DNA of 64,000 nt from positions 248,001 to 312,000 of the forward strand of contig JABSSW010000054.1 in the NCBI GenBank assembly GCA_018902385.1, read 5' to 3'. The DNA comes from Physcia stellaris. Its lineage: Eukaryota > Ascomycota > Lecanoromycetes > Caliciales > Physciaceae. The notes under the pieces were generated by a model. It did no database searches. It was given only the letters and a program-made list of their open reading frames with translations, and was not told the origin of the DNA. Shown here in pieces: positions 1 to 64,000 of this stretch; position 1 is the stretch's first letter, and each line of letters begins with the position of its first letter. The position numbers and the translations under genes are program-made.

Positions 1-1604
1 ATAAGCAAACAGAAGTGGGCTGAGTATTTCGAAAAGAGACGCGTGGACGAAGCCGTCGAGATGAAGCGTCTGCAGGATAATTTCATCGATATCACTAGTC
101 ATGAGATGCGCAACCCCTTGAGCGCGATCCTCCAATGTGCCGATGAGATTGAGAGCTCGTTGAAGGAGTATGAACCTGAGAGTGATGATGATTCCTATCA
201 GGGTCTGGCCAAGCTACTGGACTCTGCGATCGACTCGGCACAAACCATCGCGTTATGTGCCTCACATCAGAAGCGTATTGTCGATGACATCCTGACTCTG
301 TCGAAGCTCGATTCAGCTTTATTGCTTGTCACCCCTTGTGACGTTAAGCCGGTCAATGTAGCTCAGAGAGCACTGAAGATGTTTGATGGAGAGGTGCAGA
401 CCGCTGATATCAACTTGCAACTCAAGATCGATGAGTCGATGAAGAGACTCCGGGTAGAATGGATAAGACTGGATCCCTCGCGTCTGCTGCAAGTCCTTAT
501 CAATCTCGTGACCAACTCTATCAAGTTTACCACCGGAAAAGAGAAGCGGATGATCACTGTCACGGTGGGGGCTTCCATGGACCGCCCAGGCAAAGAAGGG
601 CTGGACAATGTTTCGTTTTTCCCTACTAGATCAAAGAGAGCAGACCTGACAGAGAGTGAAGAGTGGGGAACCGGTGAGAAGGTTTACATCCATTTTGCAG
701 TCAAAGACACCGGACGAGGGCTTGACAAGGAAGAAACAAAACGACTATTCATGAGATTTTCACAAGCCAGCCCTAGAACCCATGTGCAATATGGTGGATC
801 TGGGCTGGGTTTGTTCATCTCGCGTGAATTAGTAGAATTACAAGGAGGAGAGATTGGTGTCTCCTCAGAAGCCGGCGTAGGGAGCACATTTGCTTTCTAT
901 GTTAAAGCAAGGAGAACGGCAGCACCGTCTGAAGAAGCTGAATCTTTCCATACTCCTGGATCCCGGAAGCAATCAACAGGGGCCAGTCAATTTTCTACCA
1001 CACTAAGACTGGCATCAAGAGCAAAAGCCACACCAGAACCGCCGGCCTCTACCACTGAGGATACTTTGAAGATCCTTCTGGTGGAGGACAATCTGATCAA
1101 CCAGAAAGTCCTTCACAAGCAACTTACAAACCTAGGCTGCATCGTTTATCTGGCAAATCATGGTCAAGAGTGCATTGATCAGCTAGAGAAATCTACCTAC
1201 TGGGCAAATCATGATCCAGATGCAATGGACGTGACAGTGGTCTTGATGGACCTTGAGATGCCAGTTATGGATGGACTGACATGCGCAGCTACGATTCGAC
1301 GGCTACAGAAAGAACGTCAGATAGTAAAACACGTGCCTATCATTGCTGTCACTGCCAACGCTCGAGACAAACAGATTGAGACGGCGTTGCGCTCAGGCAT
1401 GGTAAGTCCATGTTTTCATGTTGACATCTAGTTACTTGAGAAGTACTTACCTTTTCTCTTTTCCAGGACGACATAATCGCGAAACCATTTCGTGTCGCAG
1501 ACTTGATACGCAAGATCGAGGATCTGTCCCGAAAACTCAATACCAACCCTCGGATGGCATCAACATCACGCCCTCCTACGACTCCCTCATCCAGTTCTTC
1601 CTGA
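1..1604 (+). CDS. Hybrid histidine kinase / response regulator, 3' part (5' end outside window)
   Basis: The reading frame is open from base 1, so the sensor part lies upstream. A charged helix leads into a HisKA box with the phospho-accepting histidine in SHEMRNPL (about residue 34 of the visible part). A HATPase domain follows, with N-box LVTNSIKFT, G1 box DTGRGL and G2 box GGSGLGLFISREL. A variable linker leads to a receiver domain with the LLVEDN acid pocket, phospho-acceptor Asp in VLMDLEMPVMDG, and Thr in AVTAN. A 65-bp intron (1402-1466, GTAAGT..CAG) splits the receiver just before its conserved lysine (AKPF), and the stop is at 1602-1604. The protein autophosphorylates on His and relays to its own Asp, then normally to an Hpt protein and on to the HOG or Skn7 branch. 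Only the sensor class is unknown, because the input domain is missing from the window. Confidence 0.93.
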
Positions 1605-2444
1605 GTCTTTCCGTTTATACAGCGGGCGTTTATCGGCAGGTCCATGCATTTGCATGACTTTGTAATGCACAGCGAGATCCGCTGAACCATTAGCTTCAGC
1701 CTGGAGCTACAGCAACTTTCAGCATCATTGTAGGTTTTGCGTTTGCCCAGCAATCACCTCCAGCGAGTAATCAATGTCCTAATGAGCGATGTCAGCGAGT
1801 CGCTAAAGAAAAAAGCATGGGTATTTTGGGATTTTGGCGGACAATTCACTTCTCGAGCGGTCTTGCGTTTTCAGGCTTCCAGCAACGTTTACTCAAGTTC
1901 ATCAGCGAGCGTTCTGCATTTTATCTGCCTCTTCTTTCTTTTACTTTATGCTCTAGGATTTCTGGCTATCATGTCGGATTAGTTGGCAACGCGGGCCCGA
2001 GGAACAATAACAGTATGCTTACGAGTTTGAAGTAGGTGTGCAGAATTGTTTCCAAACAGCGCGTTGTACTTATGCTTCTTGGAGCTTGTACAATACTTAC
2101 GTTTTAATTAATTCAATGCTGCTGCAGAGGGTTTGAGCTTGCTTATGAGGGGTGCTTCAGGTGTGATGTCTTGGTCTGCTGTTTAATTTTGTGTCTCCAA
2201 TCCTTGAACGAAAAATTGCATACTAGTACATGTCGAGCGGCTCCACATCGCTCTCTGCGTGAAAGCAGTACCTAATTGAGTAGTCCTTGGTTGCAATTGA
2301 CGAGTCCTATCACTTGGAGAGAGCGAGCGGTGAGTAAAATCCGACGGCTGTCGGTTTTCTGCTCTCCAGCGAGGGGTGGTCGATTGTATGCCTACTACTT
2401 ACTAGCTTTGCTCGACGATTATACGCGTAGCAAGAGGTACATGC
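1605..2444. other. Intergenic, between convergent 3' ends
   Basis: About 840 bp lie between the 3' ends of the histidine kinase and the oppositely oriented oxygenase. I see no protein-like frame with codon bias and no tRNA. The stretch should hold the two 3' UTRs and terminators. Nothing else can be supported. Confidence 0.6.
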
Positions 2445-3934
2445 TCAATGGACCTGGACCGTAGCTCCGTGCCCACCAGCACCCAAGCTCGCTTTCTCAT
2501 CCCGACCTCCTTCCCTGCGACCCCGTTCCACCGTCCCATCATCCAGCTCGCCCCTCTCCTTCCTCTCCGCAGCCTCGCGCTGCTCCCGCCTGATCCCCTC
2601 CAAAAGCTCGGGATACCACCGCTCTCCCACATCCGGATGACTCCTGACACGGTTCGCCAAGGTCGCCTCGCCCAAATGGCCCCAGCGGCCCTTCCGGAAC
2701 GTAAACTCGACATCATCCCTCCACAGCCCGCCCCTCTTCGCCACCACCTCGTCCCGCATCCTCAGCACCTCGGCGGGGATCTCCACGGCCTCGAACGTGC
2801 TATCGTAGCTCACGCCCTGGAAGAAGGGAACACTGTACCGCGGCCCCGCGCCCGCGGACGGCGAGAGCACGCGGTGGGTCGTGGATTTGCAGACGCCGTG
2901 CGTGAGCGCCTCGAGGCCCTGCCCGATCGCGACCACGAGCGTGCCCGGCAGCGGCGGGACGTCGATCCAGTCCCCCGCGAGGTTCTGCGCTTGGAGCCCC
3001 GCGTGCGGGGACGCTTGCAGGAGGTACGAGGTTAGCATGCTGTCTTTGTGCGGACCGACGCCTTGGCGCTTGGCGCGGCCGTCGGCGTCCAGGGTCGAGG
3101 TGTCGGGGTATTTGACGATTTTGAGCTTGTGTTGCTGGTCCGGGTCGAAGAAGCGGTTGAAGGCGGTTGGCGGGAGGGAGAGCGATTCGGCGATTAGGGA
3201 GGTGAATGTTGTGGATAGGGTGGACATGCGGGAGATGTAGGTTTCGTAGGTGGGGCGGAAGAGGGGGAGGTAAGTTGGGGACGGCCATTGGTTGGGCGCG
3301 AGCAGGTTGTGGTATAAGGGCGCGGATGGGGAGGGGAGGGGGTGTGGTGTGGAGAGGTCGATTTGTTCGCGGTGGTCGCGGGCGTGGGCGGTCGTTTCTG
3401 CGCCGAGGATGTTGTATCCTGTTCCCTTTTAGTCATCTATGTTTTCATCTGTAACGCAGAGCTCGGGGAAATAGGGTTGGACCTGGCTGCGCTTGAAAGC
3501 CAGTCCAAAGTCACCAGGGTGGTTGCTTGATGAGGGACACAGTGCTATATTTAAGATGATAAAGATGAGATTTTGGAACGGTCTGATTGCACTACATCTG
3601 TAGAGGTCCGCAGTCTGGTACGGAGAATCCCTCGTCGAGCCAGGAGCCAAAGAGTAACAGTAAAAAAAATCATGAAGATGAAGATCAAGGACGTACCAAG
3701 GAAGCTAGGTACATTGCTCATTCGAATTTTCAGCTTCTCCTCTTGCGGCAGATCAAAGAACGCTTTGCCCTGAGCGATGACATCTTGTATCAAGCTGTCC
3801 TCGATACCTATATTCTTGATATAGAGAAACCCGACAGTGAGAAGAGCATCACGAAGAGAGGACAGGAAGTTTGGCTTCGTCTTGGGATCCCGAGCAAGAG
3901 CAAGGTCAAGGACAGGGACAGACTCGAAAGACAT
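2445..3934 (-). CDS. 2-oxoglutarate/Fe(II)-dependent dioxygenase (isopenicillin N synthase-like)
   Basis: Two exons on the minus strand: 3934-3697, a 277-bp intron (3696-3419, GTACGT..CAG), then 3418-2445, giving about 403 residues. The N-terminal DIOX_N part (VPVLDLAL, KAFFDLPQEEK) is followed by the double-stranded beta-helix domain with Fe ligands His203 and Asp205 (GPHKD) and His261 (THRVL). The 2OG-binding Arg lies in RYSVPFF, completing the HxD..H..RxS pattern. The joined sequence across the intron (SFLG-YNILGAETT) matches the usual family order, which supports the splice. The C-terminus is long, charged and Arg/Glu-rich, beyond the catalytic core. Members hydroxylate, desaturate or cyclise small molecules, but the substrate cannot be told here. 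The neighbours give no pathway context. The intron is longer than others in the window, so an alternative splice is possible. Confidence 0.87.
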
Positions 3935-4394
3935 TTTAATAGTCCAATAATGACTGGAGACAAAGAGACTCGGACACGAAAGTGAACGACTAGGATAGCA
4001 GATTGAGAAAGAACAGAGACGCAATATGCAGCTATCATAACGTGATGCAATGCGGGGTGTCTTTCCGGTACCCCACATGATGGCGGATCGCAGGAAGCAG
4101 CTCCAGATAGCTTACCACCATGCTTCTCTTCCAATGAATGTCTTTTGCCTGGCCTTTCCCACCGCTGTACTGTTGACCAGCAATCTGGAAAGGTCCATTG
4201 CTTCTCACTGGCCGTCGACGAGCTGCGCGATACTGTAATCATCCATTCATGACCCATATTGAATACTTCTCATCCTGATCATCCACCTCATGCGACCCCA
4301 GAAGTCTATTAAGAGCCTTGATCGTGATCCTGAGTGGCCGAAGAAGCGGAGATACCTGTCAGGGCTGTAATAGAAGGAAGAATGACGACCATTC
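3935..4394. promoter_or_regulatory. Upstream region of the oxygenase gene / 3' flank of acyl-CoA dehydrogenase
   Basis: About 460 bp between two minus-strand genes. It must hold the promoter and leader of the oxygenase and the 3' UTR of the acyl-CoA dehydrogenase. Short frames here lack any protein similarity I recognise, and no specific operator can be named. Confidence 0.45.
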
Positions 4395-5806
4395 CTATCT
4401 CGTGTATTCCTTCTGCAATAACTTGGCTATAGTCTGCAGTTGAATGTTGCTTGTGCCTTCATAGATTGCTCCGATCTTACTGTCTCGGAACATCTTCTCG
4501 GCAATACCCTCTCTTACGAAGCCCATACCCCCCATCCACTCGATAGCTTGGCCACTGACTCTGCCAGCCACTTGCGAGGCATACAGCTTCGCCATAGCTG
4601 CGTCGCGTACGAAATCTTCCCCAGCTTCCTTTTTCCGAGCAGCATTGTAAACAAGCGCTCGGGCCGCGCAGATCTCTGTATACGCTTGAGCAAGCTGGTG
4701 TTGCATGCCTTGGAATTCGCCAACCAGCTGTCCGAACTGCTTGCGGTCCTTCCAAACGTATCTACTCAACTTTAGCAAGGGGAAGTATGCGCAGCATTGA
4801 AAGAGGCACTTACGCCGCGGCGTTCTCCCACGCTCCAAGGGCAAGGCCGGTCATTTGCGCTGCAATACCAATTCTGCCCTCATTCAAGAGGCCGATAGCG
4901 TATTTGTAGCCTTGACCCTCTTCACCCAGTAGTTGATCTTTCGGTATTTCTACGTCATCAAAATTAACCACACATGTACTGCTTGCTCTTATGCCTAGCT
5001 TTTTCTCCTTTTTGGCTATTGAGAATCCTTTTGCAGATTTCTCGACGACAAATGCTGTTATACCCTTGTAGCCTTTACTTGGATCCAGATTCGCGAAAAC
5101 TATGAAAAAGTTCGCCTCCATAGAATTCGTAATCCACATCTTGGAGCCGTTAATCCGGTAGCCATCCGCGGTTTTCTCGGCTTTCGTCCTTAAGGCGAAT
5201 GCATCAGATCCAGATGCTGGCTCAGAAAGACAGAATGAACCCACGGTTTCCGTAGCTAAACGGGGCAGCCATTTTCGCTTGGACTCGGCAGTGCCGTACT
5301 TTAATATTGCTGTGTTCACCAACGTGTTGTGTACGTCAACTAAAACGCTGACACTGGGGTCTACTCTTGCGAGCTCTTCTATACCCACAATTCCAGCCGT
5401 GAAGTTCATGCCGGCTCCTCCGTATTCTTCTGGTATCTCAATCCCCATGAGACCTTGTTCGAATAACTGCTCCACAAGTGCTGGGTCCATCTGCTCGGCT
5501 TCATCCATCTCACGTACTCTCGGTAACACAGCCTCTCGAGCGAATTTTGATACAGATTCGGCCATCATCATCTCGGTTTCGGACATGTGAGAAATAGGTG
5601 TGGGCGGAATGGTGGATAAATCAGTCGTGTTGTCTTGACGTCGGCGTGCCGTACTAGACATAGGTCGAAGGCTATCGTTGAATTCAGCATGACAAATTGA
5701 AAACTAGAGGTCCGACTCACCCTTTCGTTGGCCTTGAGATAGGCCGGCACTGGCGAGCAGAAGCTACGCGAGCAAAGGTGCGCGTGCACCTCATGATGGA
5801 AGCCAT
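4395..5806 (-). CDS. Mitochondrial acyl-CoA dehydrogenase (short/branched-chain type)
   Basis: Three exons: 5806-5721, 5671-4814 and 4761-4395, with introns of 49 and 52 bp, giving 436 residues. The first exon starts MASIMRCTRTFARVASAR, an Arg/Ser/Ala-rich, acid-free presequence typical of mitochondrial import. The ACAD N-terminal, middle (SEPASGSDAFAL, KMWITN) and C-terminal domains follow in order. The catalytic base is Glu416 in IYEGTSNIQ, the position used by short- and branched-chain enzymes. Length and motifs match ACADSB/SBCAD-like flavoproteins, which oxidise 2-methylbutyryl-CoA or short acyl-CoAs and pass electrons to ETF. The role is therefore probably isoleucine or short fatty acid breakdown in the mitochondrial matrix. 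Substrate choice is inferred from family resemblance. Every exon junction keeps the frame, so the gene looks intact. Confidence 0.94.
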
Positions 5807-6392
5807 AGTTGTGCAACTTTTAAGACATCGCTGGATATGACACGTGTGTTATACAAGGTTCAAGCTCAAGCGAATCCGGCGGTCAAGCTTAAGGTCGATG
5901 TCGCCTCAATGATCAAGGGGCACTCGAGGTAGTAGAGAACATAAGTTGTAACTGAAGTCTTTCCCTGTCAAGCCAGTATACAGCCTCGGTAGCCGGCTAG
6001 CGGCCCGGCCTGTACATCACATTTTGGCACGTGCTACCCCTCTCAAGATGATGACAGAGGATCGACCGAAGTGAATAATAATGTGACGGACGAGACACCA
6101 CCATTGAAAATTATGCTGGCTCGGCTGGTCGAAATCAACGTGTTTGATTACGGCTAAGCTGCTTTATTAGCCACATCTTGGCACTTGGCGCCCAATATGA
6201 TGCCAACCGCGCTTTCCACTTCGAAAGAGCCATTCACCTTCCATTTTCGAATGAATAACCTCCCCTCTCCAATTCAGATACCTTCAACTCATATTCTCCA
6301 GCCTCTCAATCACGTCTGACAACCGAAACTTCATTTGAACCAGACACACGAAAAATTGCTAGGCATAAAGACCCCGCGTTGCCCCACTTAGG
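5807..6392. promoter_or_regulatory. Shared divergent promoter region
   Basis: About 585 bp separate the start codons of the leftward acyl-CoA dehydrogenase and the rightward senescence-domain gene, so both promoters must lie here. A C/T-rich stretch at about 6225-6340 precedes the rightward start, as is common in mould leaders. No defined factor site can be assigned with confidence. Confidence 0.5.
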
Positions 6393-8112
6393 ATGTCCGC
6401 TGGACACAATGACCCGAGGATCTTGTATAGTATAGCGAATATCAAAGCATACCACATCCAAAATGGCGAGGAATCACCAATTAGCCCTTCAGGCCCGCAG
6501 ACCCTTTCCCTATTGATGGTGCCCACCTCTTCGCCTTTTGCCGATCTTTCCAATACTGAGCCGCAAAGCGCAGCACCTGAGGAAGACTTTTACCTTCATC
6601 TACATCTGCCGCCAGAAGTAGATCTTGCCCTTCCTGCTACAACCCAGATATATCACCAACCGCCGCAAAGCTACCTTATTCCACGGTGGGATCTAGGGCC
6701 AGACAGCGGTGCCTTCATCCGTCTCGAATTCCCTAAAATCGGCACTGGCCCAGATAGGGTCACTCAGGAAGATGTTGACACTTTTGAAACTATCCTCGCG
6801 CAATGCACGGCTTTCTTGGAACGTGCGCCGGTACCTGGACATAAAGGACAGAGCTCGTACAATCCGGCTGATTTTGCCCCTGGAGAGGGATACATTGGTC
6901 ACGGCATTGCTGGATCGAAACCCGGGCATATCGTCCTTGTGGATGAGGAGAACGGTAGCGTTGTTGGTGAATTGAGTGAGGGGTTCAATGTAGTCGAAGG
7001 GAAGGGGGTGACGGCAGGATCGAAAGGTATGTCTTGCTTGAATTGATGTTTGTCGTACCAACTTAACTTTTCAAGCTCCTGTTGAGATTCAATTGCCTCA
7101 GGAGGGCGAAGGCAACCAGATCAACGTGACGAATGCCTCGGAAGAGTACCTTAAGATGTCCAGACATCCCGCATACAAGGATTCCAATTTGGTACAACAC
7201 GCAGCGACCGCATCCCGCTTTATCGTTACAACGTCCGGGTACCTATCAAACGCAATGACTTCGGGGGCTCAGAATTTCACGACCAAGACCAAGCCAAATC
7301 CTAAGCCCATGACCTTCTCTCCAACAGCACAAGCCAGGGTCCGAAAGCTTAACAGCGTCACCCAAGGAGCCGTCAATTTATCTGCTAAAACTGTAGGGCA
7401 AGTAACAAGACATGCGCAGAATATTGGCGCGACGATGGCACGCCGAGGTGATCCGAAAAAGAAGGGCCTGGAGAAGGATAATTACAAACCAGGTCTTCTG
7501 AATAAATCAATGATGGCTTTTTCCACTGTGGCTGATGGCATTGACTATGCTTCTCGTAGTCTCCTACAGTCTGGCTCAAGCGCAGCCACAACCATGGTCG
7601 GTCACAGGTATGGTGAGGATGCGAGGGACGTCGCCGGAAGTGTCGCTGGCGGTGTCAAGAACGTTGGCCTGGTATATGTCGATGCGGCTGGAGTGAGCCG
7701 TAGAGCCATCATTAAAAGCGTGGCAAAGGTAAGTCATAGTGGAAGGATAGAAGCGTATACGTAAGGCTCACAACAATTTTCAGGGTATGGTAATCGGAAA
7801 AGCACCGGGCGGAGGGAACTTGGTCGTGGGCGACGGCAATGGAGGCGTGGTTCCGCCAGAAGCCTTTTCGGACCCCAAAGCTGGTGTCAGTAATCAGAAA
7901 TTATCGGGAATGGGTGAGCCAGCCGTTCAAGAGGTTGGTTTCGGCAGGGCTGCTCGTATGTATTTTCCTATTATCTGAGTGATCGCCAGGTAGTGAAAAG
8001 GCTAATTCGATCCTTGATAGCGGCGCCAACGTTTGGGAGTGGGTTGGGTGAGCCCATCGGCGGTCAAGGCGTCTACGGTCCTTCTGGCCAGGATCCTTCC
8101 GGTAAGCATTGA
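6393..8112 (+). CDS. Senescence/spartin-domain protein
   Basis: Four exons: 6393-7026, 7076-7728, 7784-7955 and 8021-8112, with introns of 49, 55 and 65 bp, about 516 residues. The N-terminal third carries the globular part seen in fungal relatives (ending in FIRLEFPKIG). The middle holds the senescence/spartin-associated domain, with long glycine/alanine-rich helical segments such as FIVTTSGYLSNAM, GYLSNAMTSG and DVAGSVAGGVKNVGLVY. The C-terminus is Gly/Pro-rich. Spartin-type proteins act at lipid droplets and in membrane or lipid trafficking, and a like role here is inferred. The end is ambiguous. Translation stops at 8110-8112, but GTAAGC at 8102 could be a donor joined to 8177, giving a different short tail that stops at 8200-8202. 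The start ATG at 6393 is the first in frame. Confidence 0.85.
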
Positions 8113-9876
8113 TGAAAAGAAAGGACATAGGTCGGAGGATCAAAAACTCGGGATTAGTGAATAGGTCATTTCTTAGCACAGAGCATGAAATCTCCTAAAT
8201 AACTACTCCCTTCGACATGCACGTATGAACATCCAGTTGATCACGTGTTCGATTGCAAATATCTCATTTCAGAGAAGTGCAGTTTACGAGTACGCACACC
8301 CTTGAAAGCTTCCCAGAAAACGTCGAGTCCGTGCTGACCCATGGTGAAGTTGAGATAAACCTGAAACTTGACGCGGACGCGCCTCCTGAATGGGCTTGTA
8401 GCTGGGAAGTCTCGCTCAGCTGAAACCGGGTAGAAGCATGCACAATGGGACGATGACGAACGACCTTGATGTCTTAGTACGGACTCGTATCAATTGAATG
8501 ATTCGGTAACTCGAATAATTACGAGTGTCGATGCACAGATTGGGAAAGGCCAACGACACGGAATGAGCTTCCTTACCAGGACAGCTTTCCCTCAATCTAC
8601 TGGAGTACCATTGACGGATTGAGGGGACTTCTTCTTCATAGCTCCCTCGTGAGGGCGTAGACTCGTAGTGCTGTGACGGTTGAATGACGCTTCTTATTTC
8701 GCTTATGATAGTTCCAGAAGCGAAAGACGTGCAGGAATGACATGCAGGCGTGGATGAAACACGAACTTGCCCATGGAGTAGTCAGGTACGAAGATCCGAG
8801 TAAAGCTTATGTAGTTATAGGCGCCTGATGCAACGGAAGGAAGCAGGAGCTAGTAGTTTCAGGGCAGGCAGAGATACAGCAAGTGAGATGTTGCCGTTGA
8901 GCTGTGAAGGCTCCGTGGTTCGACTGTTAGACAAGAGGTCAGATTGATGTCGGCCGATGCTTGCTTTGTGTAGCGACCTTAGTACTACCGTCTTATTCAT
9001 GTTGAGGAGCGATGGGGGTTGAGTGTGGTTCTTCTTGTTCATCTGGGTCGTAGTAGCTCTTGCATGTGATTGGATACTCGCGACGTCCCTGCCTTGCTGG
9101 GAAATTAGACGATTTTTGACATCGAAACGCCCCAGAACAACACACCTAAACCATCAACCATCCCCACTACTCCCCTCCACTCAGCCCATTCCACGCCGCT
9201 TCTCGACCTCTCCCCAACGACGTCAATTTTTACGACTGACTGCTCGCCCGTATTGTCGCCCCCCCGATCATTCCTTTCTCGACTCTCCTTCACACGAGTT
9301 CTTGTGCTTGCCTGCAAAGCTACCTTGTTGCCATTGAAAGGAGGCACTGTTTCGTTCTTTGGCCAGCTGTTATGAAGGGATTATGATTTGAATTAATTGT
9401 ACGGTTAGTTCCATGGCTGCGTCCTGAGCATGTTCCATGTTCCATGATCTGATGTCCACTGCATTGCAGCTTAAGCCCAGCTCTTCCCGGTACCACCTGC
9501 ATCCAGAAGCACGCCTGTAATCTATTCGTCCTCCTCCGCATCCCCACCTCTGCCATCCTGTGGCTTCAACGCTCTCCTCTTCTTTGGCCTGATCTCACCA
9601 GTCTGCTCTGTTCACCACCTAGCTTCATCACGCGGCTGTGATTCTACTAGCATCACAATGATCTAGGCTCCTGGCGCCTTCAAGACGGAGCGACGCTTTC
9701 CATCCACCCAGGGCATTTCCCGTCTGTCATGAGCTTCTAGGCGCGTCCTCACCAGCGATCAAGCCGGTGCATCTCTGGTCTGCGCAGTTAACTCGTTGCT
9801 GTTTATCTGGGCTTGGGGCTAGTGCCGTCGAGACGAGGAGAGAGCAATTGAAGTGCGTGAGATAGACATCGTCAAA
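8113..9876. other. Long intergenic region and probable 5' leader of the kinase gene
   Basis: About 1.76 kb with no convincing coding frame. From about 9130 to 9330 the + strand is strongly C/T-rich, as in mould promoters and leaders. Long leaders are common for fungal kinase genes, so the right half is probably promoter plus 5' UTR. I see no tRNA and no repeat. Confidence 0.5.
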
Positions 9877-12800
9877 ATGCAAGTCGCTCCCCAACAGACC
9901 CAAGCATCAGTTGCATCATCGGCATATGCCACGGATTCACCCTCAGCGTCGCGGCGGCAATATTCACAGCAGTCACCACTGCCGGCAGATAGCACCCCAA
10001 GCTCGTCAAGCACTCGAAAACCAGCTTCACCTCACTCATCTCGCCGTCCTTCGAAAAGACCGAGTAATAACACGAACCAAGATGCCTCGCCCCAGATTCA
10101 GTACCAATCCCCTGCAGCATACACAGCGGCATCTGCTTCTATCCTGGGCCAGGATATGCCCACCACAACACGCGGGTCTCCAATTGTGTCTGCGATCACT
10201 GCTCCAACGACGCATCAGCCATCTAGGAGAGAGCAGCGCGCTCAACAAGATGTCTCTGGCGGACCACCTATACAACCACCACCGAGAACATCTTCTAATC
10301 AAAGACCACAGAACTACCCACTACCTTCTAATGCCCCTCTAACGGACAGAACCACTTCGACTCGCTATACGAACCAGCCTGCTGATGACCGACCACCACC
10401 CTCTTCGCGGCCGGCTCAGCAGGGCAGTATTCGAACGGTCAATGATCAAGACAAACGTCATGCTGGCGATGCTTTCTTATCGAATGAGCCGGAGCCTACG
10501 AATGAAGCAACTACTGCAGCGGCGGCAGCAGCTCGATCTAGACGAAAAGCACCGACATCGCCTGACATGCCTCAAAGAAGCCGCAGCCATCGAGAGACTG
10601 GAGCTCAGCAGTCGTCTGCTACAGTGCAGACTCGGTCCGTTGGTAATGTAGGCGTTACAACTCCACCAGCAAAGCCTGCCAACAGGGAAAGCGAGATTAT
10701 AAACAGAGTTGTCGTGACAGACCCTCAAATCGATATCGCTCGCGAGCAAGAGCGCCAGGCGGAAGCCGTAGCAGCTTCAGATACCGCTGGAAATACGAGC
10801 GTGGATAACAGTATTGTAGGCTCTGCCCAACGTCGACAGGATCATTCTGCCAGCGCAGCCCGCAGAAAAGAGACGAAGTTCGGGGAATATATGCTTGGAC
10901 AGACCTTAGGAGAAGGGGAGTTCGGCAAGGTGAAGCTTGGGTGGAAGAAAGATGGTAGTGTCCAGGTAGCCATTAAACTCATTCGTCTAGAAGCTTTGGG
11001 TGCAAATCCCAGCCGACTACCGAAGATCCACCGCGAGATCAACATCCTACGAGAACTCTCACATCCCAATATCGTACGTTTGCATGAGATGGTTGAAACC
11101 AAAGCTGTCATTGGCATTATCCTCGAATATGCTTCCGGAGGAGAATTGTTCGACTACATCCTTAATCAACGCTATCTCAAAGACCACTCAGCCAGGAGAC
11201 TATTCGCACAACTGGTCTCAGGAGTGGGTTATCTGCATAAAAAGGGAATTGTTCATCGAGATCTCAAACTTGAAAACCTACTGCTTGATCGCAACCGCAA
11301 TATCATTATCACGGATTTCGGATTCGCGAACACCTTCGATCCTCGAGATGAGATCAGCGAAGAGATAGAGTACAATCTGGCCAATCGGGACTACGTGAAG
11401 CAGATGGGCCTTGACAAAATTCAAAATGGGACGAGAAAGGGTGATTTGATGCAAACAAGCTGCGGAAGCCCCTGCTACGCAGCGCCAGAGCTTGTTGTTA
11501 CCGATTCTCTGTATACCGGAAGGAAAGTTGATGTCTGGAGTTGTGGCGTCATTTTGGTGAGGTCTTGAGACCCTTCATGCCACTGATATGGTTGCTAATG
11601 AGGATTCCTTTGTAGTACGCTATGCTAGCGGGATACTTACCATTCGACGATGATCCTGCGAATCCAGAAGGCGACAACATTAATCTATTGTATAAATATA
11701 TTGTATCAACACCGCTCACTTTTCCAGAGTATGTCACGCCACACGCTCGAGATTTGCTTCGCCGAATTTTAGTGCCCGACCCTAGGAAACGAGCAGATCT
11801 GTTCGAGGTTGCGAGGCATAGTTGGTTAAGTGACTATGCTCATGTGGTATCACACGTGACAAGCAGTACCACCACTGTCGGAGAAATCGCCAATACTACG
11901 GTAACAGCAGGTATGTTCTTCTTTCCCAGTATACTCATCCCGATAAGAGTTCTGGGGGTGTCTACAACATTATTCCGTTTAATCCTTTCAGAAGCCTTGG
12001 CGCTAACCGTCATTGTAGATCAACAAGATGCGCCTTTGCTTGCTCGCAGTGCTTCCGTCAGAGAGCCCGCCAAGACAAATCCTGCTAACATTTCTCCTGT
12101 TGGGGGCCTTAGCCATCAAGGCAAGATTGATCCCGATGTCTCAGCTGAAAAGACAAAGGCAGCACGTGATCCAAAGCGGAGGACAGTGCAAGTCGAGTAC
12201 GTAGCGCCTCAATCGCAGACCACCAGGGGTGAAGTCTCTCCTCCTACAGCCTCGCCAACCGCATCGGCTACTATTCCAGTCAGCAGTGCAGGTCCATCAA
12301 AGTCTCGCGTACGAGGCACGACTGAAGCCCCCAGTTCTAGCCCATGGCAACCAAGTACAGTTGCAACCTCTAGCAAAGCCTTACCTCAAGACCCCCTCAT
12401 AGCTGGAAACACCAGACACGATCGAGCTTACTACTCACAGCAAGACCCGGCAAAATCGCGGCAAAGGCCAGGTGATACTCAGCAATCAATGGCACCGCCG
12501 GCAAGGCCACCTAAAGAGCTTCCACGCTCAGTATCTGACTCTACCAGCGCATTTGCGCCTTTGCCTGGGCCGACAACGGGAAGACCAGCGACCAGTGGTT
12601 CAATGGCCAGTGGTGCAGGCCGTCTGCCGTCCCGCGGCAACTCATATAGTCAACCACTTGCTCCAACTGTCGCTGCTACCAATGCTCAAGCGCGGCTTTC
12701 GCAGCCTAACAAAAGTGGCAAGCAGTATCATATCTCTAATCCCATCCCTCAGGCAGAACCGTACTATTCCGAGCAATCGATTGGTAGACCAAGTACTCAA

Positions 12801-13807
12801 CAATTCGGTCCAGTTCCTACACCTCCACAGCAGCGAGATCAGGCACGGGGTCACAAGCGGTCCAACACCCTGGGTAATCTCTTGGGTAGATCTGGCTCCG
12901 TCTTCGGTAGTAGATCGCAATCGCAGTCACAGCAAAGTCAAGAACAAAGATCACAACAAGAGAAACGGTACCCTCCAACAAGCATGAAGACTCCTATCGC
13001 ATCAGATAGCCCTCGTCAATCCACAGATTCACGTCGACCGTCCTTTAGCTTTGGAAGGAAAACCAGTGACTATAAAAGGAACAATGATCTCTCCAAGCAG
13101 GAAAAGCCTCGAAGATTTTCCCTCCTGCCAGCTTCATTCTCTTTGAAGAATCTTACCGGATCGAGCAAAGATCAACCTTCAGCGGGTGGATTGCCCAACT
13201 CCGAGCGGAGGCCATCAACAACGCAACAACTGCCTCAGAGCCGGGGGCAGTCTCGGCCACAGACTATGGCCTACAGTCGAGGTCAAAGTCGCTCGAACAG
13301 CTATCGTAATGACCACTTTGGCCCAACGAGTCACGACGGTCCCAGTGATCGTCGTGATGACGGCGCGCAGCAGTCGCGCAGAAACAATGGATCTTCCCGC
13401 AACGGAGCCCAACAGCAAAAGCAATATGACGATGTCTCATATCAGGAGCCGCAGGAGCCAGTGAGCCCCCTAAGACCCCACAGGGTCAATCGTATCTCCT
13501 AGGAGGTTCCGGCACCCCAACGGATTCGGAGGTTTCACTTGGCGCTGGGCAACATCGACCGGTCTATCCGCCTGGGTTTGATAGTTATGAGAACGACTCC
13601 CGGCCTTCGATGCAGAAGCCCCGTGGCGCACGAGGACCTGCGGTGCTCACGAAGAATCACCGCAAATTCGCGGATGCTTACGAACAGGATCAGGAGCCCG
13701 GTCAGGGAGCCGGGGGGAGCCACGCCGGGTCGAGCGGAGCAGCGAGGAGAGTCATGGACTTTTTCCGACGACGCGGCAAAGCAAGAGCCGGGGACGACAG
13801 AATGTGA
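9877..13807 (+). CDS. kin4: Kin4/Ppk1-like serine/threonine protein kinase with an apparent frame break near the 3' end
   Basis: The start is the ATG at 9877. Introns are 11557-11615 (59 bp) and probably 11911-12018 (108 bp, in frame, so retention would also be readable). A low-complexity Ser/Gln/Pro-rich N-terminus of about 330 residues precedes the kinase domain (about residues 335-630), with GEGEFGKV, VAIK, HRDLKLENLL, DFGFAN and CGSPCYAAPE. The insert DEISEEIEYNLANRDY before activation loop TSCGSP and the phrase GYLPFDDDPANPEGDN are typical of fungal Kin4/Frk1-like kinases, which guard spindle position in yeast. A long disordered Gln/Ser/Arg-rich tail follows. The frame closes at 13500-13502. 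A second frame continues through SYLLGGSGTPTDSEV to VMDFFRRRGKARAG, ending at 13805-13807, which looks like the true C-terminus. The shift maps to a run of five C at 13466-13470. Confidence 0.88.
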
Positions 13808-15005
13808 TACACTTGGTGATTAGGCAATATCACTAATCGCAAGGCCCGGCAACGGCGACAGCAAACATCTTTTAGGGCACACTTCCGCCCCTTGCTTGGT
13901 TGGCTTCCAATAATTCTGGATAGGATGAAGAGGTTGATTGTGTGCATGTTCGCAGGTGCTTGGGTTGGGGAAAAGAGCGAAAGCTCGCTATTACGATTCC
14001 CGTGCGGCCAGCAGGCCTTTTCCCAAAGATTCTCCTCAGCATCGGCGCTTCAGGTAGGGGGTATAAGACAGCGGGCGAGGGAGGGCACTGTAATTGGGAT
14101 GCGATTGGAAGCTTTGATACCTAACATGATTCATGTCGCGAGCATCTCAGGCGGTTTCGCAGCTCAAAGGAAGTTGCCCTGTAACTTAGAATTGTATTGG
14201 AGGGCGAAAGACCAGAAAGCTTGGCGATGCAGCGGTCCGTCATACAGAAGGTGAGATAATTGTATTTTGACGTCTAGAGTAGCCCTGTATCAACTCTTCA
14301 AGGTAGTCGGTCCGATTAGTAAGTCGGTCCTCTCCTATTGTTGACCTGAGCGTTATTCCATGCCCGTAAGGTACTCCCGTCCTCTTTAGAGCTCCGAGTC
14401 GATCAAGGATTGGTCCTAATACCCCGCAATATCTAGCTGCAAAAGGGTGGGGTAGCGCCAGCTGCTTTGGAAATGTACTTGCTCCCCTTGATCGGATTGT
14501 TTTAGCTTCCATTCTTCGCTCATCTGACATAATATGGCATCAAAGTGATTGGCATGTCACCCTTCCGATGCCGTTGAGGGACAGGGGAATTGCTCCCGAG
14601 CGAGCATCATCAAGCATCATCCTGCATTCTCAACCAGACTCCTATCCAGCACCGGACCGAATAGCATATCCAGTCAGGTACAAGCGGACAAGCATCCGCC
14701 ACCTGGTCCCTAAGCTTCTGCGCTTCCAAGAACCTCGAAGACTTTTCTCCGCACTTACCACATCGCGCTACCCTCAAGTGTCACCCTGCACAGTTTCGGT
14801 TCATATGGAGATCATCGTCATTGCCTGCAATTCGGGTCAAAGCTTGATAAATAAGAATGGGGGCCCTCTGGCGTTGCTTCCAGCAGATCTTGCTCTATCC
14901 TTCGGCTCCGCATATAGGATTGGTTGGTCCGCAATCCTTTATCATTCTCTCTACCCTCCCTCCCTTTCTCCTAGAAATAAGCACGACTTTGTTTGACCGG
15001 GCGCC
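13808..15005. other. Intergenic, upstream of the alpha-glucosidase
   Basis: About 1.2 kb with no supported gene. Frames of 60-140 codons occur on both strands but show no recognisable domain. The last 60 bp before the start at 15006 are pyrimidine-rich (around 14940-14975), consistent with a leader. The promoter of the secreted alpha-glucosidase should lie here. Confidence 0.5.
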
Positions 15006-18000
15006 ATGCCTCGATTGAAGCTCATTCGTCACCATCTTCTACTGCGTTTGGCTCTTTCGCTCAGCACACTTACCGCCGCACAGAGCCCCGATGTCGAGAC
15101 CACATCATCTAGCTCTGGCAGCCAAAGCCTTCTCGGGGCTACCTCTCCGGCCGCATTGCCTACTGTGTCTAGCTCTCCTGTAGCAACCATCGACGGTACA
15201 ATTTCGACCTTTAGACCTATTTTCACGGTGCCGCCAGCTGCCGACCTCGGGGCCGTTCTGCTTCCCAATATCAATGATCCGCAAGCGGTTGATGCACAGG
15301 CTGTTTGCCCGGGCTATGAAGCGTCAGATCTCTCCAAAACACCTTATGGGTTATCGGCCACCTTGAAATTGGCGGGCGACCCATGCAATGCTTATGGCAC
15401 AGACATTGAAACGTTGAACCTGACGGTAGAGTACCAATCGGCAGACCGCTTGTCCATCAGAATTACCCCTGCAATCGTTGATGCGTCCAACGTAACTCAA
15501 TACATCCTACCCACTCGATTCATCCACCAACCTACAAGGGATCCCGATGCCGATATGACAAGCTTGACCAGCGATCTCAATTTCGTCTGGAGTAATAACC
15601 CTTCATTTTCTTTTACAGTTTTCCGTGTATCAACAGGCGATGTACTTTTCTCTACGGAGGGCAAGAAGTTGGTCTTCGAGAATCAATTTGTCGAATTTGC
15701 GAGCAGCCTGCCAGAGAATTATAATCTCTATGGCTTGGGAGAAACTATCCATGGTTTGAGATTAGGTAATAATTTTACAAAAACCATCTACGCCGCGGAT
15801 GCTGCAGATCCGATTGATGCGTAAGTTGATATTTCGGCTGTTAGGTACACATTTGCTTATCGACTATAGGAACATATATGGCTCTGATCCGTTCTACCTT
15901 GATACAAGATATTACGAATCTGATGCGATGGGAAACCTCACACTAATTACGTCCAATGCGACGAATGCGTCAGCTGATTATATTTCTTACTCTCACGGCA
16001 TTTATAATCGTAATGCACATGGTCAGGAAATACTGCTACGTCCATCCAACATTACATGGCGGTCATTGGGAGGGAGTATCGACCTATATGTGTACGCCGG
16101 TCCGACACAGCCAGATGTGACTTCCGCTTGGCAAAAGAGTGCCATTGGCCTTCCAGCGATGCAGCAATATTTCACGTTTGGCTTTCATCAATGCAGGTGG
16201 GGCTATGCAAACTGGTCACAGCTACAAGAGGTCGTGGATAATTATGAACGATTTGGGATACCTCTTGAGAACATATGGTTCGTTGGTTGATCAAGTACAA
16301 TGACTGGCAAAGCTAACGGCTGTCTAGGACTGACATTGATTACATGAACCAGTACAGAGACTTTGACAACGATGCAAATACCTTTGGCTACAGTGAAGGG
16401 GAGACTTTTCTTTCGAATCTTCATGCAAGTGGGCGACATTATATCCCCATCATCGACTCGGCAATATATGTGCCCAACCCTAACAATGCGAGCGACAAGT
16501 ATGATTCCCCTTTCCCTCACAAGCAGTATCACTGACATACTTCCAGCTATACTACGTTCAACAACGGAAATGAGACAGACTCCTTCATGCTTAACCCGGA
16601 TGGGAGTCTGTACATCGGTGAGGTTTGGCCAGGCTACACGGTTTTCCCTGATTGGCTTGGTCCTGGTGCCAATCAGTGGTGGGTCAATGAGATGACGAAT
16701 TATCATTCCAAAGTCGCCTTTGACGGCGCCTGGATCGACATGTCCGAAGTTTCAAGCTTTTGCGTTGGAAGCTGTGGTTCAGGAAACATCACAATGAACC
16801 CGGTACATCCAGGATTCCAATTGCCGGGTGAACCCGGCGCTGTGATTTACAATTATCCCGAAGGCTTCAATCTCACAAATGCAACCGAAGCCGCCTCAGC
16901 TGCATCGGCGTCTTCAAGCCAAGCAGCGGCATCTTCAACGGCTGGAGCGGACAGCGCTTCATCAACCTCCACGAGTTACCTCCGTACTATCCCAACGCCA
17001 GGTGTCCGAGATATCAACCATCCTCCGTATGTCATCAACAATATCCAAGGTGATCTGGCCGTGCATGCCGTATCCCCCAATGCTACTCACCACGATGGCA
17101 CCGTCGAATATGATGTCCACAATCTGTTTGGCCACCAAATCCTCAACGCGACCTACCAAGCTCTCCTTGCTGCGATTCCGGGCAAACGGCCTTTCATCAT
17201 CGGTCGCTCGACCTTCTCCGGCTCCGGGAAATGGGCCGGTCACTGGGGCGGCGACAACACCTCTTTGTTCGCATACATGTTCTTCTCCATCCCGCAAGCC
17301 CTCTCCTTCTCCCTCTTCGGCATCCCCATGTTCGGCGTCGACACCTGTGGCTTCCAAGGCAACTCGGACGAAGAGCTCTGCAACCGCTGGATGCAACTCT
17401 CCGCCTTCTTCCCCTTCTACCGCAACCACAACACCCTGACGGCGCACCCGCAAGAAGCCTACGTCTGGGCCTCGGTCATCGACGCCAGCAAAACCGCCAT
17501 GAACATCCGCTACCAGCTCCTGCCTTACATGTACACTCTATTCCATCTAGCGCACAACACCGGCTCCACCGTGATGCGGGCCCTGGCATGGGAATTCCCA
17601 AAAGACCCCTCCCTCGCCTCGGCAGACCGCCAATTCTTCCTCGGCCCCGCCATCCTCGTCACGCCCGTCCTCGCGCAAGGCGCCACCTCCGTGGACGGCG
17701 TCTTCCCCGGCAGCGGCAAAGGCACAGTCTACTACGACTGGTACACGCAAACGCGCATCTCCGCCCACGCGGGCGAAAACGTCACCATCCCCGCTCCCTT
17801 GGGGCACATCCCCGTCTACATCCGCGGCGGCCACGTGCTGCCCGTGCAAGAACCCGCGCTCACGACCCGCGACAGCCGCCGCAATCCGTGGGGCCTGCTC
17901 GCCGCGCTGTCACCCCAGGGCACGGCCGCTGGCTCGCTGTATGTCGATGATGGGGAGAGCGTGGCCCCGAACGCGACGCTGTATGTCCAGTTCAGCGTTG

Positions 18001-18239
18001 CGGGCGGTGCGCTGTATGCGAGTCCGAGGGGCGCGTACGTGGATAGTCATCCCTTGGCGAATGTCACTGTCATGGGCGTGGCGAGTGCGCCGAAGGGAAA
18101 TGTGACGCTGAATGGGACTCCTGTGGGGCCGGAGGGCGTGAGGTATAATGGTACGAGTCAGGTGCTGAGTGTTACTGGGCTGAGGAATATGACGGCTGAG
18201 GGGGCGTGGAGCGGGGAGTGGGTGCTTAGATGGGGATGA
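15006..18239 (+). CDS. Secreted alpha-glucosidase, glycoside hydrolase family 31
   Basis: Four exons: 15006-15820, 15870-16277, 16328-16498 and 16547-18239, with introns of 48-50 bp, giving about 1028 residues. A signal peptide (LLLRLALSLSTLTAAQS) starts the protein, and many N-x-S/T sites agree with secretion. The GH31 catalytic domain shows the nucleophile Asp529 in WIDMSE and the acid/base Asp701 in HWGGDN. Substrate-site motifs include YMNQYRDF and FFPFYRNHN. A low-complexity Ala/Ser insert (about residues 575-610) sits between the two catalytic stretches. The enzyme releases glucose from maltose and malto-oligosaccharides and resembles AgdA-type mould alpha-glucosidases. The 16278 donor is GTTCGT, not the usual GTRAGT, but the frame and family sequence (ENIW-TDIDYM) require it. 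From about 17250 onward the gene has strongly GC-rich third positions. Confidence 0.95.
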
Positions 18240-18843
18240 ACTGGGGTTGGGATGGGAGTGGGGGTTCTGACGGTGTAAGATGATCAAGGATGATTATGGA
18301 TGTTGGATACTATCCAAGGATTTGGGGATAGAAACAAATCAAGACGAGTTGGAATTTGAATCACTGTATATAGCACCAAAACGAAAGATGGTCTACATCT
18401 ACATGAAACCGACCTCTACGTAAAAAACATCCACACCTCAAATAAAATTATCAGCCTATGTTTGTCGAGGCTGTCACGACTCGGGAATGATAAGCTAGGT
18501 AGAATACACCAGACATCCACAACACAAACACACTACTATTACGACTTCAGAAACCGAATTGCCACGGATCACAGAAAAACCTCAATCAAGCTAGCCCACT
18601 CAAAATGAAAGCTAGGTAAGTACTCAACGGGTTCGGCTTCATTTTTCGAGGAAGGATAGAAAGCGTGCTGCATTACTCTAATGATACCGATACCATGCTA
18701 CCCACTCACTGGCTGACTTGCACTTCCCATTCGCAAACGCCCCGAAACCCATGTCTACACTCCACAGCAATGCAATCCCATATCAACAAATCCCCAAAGG
18801 CTGGACATCACCAGCTGTACAAATCCCCACCTTCTCAAGCGCC
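18240..18843. other. Intergenic between convergent 3' ends
   Basis: About 600 bp between the 3' ends of the alpha-glucosidase and the laccase-like gene. AATAAA at 18441 on the + strand is a plausible polyadenylation signal for the alpha-glucosidase. No coding frame is supported. Confidence 0.5.
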
Positions 18844-20914
18844 TCATATTTGATACTCGGCTGGGATCTCCGGCCAAGCATCCACACCGTCCATCATCGT
18901 CATCGCCATCCCACCCGACAGATGCGTCGAAATATGGCAATGCAGGTACCAAGCTCCCGGATTGACGACGTGATATCTGAATACGACCCATGCAGGACCC
19001 CGCAGTACTGATGGTGTGGTGAAACTGTCCCTAAGCGGGGGGGTCTTGAGGTTGAAGCTCTGGGGAATATACTTCATCGCTGTCGCGACGTCGGTGTAGT
19101 TGAAGACGCCATCGCCAGCACCGATGATGTAGGCTTTATTGCTGTGCTTGTGAACAGGGTGGGCGGGCTGCGCTGGCGCAGCGTCATTGAGGACTACTTG
19201 CATGACAATGTCTACCCAGGTGCCGTTCTTGGTTCGGATGATCAGTGAGTTGTTGTTCGCAGCAGCTCCATTGGGATTGAACAGGAGCGGAGCATTGTAG
19301 TCTCTGTCTTCTGGGTAAGTGGCGTTGCCGCTAAGGGTCCACGCATAATTTGCACCCAGGCGACCGAACTTCAGAATGTGGGTGGCATCGGCTGTAGGCG
19401 CAGGTGCAGAGGCTGGGAAAGGCAAAAGCTTCTTGGTATCGAGAGGGACAACGTCAGCAGAAACATTGAGGCCAGCGTAGTTGATGTAAGGCTTCGATTG
19501 CGTAGTGTTGTTCTTGGTTGTCGAAGTACTGTATCCGTGGGTAGTGTTGGTATAACGAAGAGTTGCAAAGCCAGCGAGAATCTGATCCGCAGCTTGATTG
19601 GCAACTCGGATGGTGTAATCTCCTGCTGGTTTGTCGAGTTTGACCATGGCCGAATAGCGTTCACCATTGTACATGAATATAGTGTCGGCAGGCTGAGGTT
19701 GGATGTAGGCACCATCGACAGCATAGATGTACATTGGATGCTCGTCTATCGAGACAACAGGGGTTTTGACGCTCATAGCGCTGATCCAATGGATGCTCGC
19801 CCAACCGTTTTGCGCATCAACGAGGATGACCTCATTGCTTCCGTTTGTAGCTTTGCATCCATCATTCAAATCCGCTGGAACTTTTGAAATGTTGCTTATG
19901 AAGTGCAAGCCTTGATCAAGCGCCTTGGGAGTCGGAGGTGTACAGCCGCGATCACTGACAAAAGAGCCATTGAGAAGCTTCAGGAGCGGGGGTAATGTCA
20001 AATTGTTCAATAGTGCTTGAGGCTGGCAGTTCACAGAGCCTTTCCCGTTTATTAATAAGCTGTCTAGGCAACTATTGAGACGTGAGCATATGTGCTACAG
20101 CTTGACACAAGCTTACTGACAAGAGATCAAGGTTCGAATTGCGTTCTGCGGCCGCATATTCTTCTGATGTGAAATGATCCCAATCGGAGAGCATGACGAG
20201 TGTAGGATTGTACTCGAGTCTATTCATAGCGGCAAGATCTCTGCTGTTGTTCGTGATCTGCGAGAACGGTGTCACCGTACCGGGCGGAGGACTGTACAAT
20301 GTGCATTAATAAAAACACTGATATGACAGCTAGATCGTTGCTTACCGGATGAGTAGGGGGCCGTATAGGCCATCCTGAATCTGTCCTCTGGCGTGGCCGT
20401 GGTACCTAGAAGGATATTAGACTTGCCATGCTTGTTCTACGATCATCGACTGACCAGTAAGTGCCAAATTGCGTCGCCGTCCACTTGTAGGTGAAGCTCG
20501 ACCCAGGAGCGATGGGCTTTTGTGAAAGCCCAGGAACACCGTCAGACCACGGAGTACCACTTTGTCTGATGATTCATTTAGCATAAAACGGAAGGCAAGT
20601 TGATCAAACTTACTCTATTCCATGGAAATGGATGGTGGTGTCGAATGGCATGTGGTTGTGAACCACGAACTGCAGCGAGATTAGCCTCGTGTGAAGCGCT
20701 GTATCCTCTCATTGTCACCAACCTCAACGTTATCACCATAGTCCAGCGTCAACTGAGGCCCTGGGAATTGTCCATTGGTGAAGATCATCTCCCTCGATTG
20801 GCCATCTGGAGCACCTTGATCCCATGTAACATTGATTTCGAAATGGACGTTCGCGCATAGCGAACGGGTGGCGGCAGCCAGTAGCCAGAAGGCTGGGAAC
20901 TGCTTGATGAACAT
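18844..20914 (-). CDS. Multicopper oxidase, ascomycete pigment-type laccase (Abr2/yA-like)
   Basis: Six exons: 20914-20723, 20669-20614, 20565-20455, 20405-20346, 20291-20121 and 20071-18844. The five introns are 48-54 bp and the protein is 605 residues. A signal peptide (MFIKQFPAFWLLAAATRSLC) precedes three cupredoxin domains. Copper ligands lie in all four signature regions: His78/His80 (IHFHG), His122/His124 (YHGHARG), His501/504/506 (HPVHKH) and His574-Cys575-His576 with His580 (HCHISTH). The residue ten after the Cys is Met585, so the type-1 copper probably has an axial Met, unlike typical high-potential laccases. The DGVDAWPEIP ending resembles conidial pigment oxidases. It probably oxidises phenolic or naphthol pigment precursors outside the cell. 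No polyketide synthase is nearby, so a pigment role is inferred. Donor GTCAGT is used twice. Confidence 0.93.
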
Positions 20915-21626
20915 AATGGTTATGGGATAACTGACTCAAATGCAGTGCTCGAACTGGAGCGAATGGCGGATGTAAAGAGAGGAGGACCGTGGCAGAGGCA
21001 GCAACATATACCTCGACAACCGGCGTCTGGCAGTCGCGACCCAGTCTAAAGGGCTTGGTATCAAATGCAGATCCATAGAAGGGCAAAGCAATCGTCATCA
21101 AGGAGGTAAGAGTGATCCAGCGGAACGCTAGTTTAAGGTTTCTGGATGGGCAGGAGCAGGCCAGATCAAGGCGGCGACAGAGCATCGTAGTGTCATTAAA
21201 CCGTTTGCAGCCCAATACTGTAGGGTCCGGGATGCGGATGGGTATATTGGAAGTACTTCTGGGCCTCTATTCAGTCACCGATGCTTGCGTCGTTATTGGT
21301 GGTCCAATCAATTTGACGCGAAGCTTGCTGTGTAACTCGGTAACCGACAGGTCTAGTGGCAAGCCATGAATCCTTGCACCTGAACATGGTGCCAAGCCGA
21401 TACTCACGAAGAAAGACATGACAGTGCTTCCGCGCATTTGCAGCTATCCAGAGGGTCTTGTGTCGTTGGGTGCACATACGCGGATGTTTGTACGAGTATG
21501 AATACTAGTAGGCTCGTAGGATCGCAGGATGGTCCGGGAATAAAATTACCTTACCTAATCAGCCGGGTAAGGCAGAACGCCCCGCAAGGCAGATCGAGTG
21601 ATCGACGGGCTTGCCTCGTTTGTCTC
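20915..21626. promoter_or_regulatory. Laccase upstream region
   Basis: About 710 bp between the laccase start and the 3' end of the carbamoyltransferase gene, both on the minus strand. It should contain the laccase promoter. A short inverted repeat (CCTTACC at about 21550, GGTAAGG at about 21566) lies close to the 3' end of the upstream gene. Its meaning is unclear. No further gene is supported. Confidence 0.45.
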
Positions 21627-22681
21627 TCATTTGCTTCCTTTCTCAACTCTTGACGGCAACACCAAAGCAAGCAAAGCCATCCGGACGTATAGTCCATACC
21701 TCATCTACTCGTTCATCAGCTGCAGCACTCTGTACCAGAAAGCTGTCCAAACTCACCTGTCTAAAATACGCTGCTCTTGAGTCACCGTCGACGTCCGCAA
21801 CAATCTCCTTATTCCTCGGCAGCGGATGCATGAGAGCCATGGTCTTCTTGGCATGCTTCATGACACTCCTGTCGACAACGAAAGAATCTTTGACTCTTTC
21901 GTAGAGCTTTAGGTCCGTGAAGCGTTCTTTCTGAACTCGGGTGCAATAGAGCACGTCGCTCTGGCCTACTAGATAAGGGTAGAGCTCGTTGCTATTGGTA
22001 CCTAGCTGTCCGCGCGTCTTGATCTGGTTGAGCAGTTGCGCAGGCGCCTCAAGACTGGGCGGAGAACAGAAATTGATGGTGACGTCAAAGTGCTTGAGAA
22101 GCTCGCAGAGTGAATGGACTGTGCGCCCGTACTTGAGGTCGCCCACGAAAGTAATAGTCAGCCCGTTGACCCTGCCGAGTTCTTGGCGGATGGTGAAAAG
22201 GTCAAGCAAGGCCTGGGTTGGATGTTCCTTCGCGCCGTTGCCACCATTTATTAGGCACAGGTGAGAAGCGCGCTGCGATATCTGGGCCTTCCTCGTCTGG
22301 ATGCCGGAGGACGATGGCATCTGTATAGCATGCGATCGTACGAATAGTATCCTCCAATGATTCCCCTTTCTGCGAGCTGGAAAAGGCCTCGTTTACGATC
22401 GTCATTTGGCCCCCGACTCTCTTCATTGCCGAATCGAAAGAATTCAACGTTCGAGTCGATGGCTCGTAGAAAATTTCGCCCAAGACACGTCGTTTGAGGA
22501 CGTCGACACCACCGTCTTCTTGGACGGCGAGGCACATCAGCTCAGTGACTGTGAAGAGCTCGTGCAACTCGGAAGGGCCAAATTGCGTGACTGACAACAC
22601 ATGCTTGCCTTTGAAGGATGAATTGCGAAGTAATTCCTCGAGAGAGGAACCGCCTTTTGGTTGGCTCAGTGGTGAAGACAT
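21627..22681 (-). CDS. Stand-alone aspartate carbamoyltransferase with one apparent frameshift
   Basis: This encodes an ATCase chain of about 330-335 residues, not the multidomain Ura2/pyrABCN protein usual in fungi. The start is ATG at 22681 (MSSPLSQPKGG). A 52-bp intron (21756-21705) leads to the last exon 21704-21627, which encodes MRYGLYVRMALLALVL. Carbamoyl-phosphate and aspartate site motifs are all present: EPSTRT, EHPTQALLDL, YCTRVQKERF and MHPLPR. The frame changes inside the loop just before the HPTQ motif, at about 22248-22253, where family members read PVPIINGG or similar. No acceptable intron explains the change, because the only GT..AG candidate would remove HPTQ. It is therefore either a sequencing or assembly slip or a young pseudogene. 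Its expected reaction is carbamoyl phosphate plus aspartate to carbamoyl-aspartate, the committed step of pyrimidine synthesis. Confidence 0.82.
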
Positions 22682-24241
22682 GTCGATACAAGATAACAAT
22701 GCGTTGTGTGGTAGGATTTTCTGGTGAATGATTGACCTAATCGCGAGCAACGGAGATTCCGCCCAGGTGAGAGGCAAATTTCTCAACAGGATGGCAACGT
22801 CGAACTGTTGACCGGATTAGCGGATACGGTATCGGGTTCCTCCCACGAGGTTGCTGGCAATTCATCTTGTTATGCATACGTTCACTGGTAGTGGTGCTGA
22901 ATTTGGGCGCGCTGCTGTAATTACGTAAATAAGACCTTTTCATCTTACATAATGTAAATTTAGGGTTATTTCCGGGCAAAATATTTTTACAACCTCAAAT
23001 GCCGTCTCAAATAAGGTCAATATTAATCAGGCCTCAAGTGAAGCATCAAATAAGACTTCAATAGAGATGTGACGTAGCTTGTTCGATAAAAAGCAGACCG
23101 CCGATTTTTGTACTTTTGAAATCGATACATGATTTTGAATATACTAAATATTTGTTCAAAAATAAAAATGTTCTCTAAAATTGAAGGGAAAAGTTACTTT
23201 TGCTTTGGTAAGGATTTCACCAAATCTTAAGTACCTTTTCCATTAAGGGTTGAAGCATTTCTTTTTCTTCAATTCTTTTGATTCAACCAAAACACCATAC
23301 ATCGATTTAATTACTTAGCATTTTGCTCACCTGTTTCTATAAACGAGTCTTAACGACAACTTGAGCGTAATTACGTGCTAAAATATAGGGAGATTTCAGC
23401 GCCCGCATCGCTACTATCGTAATACGTTTGCCACCAACCATGCTTGATCGCTGATGCAGTCTTCCCCACGGGAGGTCTTCACCTTATGAATATCACTCCA
23501 TAGACGCAAATTTACCGCTAGAAGTGCGTCCCTTCTTCAGACCAGCCGCCTCTGATTACCCTACTTCTGATGCCGCTTGTACACTTTGAAGTAACTTCGA
23601 TGACACCTCTGCGATAAACTTGGATGTTGCCAAGGAGATCTGCACCTTGCTTCATTAGTATCAGGACAGACATTAGCGGAAGGAGTTGTCCGTTCATTCA
23701 GCGCGTGTTTGACGAAGTAGCTCTTATGTCGAGCGGCATCACCAAAGCCCACGGGATAGTATTTGACTCGAGTTTGAAAGGATTTCAGAATTATCTCTCG
23801 GCTGCACAATCTATATCACGATCTGCAAGCCTTTGACGATCATTGGAAGTACTACAAACTGTGAAAGAGACCATGTGAAAAAGATTGTGAGGTATGAGAC
23901 TCTTTTACCTTATCCTCTACTGGTGCAAGAAGCGATGGTCACCATCATCGAGCAGCAACCCTGTGATAGAAAACACCTGCGCGGGAAATCCGAAACAGTT
24001 AAGTGGAAGAACATCGTTGGTTCGCAACTGTTGGTTCCTACGGTTTAGCCAAGCTCGTTGACAGCGCGCATAAAGCTAGATTACTTGAAAGATTTAGGTA
24101 GTATGCCAATAAGTTTCCCCACTAGGTGGAGGAACGGCGAAAGGCAAAGAGAGACGCACACCAAAGCTTACCTCCAGAGATCCAAATCTGGCTATGGAAG
24201 TATGTACCATCTATCTACGCGCACGAGACCACTGGATCCAT
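22682..24241. other. Gene-free gap with an AT-rich core
   Basis: About 1.56 kb without a supported gene. Positions about 22900-23400 are clearly AT-richer than the surroundings, with long T and A runs. CpC, GpG, ApG and CpT are all still common there, so it does not share the signature of the block beyond 49.9 kb. Two short similar phrases (CCTCAAATGC and CCTCAAGTGA, each followed by TCAAATAAG) lie near 22995 and 23030. I cannot link the stretch to a known element. Confidence 0.45.
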
Positions 24242-25243
24242 TTATTCATTCCCGAGCCACTCAACAGATTTTTGAGCTGCTTGTCTTGCATCTTGCACGA
24301 GTCGTAATGGTGCTTCTATCGAGAACCTGGTGTCACCATCTGATTTCCATACATGGTATTGCTCGCCCCTCTTGATCGTAGACGAGACAATTGGTACGTT
24401 GCCCTTAAGCAGATCCGAGAACACAGTCTTCACGGTAACAAGAATGTCCTTCCCAGGAGCTGCTGAGGTGATATGACCGCATGCTATCTTGATCGGGCCT
24501 TTACCCTCCTCAGCATCCTTTCGACTTAAGAAGTGGATTAGTTTGTCCAGCGATTGCATGAAATGGATGAGATTGCCCTCTTTCGGAAAGACGATGGCTT
24601 GCTCATAGGATTTGTCCTTCGCGACGCGTTCGTAGAATGAATCGCCCACATAAAGATGCCGCACTCTCTCGTCGAACCAAGCCAGCTCGTCAGGCGTGTG
24701 GCCTGGGGTATGGATAACCTGGATGTGGAGATCGTGGCCATCGACTGAAAGCTCCTCGAAATCTCCTGCCCAGTTCGTGACTGTATATTCCGGTACGGCA
24801 ATATTTTCATGTTTACAAAGTGAATGTTCTGCAAGGTCTTCTGTTACGAACGACTTCCCGTACGACGACGCGACGATTATCGGAGAAGTATCCGCGAAGT
24901 AGGGTAGTCCAAGGATGTGATCGTAGTGGCAGTGGGTACATATAATGAGGTATTGCTTCTCGGGTTTTCCAGTCCGATCATGGGGATTGAGAGGCTTGTT
25001 GTCGTTGTCAAGAACTGGGTGGGTTTCTATGTAATCACGAATGGTATTAGCAGAAGGACTGGTGACCTGGGTGTAGACGCCTCCGCAGCCCGTATCTGAT
25101 AGCACCAATAGCGGAGGGTCATGATACACTTTCACGTAAATGAAAGGATGCTCGTCGTAGCTATCATGCTCCACGATCAGAAAGGTATCGTCATTGAGAC
25201 GGTTGCACACAAAGCGCGAGTGGCGATCTCGCGTGGCTTCCAT
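24242..25243 (-). CDS. Metallo-beta-lactamase-fold hydrolase
   Basis: A single-exon gene of 333 residues. The open frame extends further upstream, but the first in-frame ATG is at 25243 (MEATRDRHSRF), so I chose that start. The metal-binding signature is complete: HCHYDH (HxHxDH), HTPGHTPDE with the third His, VGDSFY with the bridging Asp, and CGH near the C-terminus. This is the order of a dinuclear zinc (or iron) MBL hydrolase such as glyoxalase II, lactonase or thioesterase-like enzymes. The fungal family it resembles has no assigned substrate that I can name. There is no signal peptide from this start. A longer protein from an unseen upstream exon would add a hydrophobic segment (VYLGIISLLSVLAL) that is open in this frame. 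No nearby polyketide or peptide synthase suggests a tailoring job. Confidence 0.85.
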   Translation of the reverse strand: MEATRDRHSRFVCNRLNDDTFLIVEHDSYDEHPFIYVKVYHDPPLLVLSDTGCGGVYTQVTSPSANTIRDYIETHPVLDNDNKPLNPHDRTGKPEKQYLIICTHCHYDHILGLPYFADTSPIIVASSYGKSFVTEDLAEHSLCKHENIAVPEYTVTNWAGDFEELSVDGHDLHIQVIHTPGHTPDELAWFDERVRHLYVGDSFYERVAKDKSYEQAIVFPKEGNLIHFMQSLDKLIHFLSRKDAEEGKGPIKIACGHITSAAPGKDILVTVKTVFSDLLKGNVPIVSSTIKRGEQYHVWKSDGDTRFSIEAPLRLVQDARQAAQKSVEWLGNE

Positions 25244-26360
25244 TTCCAGGTGGAAGGGTCCCTCTGTAGACGTGGCGAGAATGCTTGGGCAGCACGTCTC
25301 CAAGTCACGACCAAGTGCCAGGACGCTGAGGAGTGAAATAATTCCTAGATATACCCAGGCAGGTATGTTGATTGTCGTGGATGTAGCAGCAGACAAGTGA
25401 CTGGTTGGTGGTCACGGAACTGGCCGGTGGTGAATCTCGGAAGCGCCAAGAAATCTCAAACAAGGCGGTGGTGAAACGCTCAAGGGCATGTTTCGTCCTT
25501 CATTGGACCTATTCACTGGCCATTCCACAACCACACGCCAGAACGCGGAAACATCAGACCTCAACATCGAACTGAGCTCCTGCGGTCGTCGTCCAAGAGA
25601 TCACCATCAATCTTCATATTCCTAAAAGGCCTCCTGGTAGTACCTAAGAATAATATCCGTGTCGGTCTAGACCTCGAGCTGTTCGAAATATCCTCCGCCT
25701 CGCGCTTCACCTATCAGTGCCCGCTACACGGGACTGTCCAATACATCAGCACTTCACTTGCTTCGTTAGACAGTGACACTGACTGCTTGCAGCCTCTCGT
25801 TTCAAGTGCATCGTGACATTCTCGAGTCTGACTGCGAATTGGAGAAACGCTGGCATTGGTTCGGAAGGATTGCACAATGGTGAATGTTAGGTCTCCTTCA
25901 TTGTTTCCACGCCATTCTCTGGGTGAGAGTATTCACAATCGTAGTCCTCATTATGGAGCGAGCTCCTGAGTTTCGTGATAGCACAATGCTATTGTCAGCT
26001 ATTGTGCACCCTGTTGCCGTCACTTCCCTTTCTTCTTTCTGTGAATTCTTATTGTCTACTCCTTCGCCCTTTGTCTACCTTCATTCACTCGTTGTGATAC
26101 AATAAGCAAAGTCTTTGTCCTTTAAAACCCTGCACTCACTTCTGCTCTGCCTCTTTCTTTCTTTAATTCTCTACAAATACATAATATCCTACATGCTGGC
26201 CATGACCTTTCCATAAATATCTCCCGTTCTCTAGCACCTGCTCTACACTCATCAACAACTTCCAAAGAGTCAGCAGCTGCAAGTCTCCCAACTACAAAAC
26301 AGCGCGAGCCGCTCCTGTACTGCCCTACGCCAAGAAGCACGTTACTGGATAACGATCCCT
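25244..26360. promoter_or_regulatory. Divergent promoter region of the MBL hydrolase and the secreted LPMO-like gene
   Basis: About 1.1 kb between two divergent start codons. From about 26110 to 26190 the + strand is rich in C and T (CTCTGCCTCTTTCTTTC), consistent with a promoter and leader for the secreted gene. An A/T-rich TATA-like stretch (CATAAATATC) lies at about 26212. The frame open to about 25400 on the minus strand may be leader or part of a missed first exon. Confidence 0.5.
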
Positions 26361-27665
26361 ATGCATTCCTCACACTTTTCCAAGGCCGCACTGGCTGCGG
26401 TCGCCTTTGCTATCTCTGGCTCAGCACATACTTGGATCGAAGATATGCGGGTCATCTCATCCAGCGGGACTTTCACTGGCCAACCCGGCTATCCTCGTGC
26501 TTTCGCTAAACGTCTCCCTGGAGTCGACCCTGACGCGGCCATGGTTCACATCCTGCCTCCAAATAATACACCAGTCAACGTTGGGATCACGCCAAATGAC
26601 GTGATGTGCATGCCAAGCCAACAGAAGCCTACACAATCATCTGACAGCCCACGACTGAAGGCGGCCCCTGGCGACATGATAGCTTTACGCTATCAAGAAA
26701 ATGGCCACGTTACGCTTCCCGACACTAATCCCGGCAAACCACTCAACCGTGGCACGGTTTACGTCTACGGCACCACGCAACCATCCGACAATGAGAAGTT
26801 TAATGACGTTCATAAATCGTGGACCGCTGATGGAACAGGGGGAAACAAGAAAGGAAAACTTCTAGCGACCCAGAATTTCGATGATGGTCAATGCTACCAG
26901 ATCAATCCCGGTCCAATCTCCGCTGCACGCCAGAAGCAGTTTCCTCATGAAGCAGACCCATTAATGGGTAAGGACCTTTGGTGCCAAAATGACCTCGTCA
27001 TCCCAAAAGACGCTCCAAGTGGCAAACCCTATACCCTCTACTGGGTGTGGGACTGGCCTACCAAAGCTGGAGCCGACCCAAATTTACCCAAGGGAAAGGC
27101 TCAAACCTATACTACATGTATGGACGTTGATATCACCGCTGAAGGTTCGAATGCAAACAAGGCTGCTGGCCAGGTGAGCCAACAACAGAATCTCAACGAA
27201 GCTGCTATTCCTGGATACGTCTCGAAACTCAATGCTGGCCAAGCTATGCTCGCAACTCCTGATCAAACCGCCGGCGCAGCGCCAAGGGCAGCAGCTCCGT
27301 CAACTTCGGCCTTGAGCTCTCCTTCTCAGCCAGCTGCCGCAAGCCAACCTGCAGTCACCCAGAACCCCCAATCGGTACCTAACCCTCAAGCTGCTGGCGT
27401 AACAGTAACTGTTACAGCGACGCCTCCAACCGTGACAGTGACCGCTGGTGCCTCTCAAGCCATGTCTACTTTGATCAGCACGGTTCCTAAATCGACGGTT
27501 GACACAACAGCATCGGCAAACTCCAACCCCACTCCTCAGGGGATTCCGACCATTTCCCTCAAGAGCTTCGCTGGTACTGCTTCCGCAATCCCTCAGGCAA
27601 CTGGTGGCGCAACCGGCCCTTACAGAATGACCAAACGTGGTTCTGCGAAGTTTAGGAACATCTGA
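26361..27665 (+). CDS. Secreted protein of the fungal DUF7492-like family, possible LPMO-like histidine-brace enzyme
   Basis: A single exon of 434 residues. An N-terminal signal peptide (ALAAVAFAISGSA) would be cleaved to leave His23 as the first residue of the mature protein (HTWIEDMRV). A second conserved-looking His116 sits in RYQENGHVTLP. An N-terminal His plus an internal His is how lytic polysaccharide monooxygenases and their relatives bind copper. The core (residues about 23-265) has paired Cys (VMCMP, GQCYQ, LWCQN, TTCMD) and the phrase YTLYWVWDWPT. An Ala/Ser/Thr/Pro-rich tail with VTVTVTATPPTVTVT follows and looks like an O-glycosylated linker. There is no C-terminal carbohydrate-binding module and no clear GPI signal. 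Substrate and activity are unknown to me, and the LPMO link is an inference from the mature N-terminal His and fold-like features. Confidence 0.85.
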   Translation: MHSSHFSKAALAAVAFAISGSAHTWIEDMRVISSSGTFTGQPGYPRAFAKRLPGVDPDAAMVHILPPNNTPVNVGITPNDVMCMPSQQKPTQSSDSPRLKAAPGDMIALRYQENGHVTLPDTNPGKPLNRGTVYVYGTTQPSDNEKFNDVHKSWTADGTGGNKKGKLLATQNFDDGQCYQINPGPISAARQKQFPHEADPLMGKDLWCQNDLVIPKDAPSGKPYTLYWVWDWPTKAGADPNLPKGKAQTYTTCMDVDITAEGSNANKAAGQVSQQQNLNEAAIPGYVSKLNAGQAMLATPDQTAGAAPRAAAPSTSALSSPSQPAAASQPAVTQNPQSVPNPQAAGVTVTVTATPPTVTVTAGASQAMSTLISTVPKSTVDTTASANSNPTPQGIPTISLKSFAGTASAIPQATGGATGPYRMTKRGSAKFRNI

Positions 27666-28172
27666 AGTAATACCTAAGCCTTGATTCGAGGACAGATTGA
27701 CACAACATGATCTTGGTGATCGGTCTGGGTGTGGAGGTTTGGTTGTATTTTCATAGATTGTAATCAGTAACCCTTCATGTATATTCTTGTTAGACATCAG
27801 CCAATGAGGATAGTCCTAGCAAAGCTGGATCCATCGCCTTCCACTGAGCTAGGCGAAATGAAAGCGAAATAGAAATCATGCAAACTACCCGCTCAAATCT
27901 TCGTGCACGTGATACGCAAAGTGGGAAGAGATAAATCTAAAGCCAGCATGTAAAAGATGAGCATCTGCTTCCGAAATCATAACAGGCAGGCGACATCATT
28001 TCCCTTTCGATATCCTCATTTATTTCACAGTTTGCGAGCCAGACCGATGCGAGGTCTTGGCGTAGGGCTGACAAAGGGCTTAAGCGAGAGCACAAATCAG
28101 CACCTTACCACCACTTTTGACAGCTTAAGCCTCTGAACAAAATCCCACCTGCAAACCTCACACATACGCAAC
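27666..28172. other. Intergenic, upstream of eS21
   Basis: About 500 bp holding the 3' flank of the secreted protein gene and the promoter of the ribosomal protein gene. The last 70 bp before 28173 are A- and C-rich, as often seen in ribosomal protein leaders. No other gene is supported. Confidence 0.5.
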
Positions 28173-28516
28173 ATGGAGAACGACAAAGGCGAGCTCGTTG
28201 ACCTGTAAGCCTCTTCTCCCTTCTTTCCCCCTCTCACCGCCCCCCAAAAAATCCTCGCTAACTATCTCTCTCTACTCCCAGCTACGTCCCCCGCAAATGC
28301 AGCGCGACAAACCGCATCATCAAAGCCAAAGACCACGCCTCCGTGCAGATCTCCATCGGCAAAGTGGACGAGAACGGCCGGTACACGGGCGAGAACCAGG
28401 TGTATGCGCTGTGTGGCTTCGTGAGGGCTATGGGCGAGGGGGATGATTCGCTGAATCGGCTGGCGCAGCGGGATGGCATGTTGAAGAATGTGTGGAGTGG
28501 GAGCCGGATGAGATAG
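28173..28516 (+). CDS. RPS21: 40S ribosomal protein eS21
   Basis: Two exons, 28173-28204 and 28282-28516, with a 77-bp intron (GTAAGC..CAG) after codon 10, giving 88 residues. The sequence is almost textbook eS21: it starts [11 protein letters not shown], then [40 protein letters not shown] and [14 protein letters not shown]. eS21 is a small-subunit protein on the solvent side of the 40S head/platform near uS2 and is needed for 18S rRNA end maturation. The early intron is usual for fungal ribosomal protein genes. Length and all motifs fit the family, so the call is firm. The GC-rich coding end shows no oddity. Confidence 0.97.
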
Positions 28517-29114
28517 ATGTTGAAGTGGAGAGGGTGATGAGGTGAGTTGGGGATGATGGTGGCATACATAGGTGGAAGCTAATGGGTTCTAAGGCACTTG
28601 ATGAGGTGGGAATTCTGCTGGAGAACAAATTTGCCGGACTCACTTGAGCGGGCGGTTCTTTGCTTGAGTTGAAACTTCGACAGTTGCTAGCCCGATTCCA
28701 ATGACCGAGTTCAAGATTTCAATCCATGGCCTCTCGTCACTGATTCCCTCAGACGCGGCCAGCAAGCGGTCCTTGAACTAGCCCCTTGTGGTTCGTCAAG
28801 GCATCCTTACCTTGTTTCCTAGATACCATGAGGCAGGGTATACGTGCAATGGCCGTAGATGAAGCATTTGATTGTCGCCTTCTGAAGAGACAGGATTCTG
28901 AAGATACTGATCTTGTCACAGATACGGGCGGGACATTCCTCTCTCTCAACTGTCAATGAATTTTGTTTTCCTTCGATGAAACACAATAGGTCACGACCAG
29001 ACTAGCCAGATTTCACTATCCTCTTATAACGTCTTATTATGTACGCTGGCTGTTCCTAAATATGTGCAGTATATCTACAAAAGCATATATGTTCGCTTTG
29101 CGACTTTCTATCCA
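28517..29114. other. Intergenic between convergent 3' ends
   Basis: About 600 bp between the 3' ends of eS21 and the photolyase. The stretch around 28990-29100 is A/T-rich with several possible poly(A) signals on both strands. No gene is supported. Confidence 0.5.
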
Positions 29115-30949
29115 TTATGCGGTATCTCTTCCCAATCCCTCTTTGTAACGCTGTAACGCTCGGTCTCGACTCTCCTTGTGCACTACCATTGGCTTAGGGT
29201 AGCCTCCCTTCACTTTGCGCCCTTCCCCCCGATTGAAAGGATCGTGAATACCCTTCCCCTTCACGTCTTTCAGCTCTGGAACCCACTTTCTGATGTACTC
29301 GCCATCGGGATCAAAGCGTTCACTTTGTAATGTCGGATTGAAGATACGGAAGTATGGCTGCGGATCCACACCACTGCTGGCGCTGAATCCCCAGCCTCCG
29401 TTGTTGGAGGCAAAGTCGCCGTCAATAAGATGCTCCATGAAATACCTTTCGCCCATACGCCAATCAATCAATAGGTCTTTGGCGAGAAAAGAGGCCACAG
29501 CCATACGCGCTCGATTATGCATATAACCCATATGGTTGAGTTGGCGCATTGCGGCGTCGATGAAGGGGAATCCTGTGCGCCCCTGGCACCAGGCTTCGAA
29601 GCGCTCGGTGTCGTATTCCCATTTGATGTTGGTATATTCGGGTTTGTATGACTTGTTCATACTGGAAATGCAAGAAAACATTAGCATTTGCTTCCAGCTT
29701 CGGGCAAGAAGAGTTACCATATAAAAGGCCAGTGAGCGAGGACGTGCTTGTAGAAATCGCGCCAAGCAACCTCAGCTATCCAGCCATGAATACCTGTATC
29801 TCCACCATCAAGCTTGTCTGTGCTGTTGTAACTTCTCGCAGTTGCAATGGCTGTCCTCGCACTGAGTGTCCCTGCGGCAAGATGCACGCTCACAACCGCT
29901 GTTGCATTTGCTGCTGGGAAATTTCTCTTGTCTTTATATGCTTTTACTCTTTCCTTCAAAAATTTTGCTAGACGCTCATTGGCTTCTTCCTCGCCTGGCG
30001 GCCACATGCTCCGGAACCTTTTCCTCTCTTCGTCGCTCAAGCTTTTGTTCGCTGGTGCTTCCGGTATGGGCACACTAAACAGATTTTTATGGTCTTCACG
30101 TGTGCTGGGGGGGTTGGATGCTGGTGGTGGATATAAACTAAGATGATGAGGATGGGTATGTAGGTAGGACATCCACGCTCGACACCAGGGACTATAGACC
30201 GCGTACTGCCCACCAGATCCACTGCTCAGTTCACCTGGGGCTACCACGCAAGTATCTGGCTCAACGAAGAAAGCGATACCTTTCTGCAATCCTTCCCTTA
30301 CCATTCGTGCCTCTCGTCGCAGCTCATCGACCTCATATTCCTTATTCGCAAATAAATGACTGGCTCCCCACTTTTCGCACAGCTCAAATATCCTTGCTGG
30401 AATATTCTTCCGCTTCTCCACGGTCTCGACGTATAGTGGTATATCCAAACTTGCGAGAGTTTCCTTCAAAACCTCCAACGTTCTCAGGATGAAGTCGACT
30501 CGCACGGCGCTTGTGACGTGAGCTTGGAAGTCCTGAGGCGAGACGATGTAGATGCAGATCAAAGGCACACCGTTCGCCTTCGCTTTCTCCGAAGCAAGAT
30601 GCAGAGCTTTATTGTCCTTTGTCCGCAAGTCGCACTTGAACCAATGCACCACCGCATTATGAACTTCGGTATGCTCACGCTCGCTTGCCGTCTCCTTCAG
30701 AGCCTTGTCCAAAAGTTCTATCGGTCGAGGGATCTCGTTGTTGTTGTATTGGGCACATCTGGCATTGGTCATCTCTGGAGGGTAGAATTCGCGGTCGACA
30801 ATGCCATAGCGCTCTTCGTCCCTAGAGTCTTTGAAAGCTGGAAAGTCGCCTTTTGGTTTTTTGACGGGCTTATCTGCTGCTTCAGCAGCTTTTCGCTTCG
30901 TCCCAAATACAGCGGTAGGCTTGTCCTCCTTGGGGGCTTTCGACGGCAT
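29115..30949 (-). CDS. phr1: Class I CPD photolyase (cryptochrome/photolyase family)
   Basis: Two exons, 30949-29718 and 29661-29115, with a 56-bp intron, giving 592 residues from the ATG at 30949. The N-terminus is Lys-rich with a bipartite nuclear-signal-like KRKAAEAADKPVKKPK. The antenna-binding photolyase domain begins near residue 104 (VVHWFKCDLRTKDNKAL). The FAD-binding domain includes WIAEVAWRDFYKHV, GRTGFPFIDAAMRQL, MHNRARM and DGDFASNNGGW..GVDPQPYFRIFNP. The enzyme splits UV-made cyclobutane pyrimidine dimers in DNA using blue light. The frame stays open upstream to a second ATG at 31090, which would add 47 mostly basic, acid-poor residues. It is divergent from the beta-mannosidase, sharing about 290-430 bp of promoter, so light-responsive elements could lie there. 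Confidence 0.94.
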
Positions 30950-31381
30950 TGTGCCGAAGGCGATCCTGCAAGTTACTCCCGATTTGCTTGGATTGTAAAG
31001 GCGCAACTGGCTTGATAGGTATGGCAAATTTAATGATGGCAAGGCCAGTCGCCTATCCTTAGCTTTGTATAGGAGACGGCAAAAGGACATCCAATGATCC
31101 AACAAAAGGAAGAGTGCACGAACAAAGAGCTCGTGCCATCCTTCATGATGACGTCGAAGCCTGCCGAGCGTCGATCGATCGGATTAGCGCCAGATCCCAC
31201 CCGTGCCTGCAGCTGAACCCTGCGTTGACAAAGGACGCTCGAAAGCAATCTGGGAAGGATCGCTTTCAACGTCAGGTACTCACTGCAGTCTCTAAGACAT
31301 CTTGATTGACGATATTTGTGAGGTGCAAAGCTTTGCTTTATCCAGACCTAGCTGTTGAACGGTGTCCAGCAAGCACTGATT
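30950..31381. promoter_or_regulatory. Bidirectional promoter, photolyase / beta-mannosidase
   Basis: About 430 bp between the two annotated start codons, or only about 290 bp if the photolyase starts at 31090. Both promoters must fit here. A GATCGATCGGAT-type stretch at about 31170-31185 is notable because fungal light-response factors bind GATC/GATA-like sites. The functional link is inference. Confidence 0.45.
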
Positions 31382-34192
31382 ATGGCCTTATCCAAGCAGT
31401 GTAATGCGCCGCCTCGAGCGAGAAAAGTGATCCCCATCAGCAAAGATTGGACTTTCAGGCAGGGCAATGATGCTTTCTCCCCAGGTTGGCCTGTCTCAAG
31501 ATTTCCTACCAATGTGCATCTGGACCTTCTATATCACGGCATTATCTCTGACCCATTCCTTGATCAGAACGAAAATGATTGCCAGTGGGTGGGCGAGGTA
31601 CCATGGGTGTACCAAACAGCTTTCATGTCACCAGACCCCGGCGCTGGAAAATCAGTTCTGGCTTTTGATGGACTTGACACGTATGCTACCGTTAAGTTGA
31701 ATAAAAAACAGATACTGAAGACGGAGAGCATGTTCATTCCGGAAAGAGTCGATGTGACCAAGTCGTTAATACCAAAGGGACAGAATGTGCTCGAGATTGT
31801 TTTTCATAGCGCTTTCCTTACTGGCAAGGATCTTGTTAAAAAGCATCCCAGTCATCGTTGGGGCTGCTGGAATGGCGACCCGAGTCGGTTAGCAGTCCGA
31901 AAAGCGCAGTATCATTATGTAAACCAAGCGTAAGAATAGATCTCTCGAAGAACAACTAACATTCTACTACTAGGGCTGGGACTGTAAGCACAAATTCTGA
32001 GCTATATCTTGCCTTTCCCAGAAAAATCCAACGTTAGAATGCATGCTAAGGAGTAATCTCCGTGAACGTCTTGTCTTGTACTGTTGGAACACTTGCGAAG
32101 TACGTCAAGCTAATTCATACTGTCGACAGGGGGCCCCAAATTGATGACATGTGGGCCGTGGCGACCAGTATCGTTGGAAGTCTATACCTCACGAATATTC
32201 GATCTTTTCTTTTCAACCCACGTCAGCTCTTTACTAGACTCCGCAGAGATTGTAGCTAAAGCCGATGTCGATGGGAAGTCATCCCATGTCCGTTTCGACA
32301 TACTTTTCCAGGGCGCGATCGAGGCCAGTGAAACGGTGAGAATAATCGACGGTTTCGCCACAGCCACCTTTAACCGTGATAACCCAAGGTTATGGTATCC
32401 AGCAGGTTATGGCGAACAGCCTCTTTACAGCCTAAAAGCGACTCTACTGCTCGATACAATCGAGCTTGATGCAGTGGAAAAAAGGTTCGGCTTGCGGAGG
32501 GCGCAGGTCATCCAAGAAGAGCTTCAGGATGCTGCTGGAAGTTCCTTCATGTTCAGAATAAACGGCGTTCCGATCTTCTGTGGTGGAAGTTGTTGGATAC
32601 CTGCAGAGAGCTTTCTGCCCCGAATGACAGCGCAAAAGTACCGAGACTGGGTAAAACTTGCGGTCGATGGTAATCAAGTCATGATCCGAGCTTGGGCTGG
32701 TGGCATCTACGAGGAGCAAGCGTTCTATGATGCATGCGATGAGATGGGCGTGCTGGTGTGGCAAGACTTTCTATTCGCATGCGGCAACTATCCCGCCAAC
32801 CAGCATTTTCTCGAGCTTGTCAAGCGAGAAGCGGTTGCTAACGTCAAGTTGTTGAGGCACCATCCATCCATTGTCATTTTTGCAGGAAATAATGAGGACT
32901 ACCAATACTGTGAAACAGAGCATCTAGGTTACGATCCTTCCGATCAAGACCCTATACGCTGGCTCAAGACGTCCTTTCCTGCTCGATTCATCTATGAGAA
33001 GCTACTGAAAGAGGTCATAGAAGAGTTAGCACCAGATACATTCTATCACTTTGGCTCGCCATATGGAGGTTCTTCCACCACCGATCAGACAATAGGCGAT
33101 ATTCACCAATGGAATGTATGGCATGGCACCCAATCTCCGTATCAAGAGTTCGATCGACTTTGTGGGCGCTTCGTCTCTGAGTTTGGTATGGAGGCCTTCG
33201 CCAATGCTCGAACGATCGACAGTTTCCTCCATAGGGGGTCCAAAGATCCAGAGCGATACCCTCAATCTTCAATGATGGATTTCCACAACAAAGCCGCAGG
33301 TCACGAAAGACGACTTGCTACCTATCTCACTGAGAATCTCCAGTATACTTTCAAGCCATTCGAGCAATACATCTATGCGACTCAACTTCTACAAGCCGAA
33401 TGCTTAGGTGCAGCTTATCGATTGTTCCGTCGGCAGTGGAAAGGGCTTGGTAAAGAGTACTGCGCCGGAGCTTTATGTTGGCAACTCAACGATTGCTGGC
33501 CTGGCATCAGTTGGTCGATTGTAGATTACTATCTTCGCCCCAAGCTAGGCTACTACGCTGTAAAACGCGAGCTGGCGCCTATCACTGTCGGCACGAAGCG
33601 GATAGCCTCACATCCATCCTCACAAAACGGGAAGCACTTTTTAGAGGTTTGGGCCTCGAATCTCACCCTCGAAGATCGAAAGATCCAAGTTGAAATCAGA
33701 ATGTGGGACATCCCCACTGGCGTTCTGCTCGATTACTTTTCTCTTTCCCAGCAACCGCTTAAACTACCGTCAAACCGCAGCACAGAAATAGCCAAAACAG
33801 TGATCCCAACCCATGATCTGGGCGAAGGGAGTATCAAAGATCCTTATCGAATTGTTGTTGCTGTCAGTCTTGTCAATCATAAGACTGGGCAACAGATAGC
33901 CAGAACAATCAGCTGGCCGGAGCCACTCAAGTACGTACGGTTCCAACAACCGAAGGCGTTGCGCATCAGAAGTCACGAGGGTGGGGTGGAAGTCAGCGCC
34001 GAGATTCCTGTAAAGGGTGTCATGCTCGATGTACCAGAGATTGAGGGAAGAAAGCGGGTGATTTGGGATGACAACGGGTTCGATGTCATACCAGACGAAC
34101 ATTTGAAGGTAGGGGCGCAAGGGCTGATGGTAGGGGAAGAGGAGAGGATAGAGGTGAGATATATGGGCAGCGAAGGAGAGTGTCTGGCGTGA
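31382..34192 (+). CDS. mndB: GH2 beta-mannosidase (mndB-like, no signal peptide)
   Basis: Three exons: 31382-31918, a 10-nt exon 31974-31983, and 32130-34192, with introns of 55 and 146 bp, giving 869 residues. The tiny exon reads GGC TGG GAC T and restores the family phrase QYHYGWDWGP, the mannosidase substrate-site motif. Without it the protein is out of frame. The GH2 sugar-binding and Ig-like domains are followed by the TIM barrel with acid/base Glu438 (GNNED) and nucleophile Glu533 (SEFGME). No signal peptide is present, so it should be an intracellular enzyme that trims beta-1,4-mannobiose and -triose to mannose. This fits mould MndB enzymes of about 845 residues. The start ATG at 31382 is the first in frame, and the divergent photolyase lies upstream. 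Confidence 0.94.
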
Positions 34193-35734
34193 GTCACGTC
34201 GTTGCACGAAGTCAAGAGTAAAATGCCACCTCTGATGAAATTTCAGAATGGTACGACGATAGCCGTGAGTCTGGTGGTCACGCTACGAAAGCTGAGTGAC
34301 AGAGTATTGAGATTTTGATGGCCTGGCAGCCTATCACGAAGCGTATGGTGTAGAGTGTTCGCCTAGACGATTAGTTCTACCCAGCTTAGACGTAATTAGT
34401 CCTAAGAGGCGAACAACTACCGCATATCAGAAGTGCCTGTTTTATTCCAAAGACGAATCCACGTTTTGCCATATTCATGGCGGTCGCCGAGATCTCCCTG
34501 CTTTAAGGTGGAAAGCAGAGATGGTGCTTGATAGCATCATGGCCCGCAGCTAGCCCATCCTTAGCAGCAAATCTTCACCGGGAAGTGAGATACAGTGGAG
34601 TTCCGACATGCAGGAGGATAGCTCCATTACCGGCAAATATCAGATTGATCCATACTCTTTACATCAGTAGATACACGTAGAAAGGTAGCGAAAGCGATGC
34701 CAGGAAGTAGCATGAACCCCTGATACTGTAGAGTCGGACCCACATTTATACCGCTGGTATGGGGAATTGCGGCCACGATTGACCGTCTAAACAAAGCTCT
34801 CGCTAAATATTGGTCTGGTACTCCGTAGTACAGATTAATTTTGTGACATGTGCGCGCGTATCCGCGTTCCATGGTCCATAAATACGCGGAAGTAGGGACT
34901 ACTTTACTCGCGACCACATAATCGAGCCAATCCCGCGTTTCGGTGGTGGATCTAGGCACTTTCGGGAGTTAGTAGTAGTCGAGGCGCGCGCTTCCGGTGG
35001 TTCCGGAAGTGAGAGGCTGATACTCTCCAGCAAATTAAAGGGTCACTCGGTGATTCGCAGGATACTCCTAGGATGCACTTATGGAAACAAGTTCGTGAGT
35101 ATCCCGAAGGCTAAGTCAATTCTTTGTCCCTGTACGGAGAAGAATACGCCACAGGCTGCCAGGCCCCTGGACCGCAGTACCTCAGTTCCCTACCGTGTAG
35201 CCTCTGTAGATCCACTTCGTTTTACTCTCGATGTCAGTTCAGTGCCTAGTACAGCAGAACCACAACTTCATCTTCTCTATTTATCCAAAGTCCAGTGTGC
35301 ATATTCACTAATAGTCTATGACGGGAGAATGGTTTCAGCCGAGGTGGCGCAATGCAATCGAAACAATGCACCACCCTCCTGAGGCTATGGTCCCGCTGCG
35401 ATTGGCTTATATCATGTTTTTCCCCCTGTCGAGGGAAGACCGAGACTGTTGTATGTACTGCCCTTGACCATAATACATGGTGCGTCCGTAGAAAGGCATT
35501 AGTGAGCGCTTCCTCATGCGCGAACCCCGCCAATCCAGCGCCTGCATCGCTCTGTAGTATGCTTTTTTGAAAGCAGCCAGGTGTGGCACGATATCCTTTT
35601 GGCAGGGGCGTTGCCCGCTGGCATGAGAAAGGTTGGATGCTATATGTCTCATTCTCTTCAGCTTAGTTGTCAGGCTTTCTGCTCACCCAGCCCCAATGTT
35701 CCCAACTCTACCTGTACATAACAGCGTCAACACC
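34193..35734. other. Intergenic, 1.5 kb, no gene seen
   Basis: Both strands carry only short frames (up to 110 codons) with no recognisable motif. Stops and composition look like ordinary non-coding DNA. The right end should include the promoter of the kelch gene. A TAGTCCTAAGAGG phrase at about 34398 resembles motifs clustered at 38.36-38.59 kb. Confidence 0.5.
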
Positions 35735-38089
35735 ATGCGACATGGCTGGCAACGGTTTTCAAGTGCCTGTCTATTCATCCTTGCAGCTCTTTATCTCGTC
35801 TTATCCAGAAATGTTGTTGTGTCTTGGTTTTCCGGCATTATGACCAGTAGAGATACTCGAACCAATGACGTACGCATCAGATCCATCGGAGTGGGAGATA
35901 TATGTGCCATCCATGGCCAACGCTGTAAGTAACGCGAAGCTATTCCTTCCAATCCTCGTATACCCTCAATATGAAGTGGAGCGTAAAAATTCGAACAACA
36001 TGCGGAGACGGCCGAACGGTGTGGTTTGCGCTTGTACCTACACTTATTTCCCCCCTCGATCCTCTCTTGAATACAAGTACCCGATGGCTGATACCAGATA
36101 TCTGTAGCTGCTGTCGTCGATCATTACGTATACTTCATGAGCGGCAACTACAAAAGCGTCGAATCTGGTGGTAATGTCTCGGACTGGATAAGTGGTATAC
36201 TTCATTTCTAGCACAGAAGAAGCATACATGCTGACCCGATGAAGATCGTTCTCTTTTCTCCATCGATCTAAATTCCCCTTTTCCTGTCGAAACTCTTCTG
36301 TCAAGAGATTTCGTCCAAAATCAAACAATTCCCACCGATTTGACTCCAGACCTTGTGAGCCAGGCTCCCAATGGTTGGAGTGGTGCTTTGTTCGCAACGA
36401 ACGATTCCTTTTTGGTCTTCGCCGGAGCGTCCAAGCCAGTGAACGCTGACCACACCCTGGCATCATACAACTCTTCAAGTCAGCAGTGGAAACCTGTGTC
36501 GCTCTCTGGAGGCGATTTTCAATATGGTTTCCGCTCTTTCGGGGCTAGCGCTTCAGACCCCATGTCGGGCTTGTCGTTCTTCGTTGGTGGCGACAATGTT
36601 GGCGGCTTGCTGAAGGTCGATCTCTCGGACACAAGCAACCCTTCATGGACCAATCAAAGCATACAGCTTCCTTCCGCCGACAGTGTGCTTACGCCTGTTG
36701 TCGGCGCTAGCATGACATATCTTCCAATTGGGAAAGCCGGAATATTGCTGGTTATAGGTGGAGCGGAGGTAGGTACGCGAGAGTAATATCTGGAAGTAGC
36801 AGCTCACATCCTAGGCAGTATCATAACGAGACCGTTGTAATATCGGGGTTATGCGTTCTATGGAGCATATAGGGGTTTATGATATAGATTCGGACAAGTG
36901 GTTGCGTAGCCACCTCTGAATAGCCGTGTGTGTGATTATACTGACTTTCAGGATACAGGTTCAACGTTACGGCCACAGGCACTCCCAAACTACCTTCGGG
37001 TCGCACCCAGTTCTGTTTAGGCTCATCTCGGGCTCCGGACGATTCTTCTTTCCAGGTAACCCTATACGGAGGCTCTCTTGAAACAAAACCAGCTGCAATA
37101 GAGGCCTACTTTGACGATGTTTGGACCCTCAGTGTTCCTTCTTTTCGCTGGATCGCTGTAAACGATACCAACAATAGTGAGCGCGAAAGCGATGGCGCGA
37201 AGGCTGGTCGTGTAGGTCACACTTGCGACATGTGGCAGCAATCACAGATGCTTGTACTTGGTGGACTTTATGCGCGAAACGCAGCCACCGAACCCCAAGG
37301 CGATGCACACAACAGCGTATGCGACCCGACCTATGCACCTATCAGAGTCCTCAATACAAGCACCTATGAATGGCAAACTCAATTCACGCCAAATGCTACG
37401 GAGTACTTCATTCCATCAGTTGTGTATGACGTTATTGGAGGAGGGTAGGATCCCTAAATTGTACTTGGAGTTGACAGGGCTCATCATGGCATAGGGCAAC
37501 TGGCAACAGTACATTAAATGCTCCTGCTGGAGGTTGGCCGGATCCCGAATTATCTGATATATTCTCTCGGAGACTACCGCGTCCCGAAAGCCTTCAATCC
37601 ACAGCGACCAATGGGCCAACTAAGCCGTCCGTCACAGCGAGTTCAACATCTAGAGGAATCCCTACTGCTTCCATTTCATCCCTAGCACGTCCTGAAAAGG
37701 AAAATACAGGGGCTATAGCTGGCGGTGTAATGGGAGGCTTCCTCATATGTGCAATAGCGCTTACACTACTGCTATACTACAGACGCCAGAGAAGACAGTC
37801 AGTGACTCCCAAGGACGCCAACGACGGTTCCGACCCAGATGAAGTCACTTGGGCCAAGGCGGAGTTGGAGAACAATCACAGATATGAACTTACAGAAACC
37901 GGCAAACTGCGCCCTGAGCTGGGTGCAGAGAGCAGGGAGGAGCTTCCAGCAGATTACCCCGGGGTCGAACTTCGAGACACTTCGAGGCGGTCCTCGCTAC
38001 GTCTGTGTCTGCCACAGCGGCGGACCGAGTTGCCAACATCTGGCGCTCAGCGAGATACCGGACTCTCAGAGCATCGTGAGGTACTGTAA
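35735..38089 (+). CDS. Kelch-repeat membrane protein (type I-like, single transmembrane helix)
   Basis: A six-exon model: 35735-35924, 36108-36194, 36245-36768, 36866-36905, 36952-37444 and 37495-38089, totalling 642 residues with every phase matching. The N-terminus MRHGWQRFSSACLFILAALY is a signal peptide or anchor. Kelch-like blades follow: VVDHYVYFMSGNY, FLVFAGASK, ILLVIGGAE, IGVYDIDSDKW, FQVTLYGGS and MLVLGGLYARN. A Ser/Thr-rich stalk leads to a membrane helix (GAIAGGVMGGFLICAIALTL), a basic stop-transfer (YYRRQRRQ) and an acidic cytosolic tail. Fungal proteins of this shape sit in the plasma membrane or wall, but their ligands are not known. The 183-bp first intron and the 40-nt fourth exon are the least certain parts. 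The segment between 36769 and 36866 may hide another exon or a frame break. Confidence 0.78.
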
Positions 38090-38644
38090 TAATGGTCAAT
38101 CGTTATAATTCATATGTGACACAACAAGGATCAACGAAACGCACACCATTGGCCGTGGCCAAGACATGCTTTGAAACAACCGCATCGTGGGTGGACAGAA
38201 GCATCATCAGATGACAAAGAAATTACTCGAAGACATGGTTATATTTTTCCAGAGATTTGATCTTGCTCTCAAAGATTCGACTGCCCTGGAATGGAATGAA
38301 GTTTTCCAATTCTTCGCTGGTGCGTATTTGGCGATGGATTCCCATCACAAGAAGACAATAAGGCCTTATCCTAATAGGAACTTATAGAATGCATCTAAAT
38401 GCAGCGGCAACCATCCAAGCATATGAAGTGAGCGCCATACCCATGTCTGGCCCTGGACTGATATTAGGACATCTAATGAACGCCATGCAATGCCCAGTCC
38501 TTATTTAGGACAATCTCTTGAGGTCCTAATACCCAAACCCCAAAGCGACCTTCCTCGAAGATGGCGAAAAATCCGTCCTAATAAACTAGCTCATGAATAA
38601 CAAGAAATGAAGCCCTTGGCGAAGGGAGGGAACAAATAGCAAAA
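38090..38644. other. Intergenic with repeated TCCTAATA-type motifs
   Basis: About 550 bp between the 3' ends of the kelch gene and the minus-strand His/Gln-rich gene. Between about 38360 and 38590 the words CCTAATA/TATTAGG or TTTAGGAC occur at least five times in both orientations (near 38370, 38462, 38506, 38524, 38577). They may be a decayed short repeat or chance. No gene is supported. Confidence 0.4.
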
Positions 38645-39316
38645 TCAATTCAGCCGCCTCGTCGTCGTGGTCACCCTTCGTACAGGAACTACCCTCCTCT
38701 GGTCGACGAAACTATCATCGTCCCTCCAAACATCATCCCTTCTCCTCCTTCCCCGTCCATGGCTTCCTCCGTAGCTGCTCTCGTCCGAAAACAGCGAGGA
38801 TCCACCCCTGCTGTGCCCGCGGTGCCGCGATCTGCTCCTCGCACGCACATGACTGGGCATGCGAGCCACGCGTGGCTCTCTTTCGATGACAACCGGCGGT
38901 AATTGCTGGGGATGATGAGGGTCGTGCCCGGGCGCGAATTCCTCAACGCGGATGATCTCGTCGCCGCCGCCATGGTGGGGATTGTATTGGAGCTGTTGTT
39001 GGGGCGCAGGCCAGCCCATTTGGGGGTGATGCTGCGGCTGGTGGTGCATCTGTTGCTGCTGAGCGAGATGGGCAGCCCAGCGGGGGTCTTCGACTTGGAG
39101 TCTTTGGTCGAAGGGGAGTTGGTGCGGTTGATGATGCTGGTACATTTCCGGATTCTCGTGGTGGCTGCGAGGTCGGGGGTGGATGAGGTCCCATTCGTCA
39201 GAGTGGTTTGAGGAGCGCTCTTTGACGAAGTGGAGGCGTTTGCGGCGAGGCTCGTTCTTGTACTTGCGGCGGCGTTCTTCGATTTCGATGCCGCCTTCGA
39301 AATGAGGCCAGCACAT
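38645..39316 (-). CDS. Hypothetical His/Gln/Arg-rich disordered protein
   Basis: A single frame of 223 residues starting at ATG 39316 with a good context (CACCATG). It starts MCWPHFEGGIEIEERRRKY, then a basic stretch (EPRRKRLHFVKER). A long His/Gln/Pro-rich middle (QQQQMHHQPQHHPQMGW) follows, then RSRSRHRGHSRGGSS-type Arg/Ser repeats, RGRRRRDDVWRDDD and a basic end RRVTTTTRRLN. No folded domain is evident. The Arg/Ser and His-rich composition suggests an RNA-, nucleic-acid- or metal-binding disordered protein, but no function can be assigned. The minus-strand frame is the only one with sensible composition, while overlapping frames on the + strand are Gly/Val/Leu artefacts. An upstream non-coding exon is possible because the region before it is non-coding with a GT..AG candidate. 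Confidence 0.6.
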   Translation of the reverse strand: MCWPHFEGGIEIEERRRKYKNEPRRKRLHFVKERSSNHSDEWDLIHPRPRSHHENPEMYQHHQPHQLPFDQRLQVEDPRWAAHLAQQQQMHHQPQHHPQMGWPAPQQQLQYNPHHGGGDEIIRVEEFAPGHDPHHPQQLPPVVIEREPRVARMPSHVRARSRSRHRGHSRGGSSLFSDESSYGGSHGRGRRRRDDVWRDDDSFVDQRRVVPVRRVTTTTRRLN

Positions 39317-42300
39317 GGTGAGGGATTGGTGGGGGTATCTACGTAGTGCGAGCAATAGGAAACAGTAGCAAAGGAGGATTTTGCTTGTGATTGAGTGAAG
39401 CTGTATGCAGATACAGCAAGTAGGAGAAGAGAGGTAGCGACGCTATAGATGCGGCTTTGGATCGGACGTATGAGAGAGAGAAAGAAGAACCTGCCTGACG
39501 AAAGAGTTCCTTCTTATTAGCCAAGGTTGCAAGGCTACAATGGGTCATGCAAAAGGTGCGACATCGCGCAGTAGAGTTCGCAGAAAGCCCTGCCCCAAGG
39601 CTACAAGCATCCCTCAGCTCTGATGTTCCCACCCCTTACCACGACTAGACGCCAGGCAGCCACGGCCATTGGTGGGAAAATAACCCTCTACGTCCTCTTT
39701 CGGGATGAAGATTGACTTAAGCGTCTAGTCGGTGAGCATTAGCCACAATCCAGAAAGTCATGTATGACATTGTACACCGGTGGACGGCAGAAGCTCAGAG
39801 CAATGGCGCTGAAGAGGCTCCGCACAGCCAATTGCTAGCGATATCATGAGGCTAGCGCGCACGGACACAGCCTCCACAGAGTCCACAGGAGTTTTCCTGT
39901 CGCTGTCAGCCTCGAAGGATTACCGCCCGCAGGCCAGCCTATCGCTAGTAATAGCCTTCTGTGGCGCTGTGGGGGTTCTGTGGGGCTTGGGCGTTTTGCT
40001 TTTACGGAAAATACGGGATACGGACTGCTTACCTTTATACGAGCTGTGTCTGACATCTCTACCTACTTCAATCTACAGAAAAACGATCAATTTGAGTGAC
40101 CGTTGTGCAGTCATTCTGCGCTCCTATGACAGCTCGCTCAGCCTGAATTACAATATCTCTGTGTGAAATCGTGATCTGATGGCGCTAAACGAAAATCGGA
40201 CAGGTACAAATATAGCCTGAAACATGCAGATCTCTCCCTTCTCGTAGAATTTTTTGGAAAAGCTAGCACCAAAGATTGATCTGCAACTCGGAAGATGTAA
40301 CGATTTTCCCGAGCGTTTGGCAGCCTACATACTTTCACACGACGTGTGCAATGCTGAGACTGTGAGCGGACAATTCACACAACGCTCGATTACAGCGGTA
40401 AACCAAACCCCACGATAATTGTTTGTTTGCCGTTATACCGGCAAGTATATTGAGAGCAGAATTCTGCTCGAGAACAATGGCTACACAATATTTGTGGATG
40501 CGAATCATCCTCGATGCGATGCAGCATCGTCTTGATTCTAATGATAGCAAACAAGGAGTGAACGAATGGCTGTGGGCTAGTATCAAAGGATGCCAAAGGC
40601 GCTGGAGCGCAACGCGTTTGCAATGGGATACAGCACCGTTATCAACGTGTCTGACCACACTCAAGGGCCACACACTTCTGCTCATACCCCTTTACACAGT
40701 AATACCAGGACAGTAGAGTGTCCAGGGATGGAGGACGGCGCAAGATGCATGATTGAGCACGGCGGGATGGAAGAGCTCCACATATCGAACAGACCGATCT
40801 TTTGCGCTGTTTGTATCACTTGTAGGTATTATTGACCCTTTGACCTCGAAGCTAGCCTCCAAGGAAGACCAGTTCGACAAGAATGATCCAAAGTGCAAAA
40901 ACTTACCTAGGTAGTCGATAAGCCTCTCAGATACTTCTAATCGGTAAGATCAGAGGCTGAGCTGATCAGGGCCCTGACAGGATATTCATGAAGAGTTGTA
41001 TTGGACAGAAACAAATTTGAGGTGCTCATGGCTGATGACGGATGCTGATGGGATCTTTTATTTGAATGAGAATTGATTAGACTTACTTGCACCATTGACA
41101 AACCGGACATATTACCGCTACCTTGAGCTTGGGGAGCCACCTACACTATGTCCTTGCGATGTGGGCGTGTCGCTGCAGAACTATCTGATCAGTAGAACGG
41201 ATTCCACTCTTGCTTTGTGTCTTCGTCAAAACCCCTGTGCCTGTTTCGAAATGAAGTAAAGGAGTGTAAAGGGAAATAGTCGTTCTCTCAATTCTCCCTG
41301 TGAAATTATGTGACCACTGTTGATGTAATACTCTGCTATTAGGAACAAATACACAATATGATGCCTGGCTATGGGATACGTGGAGCTAAAACCTGAGAAG
41401 ACGGCCTTGCTGAATGGCACAATAAGCTCACCAACTGTAATGAATTTGGCTGTATGGATATGGATGGTGACCGCGCGTCAGATCTATCATCGTAGTACTG
41501 GCTCGTGCCACCACACAATACGGTATCACGATGGATCAAAGTCTGTGGGTTTGTTAGCTATCAATACATACTGGGATTCTGATGCCTTCATGCAACCGCA
41601 ATAATTCCATGATTTAGCTAAGGGTGACTGGGTGAACGGTGTTTCTGCGATTTAACGATTTAAATCCGGTTTACTTCTAGAAGTGCCACGCAAGACCCTA
41701 CTATGAGTAACTTTTATGAGTGCTTCTGCACTGCTGCTCGGAATTGGTTCCTGGACAATCCACTGCGCATTGTATACGCGAGAGGAATTGGTCAATAGAA
41801 GGAGCGTGGTCTGGAATTACTAGCTTGGTCTATAATGCCCAGGCTGAACTCTGTACGTGCAGGCTCATTGCGGATAGATTATCTATGACGAAGCGACCAG
41901 GCGACGCTGCAGATGGGTGTTCAGGTATGATCATCGCTACAAGCGACATGTACTCGTACTTATGCAAGTCGTCCGCGACAACCTTGAAATTTAACATTTC
42001 TTTTATGCGCAATTTGACGACTGCCTTTACGTATTTACATCATCAGACCGAGGGGACGGACGGAGTCAAGTAGCAAGTCTCGGGAAGAATCATCCACGGT
42101 CGGGGAACTGCATGACATCTTGGTGCGCTGTTTTATTCGGGAAAACCCCACACTGAGCCTGCACATACAGCCTGAATCAAACTTCATCATTTACTTCCTT
42201 CAACGACCCTCTTCACTCGCTCAGGTCCCTTCCTTTTCTTCCTCGCTCGCTATTCCTATCTGTCGTCGAAATTCAAAGGGGCATCCCTTACATTAATGAA

Positions 42301-42593
42301 CCAGCTACCTTAAGAAAACTCTCCGCTAGTCGCTACACAGCCACCATCACATTCACCGAACCCCGATCCATTATTTGGCTGTCTAGAAGTCCCTCGTTGC
42401 TTAACGGGCTAAAGTCTCAAGGCTTGACTCTACCTAAAGAGGAACCGAGAAAGTGTGGAACTGGAGGTCTTGTCTTCTCGATGGAGGCGTGAGGGTCATG
42501 GGGACGCCTGTCGGCCAAATTTCCGTTGATTGCGCAAATGAAGAGGAAACCCCAATCTGATAGGAGAACCTCAGCACCACCTGGTCAAATGCG
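39317..42593. other. 3.3-kb gap without a supported gene
   Basis: This is the longest gene-free stretch in the left 49 kb. Frames up to 117 codons occur on both strands but have no domain, no codon bias and no signal peptide or repeat that I recognise. Composition is ordinary and CpT, ApG and CpC are all common, so it is not part of the mutated type of DNA seen after 49.9 kb. The last 400 bp before 42594 are C/T-rich (around 42180-42260), consistent with a promoter and leader of the next gene. Confidence 0.5.
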
Positions 42594-45500
42594 ATGAAGC
42601 GTTCTCCTGCACCTCTTCACCACCATCACGGCCACCCAAACCCTCCACAGCCCCCCTTCAGGAAAAGCTCGTTCATTGGCCCAGACATCTCACATATGGA
42701 GCAAGAGGCCGGACATCGAGCGTGGGGATCTGGACAAAACAAGCCTGCGCTCAGAGACATGGCATCGACTGGTTCTCGCTCGCTCACATCCTCCAAATTG
42801 GCTTCTTGCTGCTTCTGGCACTGGCCGAACCCTCACAAGCTGTATTTGTTGGCTTCGATGACTGTCTGAGTCCCAGTGTCATCAACTCGGAACCGAAACG
42901 GCTGCAATTCACTCCGCTCTTGGTGTGGGCCTCCTTCAGTACCTCAGCAAGTCACAGCCTTAATGTCACGGTCTACGGAAATGTATCTGGCCAAACAACT
43001 CAAGAAAGCCTGCCTAACCCATTGGACCCAAAATGGAATGACCCGAAGTTTACACTGGGGAAGATTGTCGATATACCGCCCAATCAGGATGTTAAACCGC
43101 CATTAGCAACAACTCTCACTGGCGCATTTCATGTTCTCGACTACACACCATACGTGATCGATGCGATGAGGTTCTGCAACGAAACCGTGCATGGAGAATG
43201 TCCTATTGGCCCGGTGTTCGACAACGTATCGTAAGTACCACCTTTTTCGGGCTAATATTGGGGTATGAGCGCTGACACTGAGACCAATGCACGAAGGCTT
43301 TCTGATCCGAGGCTTCCTAGCATCCTGCCTGCCTTTTCCGTTGAACACGAATTTTACTCCAGCTACGCGTTCACGACCATATCTGCAAATCTCATAATCA
43401 CCTCTGGCGATGCCAATGCCACTCAGCTGGGATGCGTCACGGCTGAAATTACACCGCAATTGGGACAGAGCATAAGCAACCTTCTCACGTACATCCCGCT
43501 CGTTGTGCTCATATTTGTTGCTATTGCCACAGCTTGTGCTGCAATCTTCAGCCCTTGGGGCTCCACCGACGTTTTTCGTTTTACCAGCAATTACGGCAGA
43601 GATGCGGACCTCCTACGGCTTGTGACCCCTGGCTTCGGAGACTGCCTCCAGTATATACAGTTTATTATCCTGGCAGGCTCACTAAGCCTCAACTACCCTG
43701 GCTTCTATCAACCAGCCGTAAGCCAAGCGAGTTGGTCAGCACTCATGTTCAACGAAAGTTTTGTCAGTCATGGCAACGGTACACAGAGCCTTGTGGATGG
43801 AATATATGAAGTCAACGGTACCTATGGATTGGATCGAATGAGCCAGCTGGTTGGAATGACTGCGGACAAAGATATGTGGGCGGGCATGATGGTCTGGCTT
43901 TTGGTCATCATTGCTGCACTGGTAGCCCTGATACAGATCGGATTTGTCCTCCGGTGGATCTATCGATTCGTCTCGAATACCCAAAATGAAGACCTGCGTG
44001 CCAAGAATATGCCATTCAGCGTTGGCAATGCTATTAGGATCGTGTTCAATTACTTCCTATTACCGGTTGTGGCTCTTTCTATGTACCAGCTTGTGGCTGC
44101 TGGTCACTCGCCAGCGGCGACAGTGGGCCTCGCTTCCATATTGATCGTGGCACTGGTCCTCTTCGCTGCCTGGCTACTTTGGCTCATTGCGTCTACCCGT
44201 CCAAGATCATATCTATTCGATGATCTACCGACCGTTTTACTCTATGGCCCGTTATACAACACGTACTCGGATAACGCCGCTACATTTGCGTTAATACCGG
44301 TGATGTTGACCTTTGTCCGTGGCATTGCGATTGGTGCAGTTCAACCATCTGGGATCGCCCAATTGGTCTTGCTAGCAATTTGCGAGGTAATATTAATCCT
44401 GACACTGAATGCCTTTCGCCCATTTCACTCACCGACGTCGATGAATGCATTTCACACGTTCTTCGCCGTGGTCAGGCTCTTGACTATCTTGCTAAGCGTA
44501 GCTTTTCTACCCTCGCTCGGCGTTGCAGCTGCTCCTCGAGGATGGATTGGCTATGTCATTTTACTTATGCATGGAATAGTCTTAGTATTCGGCTTCTTCT
44601 TGAACGCTTGTCAAACTCTCGTGGAGGTCGTCGCGAGGTTAGCAGGAGCTGGTGGTGAGGAGGGTGTTGGGGGAGGAGGTGCTACAAGAGGAGGCCTTGT
44701 AAAGGTATGATTAGTCTCCTGGTCTGGGAATTTCTGCGGTCAAAGTCGTTCAGTAATTCTGGTTTTGCATGATCGAGGCTAACTTTCGTCTGATCATAGG
44801 TGTTTGGCATGCGCCAACTTTCCAGAAGAAATCCACGACGACGCGGCCAAGCACGTCATAGCATCGCATCCGATGCAGCTATACTGAGCCCCGAAGGCGA
44901 CCAAAAATCCATACAGCTAAATGGGGGAAGGTCTCGTAGCTTGTCTGCTAGCTCTGCCATATTATTGAACAAGCAGCAAGCCAGTGACCCTCGAAGAAGT
45001 GTCGGCCTTGACTCGGTCAGTGCGACTGGCCCAGGCCTTCAGCATGTAGACAGCGAGAGCGCACCTTATACGCCATCCATTGGTGGTGCAGCAAGCGCCT
45101 TCTCGTATCTACCTGGCTCCAGCCAATTCAGAGGGCAAGGAGGCTCACCTGGTGTCAACATTGTCAACTTGAAGAACACCGAAGCGGCGGATCCCTATTA
45201 CCGACCGCCCAGAGCTAGGCGACCAACTGTTGATGCTTACACACCTCGGGCGCATAGCCGAGGGTCATGGACTAGTGGAGATTGGGCAAATCGCAGATGG
45301 AGTCAACATAGCCCCGAACAGGAAGGCTCGCCAATCCCTATGGAAGGTCCCTCAATATCTGGGCGCGGCACTCCTGTTCCTGCGTATTTGGGTACAACAC
45401 GAGATCGATCTGATTCGAATGCTGACGACCCACGACGTTCTAAAACAGATTACGCTACAAGGGAAGTTGATTTTTATTACGGTGTACGCGGGCCTGCGTT

Positions 45501-46548
45501 GTCAAATCTACCGACCCGTAGGTTAAAGACGGGCCCAGCGGACCCCACTGGCCCTGTTTCTTCCGCGACTGGATGGTTCAAGCGTCTCTGGGAGGGCAAG
45601 ACTAAAGATACCGGCAAAGGGTTCGAGGTAGTGAGAAGTTCCCGCGTCCCTCCGCGACATCCAAGGAGACCATCGGAAGCGCCAGAAATCAACGCGGGGT
45701 ATTCTGATGAGCCTGGACCTGCTGCTCAGCGAAGCCGAGACCTGGCACTGAGCGACGAAGGAGATGCAATTGGCGGTGGCACGCGGAAACTACCCTCAGA
45801 CGATCCGCATAGTCCTGTGAGCAGCGATAGTGGAAATGACGAAGACAGTACACCCTCGGATGGCGAATATCAGTCCACAAACCGAGAAAGTCAAATTTCA
45901 CCTTTTCCACCCTATCTGCCTGCCATTGATACAGGAGGCGCCATCGAACTACCAAATCGGAATGTGTCCAAAGCAAGCTCTACATTCACCCAGCATCCTA
46001 GTAAGAAGAGGATGAAGCCGCCAAATTTGCCTACAAAACGCTCTCGTAGGGAATCAAGGTATAAAGATGCAGAGTATGATATTACCGATGGATCGAGGCT
46101 GTCCACCGTAGCACAATCGCCTCCCACAACACCTCAACGCACTGGCAGACTCTATGATCCAGATCAGTCGACTCACGAGCGACTACATGCCTCTGACGCT
46201 GCAATGAACCGGCTACCGTTCGATGCTCAACCCGGGACGGCTCATGACGCAGCCTCCGCGGGTGCCGAGTCTTCCACCCATTCAAGCCCAGTCATGCCGT
46301 CGAACGATGCGAATCCAAGTCAACAAAGTAGCCACGCTGGACATTCCTCTTCGGCTCTCGGGTCACTCGCACCAGACCTACGGCGGGATCGACCACAAAG
46401 CTTGGGATATGTACAACAACATCGTGCGAGTGACAATATTCACACTGCCAGCCCCGATGGCCCGTCGCACTTTAGTTCTAGTGCTGAGGTTGTGGATGAC
46501 CTCGCTGGGAGTAATGCAAGATCAGAGTCAAAGCGTCATTTCCACTGA
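42594..46548 (+). CDS. ML-like/TRP-like (Flc/Pkd2-type) membrane protein
   Basis: The core is clear. A signal peptide (IGFLLLLALAEPSQA) is followed by an ML-like lumenal domain with N-glycosylation sites and paired Cys, then a TRP-like bundle of about nine helices (e.g. YIPLVVLIFVAIATACAA, FRFTSNYGRDADLLRLV, MMVWLLVIIAALVALIQIGF). A disordered C-terminal tail of about 580 residues ends the protein. Introns are 43231-43296 (66 bp) and 44705-44799 (95 bp). The start is uncertain. The signal-peptide frame has no ATG. The only ATG that can join it is at 42594, through a weak 50-bp intron (42601-42650, GTTCTC..CAG), which gives 1247 residues. Relatives (yeast Flc proteins, S. pombe Pkd2 and Trp663) act in calcium signalling, cell wall integrity and FAD or lipid handling at membranes. 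Confidence 0.86.
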
Positions 46549-47443
46549 TGAGAATACGAAAACAAGTCTATTAATAATATAGCCGTACAGCAATTATAAT
46601 AATCTGCCACATAGCGATGATAACAACGAATCTCCTTTATGTCAAAAACGGCGGACAGCGAAGGATGCGGCAGTGACTGGCCAAAGGGGTGCAGTGTAGA
46701 GGCATCGGTAGGAAGCATAGGAGGCGTTGGAGCGTGAGATGGGACTAAATTCTGGGAGCATAGCGTGCGGCTTGCAACGGTCAGATTCTTGTTCGATGTA
46801 ACATACTGCGAGAGAAGCATGCTGGGCTGAGTGGCTTCATGATCTCAGGATGTAGCAGGAATATTCTATCTGTAAATACACTTCAACAAAGATTAGTAAT
46901 GGGTGCTCCTAGAGCTTTGGCCGAATATCGTTCACTAGCGTGAAGACAGCGTCGCGTGACTTAGGAAACCGAAAGATACATGTACCTTAGATTTAGCATG
47001 ACCTTCACCATGTCAAAACAACGACCGGTCGGCTTGGGCCTTGAATGGTAGGTAGCAGCACTGTCCACTCTCGTTTTGCGTTTGCCTTTCGAAGACGATA
47101 CCCGGCGAGCCGTCACGCACTTCGAAAATCGCCACGGTAGTGACAGCGCTATCCGAGAGTCGGCACGCTCTACACGCCCGATACGCATCCGTAGCCCCGA
47201 GCCTTGAATACTCAATGACCCCCGTCCGGATACTGCAATCTCCACCCTAGCTTCTGAAAGCGAACATAAATCTCGGTAAGAGGAGCCTCCAAGCAATCTC
47301 GGCTGCTTGTGGTCTTGCCATTGTGTTGTCAGGTCGCTAAGGACAATCTGGACCAACGACGGCAAGGCGTGTCGCCTGCAAGCCGTAATTCAACTCTGAG
47401 CGGCCGGCCTCACAAAAGATCCAGACTGACTTATAGTCTGGCG
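46549..47443. other. Intergenic, promoter of the FYVE-RING gene
   Basis: About 900 bp. The frame of the FYVE-RING protein is open from about 47309, so a longer N-terminus with an upstream exon is possible. No separate gene is supported. The first 100 bp after 46548 are A/T-rich with AATAATATAG, a plausible 3' processing region. Confidence 0.45.
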
Positions 47444-49457
47444 ATGGACTCACATGCAGGTGGCTCGACATCAGCAAATACAGAGCATCTTCACGTCGGG
47501 CGGCGTAGTCAATCAAATACTACCAGTATTGCGAATGAGGTTGATAGCACAGCAAGAGCTCGGGATTCACTCAGGAGAGGCAACAGTGATGGAGGTGTGT
47601 TGGCTCGTGGTGTTAACAGGCCAGGCGAGCAGCTGCCTGGGAATGGCGAAACTTGGATCGACTTCCTCAGATATTCAGGTGCTCAAGGAGACCATCAAGA
47701 GCAGGCACAGTCCGCGGTCAGACGAGCCGCAATGATGGCTGCAGATAGGCACCGGAGACTATCTGCTTACATACCAGATAGCGCTCGACGAAGGTCTTCC
47801 AGTCATTTACCCTCTTCTCATGGAATAACAAGACCTGGCATTACACCTCCAAATTTCCACCCGATACACTCAAGTCAAGGCGATGGGAGCAATCAAATTA
47901 GGGAGAGAATCCTCAACCGGCCGTTACCTCGTCGACCTAGCGCAAGTCCTCAATATAACCGTCGAGGTCAAGAGATCGTTCTCCCCAAGTGGCAACCCGA
48001 TAACGAGGTGACAAAATGCCCCATATGCAACACTTCTTTCAGTTTTTGGTACCGAAAGCATCACTGCAGGAAGTGTGGCAGGGTTGTTTGCGCGAATTGC
48101 TCGCCTCATCGAATTACAATACCCCGGCAGTTCATTGTGCATCCACCTGAAGACCGTCCTTCCAATCCACAGCCTAGGATGGACGGCATTGAAGTTGTGG
48201 ACTTGACAGGCGATGATGAAAATAACCCATCTCTATCAAGTCCAAGTACAGAGAACGTGCGCGACGGAGGGATTGACCCTGCACTAGGTGGAGGTCAAGA
48301 AGTCAGACTTTGCAATCCATGCGTGCCCGATCCCAATCCCCTTCCTCATCTGAACCATGCACCTCCGAGATACACCCTAGATTCGTTCCCAAGACCCGAC
48401 TCTATTCCTCAATTGCCAACTGGCTCTGTGGTGCCCCAGCGAAACAGTTCGCTTCAGCGTCCAGTTCCTCCTCCATTAGGAAGGGATTCTTCAAGTAGTC
48501 GAACTCGCGACAATGGATCTATCGTTAGCTTTGAATCAAATGATGGGCGCCTGGTTCATGGCCCTGATGATATTCCTGCTGTCACCTCAGATCGTCATCG
48601 AAGGCGCGGCTCCCGTTCCTCAACTACATCAGCCCATCTACCGAATCATCTAGGTATACCTAGCTCTGGGCCTGATTCATCTTTACATAATGTGGGTACA
48701 AGTATAACGTATCGCTCACTACTCGGAGGAGCTAAAACTGTGACAGCGCAATCTTGCCGCCTTGCTCAACGAGCAAAGATCATCGCTTTCCCGTCACCGG
48801 CAACATGCCTCAACGGGCCACATTCCCGAACATGTGCGTCCGTACTTTCCCTTGGATGAAGTTACCAGTCCATTAGTACGCCGAAGGCCTCAGCCCGAGC
48901 TACGTGAGGAAGATGAATGCCCTATATGCCATGCCGCGCTTCCACCGAAGGACCCGAATGGTTCGGAGACTGCGCGGGAACAGCATGTGACGGACTGCAT
49001 TGAATCTCATTTTTCGAGCTCTGGGCCACGGGCAACCGTTCCACATCCATCGACGGCCACTGCAGCCGCCGTCGCAGCCAATGCTGCAACACCCGCACGA
49101 GCAGGGACAAGTGCGGGCTCTGCTGTAAGCGCTGACAATCCTTCTTCGGAAGGTTTGCCATCACCAACCTTTATGGCCCGTCGGCGGACGACAGGAATGG
49201 TAATTTACCACGCCAGTGAGAAAGACTGTGTGGGCGAAGATGGTTCAGAGGGTCAGGAGTGCGTGATATGTTTCGAAGAATTCGCAGTTGGCGATGAGAT
49301 GGGAAGATTAGAATGCTTGTGCAAATTCCACCGAGTAAGTCGGGGCAATGAACGAGGAGTGGATGACGCTGACGAGTGTGTTGGACAGATGTGTATACGT
49401 CAGTGGTGGGATACCAAAGGTCCTGGATCCTGTCCAGTGCACCAAGGAGGTATATGA
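47444..49457 (+). CDS. FYVE and RING zinc-finger protein (Pib1-like E3 ubiquitin ligase candidate)
   Basis: Three exons: 47444-48691, 48747-49334 and 49389-49457, with introns of 55 and 54 bp, about 634 residues. A FYVE finger starts at Cys192 (CPICNTSFSFWYRKHHCRKCG, with the RKHHCRKCG lipid-binding core, and a distant RLCNPC pair). A second Cys/His cluster starts near residue 474 (CPICHAAL ... HVTDCIESH), a possible ubiquitin-binding-type finger. A C-terminal RING starts at Cys588 (CVICFEEF ... CKFHRMCIRQWW ... CPVH). FYVE binds PI3P on endosomes and RING recruits an E2, so this should be an endosomal or vacuolar ubiquitin ligase like yeast Pib1, though much longer. The middle is disordered. 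The last intron is in frame (54 nt), so its retention would not stop translation but would split the RING. Confidence 0.9.
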
Positions 49458-49880
49458 TATTGGGATGGAAGAGCGATTTGGATAGGAGAGTGGTTCGTTT
49501 AGGAAAGTAAGCGACGCTGTATATCTCCTTGTCATACTAAGTATGTTTTGCATGCCTTCATGTTCGCTTTTTCGTCGGTGACGCAGCCCACTCCTTTAAA
49601 GATTGCCAACATGCCTACATAGACGCAGGGCCTGCCTCGCGAATGCCCAATTAGATCATGTGCAATGAGGATATTGATGCACGTGAGCTCTTGGCGAAGA
49701 TTAAGCTCTCCGCCCCCTCACTAGCACTGTCGGGTTCCAGCTCAACCACCCTACGAAATATCTCGGCCACCCTACAAACTCCCGGCTTGGCATATGTTCA
49801 ACCACTCTACAAGTTTTTCGACCCGAGTCTTTGCTCAGCTATTGCGCATATGCTTAATTTAGTGATTATTTTACGTCACG
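49458..49880. other. Boundary zone between genic and AT-rich DNA
   Basis: About 420 bp after the FYVE-RING stop. The phrase CAACCACCCTAC or a near form recurs near 49742, 49772 and 49800. By about 49860-49900 the base composition shifts abruptly to A/T and the CpT/CpC-poor signature begins. No gene is supported. Confidence 0.5.
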
Positions 49881-52800
49881 CTTAATTAATACGCGATTTT
49901 TTCACAAATTTAATTTATGTTGCATGTGTTTACAATTTTGATTCAATTGCAACATTGATCAATATTGCATTTTCATCGTTGTATTGTTTAAAATTTCTCA
50001 TATTGTATTGATAAATATGACAGATGAAAATATCATTTATACAATACAAAACAAAATTGAAACTTGATTGCATGATATTCTCGTGAATGATAATAATAAA
50101 ATAATTTATATTTAACATATGTTTAACATTTAAAGTTGAAATCATTTCAACAAAATTTTTACAACGATTTGAATGATGACAATGATCATAATATTGAAAA
50201 TAACGATTTCGAAAATGACGAAAAAATCGTCGCATTTGATATTTTGTTGCGCATGAAAATGAATGAAATAATATTGCAAAATTTGAACATGTGTTCAACA
50301 TATGTTAATTATATTCAAAAAAAAATTTTTACATATGAAATGTTTGTTATTTTCAACGATGTCAAAAAAATCACAACATTTAAAACAATAAATCACATTG
50401 ATATGTTTTCGTATTTCGAAATTCAAAACATTGACGTATTATATTTCATTTACAATTCAACATCGTTAACAAATTTGAACGATAACGCAATTCGAAAAAT
50501 GATTGCACAACAAATGTCAAAAATATGTTTAATTTATGTTGAACATATACAGTAATAATAAAAAATTATCAAATACAATTCAATTGTGAAATCACACATT
50601 CGAAATTTCGACATTGTAATTTCAAATTATTGAATATGCAAAAAAAAAATTCCGAAACATTTACGTATCGTTATACGTACAAATGTTTCGAAATCAAACA
50701 TTGTCAATATGTTCACAAAAATATTTTGCGCACATATTCAACATATAACAAAATTAAATTTAAAAATTTCAATAATTTTCAAAAAAAAATCAATCGTGTA
50801 TGATGTGTTTTTCGAACAAAACGTGACGAATTGAAAAAATAAACAAAAAAATACAATATATATTTCATTTATGTTAAACACAAATTTAATTTCATAATCA
50901 TTACAATGCGTTTTGACAATTTTGAAATATTCATTCAAATCGATGTGTTCATTTTCGATTTAAAAAAAACATATGTCAAAATCGACGATCGAAAAAATGA
51001 ATTCGCAATAAAATGAATTATCGAACAAAATTTAAACTTAACATATATTGAAAATATACAAATTATTTTTATAAATTGTTCACGATCGAACGATGCAAAA
51101 TTTTGACATACAATTAAACATTTATTTATTCAAACGATTCGAATTGATGTCAAATATTTTGAATTTTTATTGAAACATGATAATAATGATATAAAATCGA
51201 ATTGCATTTTTGTTGATCATGCGAATTTCAACAAAAAATATTGTGATAAACATAAATCGAACATATGTTGCACATAAATTAAATTTGAAAAAATTCGATT
51301 ATTCATGAGAATTCGACGTAATGAAACATCATAATAAATGCAATGTGCGATTTGATTTTTTTTTATTCAAAAATCAAACGCGATTTTCATTTTATATGTT
51401 TTGTATGCGCGAAACATATAATTATTATTTATCGTATTCGATCAAATTATCAACAAAAATCGCGAAAAAAATGATTTCAATAATCAAAAAACATGATTTA
51501 TTGATTTTGACAACACGTAAATTGAACATATGCTTGATTTGATTATATTTTGATTTAATTATTTTTCAAAACGATTTATTATTTCATTTCAATTCGCGAA
51601 CTTGAATCGAACATATGATGAACATATTTTACGAATTTTACATATCAATTTGAACAACGAAAATCGAATCAATGTTTTGATTCGAAAACAACGATTATTC
51701 GAATATTCAAAAAAAATTCATTTGATCGATAAATAATATATTATATATATGCATTGTACATGTTAAACATATGTTTTACAAAAATTATACGTGAATACAA
51801 TTTCGACAAATTACGATTCAAATATGATCAATGAATTCGAAACATTCATTTTTTCGATGAACAACATTATTTCATTATATGTTGTATTTATGTTCAAGTC
51901 AAGATTTTTGTTCATGTCAAAACAATGCAAATGAATTTATTTTTCAAAATGATTGAAAATAAAAATAATTTGTTTTTTTTTGATAAAATGAAACGCAAAT
52001 TTCAAACGTAAATTTAACATTTGTTTCGCATATGTCGAAATTGATATTTACATATTCATACAAATATCAATGTATATTGTTATGCAACAATAAATACAAA
52101 TATTCGTCATATTTATAAACATTTTTTTCAAAAAATGTTCAAAATATTCGAAAATGTGTCGAAAATTTTTATATATTTCGCGCATATAATCGAACACGAA
52201 TTCGATTTACGTTTAATATCATTTGATATGTGCAAAAAACAAAATTCAAATAAAATATAAATATAACATAAATCGAACACATGTTGAATGTTTTCAAATT
52301 TTGAAAACTTTTTTCATGAAATAAATTCATTTCGAACATGAAATGAACATTTGCAACATATGCTCGTTTTTTGCAAAATACATGTTTAACGTAATTTTGT
52401 AAAAAAATGATTTTATCATTCGATCAAACATTTGATCGAACAAATTTGAAAAAAAAAAATCATTCAAAAAATTATTGAACATATGAAACTTGTAAATCAA
52501 TTATATGTTGAATTTAAATTCTGAATGAACAATAAACGAAAAAATTGAATTTTGATCGAATTAATCAAAAAACGATCGAAAATGTTTTTCAATGATTGAT
52601 TACTTGTCAAAAAAAACATTGATTTAAGCGAAAATAATCATTTTCAAAACAACAATTTCATCGAGCGAAATTTGTTTTTGTTGATTGCAATTTTAAAATC
52701 AATATATTTTCAAAATATGTTCAACATATGCTCATATTGATTAAATTGAAATTGCATTTCATGAAAATGTATCAACAAAAATTTTTTCGAAAATCAAAAC

Positions 52801-53572
52801 ATTGATATTATTTGACGAAATAATAATGATATTCGACGATTATTGAAACAATTTCGAAAAAAAAATATTATGAAATTCAATTTAAATTTTGCATATATTG
52901 AATGTTTCAAATCAACGTCATCAAAAATCGATTGTTCGACGAACGCATCACACGAAAATGTCGTACAATTCACAAAATTCGTATGATGCATTTACGAAAC
53001 GAAAACATATGTTTGACACAATACGCAACATAAATTCAATTTCGAATAAATTTATTATCATACAAAATTTCAACGATATCATTTCACAATTCGAAACGAA
53101 AAATGTGATATCAAATCAATCATCAACAAAAATTCATTTTTCAAATTTGAACATAAACGAAACACAAATTCAATTTATGTCATTATCGAATTTTTCGTCA
53201 TCGAATCGTCGTCGACATCGTTTTTAAATTTTTGAAAATATATCAAAACAACAAACACATGATGAACGTTTACAACGTTTACGTACAAAAATGATTCGTT
53301 TTTAACATCAAAAAAAAAAATGTTGAATGAAATAAAACGTTTCAAAACATAACACGTCGAACACTAATCATAAATTCGACATATGTTGAATTTTGTAATT
53401 GCATGTTGACAATAATTTTGATATATATTGAATGTTGCAAATATTAAATTATTTGTTGTTTTTAAAACGATTCATCAATCGAATTTTGATAAAAAAAATT
53501 CGTGTAATTAATAATTGTCAATCGACATATGCACAACATATGTTTTATTTACATTTGACATGATTTTTTCGA

Positions 53573-53660
53573 TCTTTTCGATTTCGTTTTCGATTTCGAT
53601 TTTTTTTTTCTCGATTTTCTTTTTTTCGATTTCGATTTCGTTCTCGTTTTCGTTTTCGCG
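53573..53660. repeat. Simple repeat, TTTCGA-type
   Basis: The + strand is a run of TTTTCGATTTCG-like words interrupted only by T runs, i.e. low-complexity microsatellite-like DNA. Three CpT steps remain here, so it is slightly less cleared of CpT than its surroundings. Confidence 0.8.
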
Positions 53661-53926
53661 TTACAAATGATTCAGTCGTCACAAATAATTCAACAACAAA
53701 CGTTGATGAACGCGAAACAATTAAAATTTGTTAATTTAATATAAGTTGAACATAAATTAAGTTTCACATATCGATAAATAACGACGATAACGAAAATACG
53801 AAAAATACTCGTTTTTTGAATTTTTGAAACGAATAAAATTGTTCGTTTCAATTCAATGATGCATTCATTGCATCGATATCGCGATTTAAATCAAACATAA
53901 TTTGAACATTAATATTATTCGACATA

Positions 53927-54665
53927 TGTTGAACATTTTTTTCGTCGTCAACATCAAAAACAAAAAAAGCAACGACGAAAAAATTCGATTTTTCGTCGAC
54001 ATTAAACATATGCTGAACATCAATTTCGACATTCGCAAAAAAAAAAACGACAAAAAAATCAAATTCGAAAAATTTCGATTTTTCGTCGATAACAAACATA
54101 TGCTGAACATTAATTTCAACAATTGCAAAAAAAAAACGACAAAAAAATCAAATTCGAAAAAATTCGATTTTTCGTCAAAAACAAACATATGTTGAACATT
54201 CGTTTCAACATTCGCAACAAAAATAAAAAATTCAAACACAAAAAAATTCGATTCATCGATGATTGCGAACATATGTTGAACATCGTTTTCAACATCAACA
54301 ACAAAAATAAAAAAATCAAACGCAAAAAAATTAAATTTATTGTTGATTGCGAACATATGTTAAACATCGTTTTCAATATCAACAACAAAAATGAAAAAAT
54401 CAAACGCAAAAAAATTAAATTCATTGTTGTTTTCGAACATATGTTGAATATCATTTTCAACATCGACATCGAAAATAAAAAAATCAAACGCGAAAAAATT
54501 AAATTCATTGTTGATTGCGAACATATGTTGAACATCGATTTTAACGATCACGAAATCGAATACGAAAAATTTCGATTCGATAATGAAAAACATATGTTGA
54601 ATATCGACAATGATATCAATGTCAAATTCAAAAATTGATTTTTCGATGAAAACGTGCATATGTTG
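53927..54665. repeat. Tandem array, period 84 bp (minisatellite-like)
   Basis: CATATG recurs at 54007, 54097, 54186, 54270, 54354, 54438, 54522, 54591 and 54657. The spacing is 90, 89, 84, 84, 84, 84, 69 and 66. The central units are exactly 84 bp apart and are nearly identical in layout: a CATATG start, an A-rich middle with AATAAAAAAATCAAACGC, and an ATTGCGAA end. The flanking units vary in length. Because 84 is a multiple of three, both strands carry long open frames here with a 28-residue repeat. I read these as by-products, not genes. About 9-10 units are present. Confidence 0.85.
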
Positions 54666-55744
54666 AACATTTGTTTTTTTGTCAACAAAAAAAACATCAA
54701 AAACAAAAACGCGAAATTTTGATTCGCGACGAACGATAAATTTATGTTGAACATCAACATGTTCAACGTTATCGAATTTTTGTTTGTTATGAATTTTTTC
54801 ATATATGTTTGTCATATGTCGATTTTTGATAATAATCGTTGTTTCGTCATCGAAATCGACAATCATTTTTTCGTTTAAATTGAACTTATGTTCGACAATT
54901 TTTGATTTTTTGACTTTTTTGAATTTTTTTGATACGAAACGATGAAAATGCAAATTTCAAATATCGACGAAATCAAAATCGATAAAATTGAAAAAACAAT
55001 TAACATATGTCAAACATATGTGAAAAAAAATTTACGCGAACTTTTCAAGATTCGTGACAATTTTGTTGATGTATTTATTGACGAATTCGAAACTAATCAT
55101 ATGTTTAATTTATGTTGAAAAAATGATCGATATGATATATTTAAATTCAAACAAATAACGAGCTTTGCGTCATTTTCTCGAAAAAACGTATTTTTTTAAT
55201 TCACTTTGAATATTAATTTAACATATGTACAACATAAATACGATTTACTTTTCGTCAATCACGATTTCGTTTGAATCAATATTCGCACGATTGTTATTAA
55301 CAAATGCGTTTGAATGAACATTGCGAATATGTTTTCGCAATTAATAATCGTTCGTAAAAAAAAACATATGTTTGAAATATGCATCATATACATTGAATTG
55401 ATCAACGCAAATTTTTTCACACATTTGATCGTCGTTGATATCGATATCACAATTGTTTTTTATCAATGTCGTAATAACAAAATACATTAATGAAAATATT
55501 TACATGTCGATGTTGATTGCGTTTAAAATATGCGAAATTTGAAAAGCGATTAAAAATTCAACATATGCAAAATTTGAATCGAAAATATTGATCAGCGTTC
55601 ATCTTCGCGTTTATAGATGACAAAGTTGTAAATTGTTAAAAAATACAAAATATTATTATTAATATACATACGTTTGATTTTAACAATTTGAACTTGACAT
55701 ATGTTTAACATATTGTCAACATGTGTGATATATTCAAACAAGAC

Positions 55745-55986
55745 TGTTACGAGCATGTCTGACAAATAAATTTGACAAATAGATAGTTGATATGATAAAT
55801 GATTAAACAAATATGTCTGAATCGAATTATGTTTTAATTTTTTAACGAAATTAACGTGATTTGAAATTTGACGTTTGCACATTGTTTACAATTTCATCAT
55901 TTTGTATTTATTTGTTTTTGCAAATTTATTGTTTTCGTCTAATTAATCAATAATACGTTTATTCAAGCACGATTCATGATATTACA
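55745..55986 (+). repeat. Left LTR of the Ty3/gypsy fossil
   Basis: It begins TGTTACGAGC and is clearly related to the right LTR through GATTCATGATA at 55971-55981. A likely CA end follows at 55986. It keeps several CpT and ApG steps, so it is less hypermutated than the interior. Confidence 0.75.
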
Positions 55987-58385
55987 ATAAGTTTTCAATT
56001 TTTATCGCTCGTCGAGATACGCGAACGTTCAAAAATAAAATTTCAAATCGATCAAATTTTTTTGACGAAACAAACGACGAAAAACTTTGTTGATCAAACA
56101 AATGATTTGAAAATTCTTTTGACGAAACAACGACGAAATTTTCGACGATAAAAAACGAAAATTGATTCGATTAACTTTTTTTTTTTTATCATTTTCAATT
56201 TTTCATTTTCAATTATGATTCGAAATTATCACGAAACAATTTTTTTCGAATTTTTTATTTCGATGAAACAACGTTTCAAAACGTTACGCGTCAACGTGAA
56301 TCGTATGTTGCATAAAATTAACGACAATTTTTTTGACGAAAATTTCGTTGATCAATTCAAACGTCGTCGATTTGTATCAACGATCGATTTCATAAAAATG
56401 AAAAATGAAAAAATCATTCATTTTCTGAATATCGTCATTATCGATCAGTTGAAATGATGAATCAATCATAAAATCGTCGATTTTTTAAAAAAATTTGATC
56501 GATTACGCATCGATCGTGACAATTATTTGAACGTTTTGATTCAATATCAGAATTTGTACAATATTGTCAACGTCGATCGTGACGAATTGATCAATACGAA
56601 TATCGAATTAAATAAAATTCGTCGAAAATTGAATATTTTGAAAAGCGAATACGAAAAACAACGTGATTTATTTTTGATCAAACAAAAAAATTACATTTTT
56701 TTGAAAAAAAATCACGACGTTTTGTTGATCAAAATTCGCGATCGTGCACGAAATTCGAACGTCGACGATGAAAAAAACGACGATAAAATCAACGTAATTA
56801 ATTTTTTTCAAAAAAACAAACGACGTTTCAAAACACATTCAAATTTTTTTAAATTCATCGATGAAATAAAATTCATTTAACGTGTTTGAAAAACAAAAAT
56901 ACACGATAAAATGACGATCAACGTTGATCATTACGACACGAACATGATCGCAATCATTATTGTGATTGATTGAATTGAAAATAATGTCGATAATCACATA
57001 CAATCGATTCGTGATATTGATATAAATCATTTCAAAATTTGACATATGATGTTGAAATTTTTGAATATTATTTACGAAAATTTTGATTTCAAACGCAATA
57101 TGCGTAATCAATTTCGAACATTGATCATGAATATTCAAAATTTTCAATTTTTTTATTTCATTTTTTTCGTTTTTTTAGCAATTCAATTGATTATAACGAA
57201 ATCATCAAAATCGAAAAATTGACGTCGCACATTGCTTGCAACAAAACTTTTTCTGAAATTTGTCAATAAAAAAACGATGAATGATATTACAATAATTTTA
57301 TTTTATCGTTCGTCGTGAAATTCGAATCATTTTCAAAAATAAAATTTCAGACCATCGCTTTTTGACGAGACAAACGACGAAAGTTCTGTTGATCAGACAA
57401 TCGATCAAAATTTTCTGACGAAACATTTGACGAAAAAATAACAAGTCGAATTTTCACGCAAACGACGATATTTTCGACGAAAATTGATTCGATTAAACTT
57501 TATCATTTTTCAATTTTTCATTTTTAATTGTTTCGATTCATCACGAAACAATTTTTTCGAATCTTTTATCGTTTGAAACAACGTCTCAGAACGTTCGATG
57601 TGAATCGTATTTACGAAAAAATCATTTCGACAATTTTTCGACGAGAATTTCGTCGAGCAGTTCGTCGTCGATCTGTTTCAACGATCGAGTTCATAAAAAT
57701 GAAAATGACGACGAATTTTGAACATCGTCATCATCGGTTGAATTGATAAATCAATCAGAAAGTCATCGATTTTTTGAAAAAATTTGATCGATTACGCATT
57801 GATCGTGACAACTATTTGAACGTTTTGACTCAATATCAGAATTTGTACAATAAGCGTCGATCGTGACGATAATCAATAAAACGATTCGATGAAATTCGCG
57901 TACATTGAAATTAATTACGAGCAAAATCGACTTCTAGTCAAACAACACGATTACATTTTTTCAAGAAAAATTGACGTTTTGCTAAAAATCGTACACGAGA
58001 TTTTGATGGCGACGATGACGAAGCGACGACGAAATCAGCGTAATTAATTCAATAAAAGCAAACGACGTTCAAAAGTTCATTCAAAAAGTTCATTGAAATT
58101 TATTTGACGTGTCTGAAAGACAAAGATGCATTTGATAAAATGACGATTCGATCATTACGAACGAATTTGAATTGTGATTGACTGAATTGAAAATTGTACG
58201 ATGATTCAATCGATACGTGATATCGACATAATCATTTCAAGAACTGACATATGATTTGTTGAAATTTTGAATTTCATTTTCGAAAATTTTGATTTCAAAC
58301 GCAATATGCGTATTCAATTCGATTCATTGATAAAATATTCGAACTTTCAGTTTTTTATTTCATTTTTTTTCGTCTTAGCAATTCA
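55971..58385 (+). repeat. Tandem internal duplication (two copies, about 1.3 and 1.1 kb)
   Basis: The first copy starts near 55971 and the second near 57277. Both run through the same landmarks: GATATTACAATAA, CGAAAATTGATTCGATTAA, a TCATAAAAATG phrase, GATCGATTACGCAT, and AGCAATTCAAT near the end (57177 and 58381). The second copy is about 10 percent shorter. It also keeps more CpT and ApG steps than the first. This lies in the 5' (gag-side) part of the element. Confidence 0.75.
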
Positions 58386-58797
58386 ATCGACTATAAATCA
58401 TCAAGATCGAGAAATTTTAACAAAATCTTCTGAAATTTGAAAAAAGCGATTTATATTCACGTGAATTCAACGTTCGATGAAATTCGAATCATTTTGCAGC
58501 AAATTTACAATCGGCAATCGAGTTTTCGAAAAGAAAAAATCGCGACAACAACGTTTCTGAATTGTTTCAGTTCATAATCAATTTTTGTCGTTTCGATTCG
58601 ATATTTTTACGAAATTTATTTCGATTTTTTTGTGAAAGTTTGTCGTTCATTTTCATTTCAGCGTTGAAATCAAAATTCGTGATTCGATGACAGACAAATT
58701 GATCGTCACGACAAATGTTTTTAACATGCGATGAAATCGATCACGTATAAAAAAATGTTCGAACGTTCACAAACATCAAAAACGTCATTGACACAAA

Positions 58798-61700
58798 ATG
58801 CAAATGTTTTACATGAACATGATTCGCGAATCGAGCGAATTGATTCGAAAAATTGATAATTCACATCAAAACGCGATTGATGAATGTTTAAGAATTTTGA
58901 TTTATCATGACGAATTGTTTGATTTTTTTGTCAAACGATTTTTAGTCATCAATTGTACGTTGTCATTCAACGATAATAAACATAAATTAGAAGTTTTAAT
59001 AGACATTGATGCAATTGATTATGTTTTCATTGATAGAAAAATTGCGCAATTTGTATGAAAATGAATTTCGTATTTTATTAAAATCGAAATTCATTAAATT
59101 CGACGATCGTCAGATTTTTCAATAATTCATGTCATTTATTTCAAATTGACAATTGATTTGCATTTCGAATTGACAATTTTTTTGTTTATCGATTTGAACA
59201 ATCATTCGATAATTTTAGAAAAATCGTGAATGAACAAACATTGAATATGATTTACGATAAATTGATTTTCAAATCGTTCAAATGTAATCATCATGACAAT
59301 ATATTTATCAAACATGCAAATTCGACGTTTGAAAGTTTCTGATTCAAATCGTCGATGAAACGTATTTAATTGACGTCGCGATGTTTTTTTATCGAAAACA
59401 AATAACGCGAAACATATTGTTACAATAAATTTCGATATACGATTTTATTTCGTTCGCAATTTAATTTTCAACGTTTTATGTACAAAACGAATCAAAATGT
59501 ATTCGATTCAAAATGTTTCGATTGTTTTATTCATTCGAAAATCGATCAAAATGACGAGTCGTTCGTCATCGAATCAAATCATTCAAAAATTGATATCACA
59601 ACGATTACGAAAACGACATTCGTCAAAAAAAAAATTTGAAAAAACAACGCAACAAACGTTGAAAAATCAAAAACAACAATTCGAAATTTTTCATTTTCGA
59701 AATTGAATTCAAACGATTCGATGAATATCGCGATGATTGATGCGATTTTTTTGTTTATTCGTCGATTTCAAAATCGAAAACAAAAAATGCAATGTTTTTT
59801 CATTACGATCAATCAAATCGATTTCGCATTCAAAACATTGCGAACAAATTTTGAATCGTTGAAAATTGTCGTCATGATCAAAAAAATTTTGAAACACGAA
59901 CAAATCAAATCGATTTTTGAACGTATAATGAAAAAAATATCGAAATATTTCAAACATTTGTCAAAAATATTCGATTTTCAAAAAACAATTGAATTGTCGT
60001 CGCATCGAATTTACGATCACAAAATCGAATTTTTAAACGATAACAATACATTGTTTCGAAGTCGAATATATTTTTGTTCGAATTCAAATTTCAAAAATTC
60101 AAAAATATTTGAAAAATAATTTTCAAAAAATTTTATCGTATTCAATCAAACAACATACGTTTCGTTCGTTTTATTTGCAATCAAATCGAATGATCAATTA
60201 CGTTTGTGTGTGAATTATCGACGATTTAATCACATCACGAAACGCAATCGATATTTCATTTTTTTGATCGAAAAAATTTTAATTAAAATGCAAAATTGCA
60301 AATATTTGATCAAATTGAATATTATATCGATTTTCAACAAATTTCGAATGAATGAAAAAAATGAAAAATTTATCACGTTCGTTATTTTCATGAAATCGTA
60401 CAAATATCGAATATTATTTTTCGAATTGATCAACGAATTCGCGAATTGACAACATTACATGAACGATTTGTTGTTCAATTTTTTGAACGATTTTTGTCAA
60501 ATTTATTTAAATGATATTTTCATTTACAACAAATTCAAAAAAAAACACATCGTTCACGTTCGTAAAATGTTGAAAAAATTCAAAAAATCGAATTGCAAAT
60601 GAATATTGAAAAATGCGAATTTTTCAAAAAAAATGACATTTTTGAACGTCATATTATCGATAAATGATTTTCGCATGAATTCGAAAAAAATAAAAATCAT
60701 TGTCAATTGAAAACGTTTTACAAATTTGAAAAAAATGCAAATTTTCGTGAATTTCGTCAATTTTTACAGACGATTCATTCGTGATTTTTCGAAAAAAATT
60801 CGAATTTTCATTCGAATGATCAAAAAATTCGTGAATTTCGAATGAATTGTTGAAATCGAAAAAATTTTCAATTTTTTCAAAAAAACGATGACGAAAATTT
60901 TCATATTACGACATTACGATCGAATCAAACAAATCATTTTGAAAATTGATTTTTTTGATTACGTCAATGCAAAAATATTATTTCAATACGACGACGAAAA
61001 AATGTTGCATTTCGTTGTTTTTTACAATCGCAACATGATTTCAATCGAATGTAATTACGAAATTTATGACAAAAAATTGTTGATCATTATTCGTTGTTTA
61101 AAACATTGACGTTTTGAATTTGAAAATATTGAAAAATCGATCAAAATTTTCATCGATCACAAAAATTTGAAAATTTTCATGACGTCAAAAAATTAATTTT
61201 TCGTCAAATTCGTTGAAGCAGAAATTTTTTCGAAATTCAATATTGTCATTCAGTTTCAATTCGAAATTCAGAACGTTAAAACAAATGTCTTGATTCGTAT
61301 GTTTGATTCACGATTCAAAAACGATATTGACGAACGACATCAATATCGAAAACAAATATTGTTTATTTCAAAACGATTCGAAATTCACGCGATAAAATTG
61401 ACGAATTTATTTACGAACGAATTTTGATTGTCAACAAAATTGACGATGATTGCACGATTTATCGTGAAATCATCGAACAAAATTTCATTTCAATGAATGA
61501 AATTGATTTACGAAATTGCATTGAAAAAAACGACGTTTTGTATCGAAAAAAAAATCGATTTTGAATGTTCGTCGATGTTTTTTTATTCGTTGATTTTTTC
61601 AAAAAAATTCATGAATTTTTGTTTCGAAACATTCAAATTTTAATCGCATGAAAAATTTTATACGTCGCGATTATTATTGATTCAACATGCGCAAATTCGA

Positions 61701-62410
61701 TTCGTCGATACGTACGTAATTGTTATGAATGTCAACGCACGAAAATTTTCAAAAATCGCAAAAACGATTTATTTATATTTTTGATTATATTTTTGCAACG
61801 TTGAATCGACATATCAATGAATTTCATCATCGAATTGTTCGACGTTCACGATCATAATGTCATATGCACGATAATGACAAATTTAACAAAAAACGTCATT
61901 ACGTGTTTTGTATCGTCGACGACGAAAATATCAAATATTGAAAATCACGATCAAAATATTTATCAATTACGTATTTCGTACACATGAATTATTTTTTCGA
62001 TAACGTTTGATCGAGATTTCAATTCATATCGTTCGTTTGACAAACATTTTGTCGAATTCTCGACATCAAATGTAAATTTTTCATCGTTTTTCATTCAGAA
62101 ATCGATGAACAAATCGAAAAAATCAATCAAAATATCGAAAAACAATTGCGACAATATTGCAATTACATGCAAAACGATTGAAACGTTTGATTGTTCATGA
62201 TCGAATTTGCAAACAACAACGCAATATTTGCAACAACAAAATTATTTTCATTTTTCATCAATAAAAGTTTTCATTTTCGTATGAATTTTTCATCAAATTT
62301 TATTTCGTATGTTACAACGAAAAAGCGATTTTTGATTGTCAAAACAAAAAATATTATCGACATTATGCAAAATATTCTCAATTACGTACGAAATCATGCA
62401 AAATGATTCA
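58798..62410 (+). mobile_element. Pol-region remnants of the Ty3/gypsy fossil
   Basis: Domain echoes are seen in order. A retropepsin-like stretch lies near 58.95-59.05 kb (LEVLIDIDAIDYVFID). A reverse transcriptase stretch lies near 60.0-60.5 kb (HRIYDHKIEF, LCVNYRRFNHIT, NRYFIF). An RNase H stretch lies near 60.9-61.1 kb (ILRHYDRIKQIILKID, ECNYEIYDKKLLIIIR). An integrase zinc-finger-like stretch lies near 61.7 kb (RNCYECQRTK). The order protease-RT-RNase H-integrase defines Ty3/gypsy, not Ty1/copia. The region is broken and no domain is complete. Confidence 0.85.
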
Positions 62411-63333
62411 AAAACGTATAACAATTCAAATCAACAAACATCGAAAAATCGTAAAATACGTCGAAAAAATTTCGTTTTTTCGATCGACGAAACATCAAAA
62501 CGATCAAATCGTTTGACAAATTCGATGACAAAAAATTAAATTTTTACAAAATATTACAACGTAAAACAATTTTTATCGATTCGAATTGTTTGAAATCATA
62601 CATATTTACGATGTGTTTCATTGTTGATTTTTGCGCAAAATTTTCGTGATTCATTCGAAAATCAAATCAATGAATTTTTGATTTTGTCATAGTCAACGAA
62701 AATTTCGAATGAGAAATGAACGATATTTTGAAATTTCGATATCATTACAATCGTTTTCAGTATCGTGTTAATTGATCGAATTGATTTCATGATCGAACAT
62801 GATATTATGTCGACAACGAAAAATTTGATAATGTTCGCGACGTGATGAACGATTTTCATCGCATTCATTTCACGATTGCAAATTCAAAATCGTTCAAAAC
62901 GTTGATTTCAATATTTCAAAACGTCGTCGACGAATCAGATTTTTCAACGAATCGTCGTCGTTTTCGAAAAAAATCGTCATGTTGACATTAATCGAAATTA
63001 CATTCGATTAAAATTTGAAAACTCGAATTCAATACATTCATTTCGATTTCATTTTCGCAACGTTTTCACAGTTTTTAATTTTCGTTATCGTTTCGATGTT
63101 ATTTACAATCAAAATTTACGTCGCATAAAAGAATTGAATCGTGTCAAAAACATTTTCAGAAATTGTTGTCAAATTTTATCGAATTTTTTTGAAACAATAA
63201 CGAAACATTTTTGAAGATGAAAAATGATGATCGTGAAATTTTTGAATTTTGCAAGGCATTCAAATCAGTCAGCAAGATTCTCAACAAGATTTTTCAATTT
63301 CGAAATAACAACGAATCGTCGAAACGACGCTCG

Positions 63334-63349
63334 CGAAAAGAAAAAATAG
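63334..63349 (+). other. Polypurine tract before the right LTR
   Basis: A purine-rich run (GCGAAAAGAAAAAATAG) ends one base before TGTTACGA of the right LTR. This is where the plus-strand primer of an LTR element is expected, and it supports the LTR boundary and the + orientation. Confidence 0.7.
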
Positions 63350-63577
63350 TGTTACGAACATGCCTGACAGGTAAATTTGACAAATAAATAGTTGATATGA
63401 TATGTGATCGGGCAACGAATTATGTTTTAATTTACGTTGAGATTAACGTGATTTGAAATTTGACGTCGCACACATTTTTGTTTGCAATTTCAACATTTTG
63501 TACTTACTTGTTTCTGCAGACTTATTGTCTTCGTTTAGCTAGTCAATAATACGTCTATCCAAGCACGATTCATGATA
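63350..63577 (+). repeat. Right LTR of the Ty3/gypsy fossil
   Basis: It begins TGTTACGAAC and shares with the left LTR the words GACAAATAAATAG, GTTGATATGAT, AATTATGTTTTAATTT, ATTAACGTGATTTG and CAAGCACGATTCATGATA. Of all parts of the AT-rich block it keeps the most CpT, CpC, ApG and GpG, so it is the least mutated. Confidence 0.8.
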
Positions 63578-64000
63578 GTTTTAGCAATTCAATTGATTAT
63601 AATGAAATCATCAAAATCGAAAAGTTGATTAACAAAATTTTCTAAAATTTGAAAAAAACGATGAAATAAAATGTATATTTTTAAAATTTATCACGTTCGA
63701 TGAGATTCGAATCATTTTGTAACAAATATACAATCGACAATCGAATTTTTAAAAAAAAAAAATCGCGACACGTCAACAACGTTTTGAATTGTTTCAATTC
63801 AAATCAATTTTTGTCGTTTCGATTTCGATTTTTTTACGAAATCTGTCATTTCGATTTTTTTCGTGAAATTCATAATTCATTTACATTTCAACGTTGAAAT
63901 CAAAATTCGCATTCGATTCGATCGACAAATTAATCGTCACGAACAAATTTTTTCACATGCGACGAATTGAATCACGTTTGAAAAAATGTTCGAACGATTA
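63578..64000 (+). mobile_element. Start of a second copy of the element interior, cut by the window edge
   Basis: Directly after the right LTR the sequence matches 58377-58775 of the element interior (AGCAATTCAATTGATTATAATG, GATTCGAATCATTTTG, AATCGCGACA, CGTTGAAATCAAAATTCG, AAAAAATGTTCGAACG) in the same order. The gag-side duplication is absent between LTR and match. This suggests a neighbouring element that shares the LTR, or a rearranged nested copy. It continues past the window. Confidence 0.75.

What the first reader, a model, noticed from the sequence alone, without database searches (positions are those of the whole stretch)
49881..64000. RIP-like hypermutation with a CpT/CpC context instead of CpA
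In this block surviving C is almost always followed by A or G, and surviving G almost always preceded by C or T. My two hand counts gave 0 of 15 and 0 of 16 C before a pyrimidine (54301-54420 and 60001-60120). Neurospora-type RIP converts mainly CpA to TpA, so CpA/TpG should be the depleted step. Here CpA and CpG are abundant and CpT/ApG and CpC/GpG are missing. This implies a cytosine-directed mutator that reads a 3' pyrimidine (CpY), an uncommon or undescribed preference in Pezizomycotina. Standard RIP indices based on TpA/ApT and CpA would misread such DNA.
Basis: partly seen in the sequence, partly recalled or inferred. Interest (0 to 1): 0.88.

Follow-up and report, generated by a model that had tools for sequence, protein, structure and literature searches.

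The report
Fungal repeat mutator that spares CpA
A 14 kb stretch of dead transposon DNA beside ordinary fungal genes has lost nearly every C that stood before C or T while keeping those before A or G, the opposite of the usual fungal repeat-mutation rule, so standard tests would call this heavily mutated DNA untouched.

Summary
In 49881-64000 only 4 CC, 7 GG, 81 CT and 114 AG remain, while CpG density equals that of the neighbouring 49.9 kb and CpA+TpG is 93% of it. Full conversion of CpY to TpY in the neighbouring DNA closely reproduces the block; CpA conversion does not. The edge is about 20 bp wide. The block holds a broken gypsy-type retrotransposon (RT and RNase H remnants), paired LTR-like segments, a tandem duplication and a minisatellite. 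Among aligned copies, C/T differences hit 52 of 58 CpY sites against 28 of 268 CpR sites, robust to filtering. Order: CpC > CpT >> CpA, CpG. Standard RIP indices fail in 14 of 14 one-kb windows. Best reading: repeat-directed, RIP-like C-to-T mutation by an enzyme that reads a 3' pyrimidine, probably a RID- or DIM-2-type methyltransferase of altered specificity. Enzyme, timing, species and genome-wide extent are untested: no genome is held. CpT signatures are known, but in the passages read with or beside CpA loss. New variant of a known kind.

The parts
49881..64000 (.). CpY-depleted hypermutated block (runs off the window end)
   Evidence: CC 4, GG 7, CT 81, AG 114 in 14.1 kb; CpG density equal to control
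49862..49881 (.). abrupt edge between normal and hypermutated DNA
   Evidence: CpY+RpG 254/kb left, 14/kb right; last normal-side site 49861, next sites 49881 and 49997
49881..55735 (.). heavily converted segment of unknown origin, rich in CATATG
   Evidence: CATATG 34 found in 49881-55800, 2.4 expected in Markov-generated sequence
53917..54569 (+). 84/89-bp minisatellite array inside the block
55736..55981 (+). LTR-like segment a, first copy (heavily converted)
   Evidence: pairs with 63341-63577
55952..57220 (+). tandem duplication, first copy (heavily converted)
57257..58416 (+). tandem duplication, second copy (less converted, keeps many CpT)
58372..58765 (+). LTR-like segment b, first copy
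   Evidence: pairs with 63578-63996
60120..60842 (+). reverse transcriptase remnant of a Ty3/gypsy element, broken by in-frame TGA
   Evidence: piece 60120-60446 matches Ty3 RT (4ol8), E 1.2e-6 (Pfam RVT_1 only E 0.074); piece 60450-60599 RVT_1 E 0.00054, below the curated cut-off; in-frame stops at 60447, 60600, 60708, 60843 are TGA
60846..61106 (+). RNase H remnant of the same element
   Evidence: RT_RNaseH_2 E 2.6e-14, RT_RNaseH E 2.5e-7, both above the curated cut-off
63341..63996 (+). LTR-like segments a and b, second copy (partly converted at 63.2-63.7 kb)
1..49880 (.). unmutated gene-rich control DNA (GH31, multicopper oxidase, DUF7492, photolyase, mannosidase-type GH2, TRP, FYVE, OTCase, acyl-CoA dehydrogenase and others)

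Best explanation
The block is transposon and other repeat DNA that a repeat-directed, RIP-like mutator has almost saturated with C:G-to-T:A transitions. SHOWN: the pattern is that of C to T and G to A on both strands; the target is C followed by a pyrimidine, CpC more depleted than CpT; CpA and CpG stand at or near the density of neighbouring DNA; the change stops within about 20 bp at the one edge in view; copies of repeats inside the block differ mainly by this change. INFERRED: the fungus pairs repeated DNA, and a C5-methyltransferase-type enzyme (a RID/Masc1 homologue of altered 3'-base specificity, or a DIM-2-type enzyme, since DIM-2 is reported to prefer CpT) acts on CpC and CpT, giving T after deamination over many sexual cycles. 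The effect on genes follows from the rule and differs from classic RIP: nearly every Pro (CCN), Gly (GGN) and Trp (TGG) codon is lost, and new stops should be TGA from TGG, since Gln codons (CAA, CAG) cannot become TAA or TAG.
For: Saturation model: converting every CpY and RpG in 1-49880 predicts the block (GC 0.254 v 0.261 observed; per kb AA 189 v 186, AT 137 v 141, GC step 14.6 v 14.4, CG 56.9 v 58.2, CA 71.9 v 72.4, TC 66.9 v 69.6); converting CpA predicts TA 185 and CA 0 (observed 58 and 72). Copy pairs, strict columns: C/T differs at 49 of 55 CpT, 3 of 3 CpC, 16 of 134 CpA, 12 of 134 CpG; CpY 52 of 58 v CpR 28 of 268, Fisher p 7.6e-33; with four other filters CpY is 36 of 41 to 74 of 82 and CpR 14 of 138 to 49 of 361. 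In the tandem pair the C of a differing CpT lies in the less converted copy in 23 of 25. RT remnant v Ty3: 22 of 75 mismatches fit CpY conversion (shuffle mean 11.6, fraction reaching it 0.0005); 4 of 75 fit CpR conversion (mean 5.6) and 2 of 75 the opposite transitions (mean 4.7); of 16 Pro or Gly positions of Ty3 none reads Pro or Gly in the remnant. Six-frame translation of the block holds 11 P, 11 G and 3 W (0.4, 0.4 and 0.1 per 1000, against 60.6, 60.6 and 19.0 in control). Survival: CCR 0.8%, CpT 10.6%, CpA 93%, CpG 102%. Sharp edge. Repeats and gypsy remnant. DIM-2 CpT preference: review passage PMC13297926.
Against: One locus in one window; repetition of the block elsewhere in the genome could not be tested, and the segment 49881-55735 is not shown to be a transposon. 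No RID, DIM-2 or deaminase gene could be sought in a genome. Not every C/T difference is at CpY: unfiltered, the tandem pair gave CG 46, CA 38, CT 42, CC 1, and strict columns still show 28 of 268 CpR sites differing; these copies also carry many transversions (94 of 221 differences in the tandem pair), so ordinary divergence probably explains them, but weak CpR mutation is not excluded. The model misfits at some steps: TpT 166 observed v 193 predicted, TpA 57.8 v 44.7, TpG 57.7 v 68.4, GpT 37.9 v 43.4 per kb; this would fit about 7% loss of CpA/TpG or a different ancestral composition. The transposon's ancestral composition is unknown; host DNA was used in its place. The RT/RNase H frame also has TAA, at 60117 and 61194.
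Confidence: 0.75

Rival explanations
1. Classic RIP (CpA-led, CpT second) seen in an unusual sample: the block only looks CpY-specific because of the ancestral sequence.
For: CpT to TpT is a known companion of CpA in Botrytis, Sclerotinia, Magnaporthe, Anisogramma and N. crassa Tad1.
Against: CpA+TpG is hardly depleted (ratio 0.926) and TpA/ApT is 0.41. Simulated CpA conversion gives TA 185 per kb against 58 seen. CpC, quoted as the least used target in N. crassa and T. reesei, is the most depleted here.
Confidence: 0.03
2. A DNA cytosine deaminase (AID/APOBEC-like or other) rather than a methyltransferase carries out the mutation, with a 3'-pyrimidine preference.
For: The result is C to T on both strands with a one-base 3' context; no strong 5' context effect is evident (my reading of the trinucleotide counts). 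Nothing in the sequence separates deamination from methylation followed by deamination.
Against: APOBEC3G-type editing changes the second C of CC and AID reads a 5' context (recalled). Here the first C is changed: TCA and TCG rise from 37.1 and 34.0 to 68.7 and 66.5 per kb while CCA and CCG nearly vanish. Editing of retrotransposon cDNA would leave a one-strand bias (recalled), but the losses fall on both strands.
Confidence: 0.1
3. A guanine-directed lesion mutator: G after a purine (GpG > ApG) is damaged or modified and read as A, as in SN1 alkylation (signature SBS11).
For: C>T at CpC and CpT is the spectrum described for temozolomide (PMC12556801 passages), and GpG ahead of ApG with YpG spared matches the SN1 alkylation preference (recalled).
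Against: Chemical damage would not be confined to one block with a 20-bp edge and saturate it while leaving 49.9 kb of neighbouring DNA normal. No enzyme known to me does this to repeats.
Confidence: 0.04
4. The block is not fungal repeat DNA: an AT-rich organelle, another organism or a TGA=Trp genome joined by misassembly.
For: Abrupt change of composition, and five TGA stops in the RT/RNase H frame between 60120 and 61109.
Against: CpG observed/expected of 3.42 with almost no CC or GG is not what I know of any AT-rich genome. Of 16 Pro or Gly positions of Ty3 RT, none is Pro or Gly in the remnant, so it is broken, not merely recoded. CpG and CpA densities match the neighbouring DNA.
Confidence: 0.03

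Closest known systems
RIP of Neurospora crassa (RID-dependent; CpA > CpT > CpG > CpC as quoted in PMC5496416)
   Same: C:G to T:A transitions on both strands, transposon remnants as substrate, AT-rich blocks among normal genes
   Different: Here CpC > CpT, and CpA/CpG are spared or nearly so; TpA/ApT is low instead of high; TAA/TAG from Gln codons are not expected
CpT-bearing RIP of Botrytis cinerea, Sclerotinia sclerotiorum, Magnaporthe oryzae (PMC4352252), Monilinia (PMC8959702) and Anisogramma anomala (PMC10998396)
   Same: CpT to TpT is a main change in most of them; CpC to TpT double mutations are noted in Monilinia
   Different: In the passages seen these changes come with CpA; no species is described as sparing CpA
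Colletotrichum truncatum CpT-biased Copia and Gypsy families (PMC6180176)
   Same: Five families scored as CpT-biased
   Different: Those five have TpA/ApT 1.61-1.67 and (CpA+TpG)/(ApC+GpT) 0.08-0.12, so CpA is also gone (my inference); here the values are 0.41 and 1.44
CpG-directed hypermutation in Basidiomycota (Microbotryum TpCpG, Rhizoctonia AG8; passages)
   Same: C to T with a preferred 3' base
   Different: CpG is the target there and untouched here
DIM-2 cytosine methylation (all CpN, CpT preference; PMC13297926)
   Same: Prefers a 3' T
   Different: DIM-2 is described as acting on all CpN; CpA and CpG are spared here and CpC leads
SBS11 / temozolomide spectrum (PMC12556801)
   Same: C>T at CpC and CpT
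   Different: Untargeted chemical damage in tumours; here confined to one block

Membership tests
Repeat-induced point mutation (RIP), broad sense | C:G to T:A transitions above other changes | tested here: met
   Saturation model; copy pairs, strict columns: 83 transitions v 32 transversions over the three pairs (47/21, 17/3, 19/8)
Repeat-induced point mutation (RIP), broad sense | Acts on repeated DNA, not on single-copy neighbours | tested here: inconclusive
   Block contains a gypsy remnant, paired LTR-like segments, a tandem duplication and a minisatellite, and 49.9 kb of neighbours are normal; repetition in the genome not testable
Repeat-induced point mutation (RIP), broad sense | Premeiotic timing in the sexual cycle | not testable with these tools
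   Needs crosses
Repeat-induced point mutation (RIP), broad sense | Depends on RID (or DIM-2) | not testable with these tools
   No genome held. No DNA methyltransferase or deaminase domain in the 26 of 29 control ORFs of 200+ aa that were scanned, nor in 14 block pieces; this says nothing about the rest of the genome
Canonical (Neurospora-type) RIP | CpA is the preferred target | tested here: not met
   CpA+TpG ratio 0.926 v CpC+GpG 0.006; CpA differs at 16 of 134 v CpT 49 of 55
Canonical (Neurospora-type) RIP | High TpA/ApT and low (CpA+TpG)/(ApC+GpT) | tested here: not met
   0 of 14 one-kb windows: TpA/ApT 0.32-0.57, other index 1.14-1.97; thresholds 0.89 and 1.03 as quoted in PMC10998396
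CpT-type RIP (Botrytis, Magnaporthe) | CpT with CpA as joint or secondary target | tested here: not met
   CpT yes, CpA hardly or not, CpC strongest
5mC deamination at CpG (basidiomycete type) | CpG depleted | tested here: not met
   CpG ratio 1.016 (0.903-1.129)

The most novel reading that the evidence does not exclude
The mutator is a distinct repeat-targeted enzyme, not a retuned RID/DIM-2: a deaminase or modifying enzyme that reads the 3' pyrimidine (or, on the other strand, attacks G after a purine) with the order CpC > CpT and essentially no action on CpA or CpG. It would define a second chemical or evolutionary route to repeat-directed mutation that existing RIP indices score as 'no RIP'.
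Probability: 0.15. Interest if true: 0.92.

Novelty: new variant of a known kind. Interest (0 to 1): 0.74.

Why it matters
[quoted passage not shown] A CpY mutator that leaves CpA and CpG essentially untouched breaks that rule, suggests that the 3'-base reading of the RIP enzyme can switch completely, and gives a natural contrast for finding the residues that set it. RIP surveys based on TpA/ApT and CpA indices would score such DNA as RIP-free, and ancestral-sequence tools assuming CpA would err. The changed rule also damages genes differently: Pro, Gly and Trp codons are nearly erased, and new stops should be TGA.

Tried and rejected
No whole genome is held for the window, so the genome-wide count and the PF00145 search could not be made. 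Rfam found nothing at gathering thresholds. Two scans for relatives of the RNase H piece gave pattern matches (106 in genome contigs, 14 in viral contigs) but no confirmed relative. PDB searches with the GH31 and photolyase ORFs gave no species clue; a PDB search with the RNase H piece gave only a chance-level hit (E 0.11). A search for unmutated parents of the block in 1-49880, after in-silico conversion, gave hits no better than block-shuffled control. Pfam on 10 block pieces gave cut-off-passing hits only for the RNase H piece, and on 4 further pieces one sub-cut-off RVT_1 hit; the two at 61652-61984, where I expected integrase by eye, gave none.

Rejected ideas: classic RIP; UV damage (dipyrimidine context recalled; it would also hit TpC, which stays at control density, 69.6 v 70.6 per kb); APOBEC-type 5' context; CpG deamination; recoded genome; bisulfite artefact (both C-to-T and G-to-A on one strand, and normal neighbouring DNA).

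Literature limits: 10 searches (one search was on temozolomide) and 15 papers opened. Fourteen were seen as passages only; PMC12543289 as abstract, outline and sections 8-11 and 16. Three opened papers gave nothing on context (PMC5602860, PMC11412873, PMC7296669). Clutterbuck 2011, the main comparative survey of RIP contexts, was not found in the library listings and was not read. Papers seen only in listings, such as PMC4522978, PMC8016269 and PMC8672877, could hold relevant contexts. [quoted passage not shown] PMC2621366 found CpT overshadowing CpA in N. crassa Tad1 alignments; PMC8959702 notes CpC to TpT double mutations in Monilinia beside CpA.
Full report
OBSERVATION. In 49881-64000 (14,120 bp, GC 0.261) there are 4 CC, 7 GG, 81 CT and 114 AG, against 1022 CA, 815 TG and 822 CG. 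In 1-49880 (GC 0.505) the 16 steps lie between 0.73 and 1.13 of expectation. The longest stretch without any CpY or RpG is 33 bp in the control and 782 bp in the block.

DIRECTION AND CONTEXT. If every C before a pyrimidine, on both strands, is turned to T in the neighbouring 49.9 kb, the product is close to the block: GC 0.254 against 0.261, AA 189 against 186 per kb, CG 56.9 against 58.2, CA 71.9 against 72.4, GC 14.6 against 14.4. The fit is not perfect: TpT is lower than predicted (166 against 193), TpA higher (57.8 against 44.7), TpG lower (57.7 against 68.4), GpT lower (37.9 against 43.4). A loss of about 7% of CpA/TpG, or a different starting composition, would account for part of this. 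Conversion of CpA, of CpT alone, of CpC alone, of CpH or of all C fails badly. Where CC stood, the first C changed: CCA and CCG are nearly gone while TCA and TCG nearly doubled. So the mutator reads the base 3' of the C.

ORDER OF TARGETS. Survival relative to control is 0.8% for CpC followed by a purine (7 sites) and 10.6% for CpT (195 sites); CpA stands at 93% and CpG at 102%. In the two less converted segments the same order holds on small counts: 57171-58700 keeps 4 CCR sites (4.1%) and 63 CpT (31.7%), and 63201-63700 keeps 2 CCR (6.3%), 4 CCY (13.8%) and 29 CpT (44.7%). Taken as first-order rates (minus log survival, CCR against CpT), CpC is 2.2 times faster than CpT over the block and 2.8 and 3.4 times in the two segments. 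Host DNA stands in for the unknown ancestor in these figures. N. crassa is quoted as CpA>CpT>CpG>CpC, and T. reesei with CpC last (PMC5496416 passage), so CpC has moved from last to first.

COPIES WITHIN THE BLOCK. Three pairs of repeated segments can be aligned: a tandem duplication (55952-57220 and 57257-58416) and two LTR-like segments (55736-55981 with 63341-63577; 58372-58765 with 63578-63996). Unfiltered, C/T differences are: tandem pair CG 46, CA 38, CT 42, CC 1; segment a CT 15, CC 5, CG 6, CA 2; segment b CT 14, CA 13, CG 9, CC 1. The tandem pair is old and gappy (transversions are 94 of 221 differences). Counted against the sites available, and restricted to ungapped columns with at most one other difference nearby and the same 3' base in both copies, the result is clear: CpT differs at 49 of 55 sites, CpC 3 of 3, CpA 16 of 134, CpG 12 of 134; CpY 52 of 58 against CpR 28 of 268, Fisher p 7.6e-33. 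With four looser or tighter filters CpY stays at 88-91% and CpR at 10-14% (74 of 82 v 49 of 361; 67 of 74 v 37 of 312; 64 of 71 v 32 of 302; 36 of 41 v 14 of 138). In the tandem pair the C of a differing CpT lies in the less converted copy in 23 of 25 cases, whereas CpR differences are shared about evenly (CpA 4 and 7, CpG 4 and 6). In segment a it lies in the second copy in 10 of 13, in segment b in the first copy in 10 of 11.

WHAT WAS MUTATED. Stop-free pieces match a Ty3/gypsy retrotransposon. Piece 60120-60446 hits Ty3 reverse transcriptase (PDB 4ol8, E 1.2e-6; Pfam RVT_1 only E 0.074), 60450-60599 hits RVT_1 weakly (E 0.00054, below the curated cut-off), and 60846-61106 hits RT_RNaseH_2 (E 2.6e-14) and RT_RNaseH (E 2.5e-7), both above cut-off. 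The five stops in this frame between 60120 and 61109 are all TGA, as expected if TGG (Trp) became TGA; TAA stands just outside, at 60117 and 61194. Of 75 mismatches with Ty3 over 103 aligned residues, 22 fit CpY conversion (shuffles 11.6 on average; 0.0005 reach it), 4 fit CpR conversion (5.6 expected) and 2 the opposite transitions (4.7 expected). Ty3 has 11 Pro and 5 Gly in this stretch, the remnant none. In the six-frame translation of the block Pro, Gly and Trp almost vanish: 11, 11 and 3 residues. The 5.9 kb on the left (49881-55735) is converted as strongly, is rich in CATATG (34 found in 49881-55800, 2.4 expected) and holds an 84/89-bp array; no Pfam match was found in the two pieces tried from it (50127-50552 and 52886-53224), so its origin is unknown.

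TARGETING. The change from normal to converted DNA takes about 20 bp: CpY+RpG is 254 per kb in 49601-49861 and 14 per kb in 49862-50000, the last normal-side site being 49861 and the next 49881. From 48500 to 49861 the density is 234-254 per kb, so no leakage into the flank is seen. A process confined in this way and nearly saturating is directed, not a general mutagen.

MECHANISM. Most likely this is RIP in a fungus whose mutator reads a 3' pyrimidine. Shown: the C-to-T pattern on both strands, CpC > CpT, CpA and CpG spared or nearly so, repeats among the targets, sharp edge. Inferred: homology-directed action in the sexual cycle, and a methyltransferase-type enzyme. A RID/Masc1 homologue of changed specificity is my first choice. 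A DIM-2-type enzyme is second: DIM-2 is described as methylating all CpN with a CpT preference (PMC13297926), but sparing of CpA and CpG is not part of that description. A deaminase or a guanine-directed reaction is possible; the latter has a striking parallel in the temozolomide spectrum, C>T at CpC and CpT (PMC12556801), but no known targeting. CpG at control density also suggests that no lasting CpG deamination has acted on this DNA.

WHAT IS KNOWN. CpT-directed RIP is reported in Botrytis, Sclerotinia and Magnaporthe together with CpA (PMC4352252), in Anisogramma with CpA (PMC10998396), in five Colletotrichum truncatum families whose indices suggest that CpA is gone too (PMC6180176), and in N. 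crassa Tad1 alignments (PMC2621366). Monilinia shows CpC to TpT double mutations beside classic CpA changes (PMC8959702). One passage of PMC7882544 calls CpT dominant in its RIP-capable controls. CpG-directed forms are known in basidiomycetes. A 2025 screen of 1,239 genomes concludes that RIP-like defences share a CpA preference (PMC12543289). I found no report of CpC-led hypermutation that spares CpA in the nine searches on this question and the passages read; Clutterbuck 2011 could not be read, so an earlier description there is possible.

INDICES. In 14 of 14 one-kb windows of the block TpA/ApT is 0.32-0.57, (CpA+TpG)/(ApC+GpT) 1.14-1.97 and the composite -0.75 to -1.51: none would be called RIP by the thresholds quoted in PMC10998396 (0.89 and 1.03). 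An index (CpY+RpG)/(TpY+RpA) separates them at once: 0.004-0.085 in the block windows, 0.945 over the control.

LIMITS. One block, one window, no species name, no genome. That the host is a filamentous ascomycete rests on gene content (DUF7492, TRP, multicopper oxidase, FYVE and others), on 27 short intron-like patterns counted without a control, and on recall of what such genomes look like; it was not tested by phylogeny. No DNA methyltransferase or deaminase was recognised in the 26 of 29 control ORFs of 200+ aa that were scanned, which is no evidence about the genome.

VERDICT. Real, clean and unusual; a new variant of RIP-like mutation with high confidence in the pattern and moderate confidence in the enzyme.

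Noticed in passing
49881-55800: CATATG (often within AACATATGTTGAACAT-like words) occurs 34 times against 2.4 expected, with an 84/89-bp array at 53.9-54.6 kb and irregular spacing elsewhere; looks like an old diverged array whose CpA/TpG-only core survived the mutator. CATATG also stands at 49791 and 49847 in the normal flank.
   Followed up: partly
58701-63200: Surviving sites are strand-biased: 5 CT against 28 AG (binomial p 7e-5 for equal odds, 0.004 for 40:60), so one strand may have been converted more fully; ancestral composition could contribute.
   Followed up: partly
57171-58700 and 63201-63700: Two islands of incomplete conversion in the LTR-like and duplicated DNA hold 10 of the 11 CC/GG left in the block; useful for measuring relative rates.
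   Followed up: yes
55736-58765 compared with 63341-63996: The left LTR-like copy carries about 2.4 kb of extra sequence, including a 1.2-1.3 kb tandem duplication, that the right copy lacks.
   Followed up: no
29115-31183 (-): DNA photolyase gene in two ORF pieces.
   Followed up: no
47270-48859 (+): FYVE-domain ORF, the last one with a Pfam match before the block edge; the ORF after it, 48744-49457, had none.
   Followed up: no
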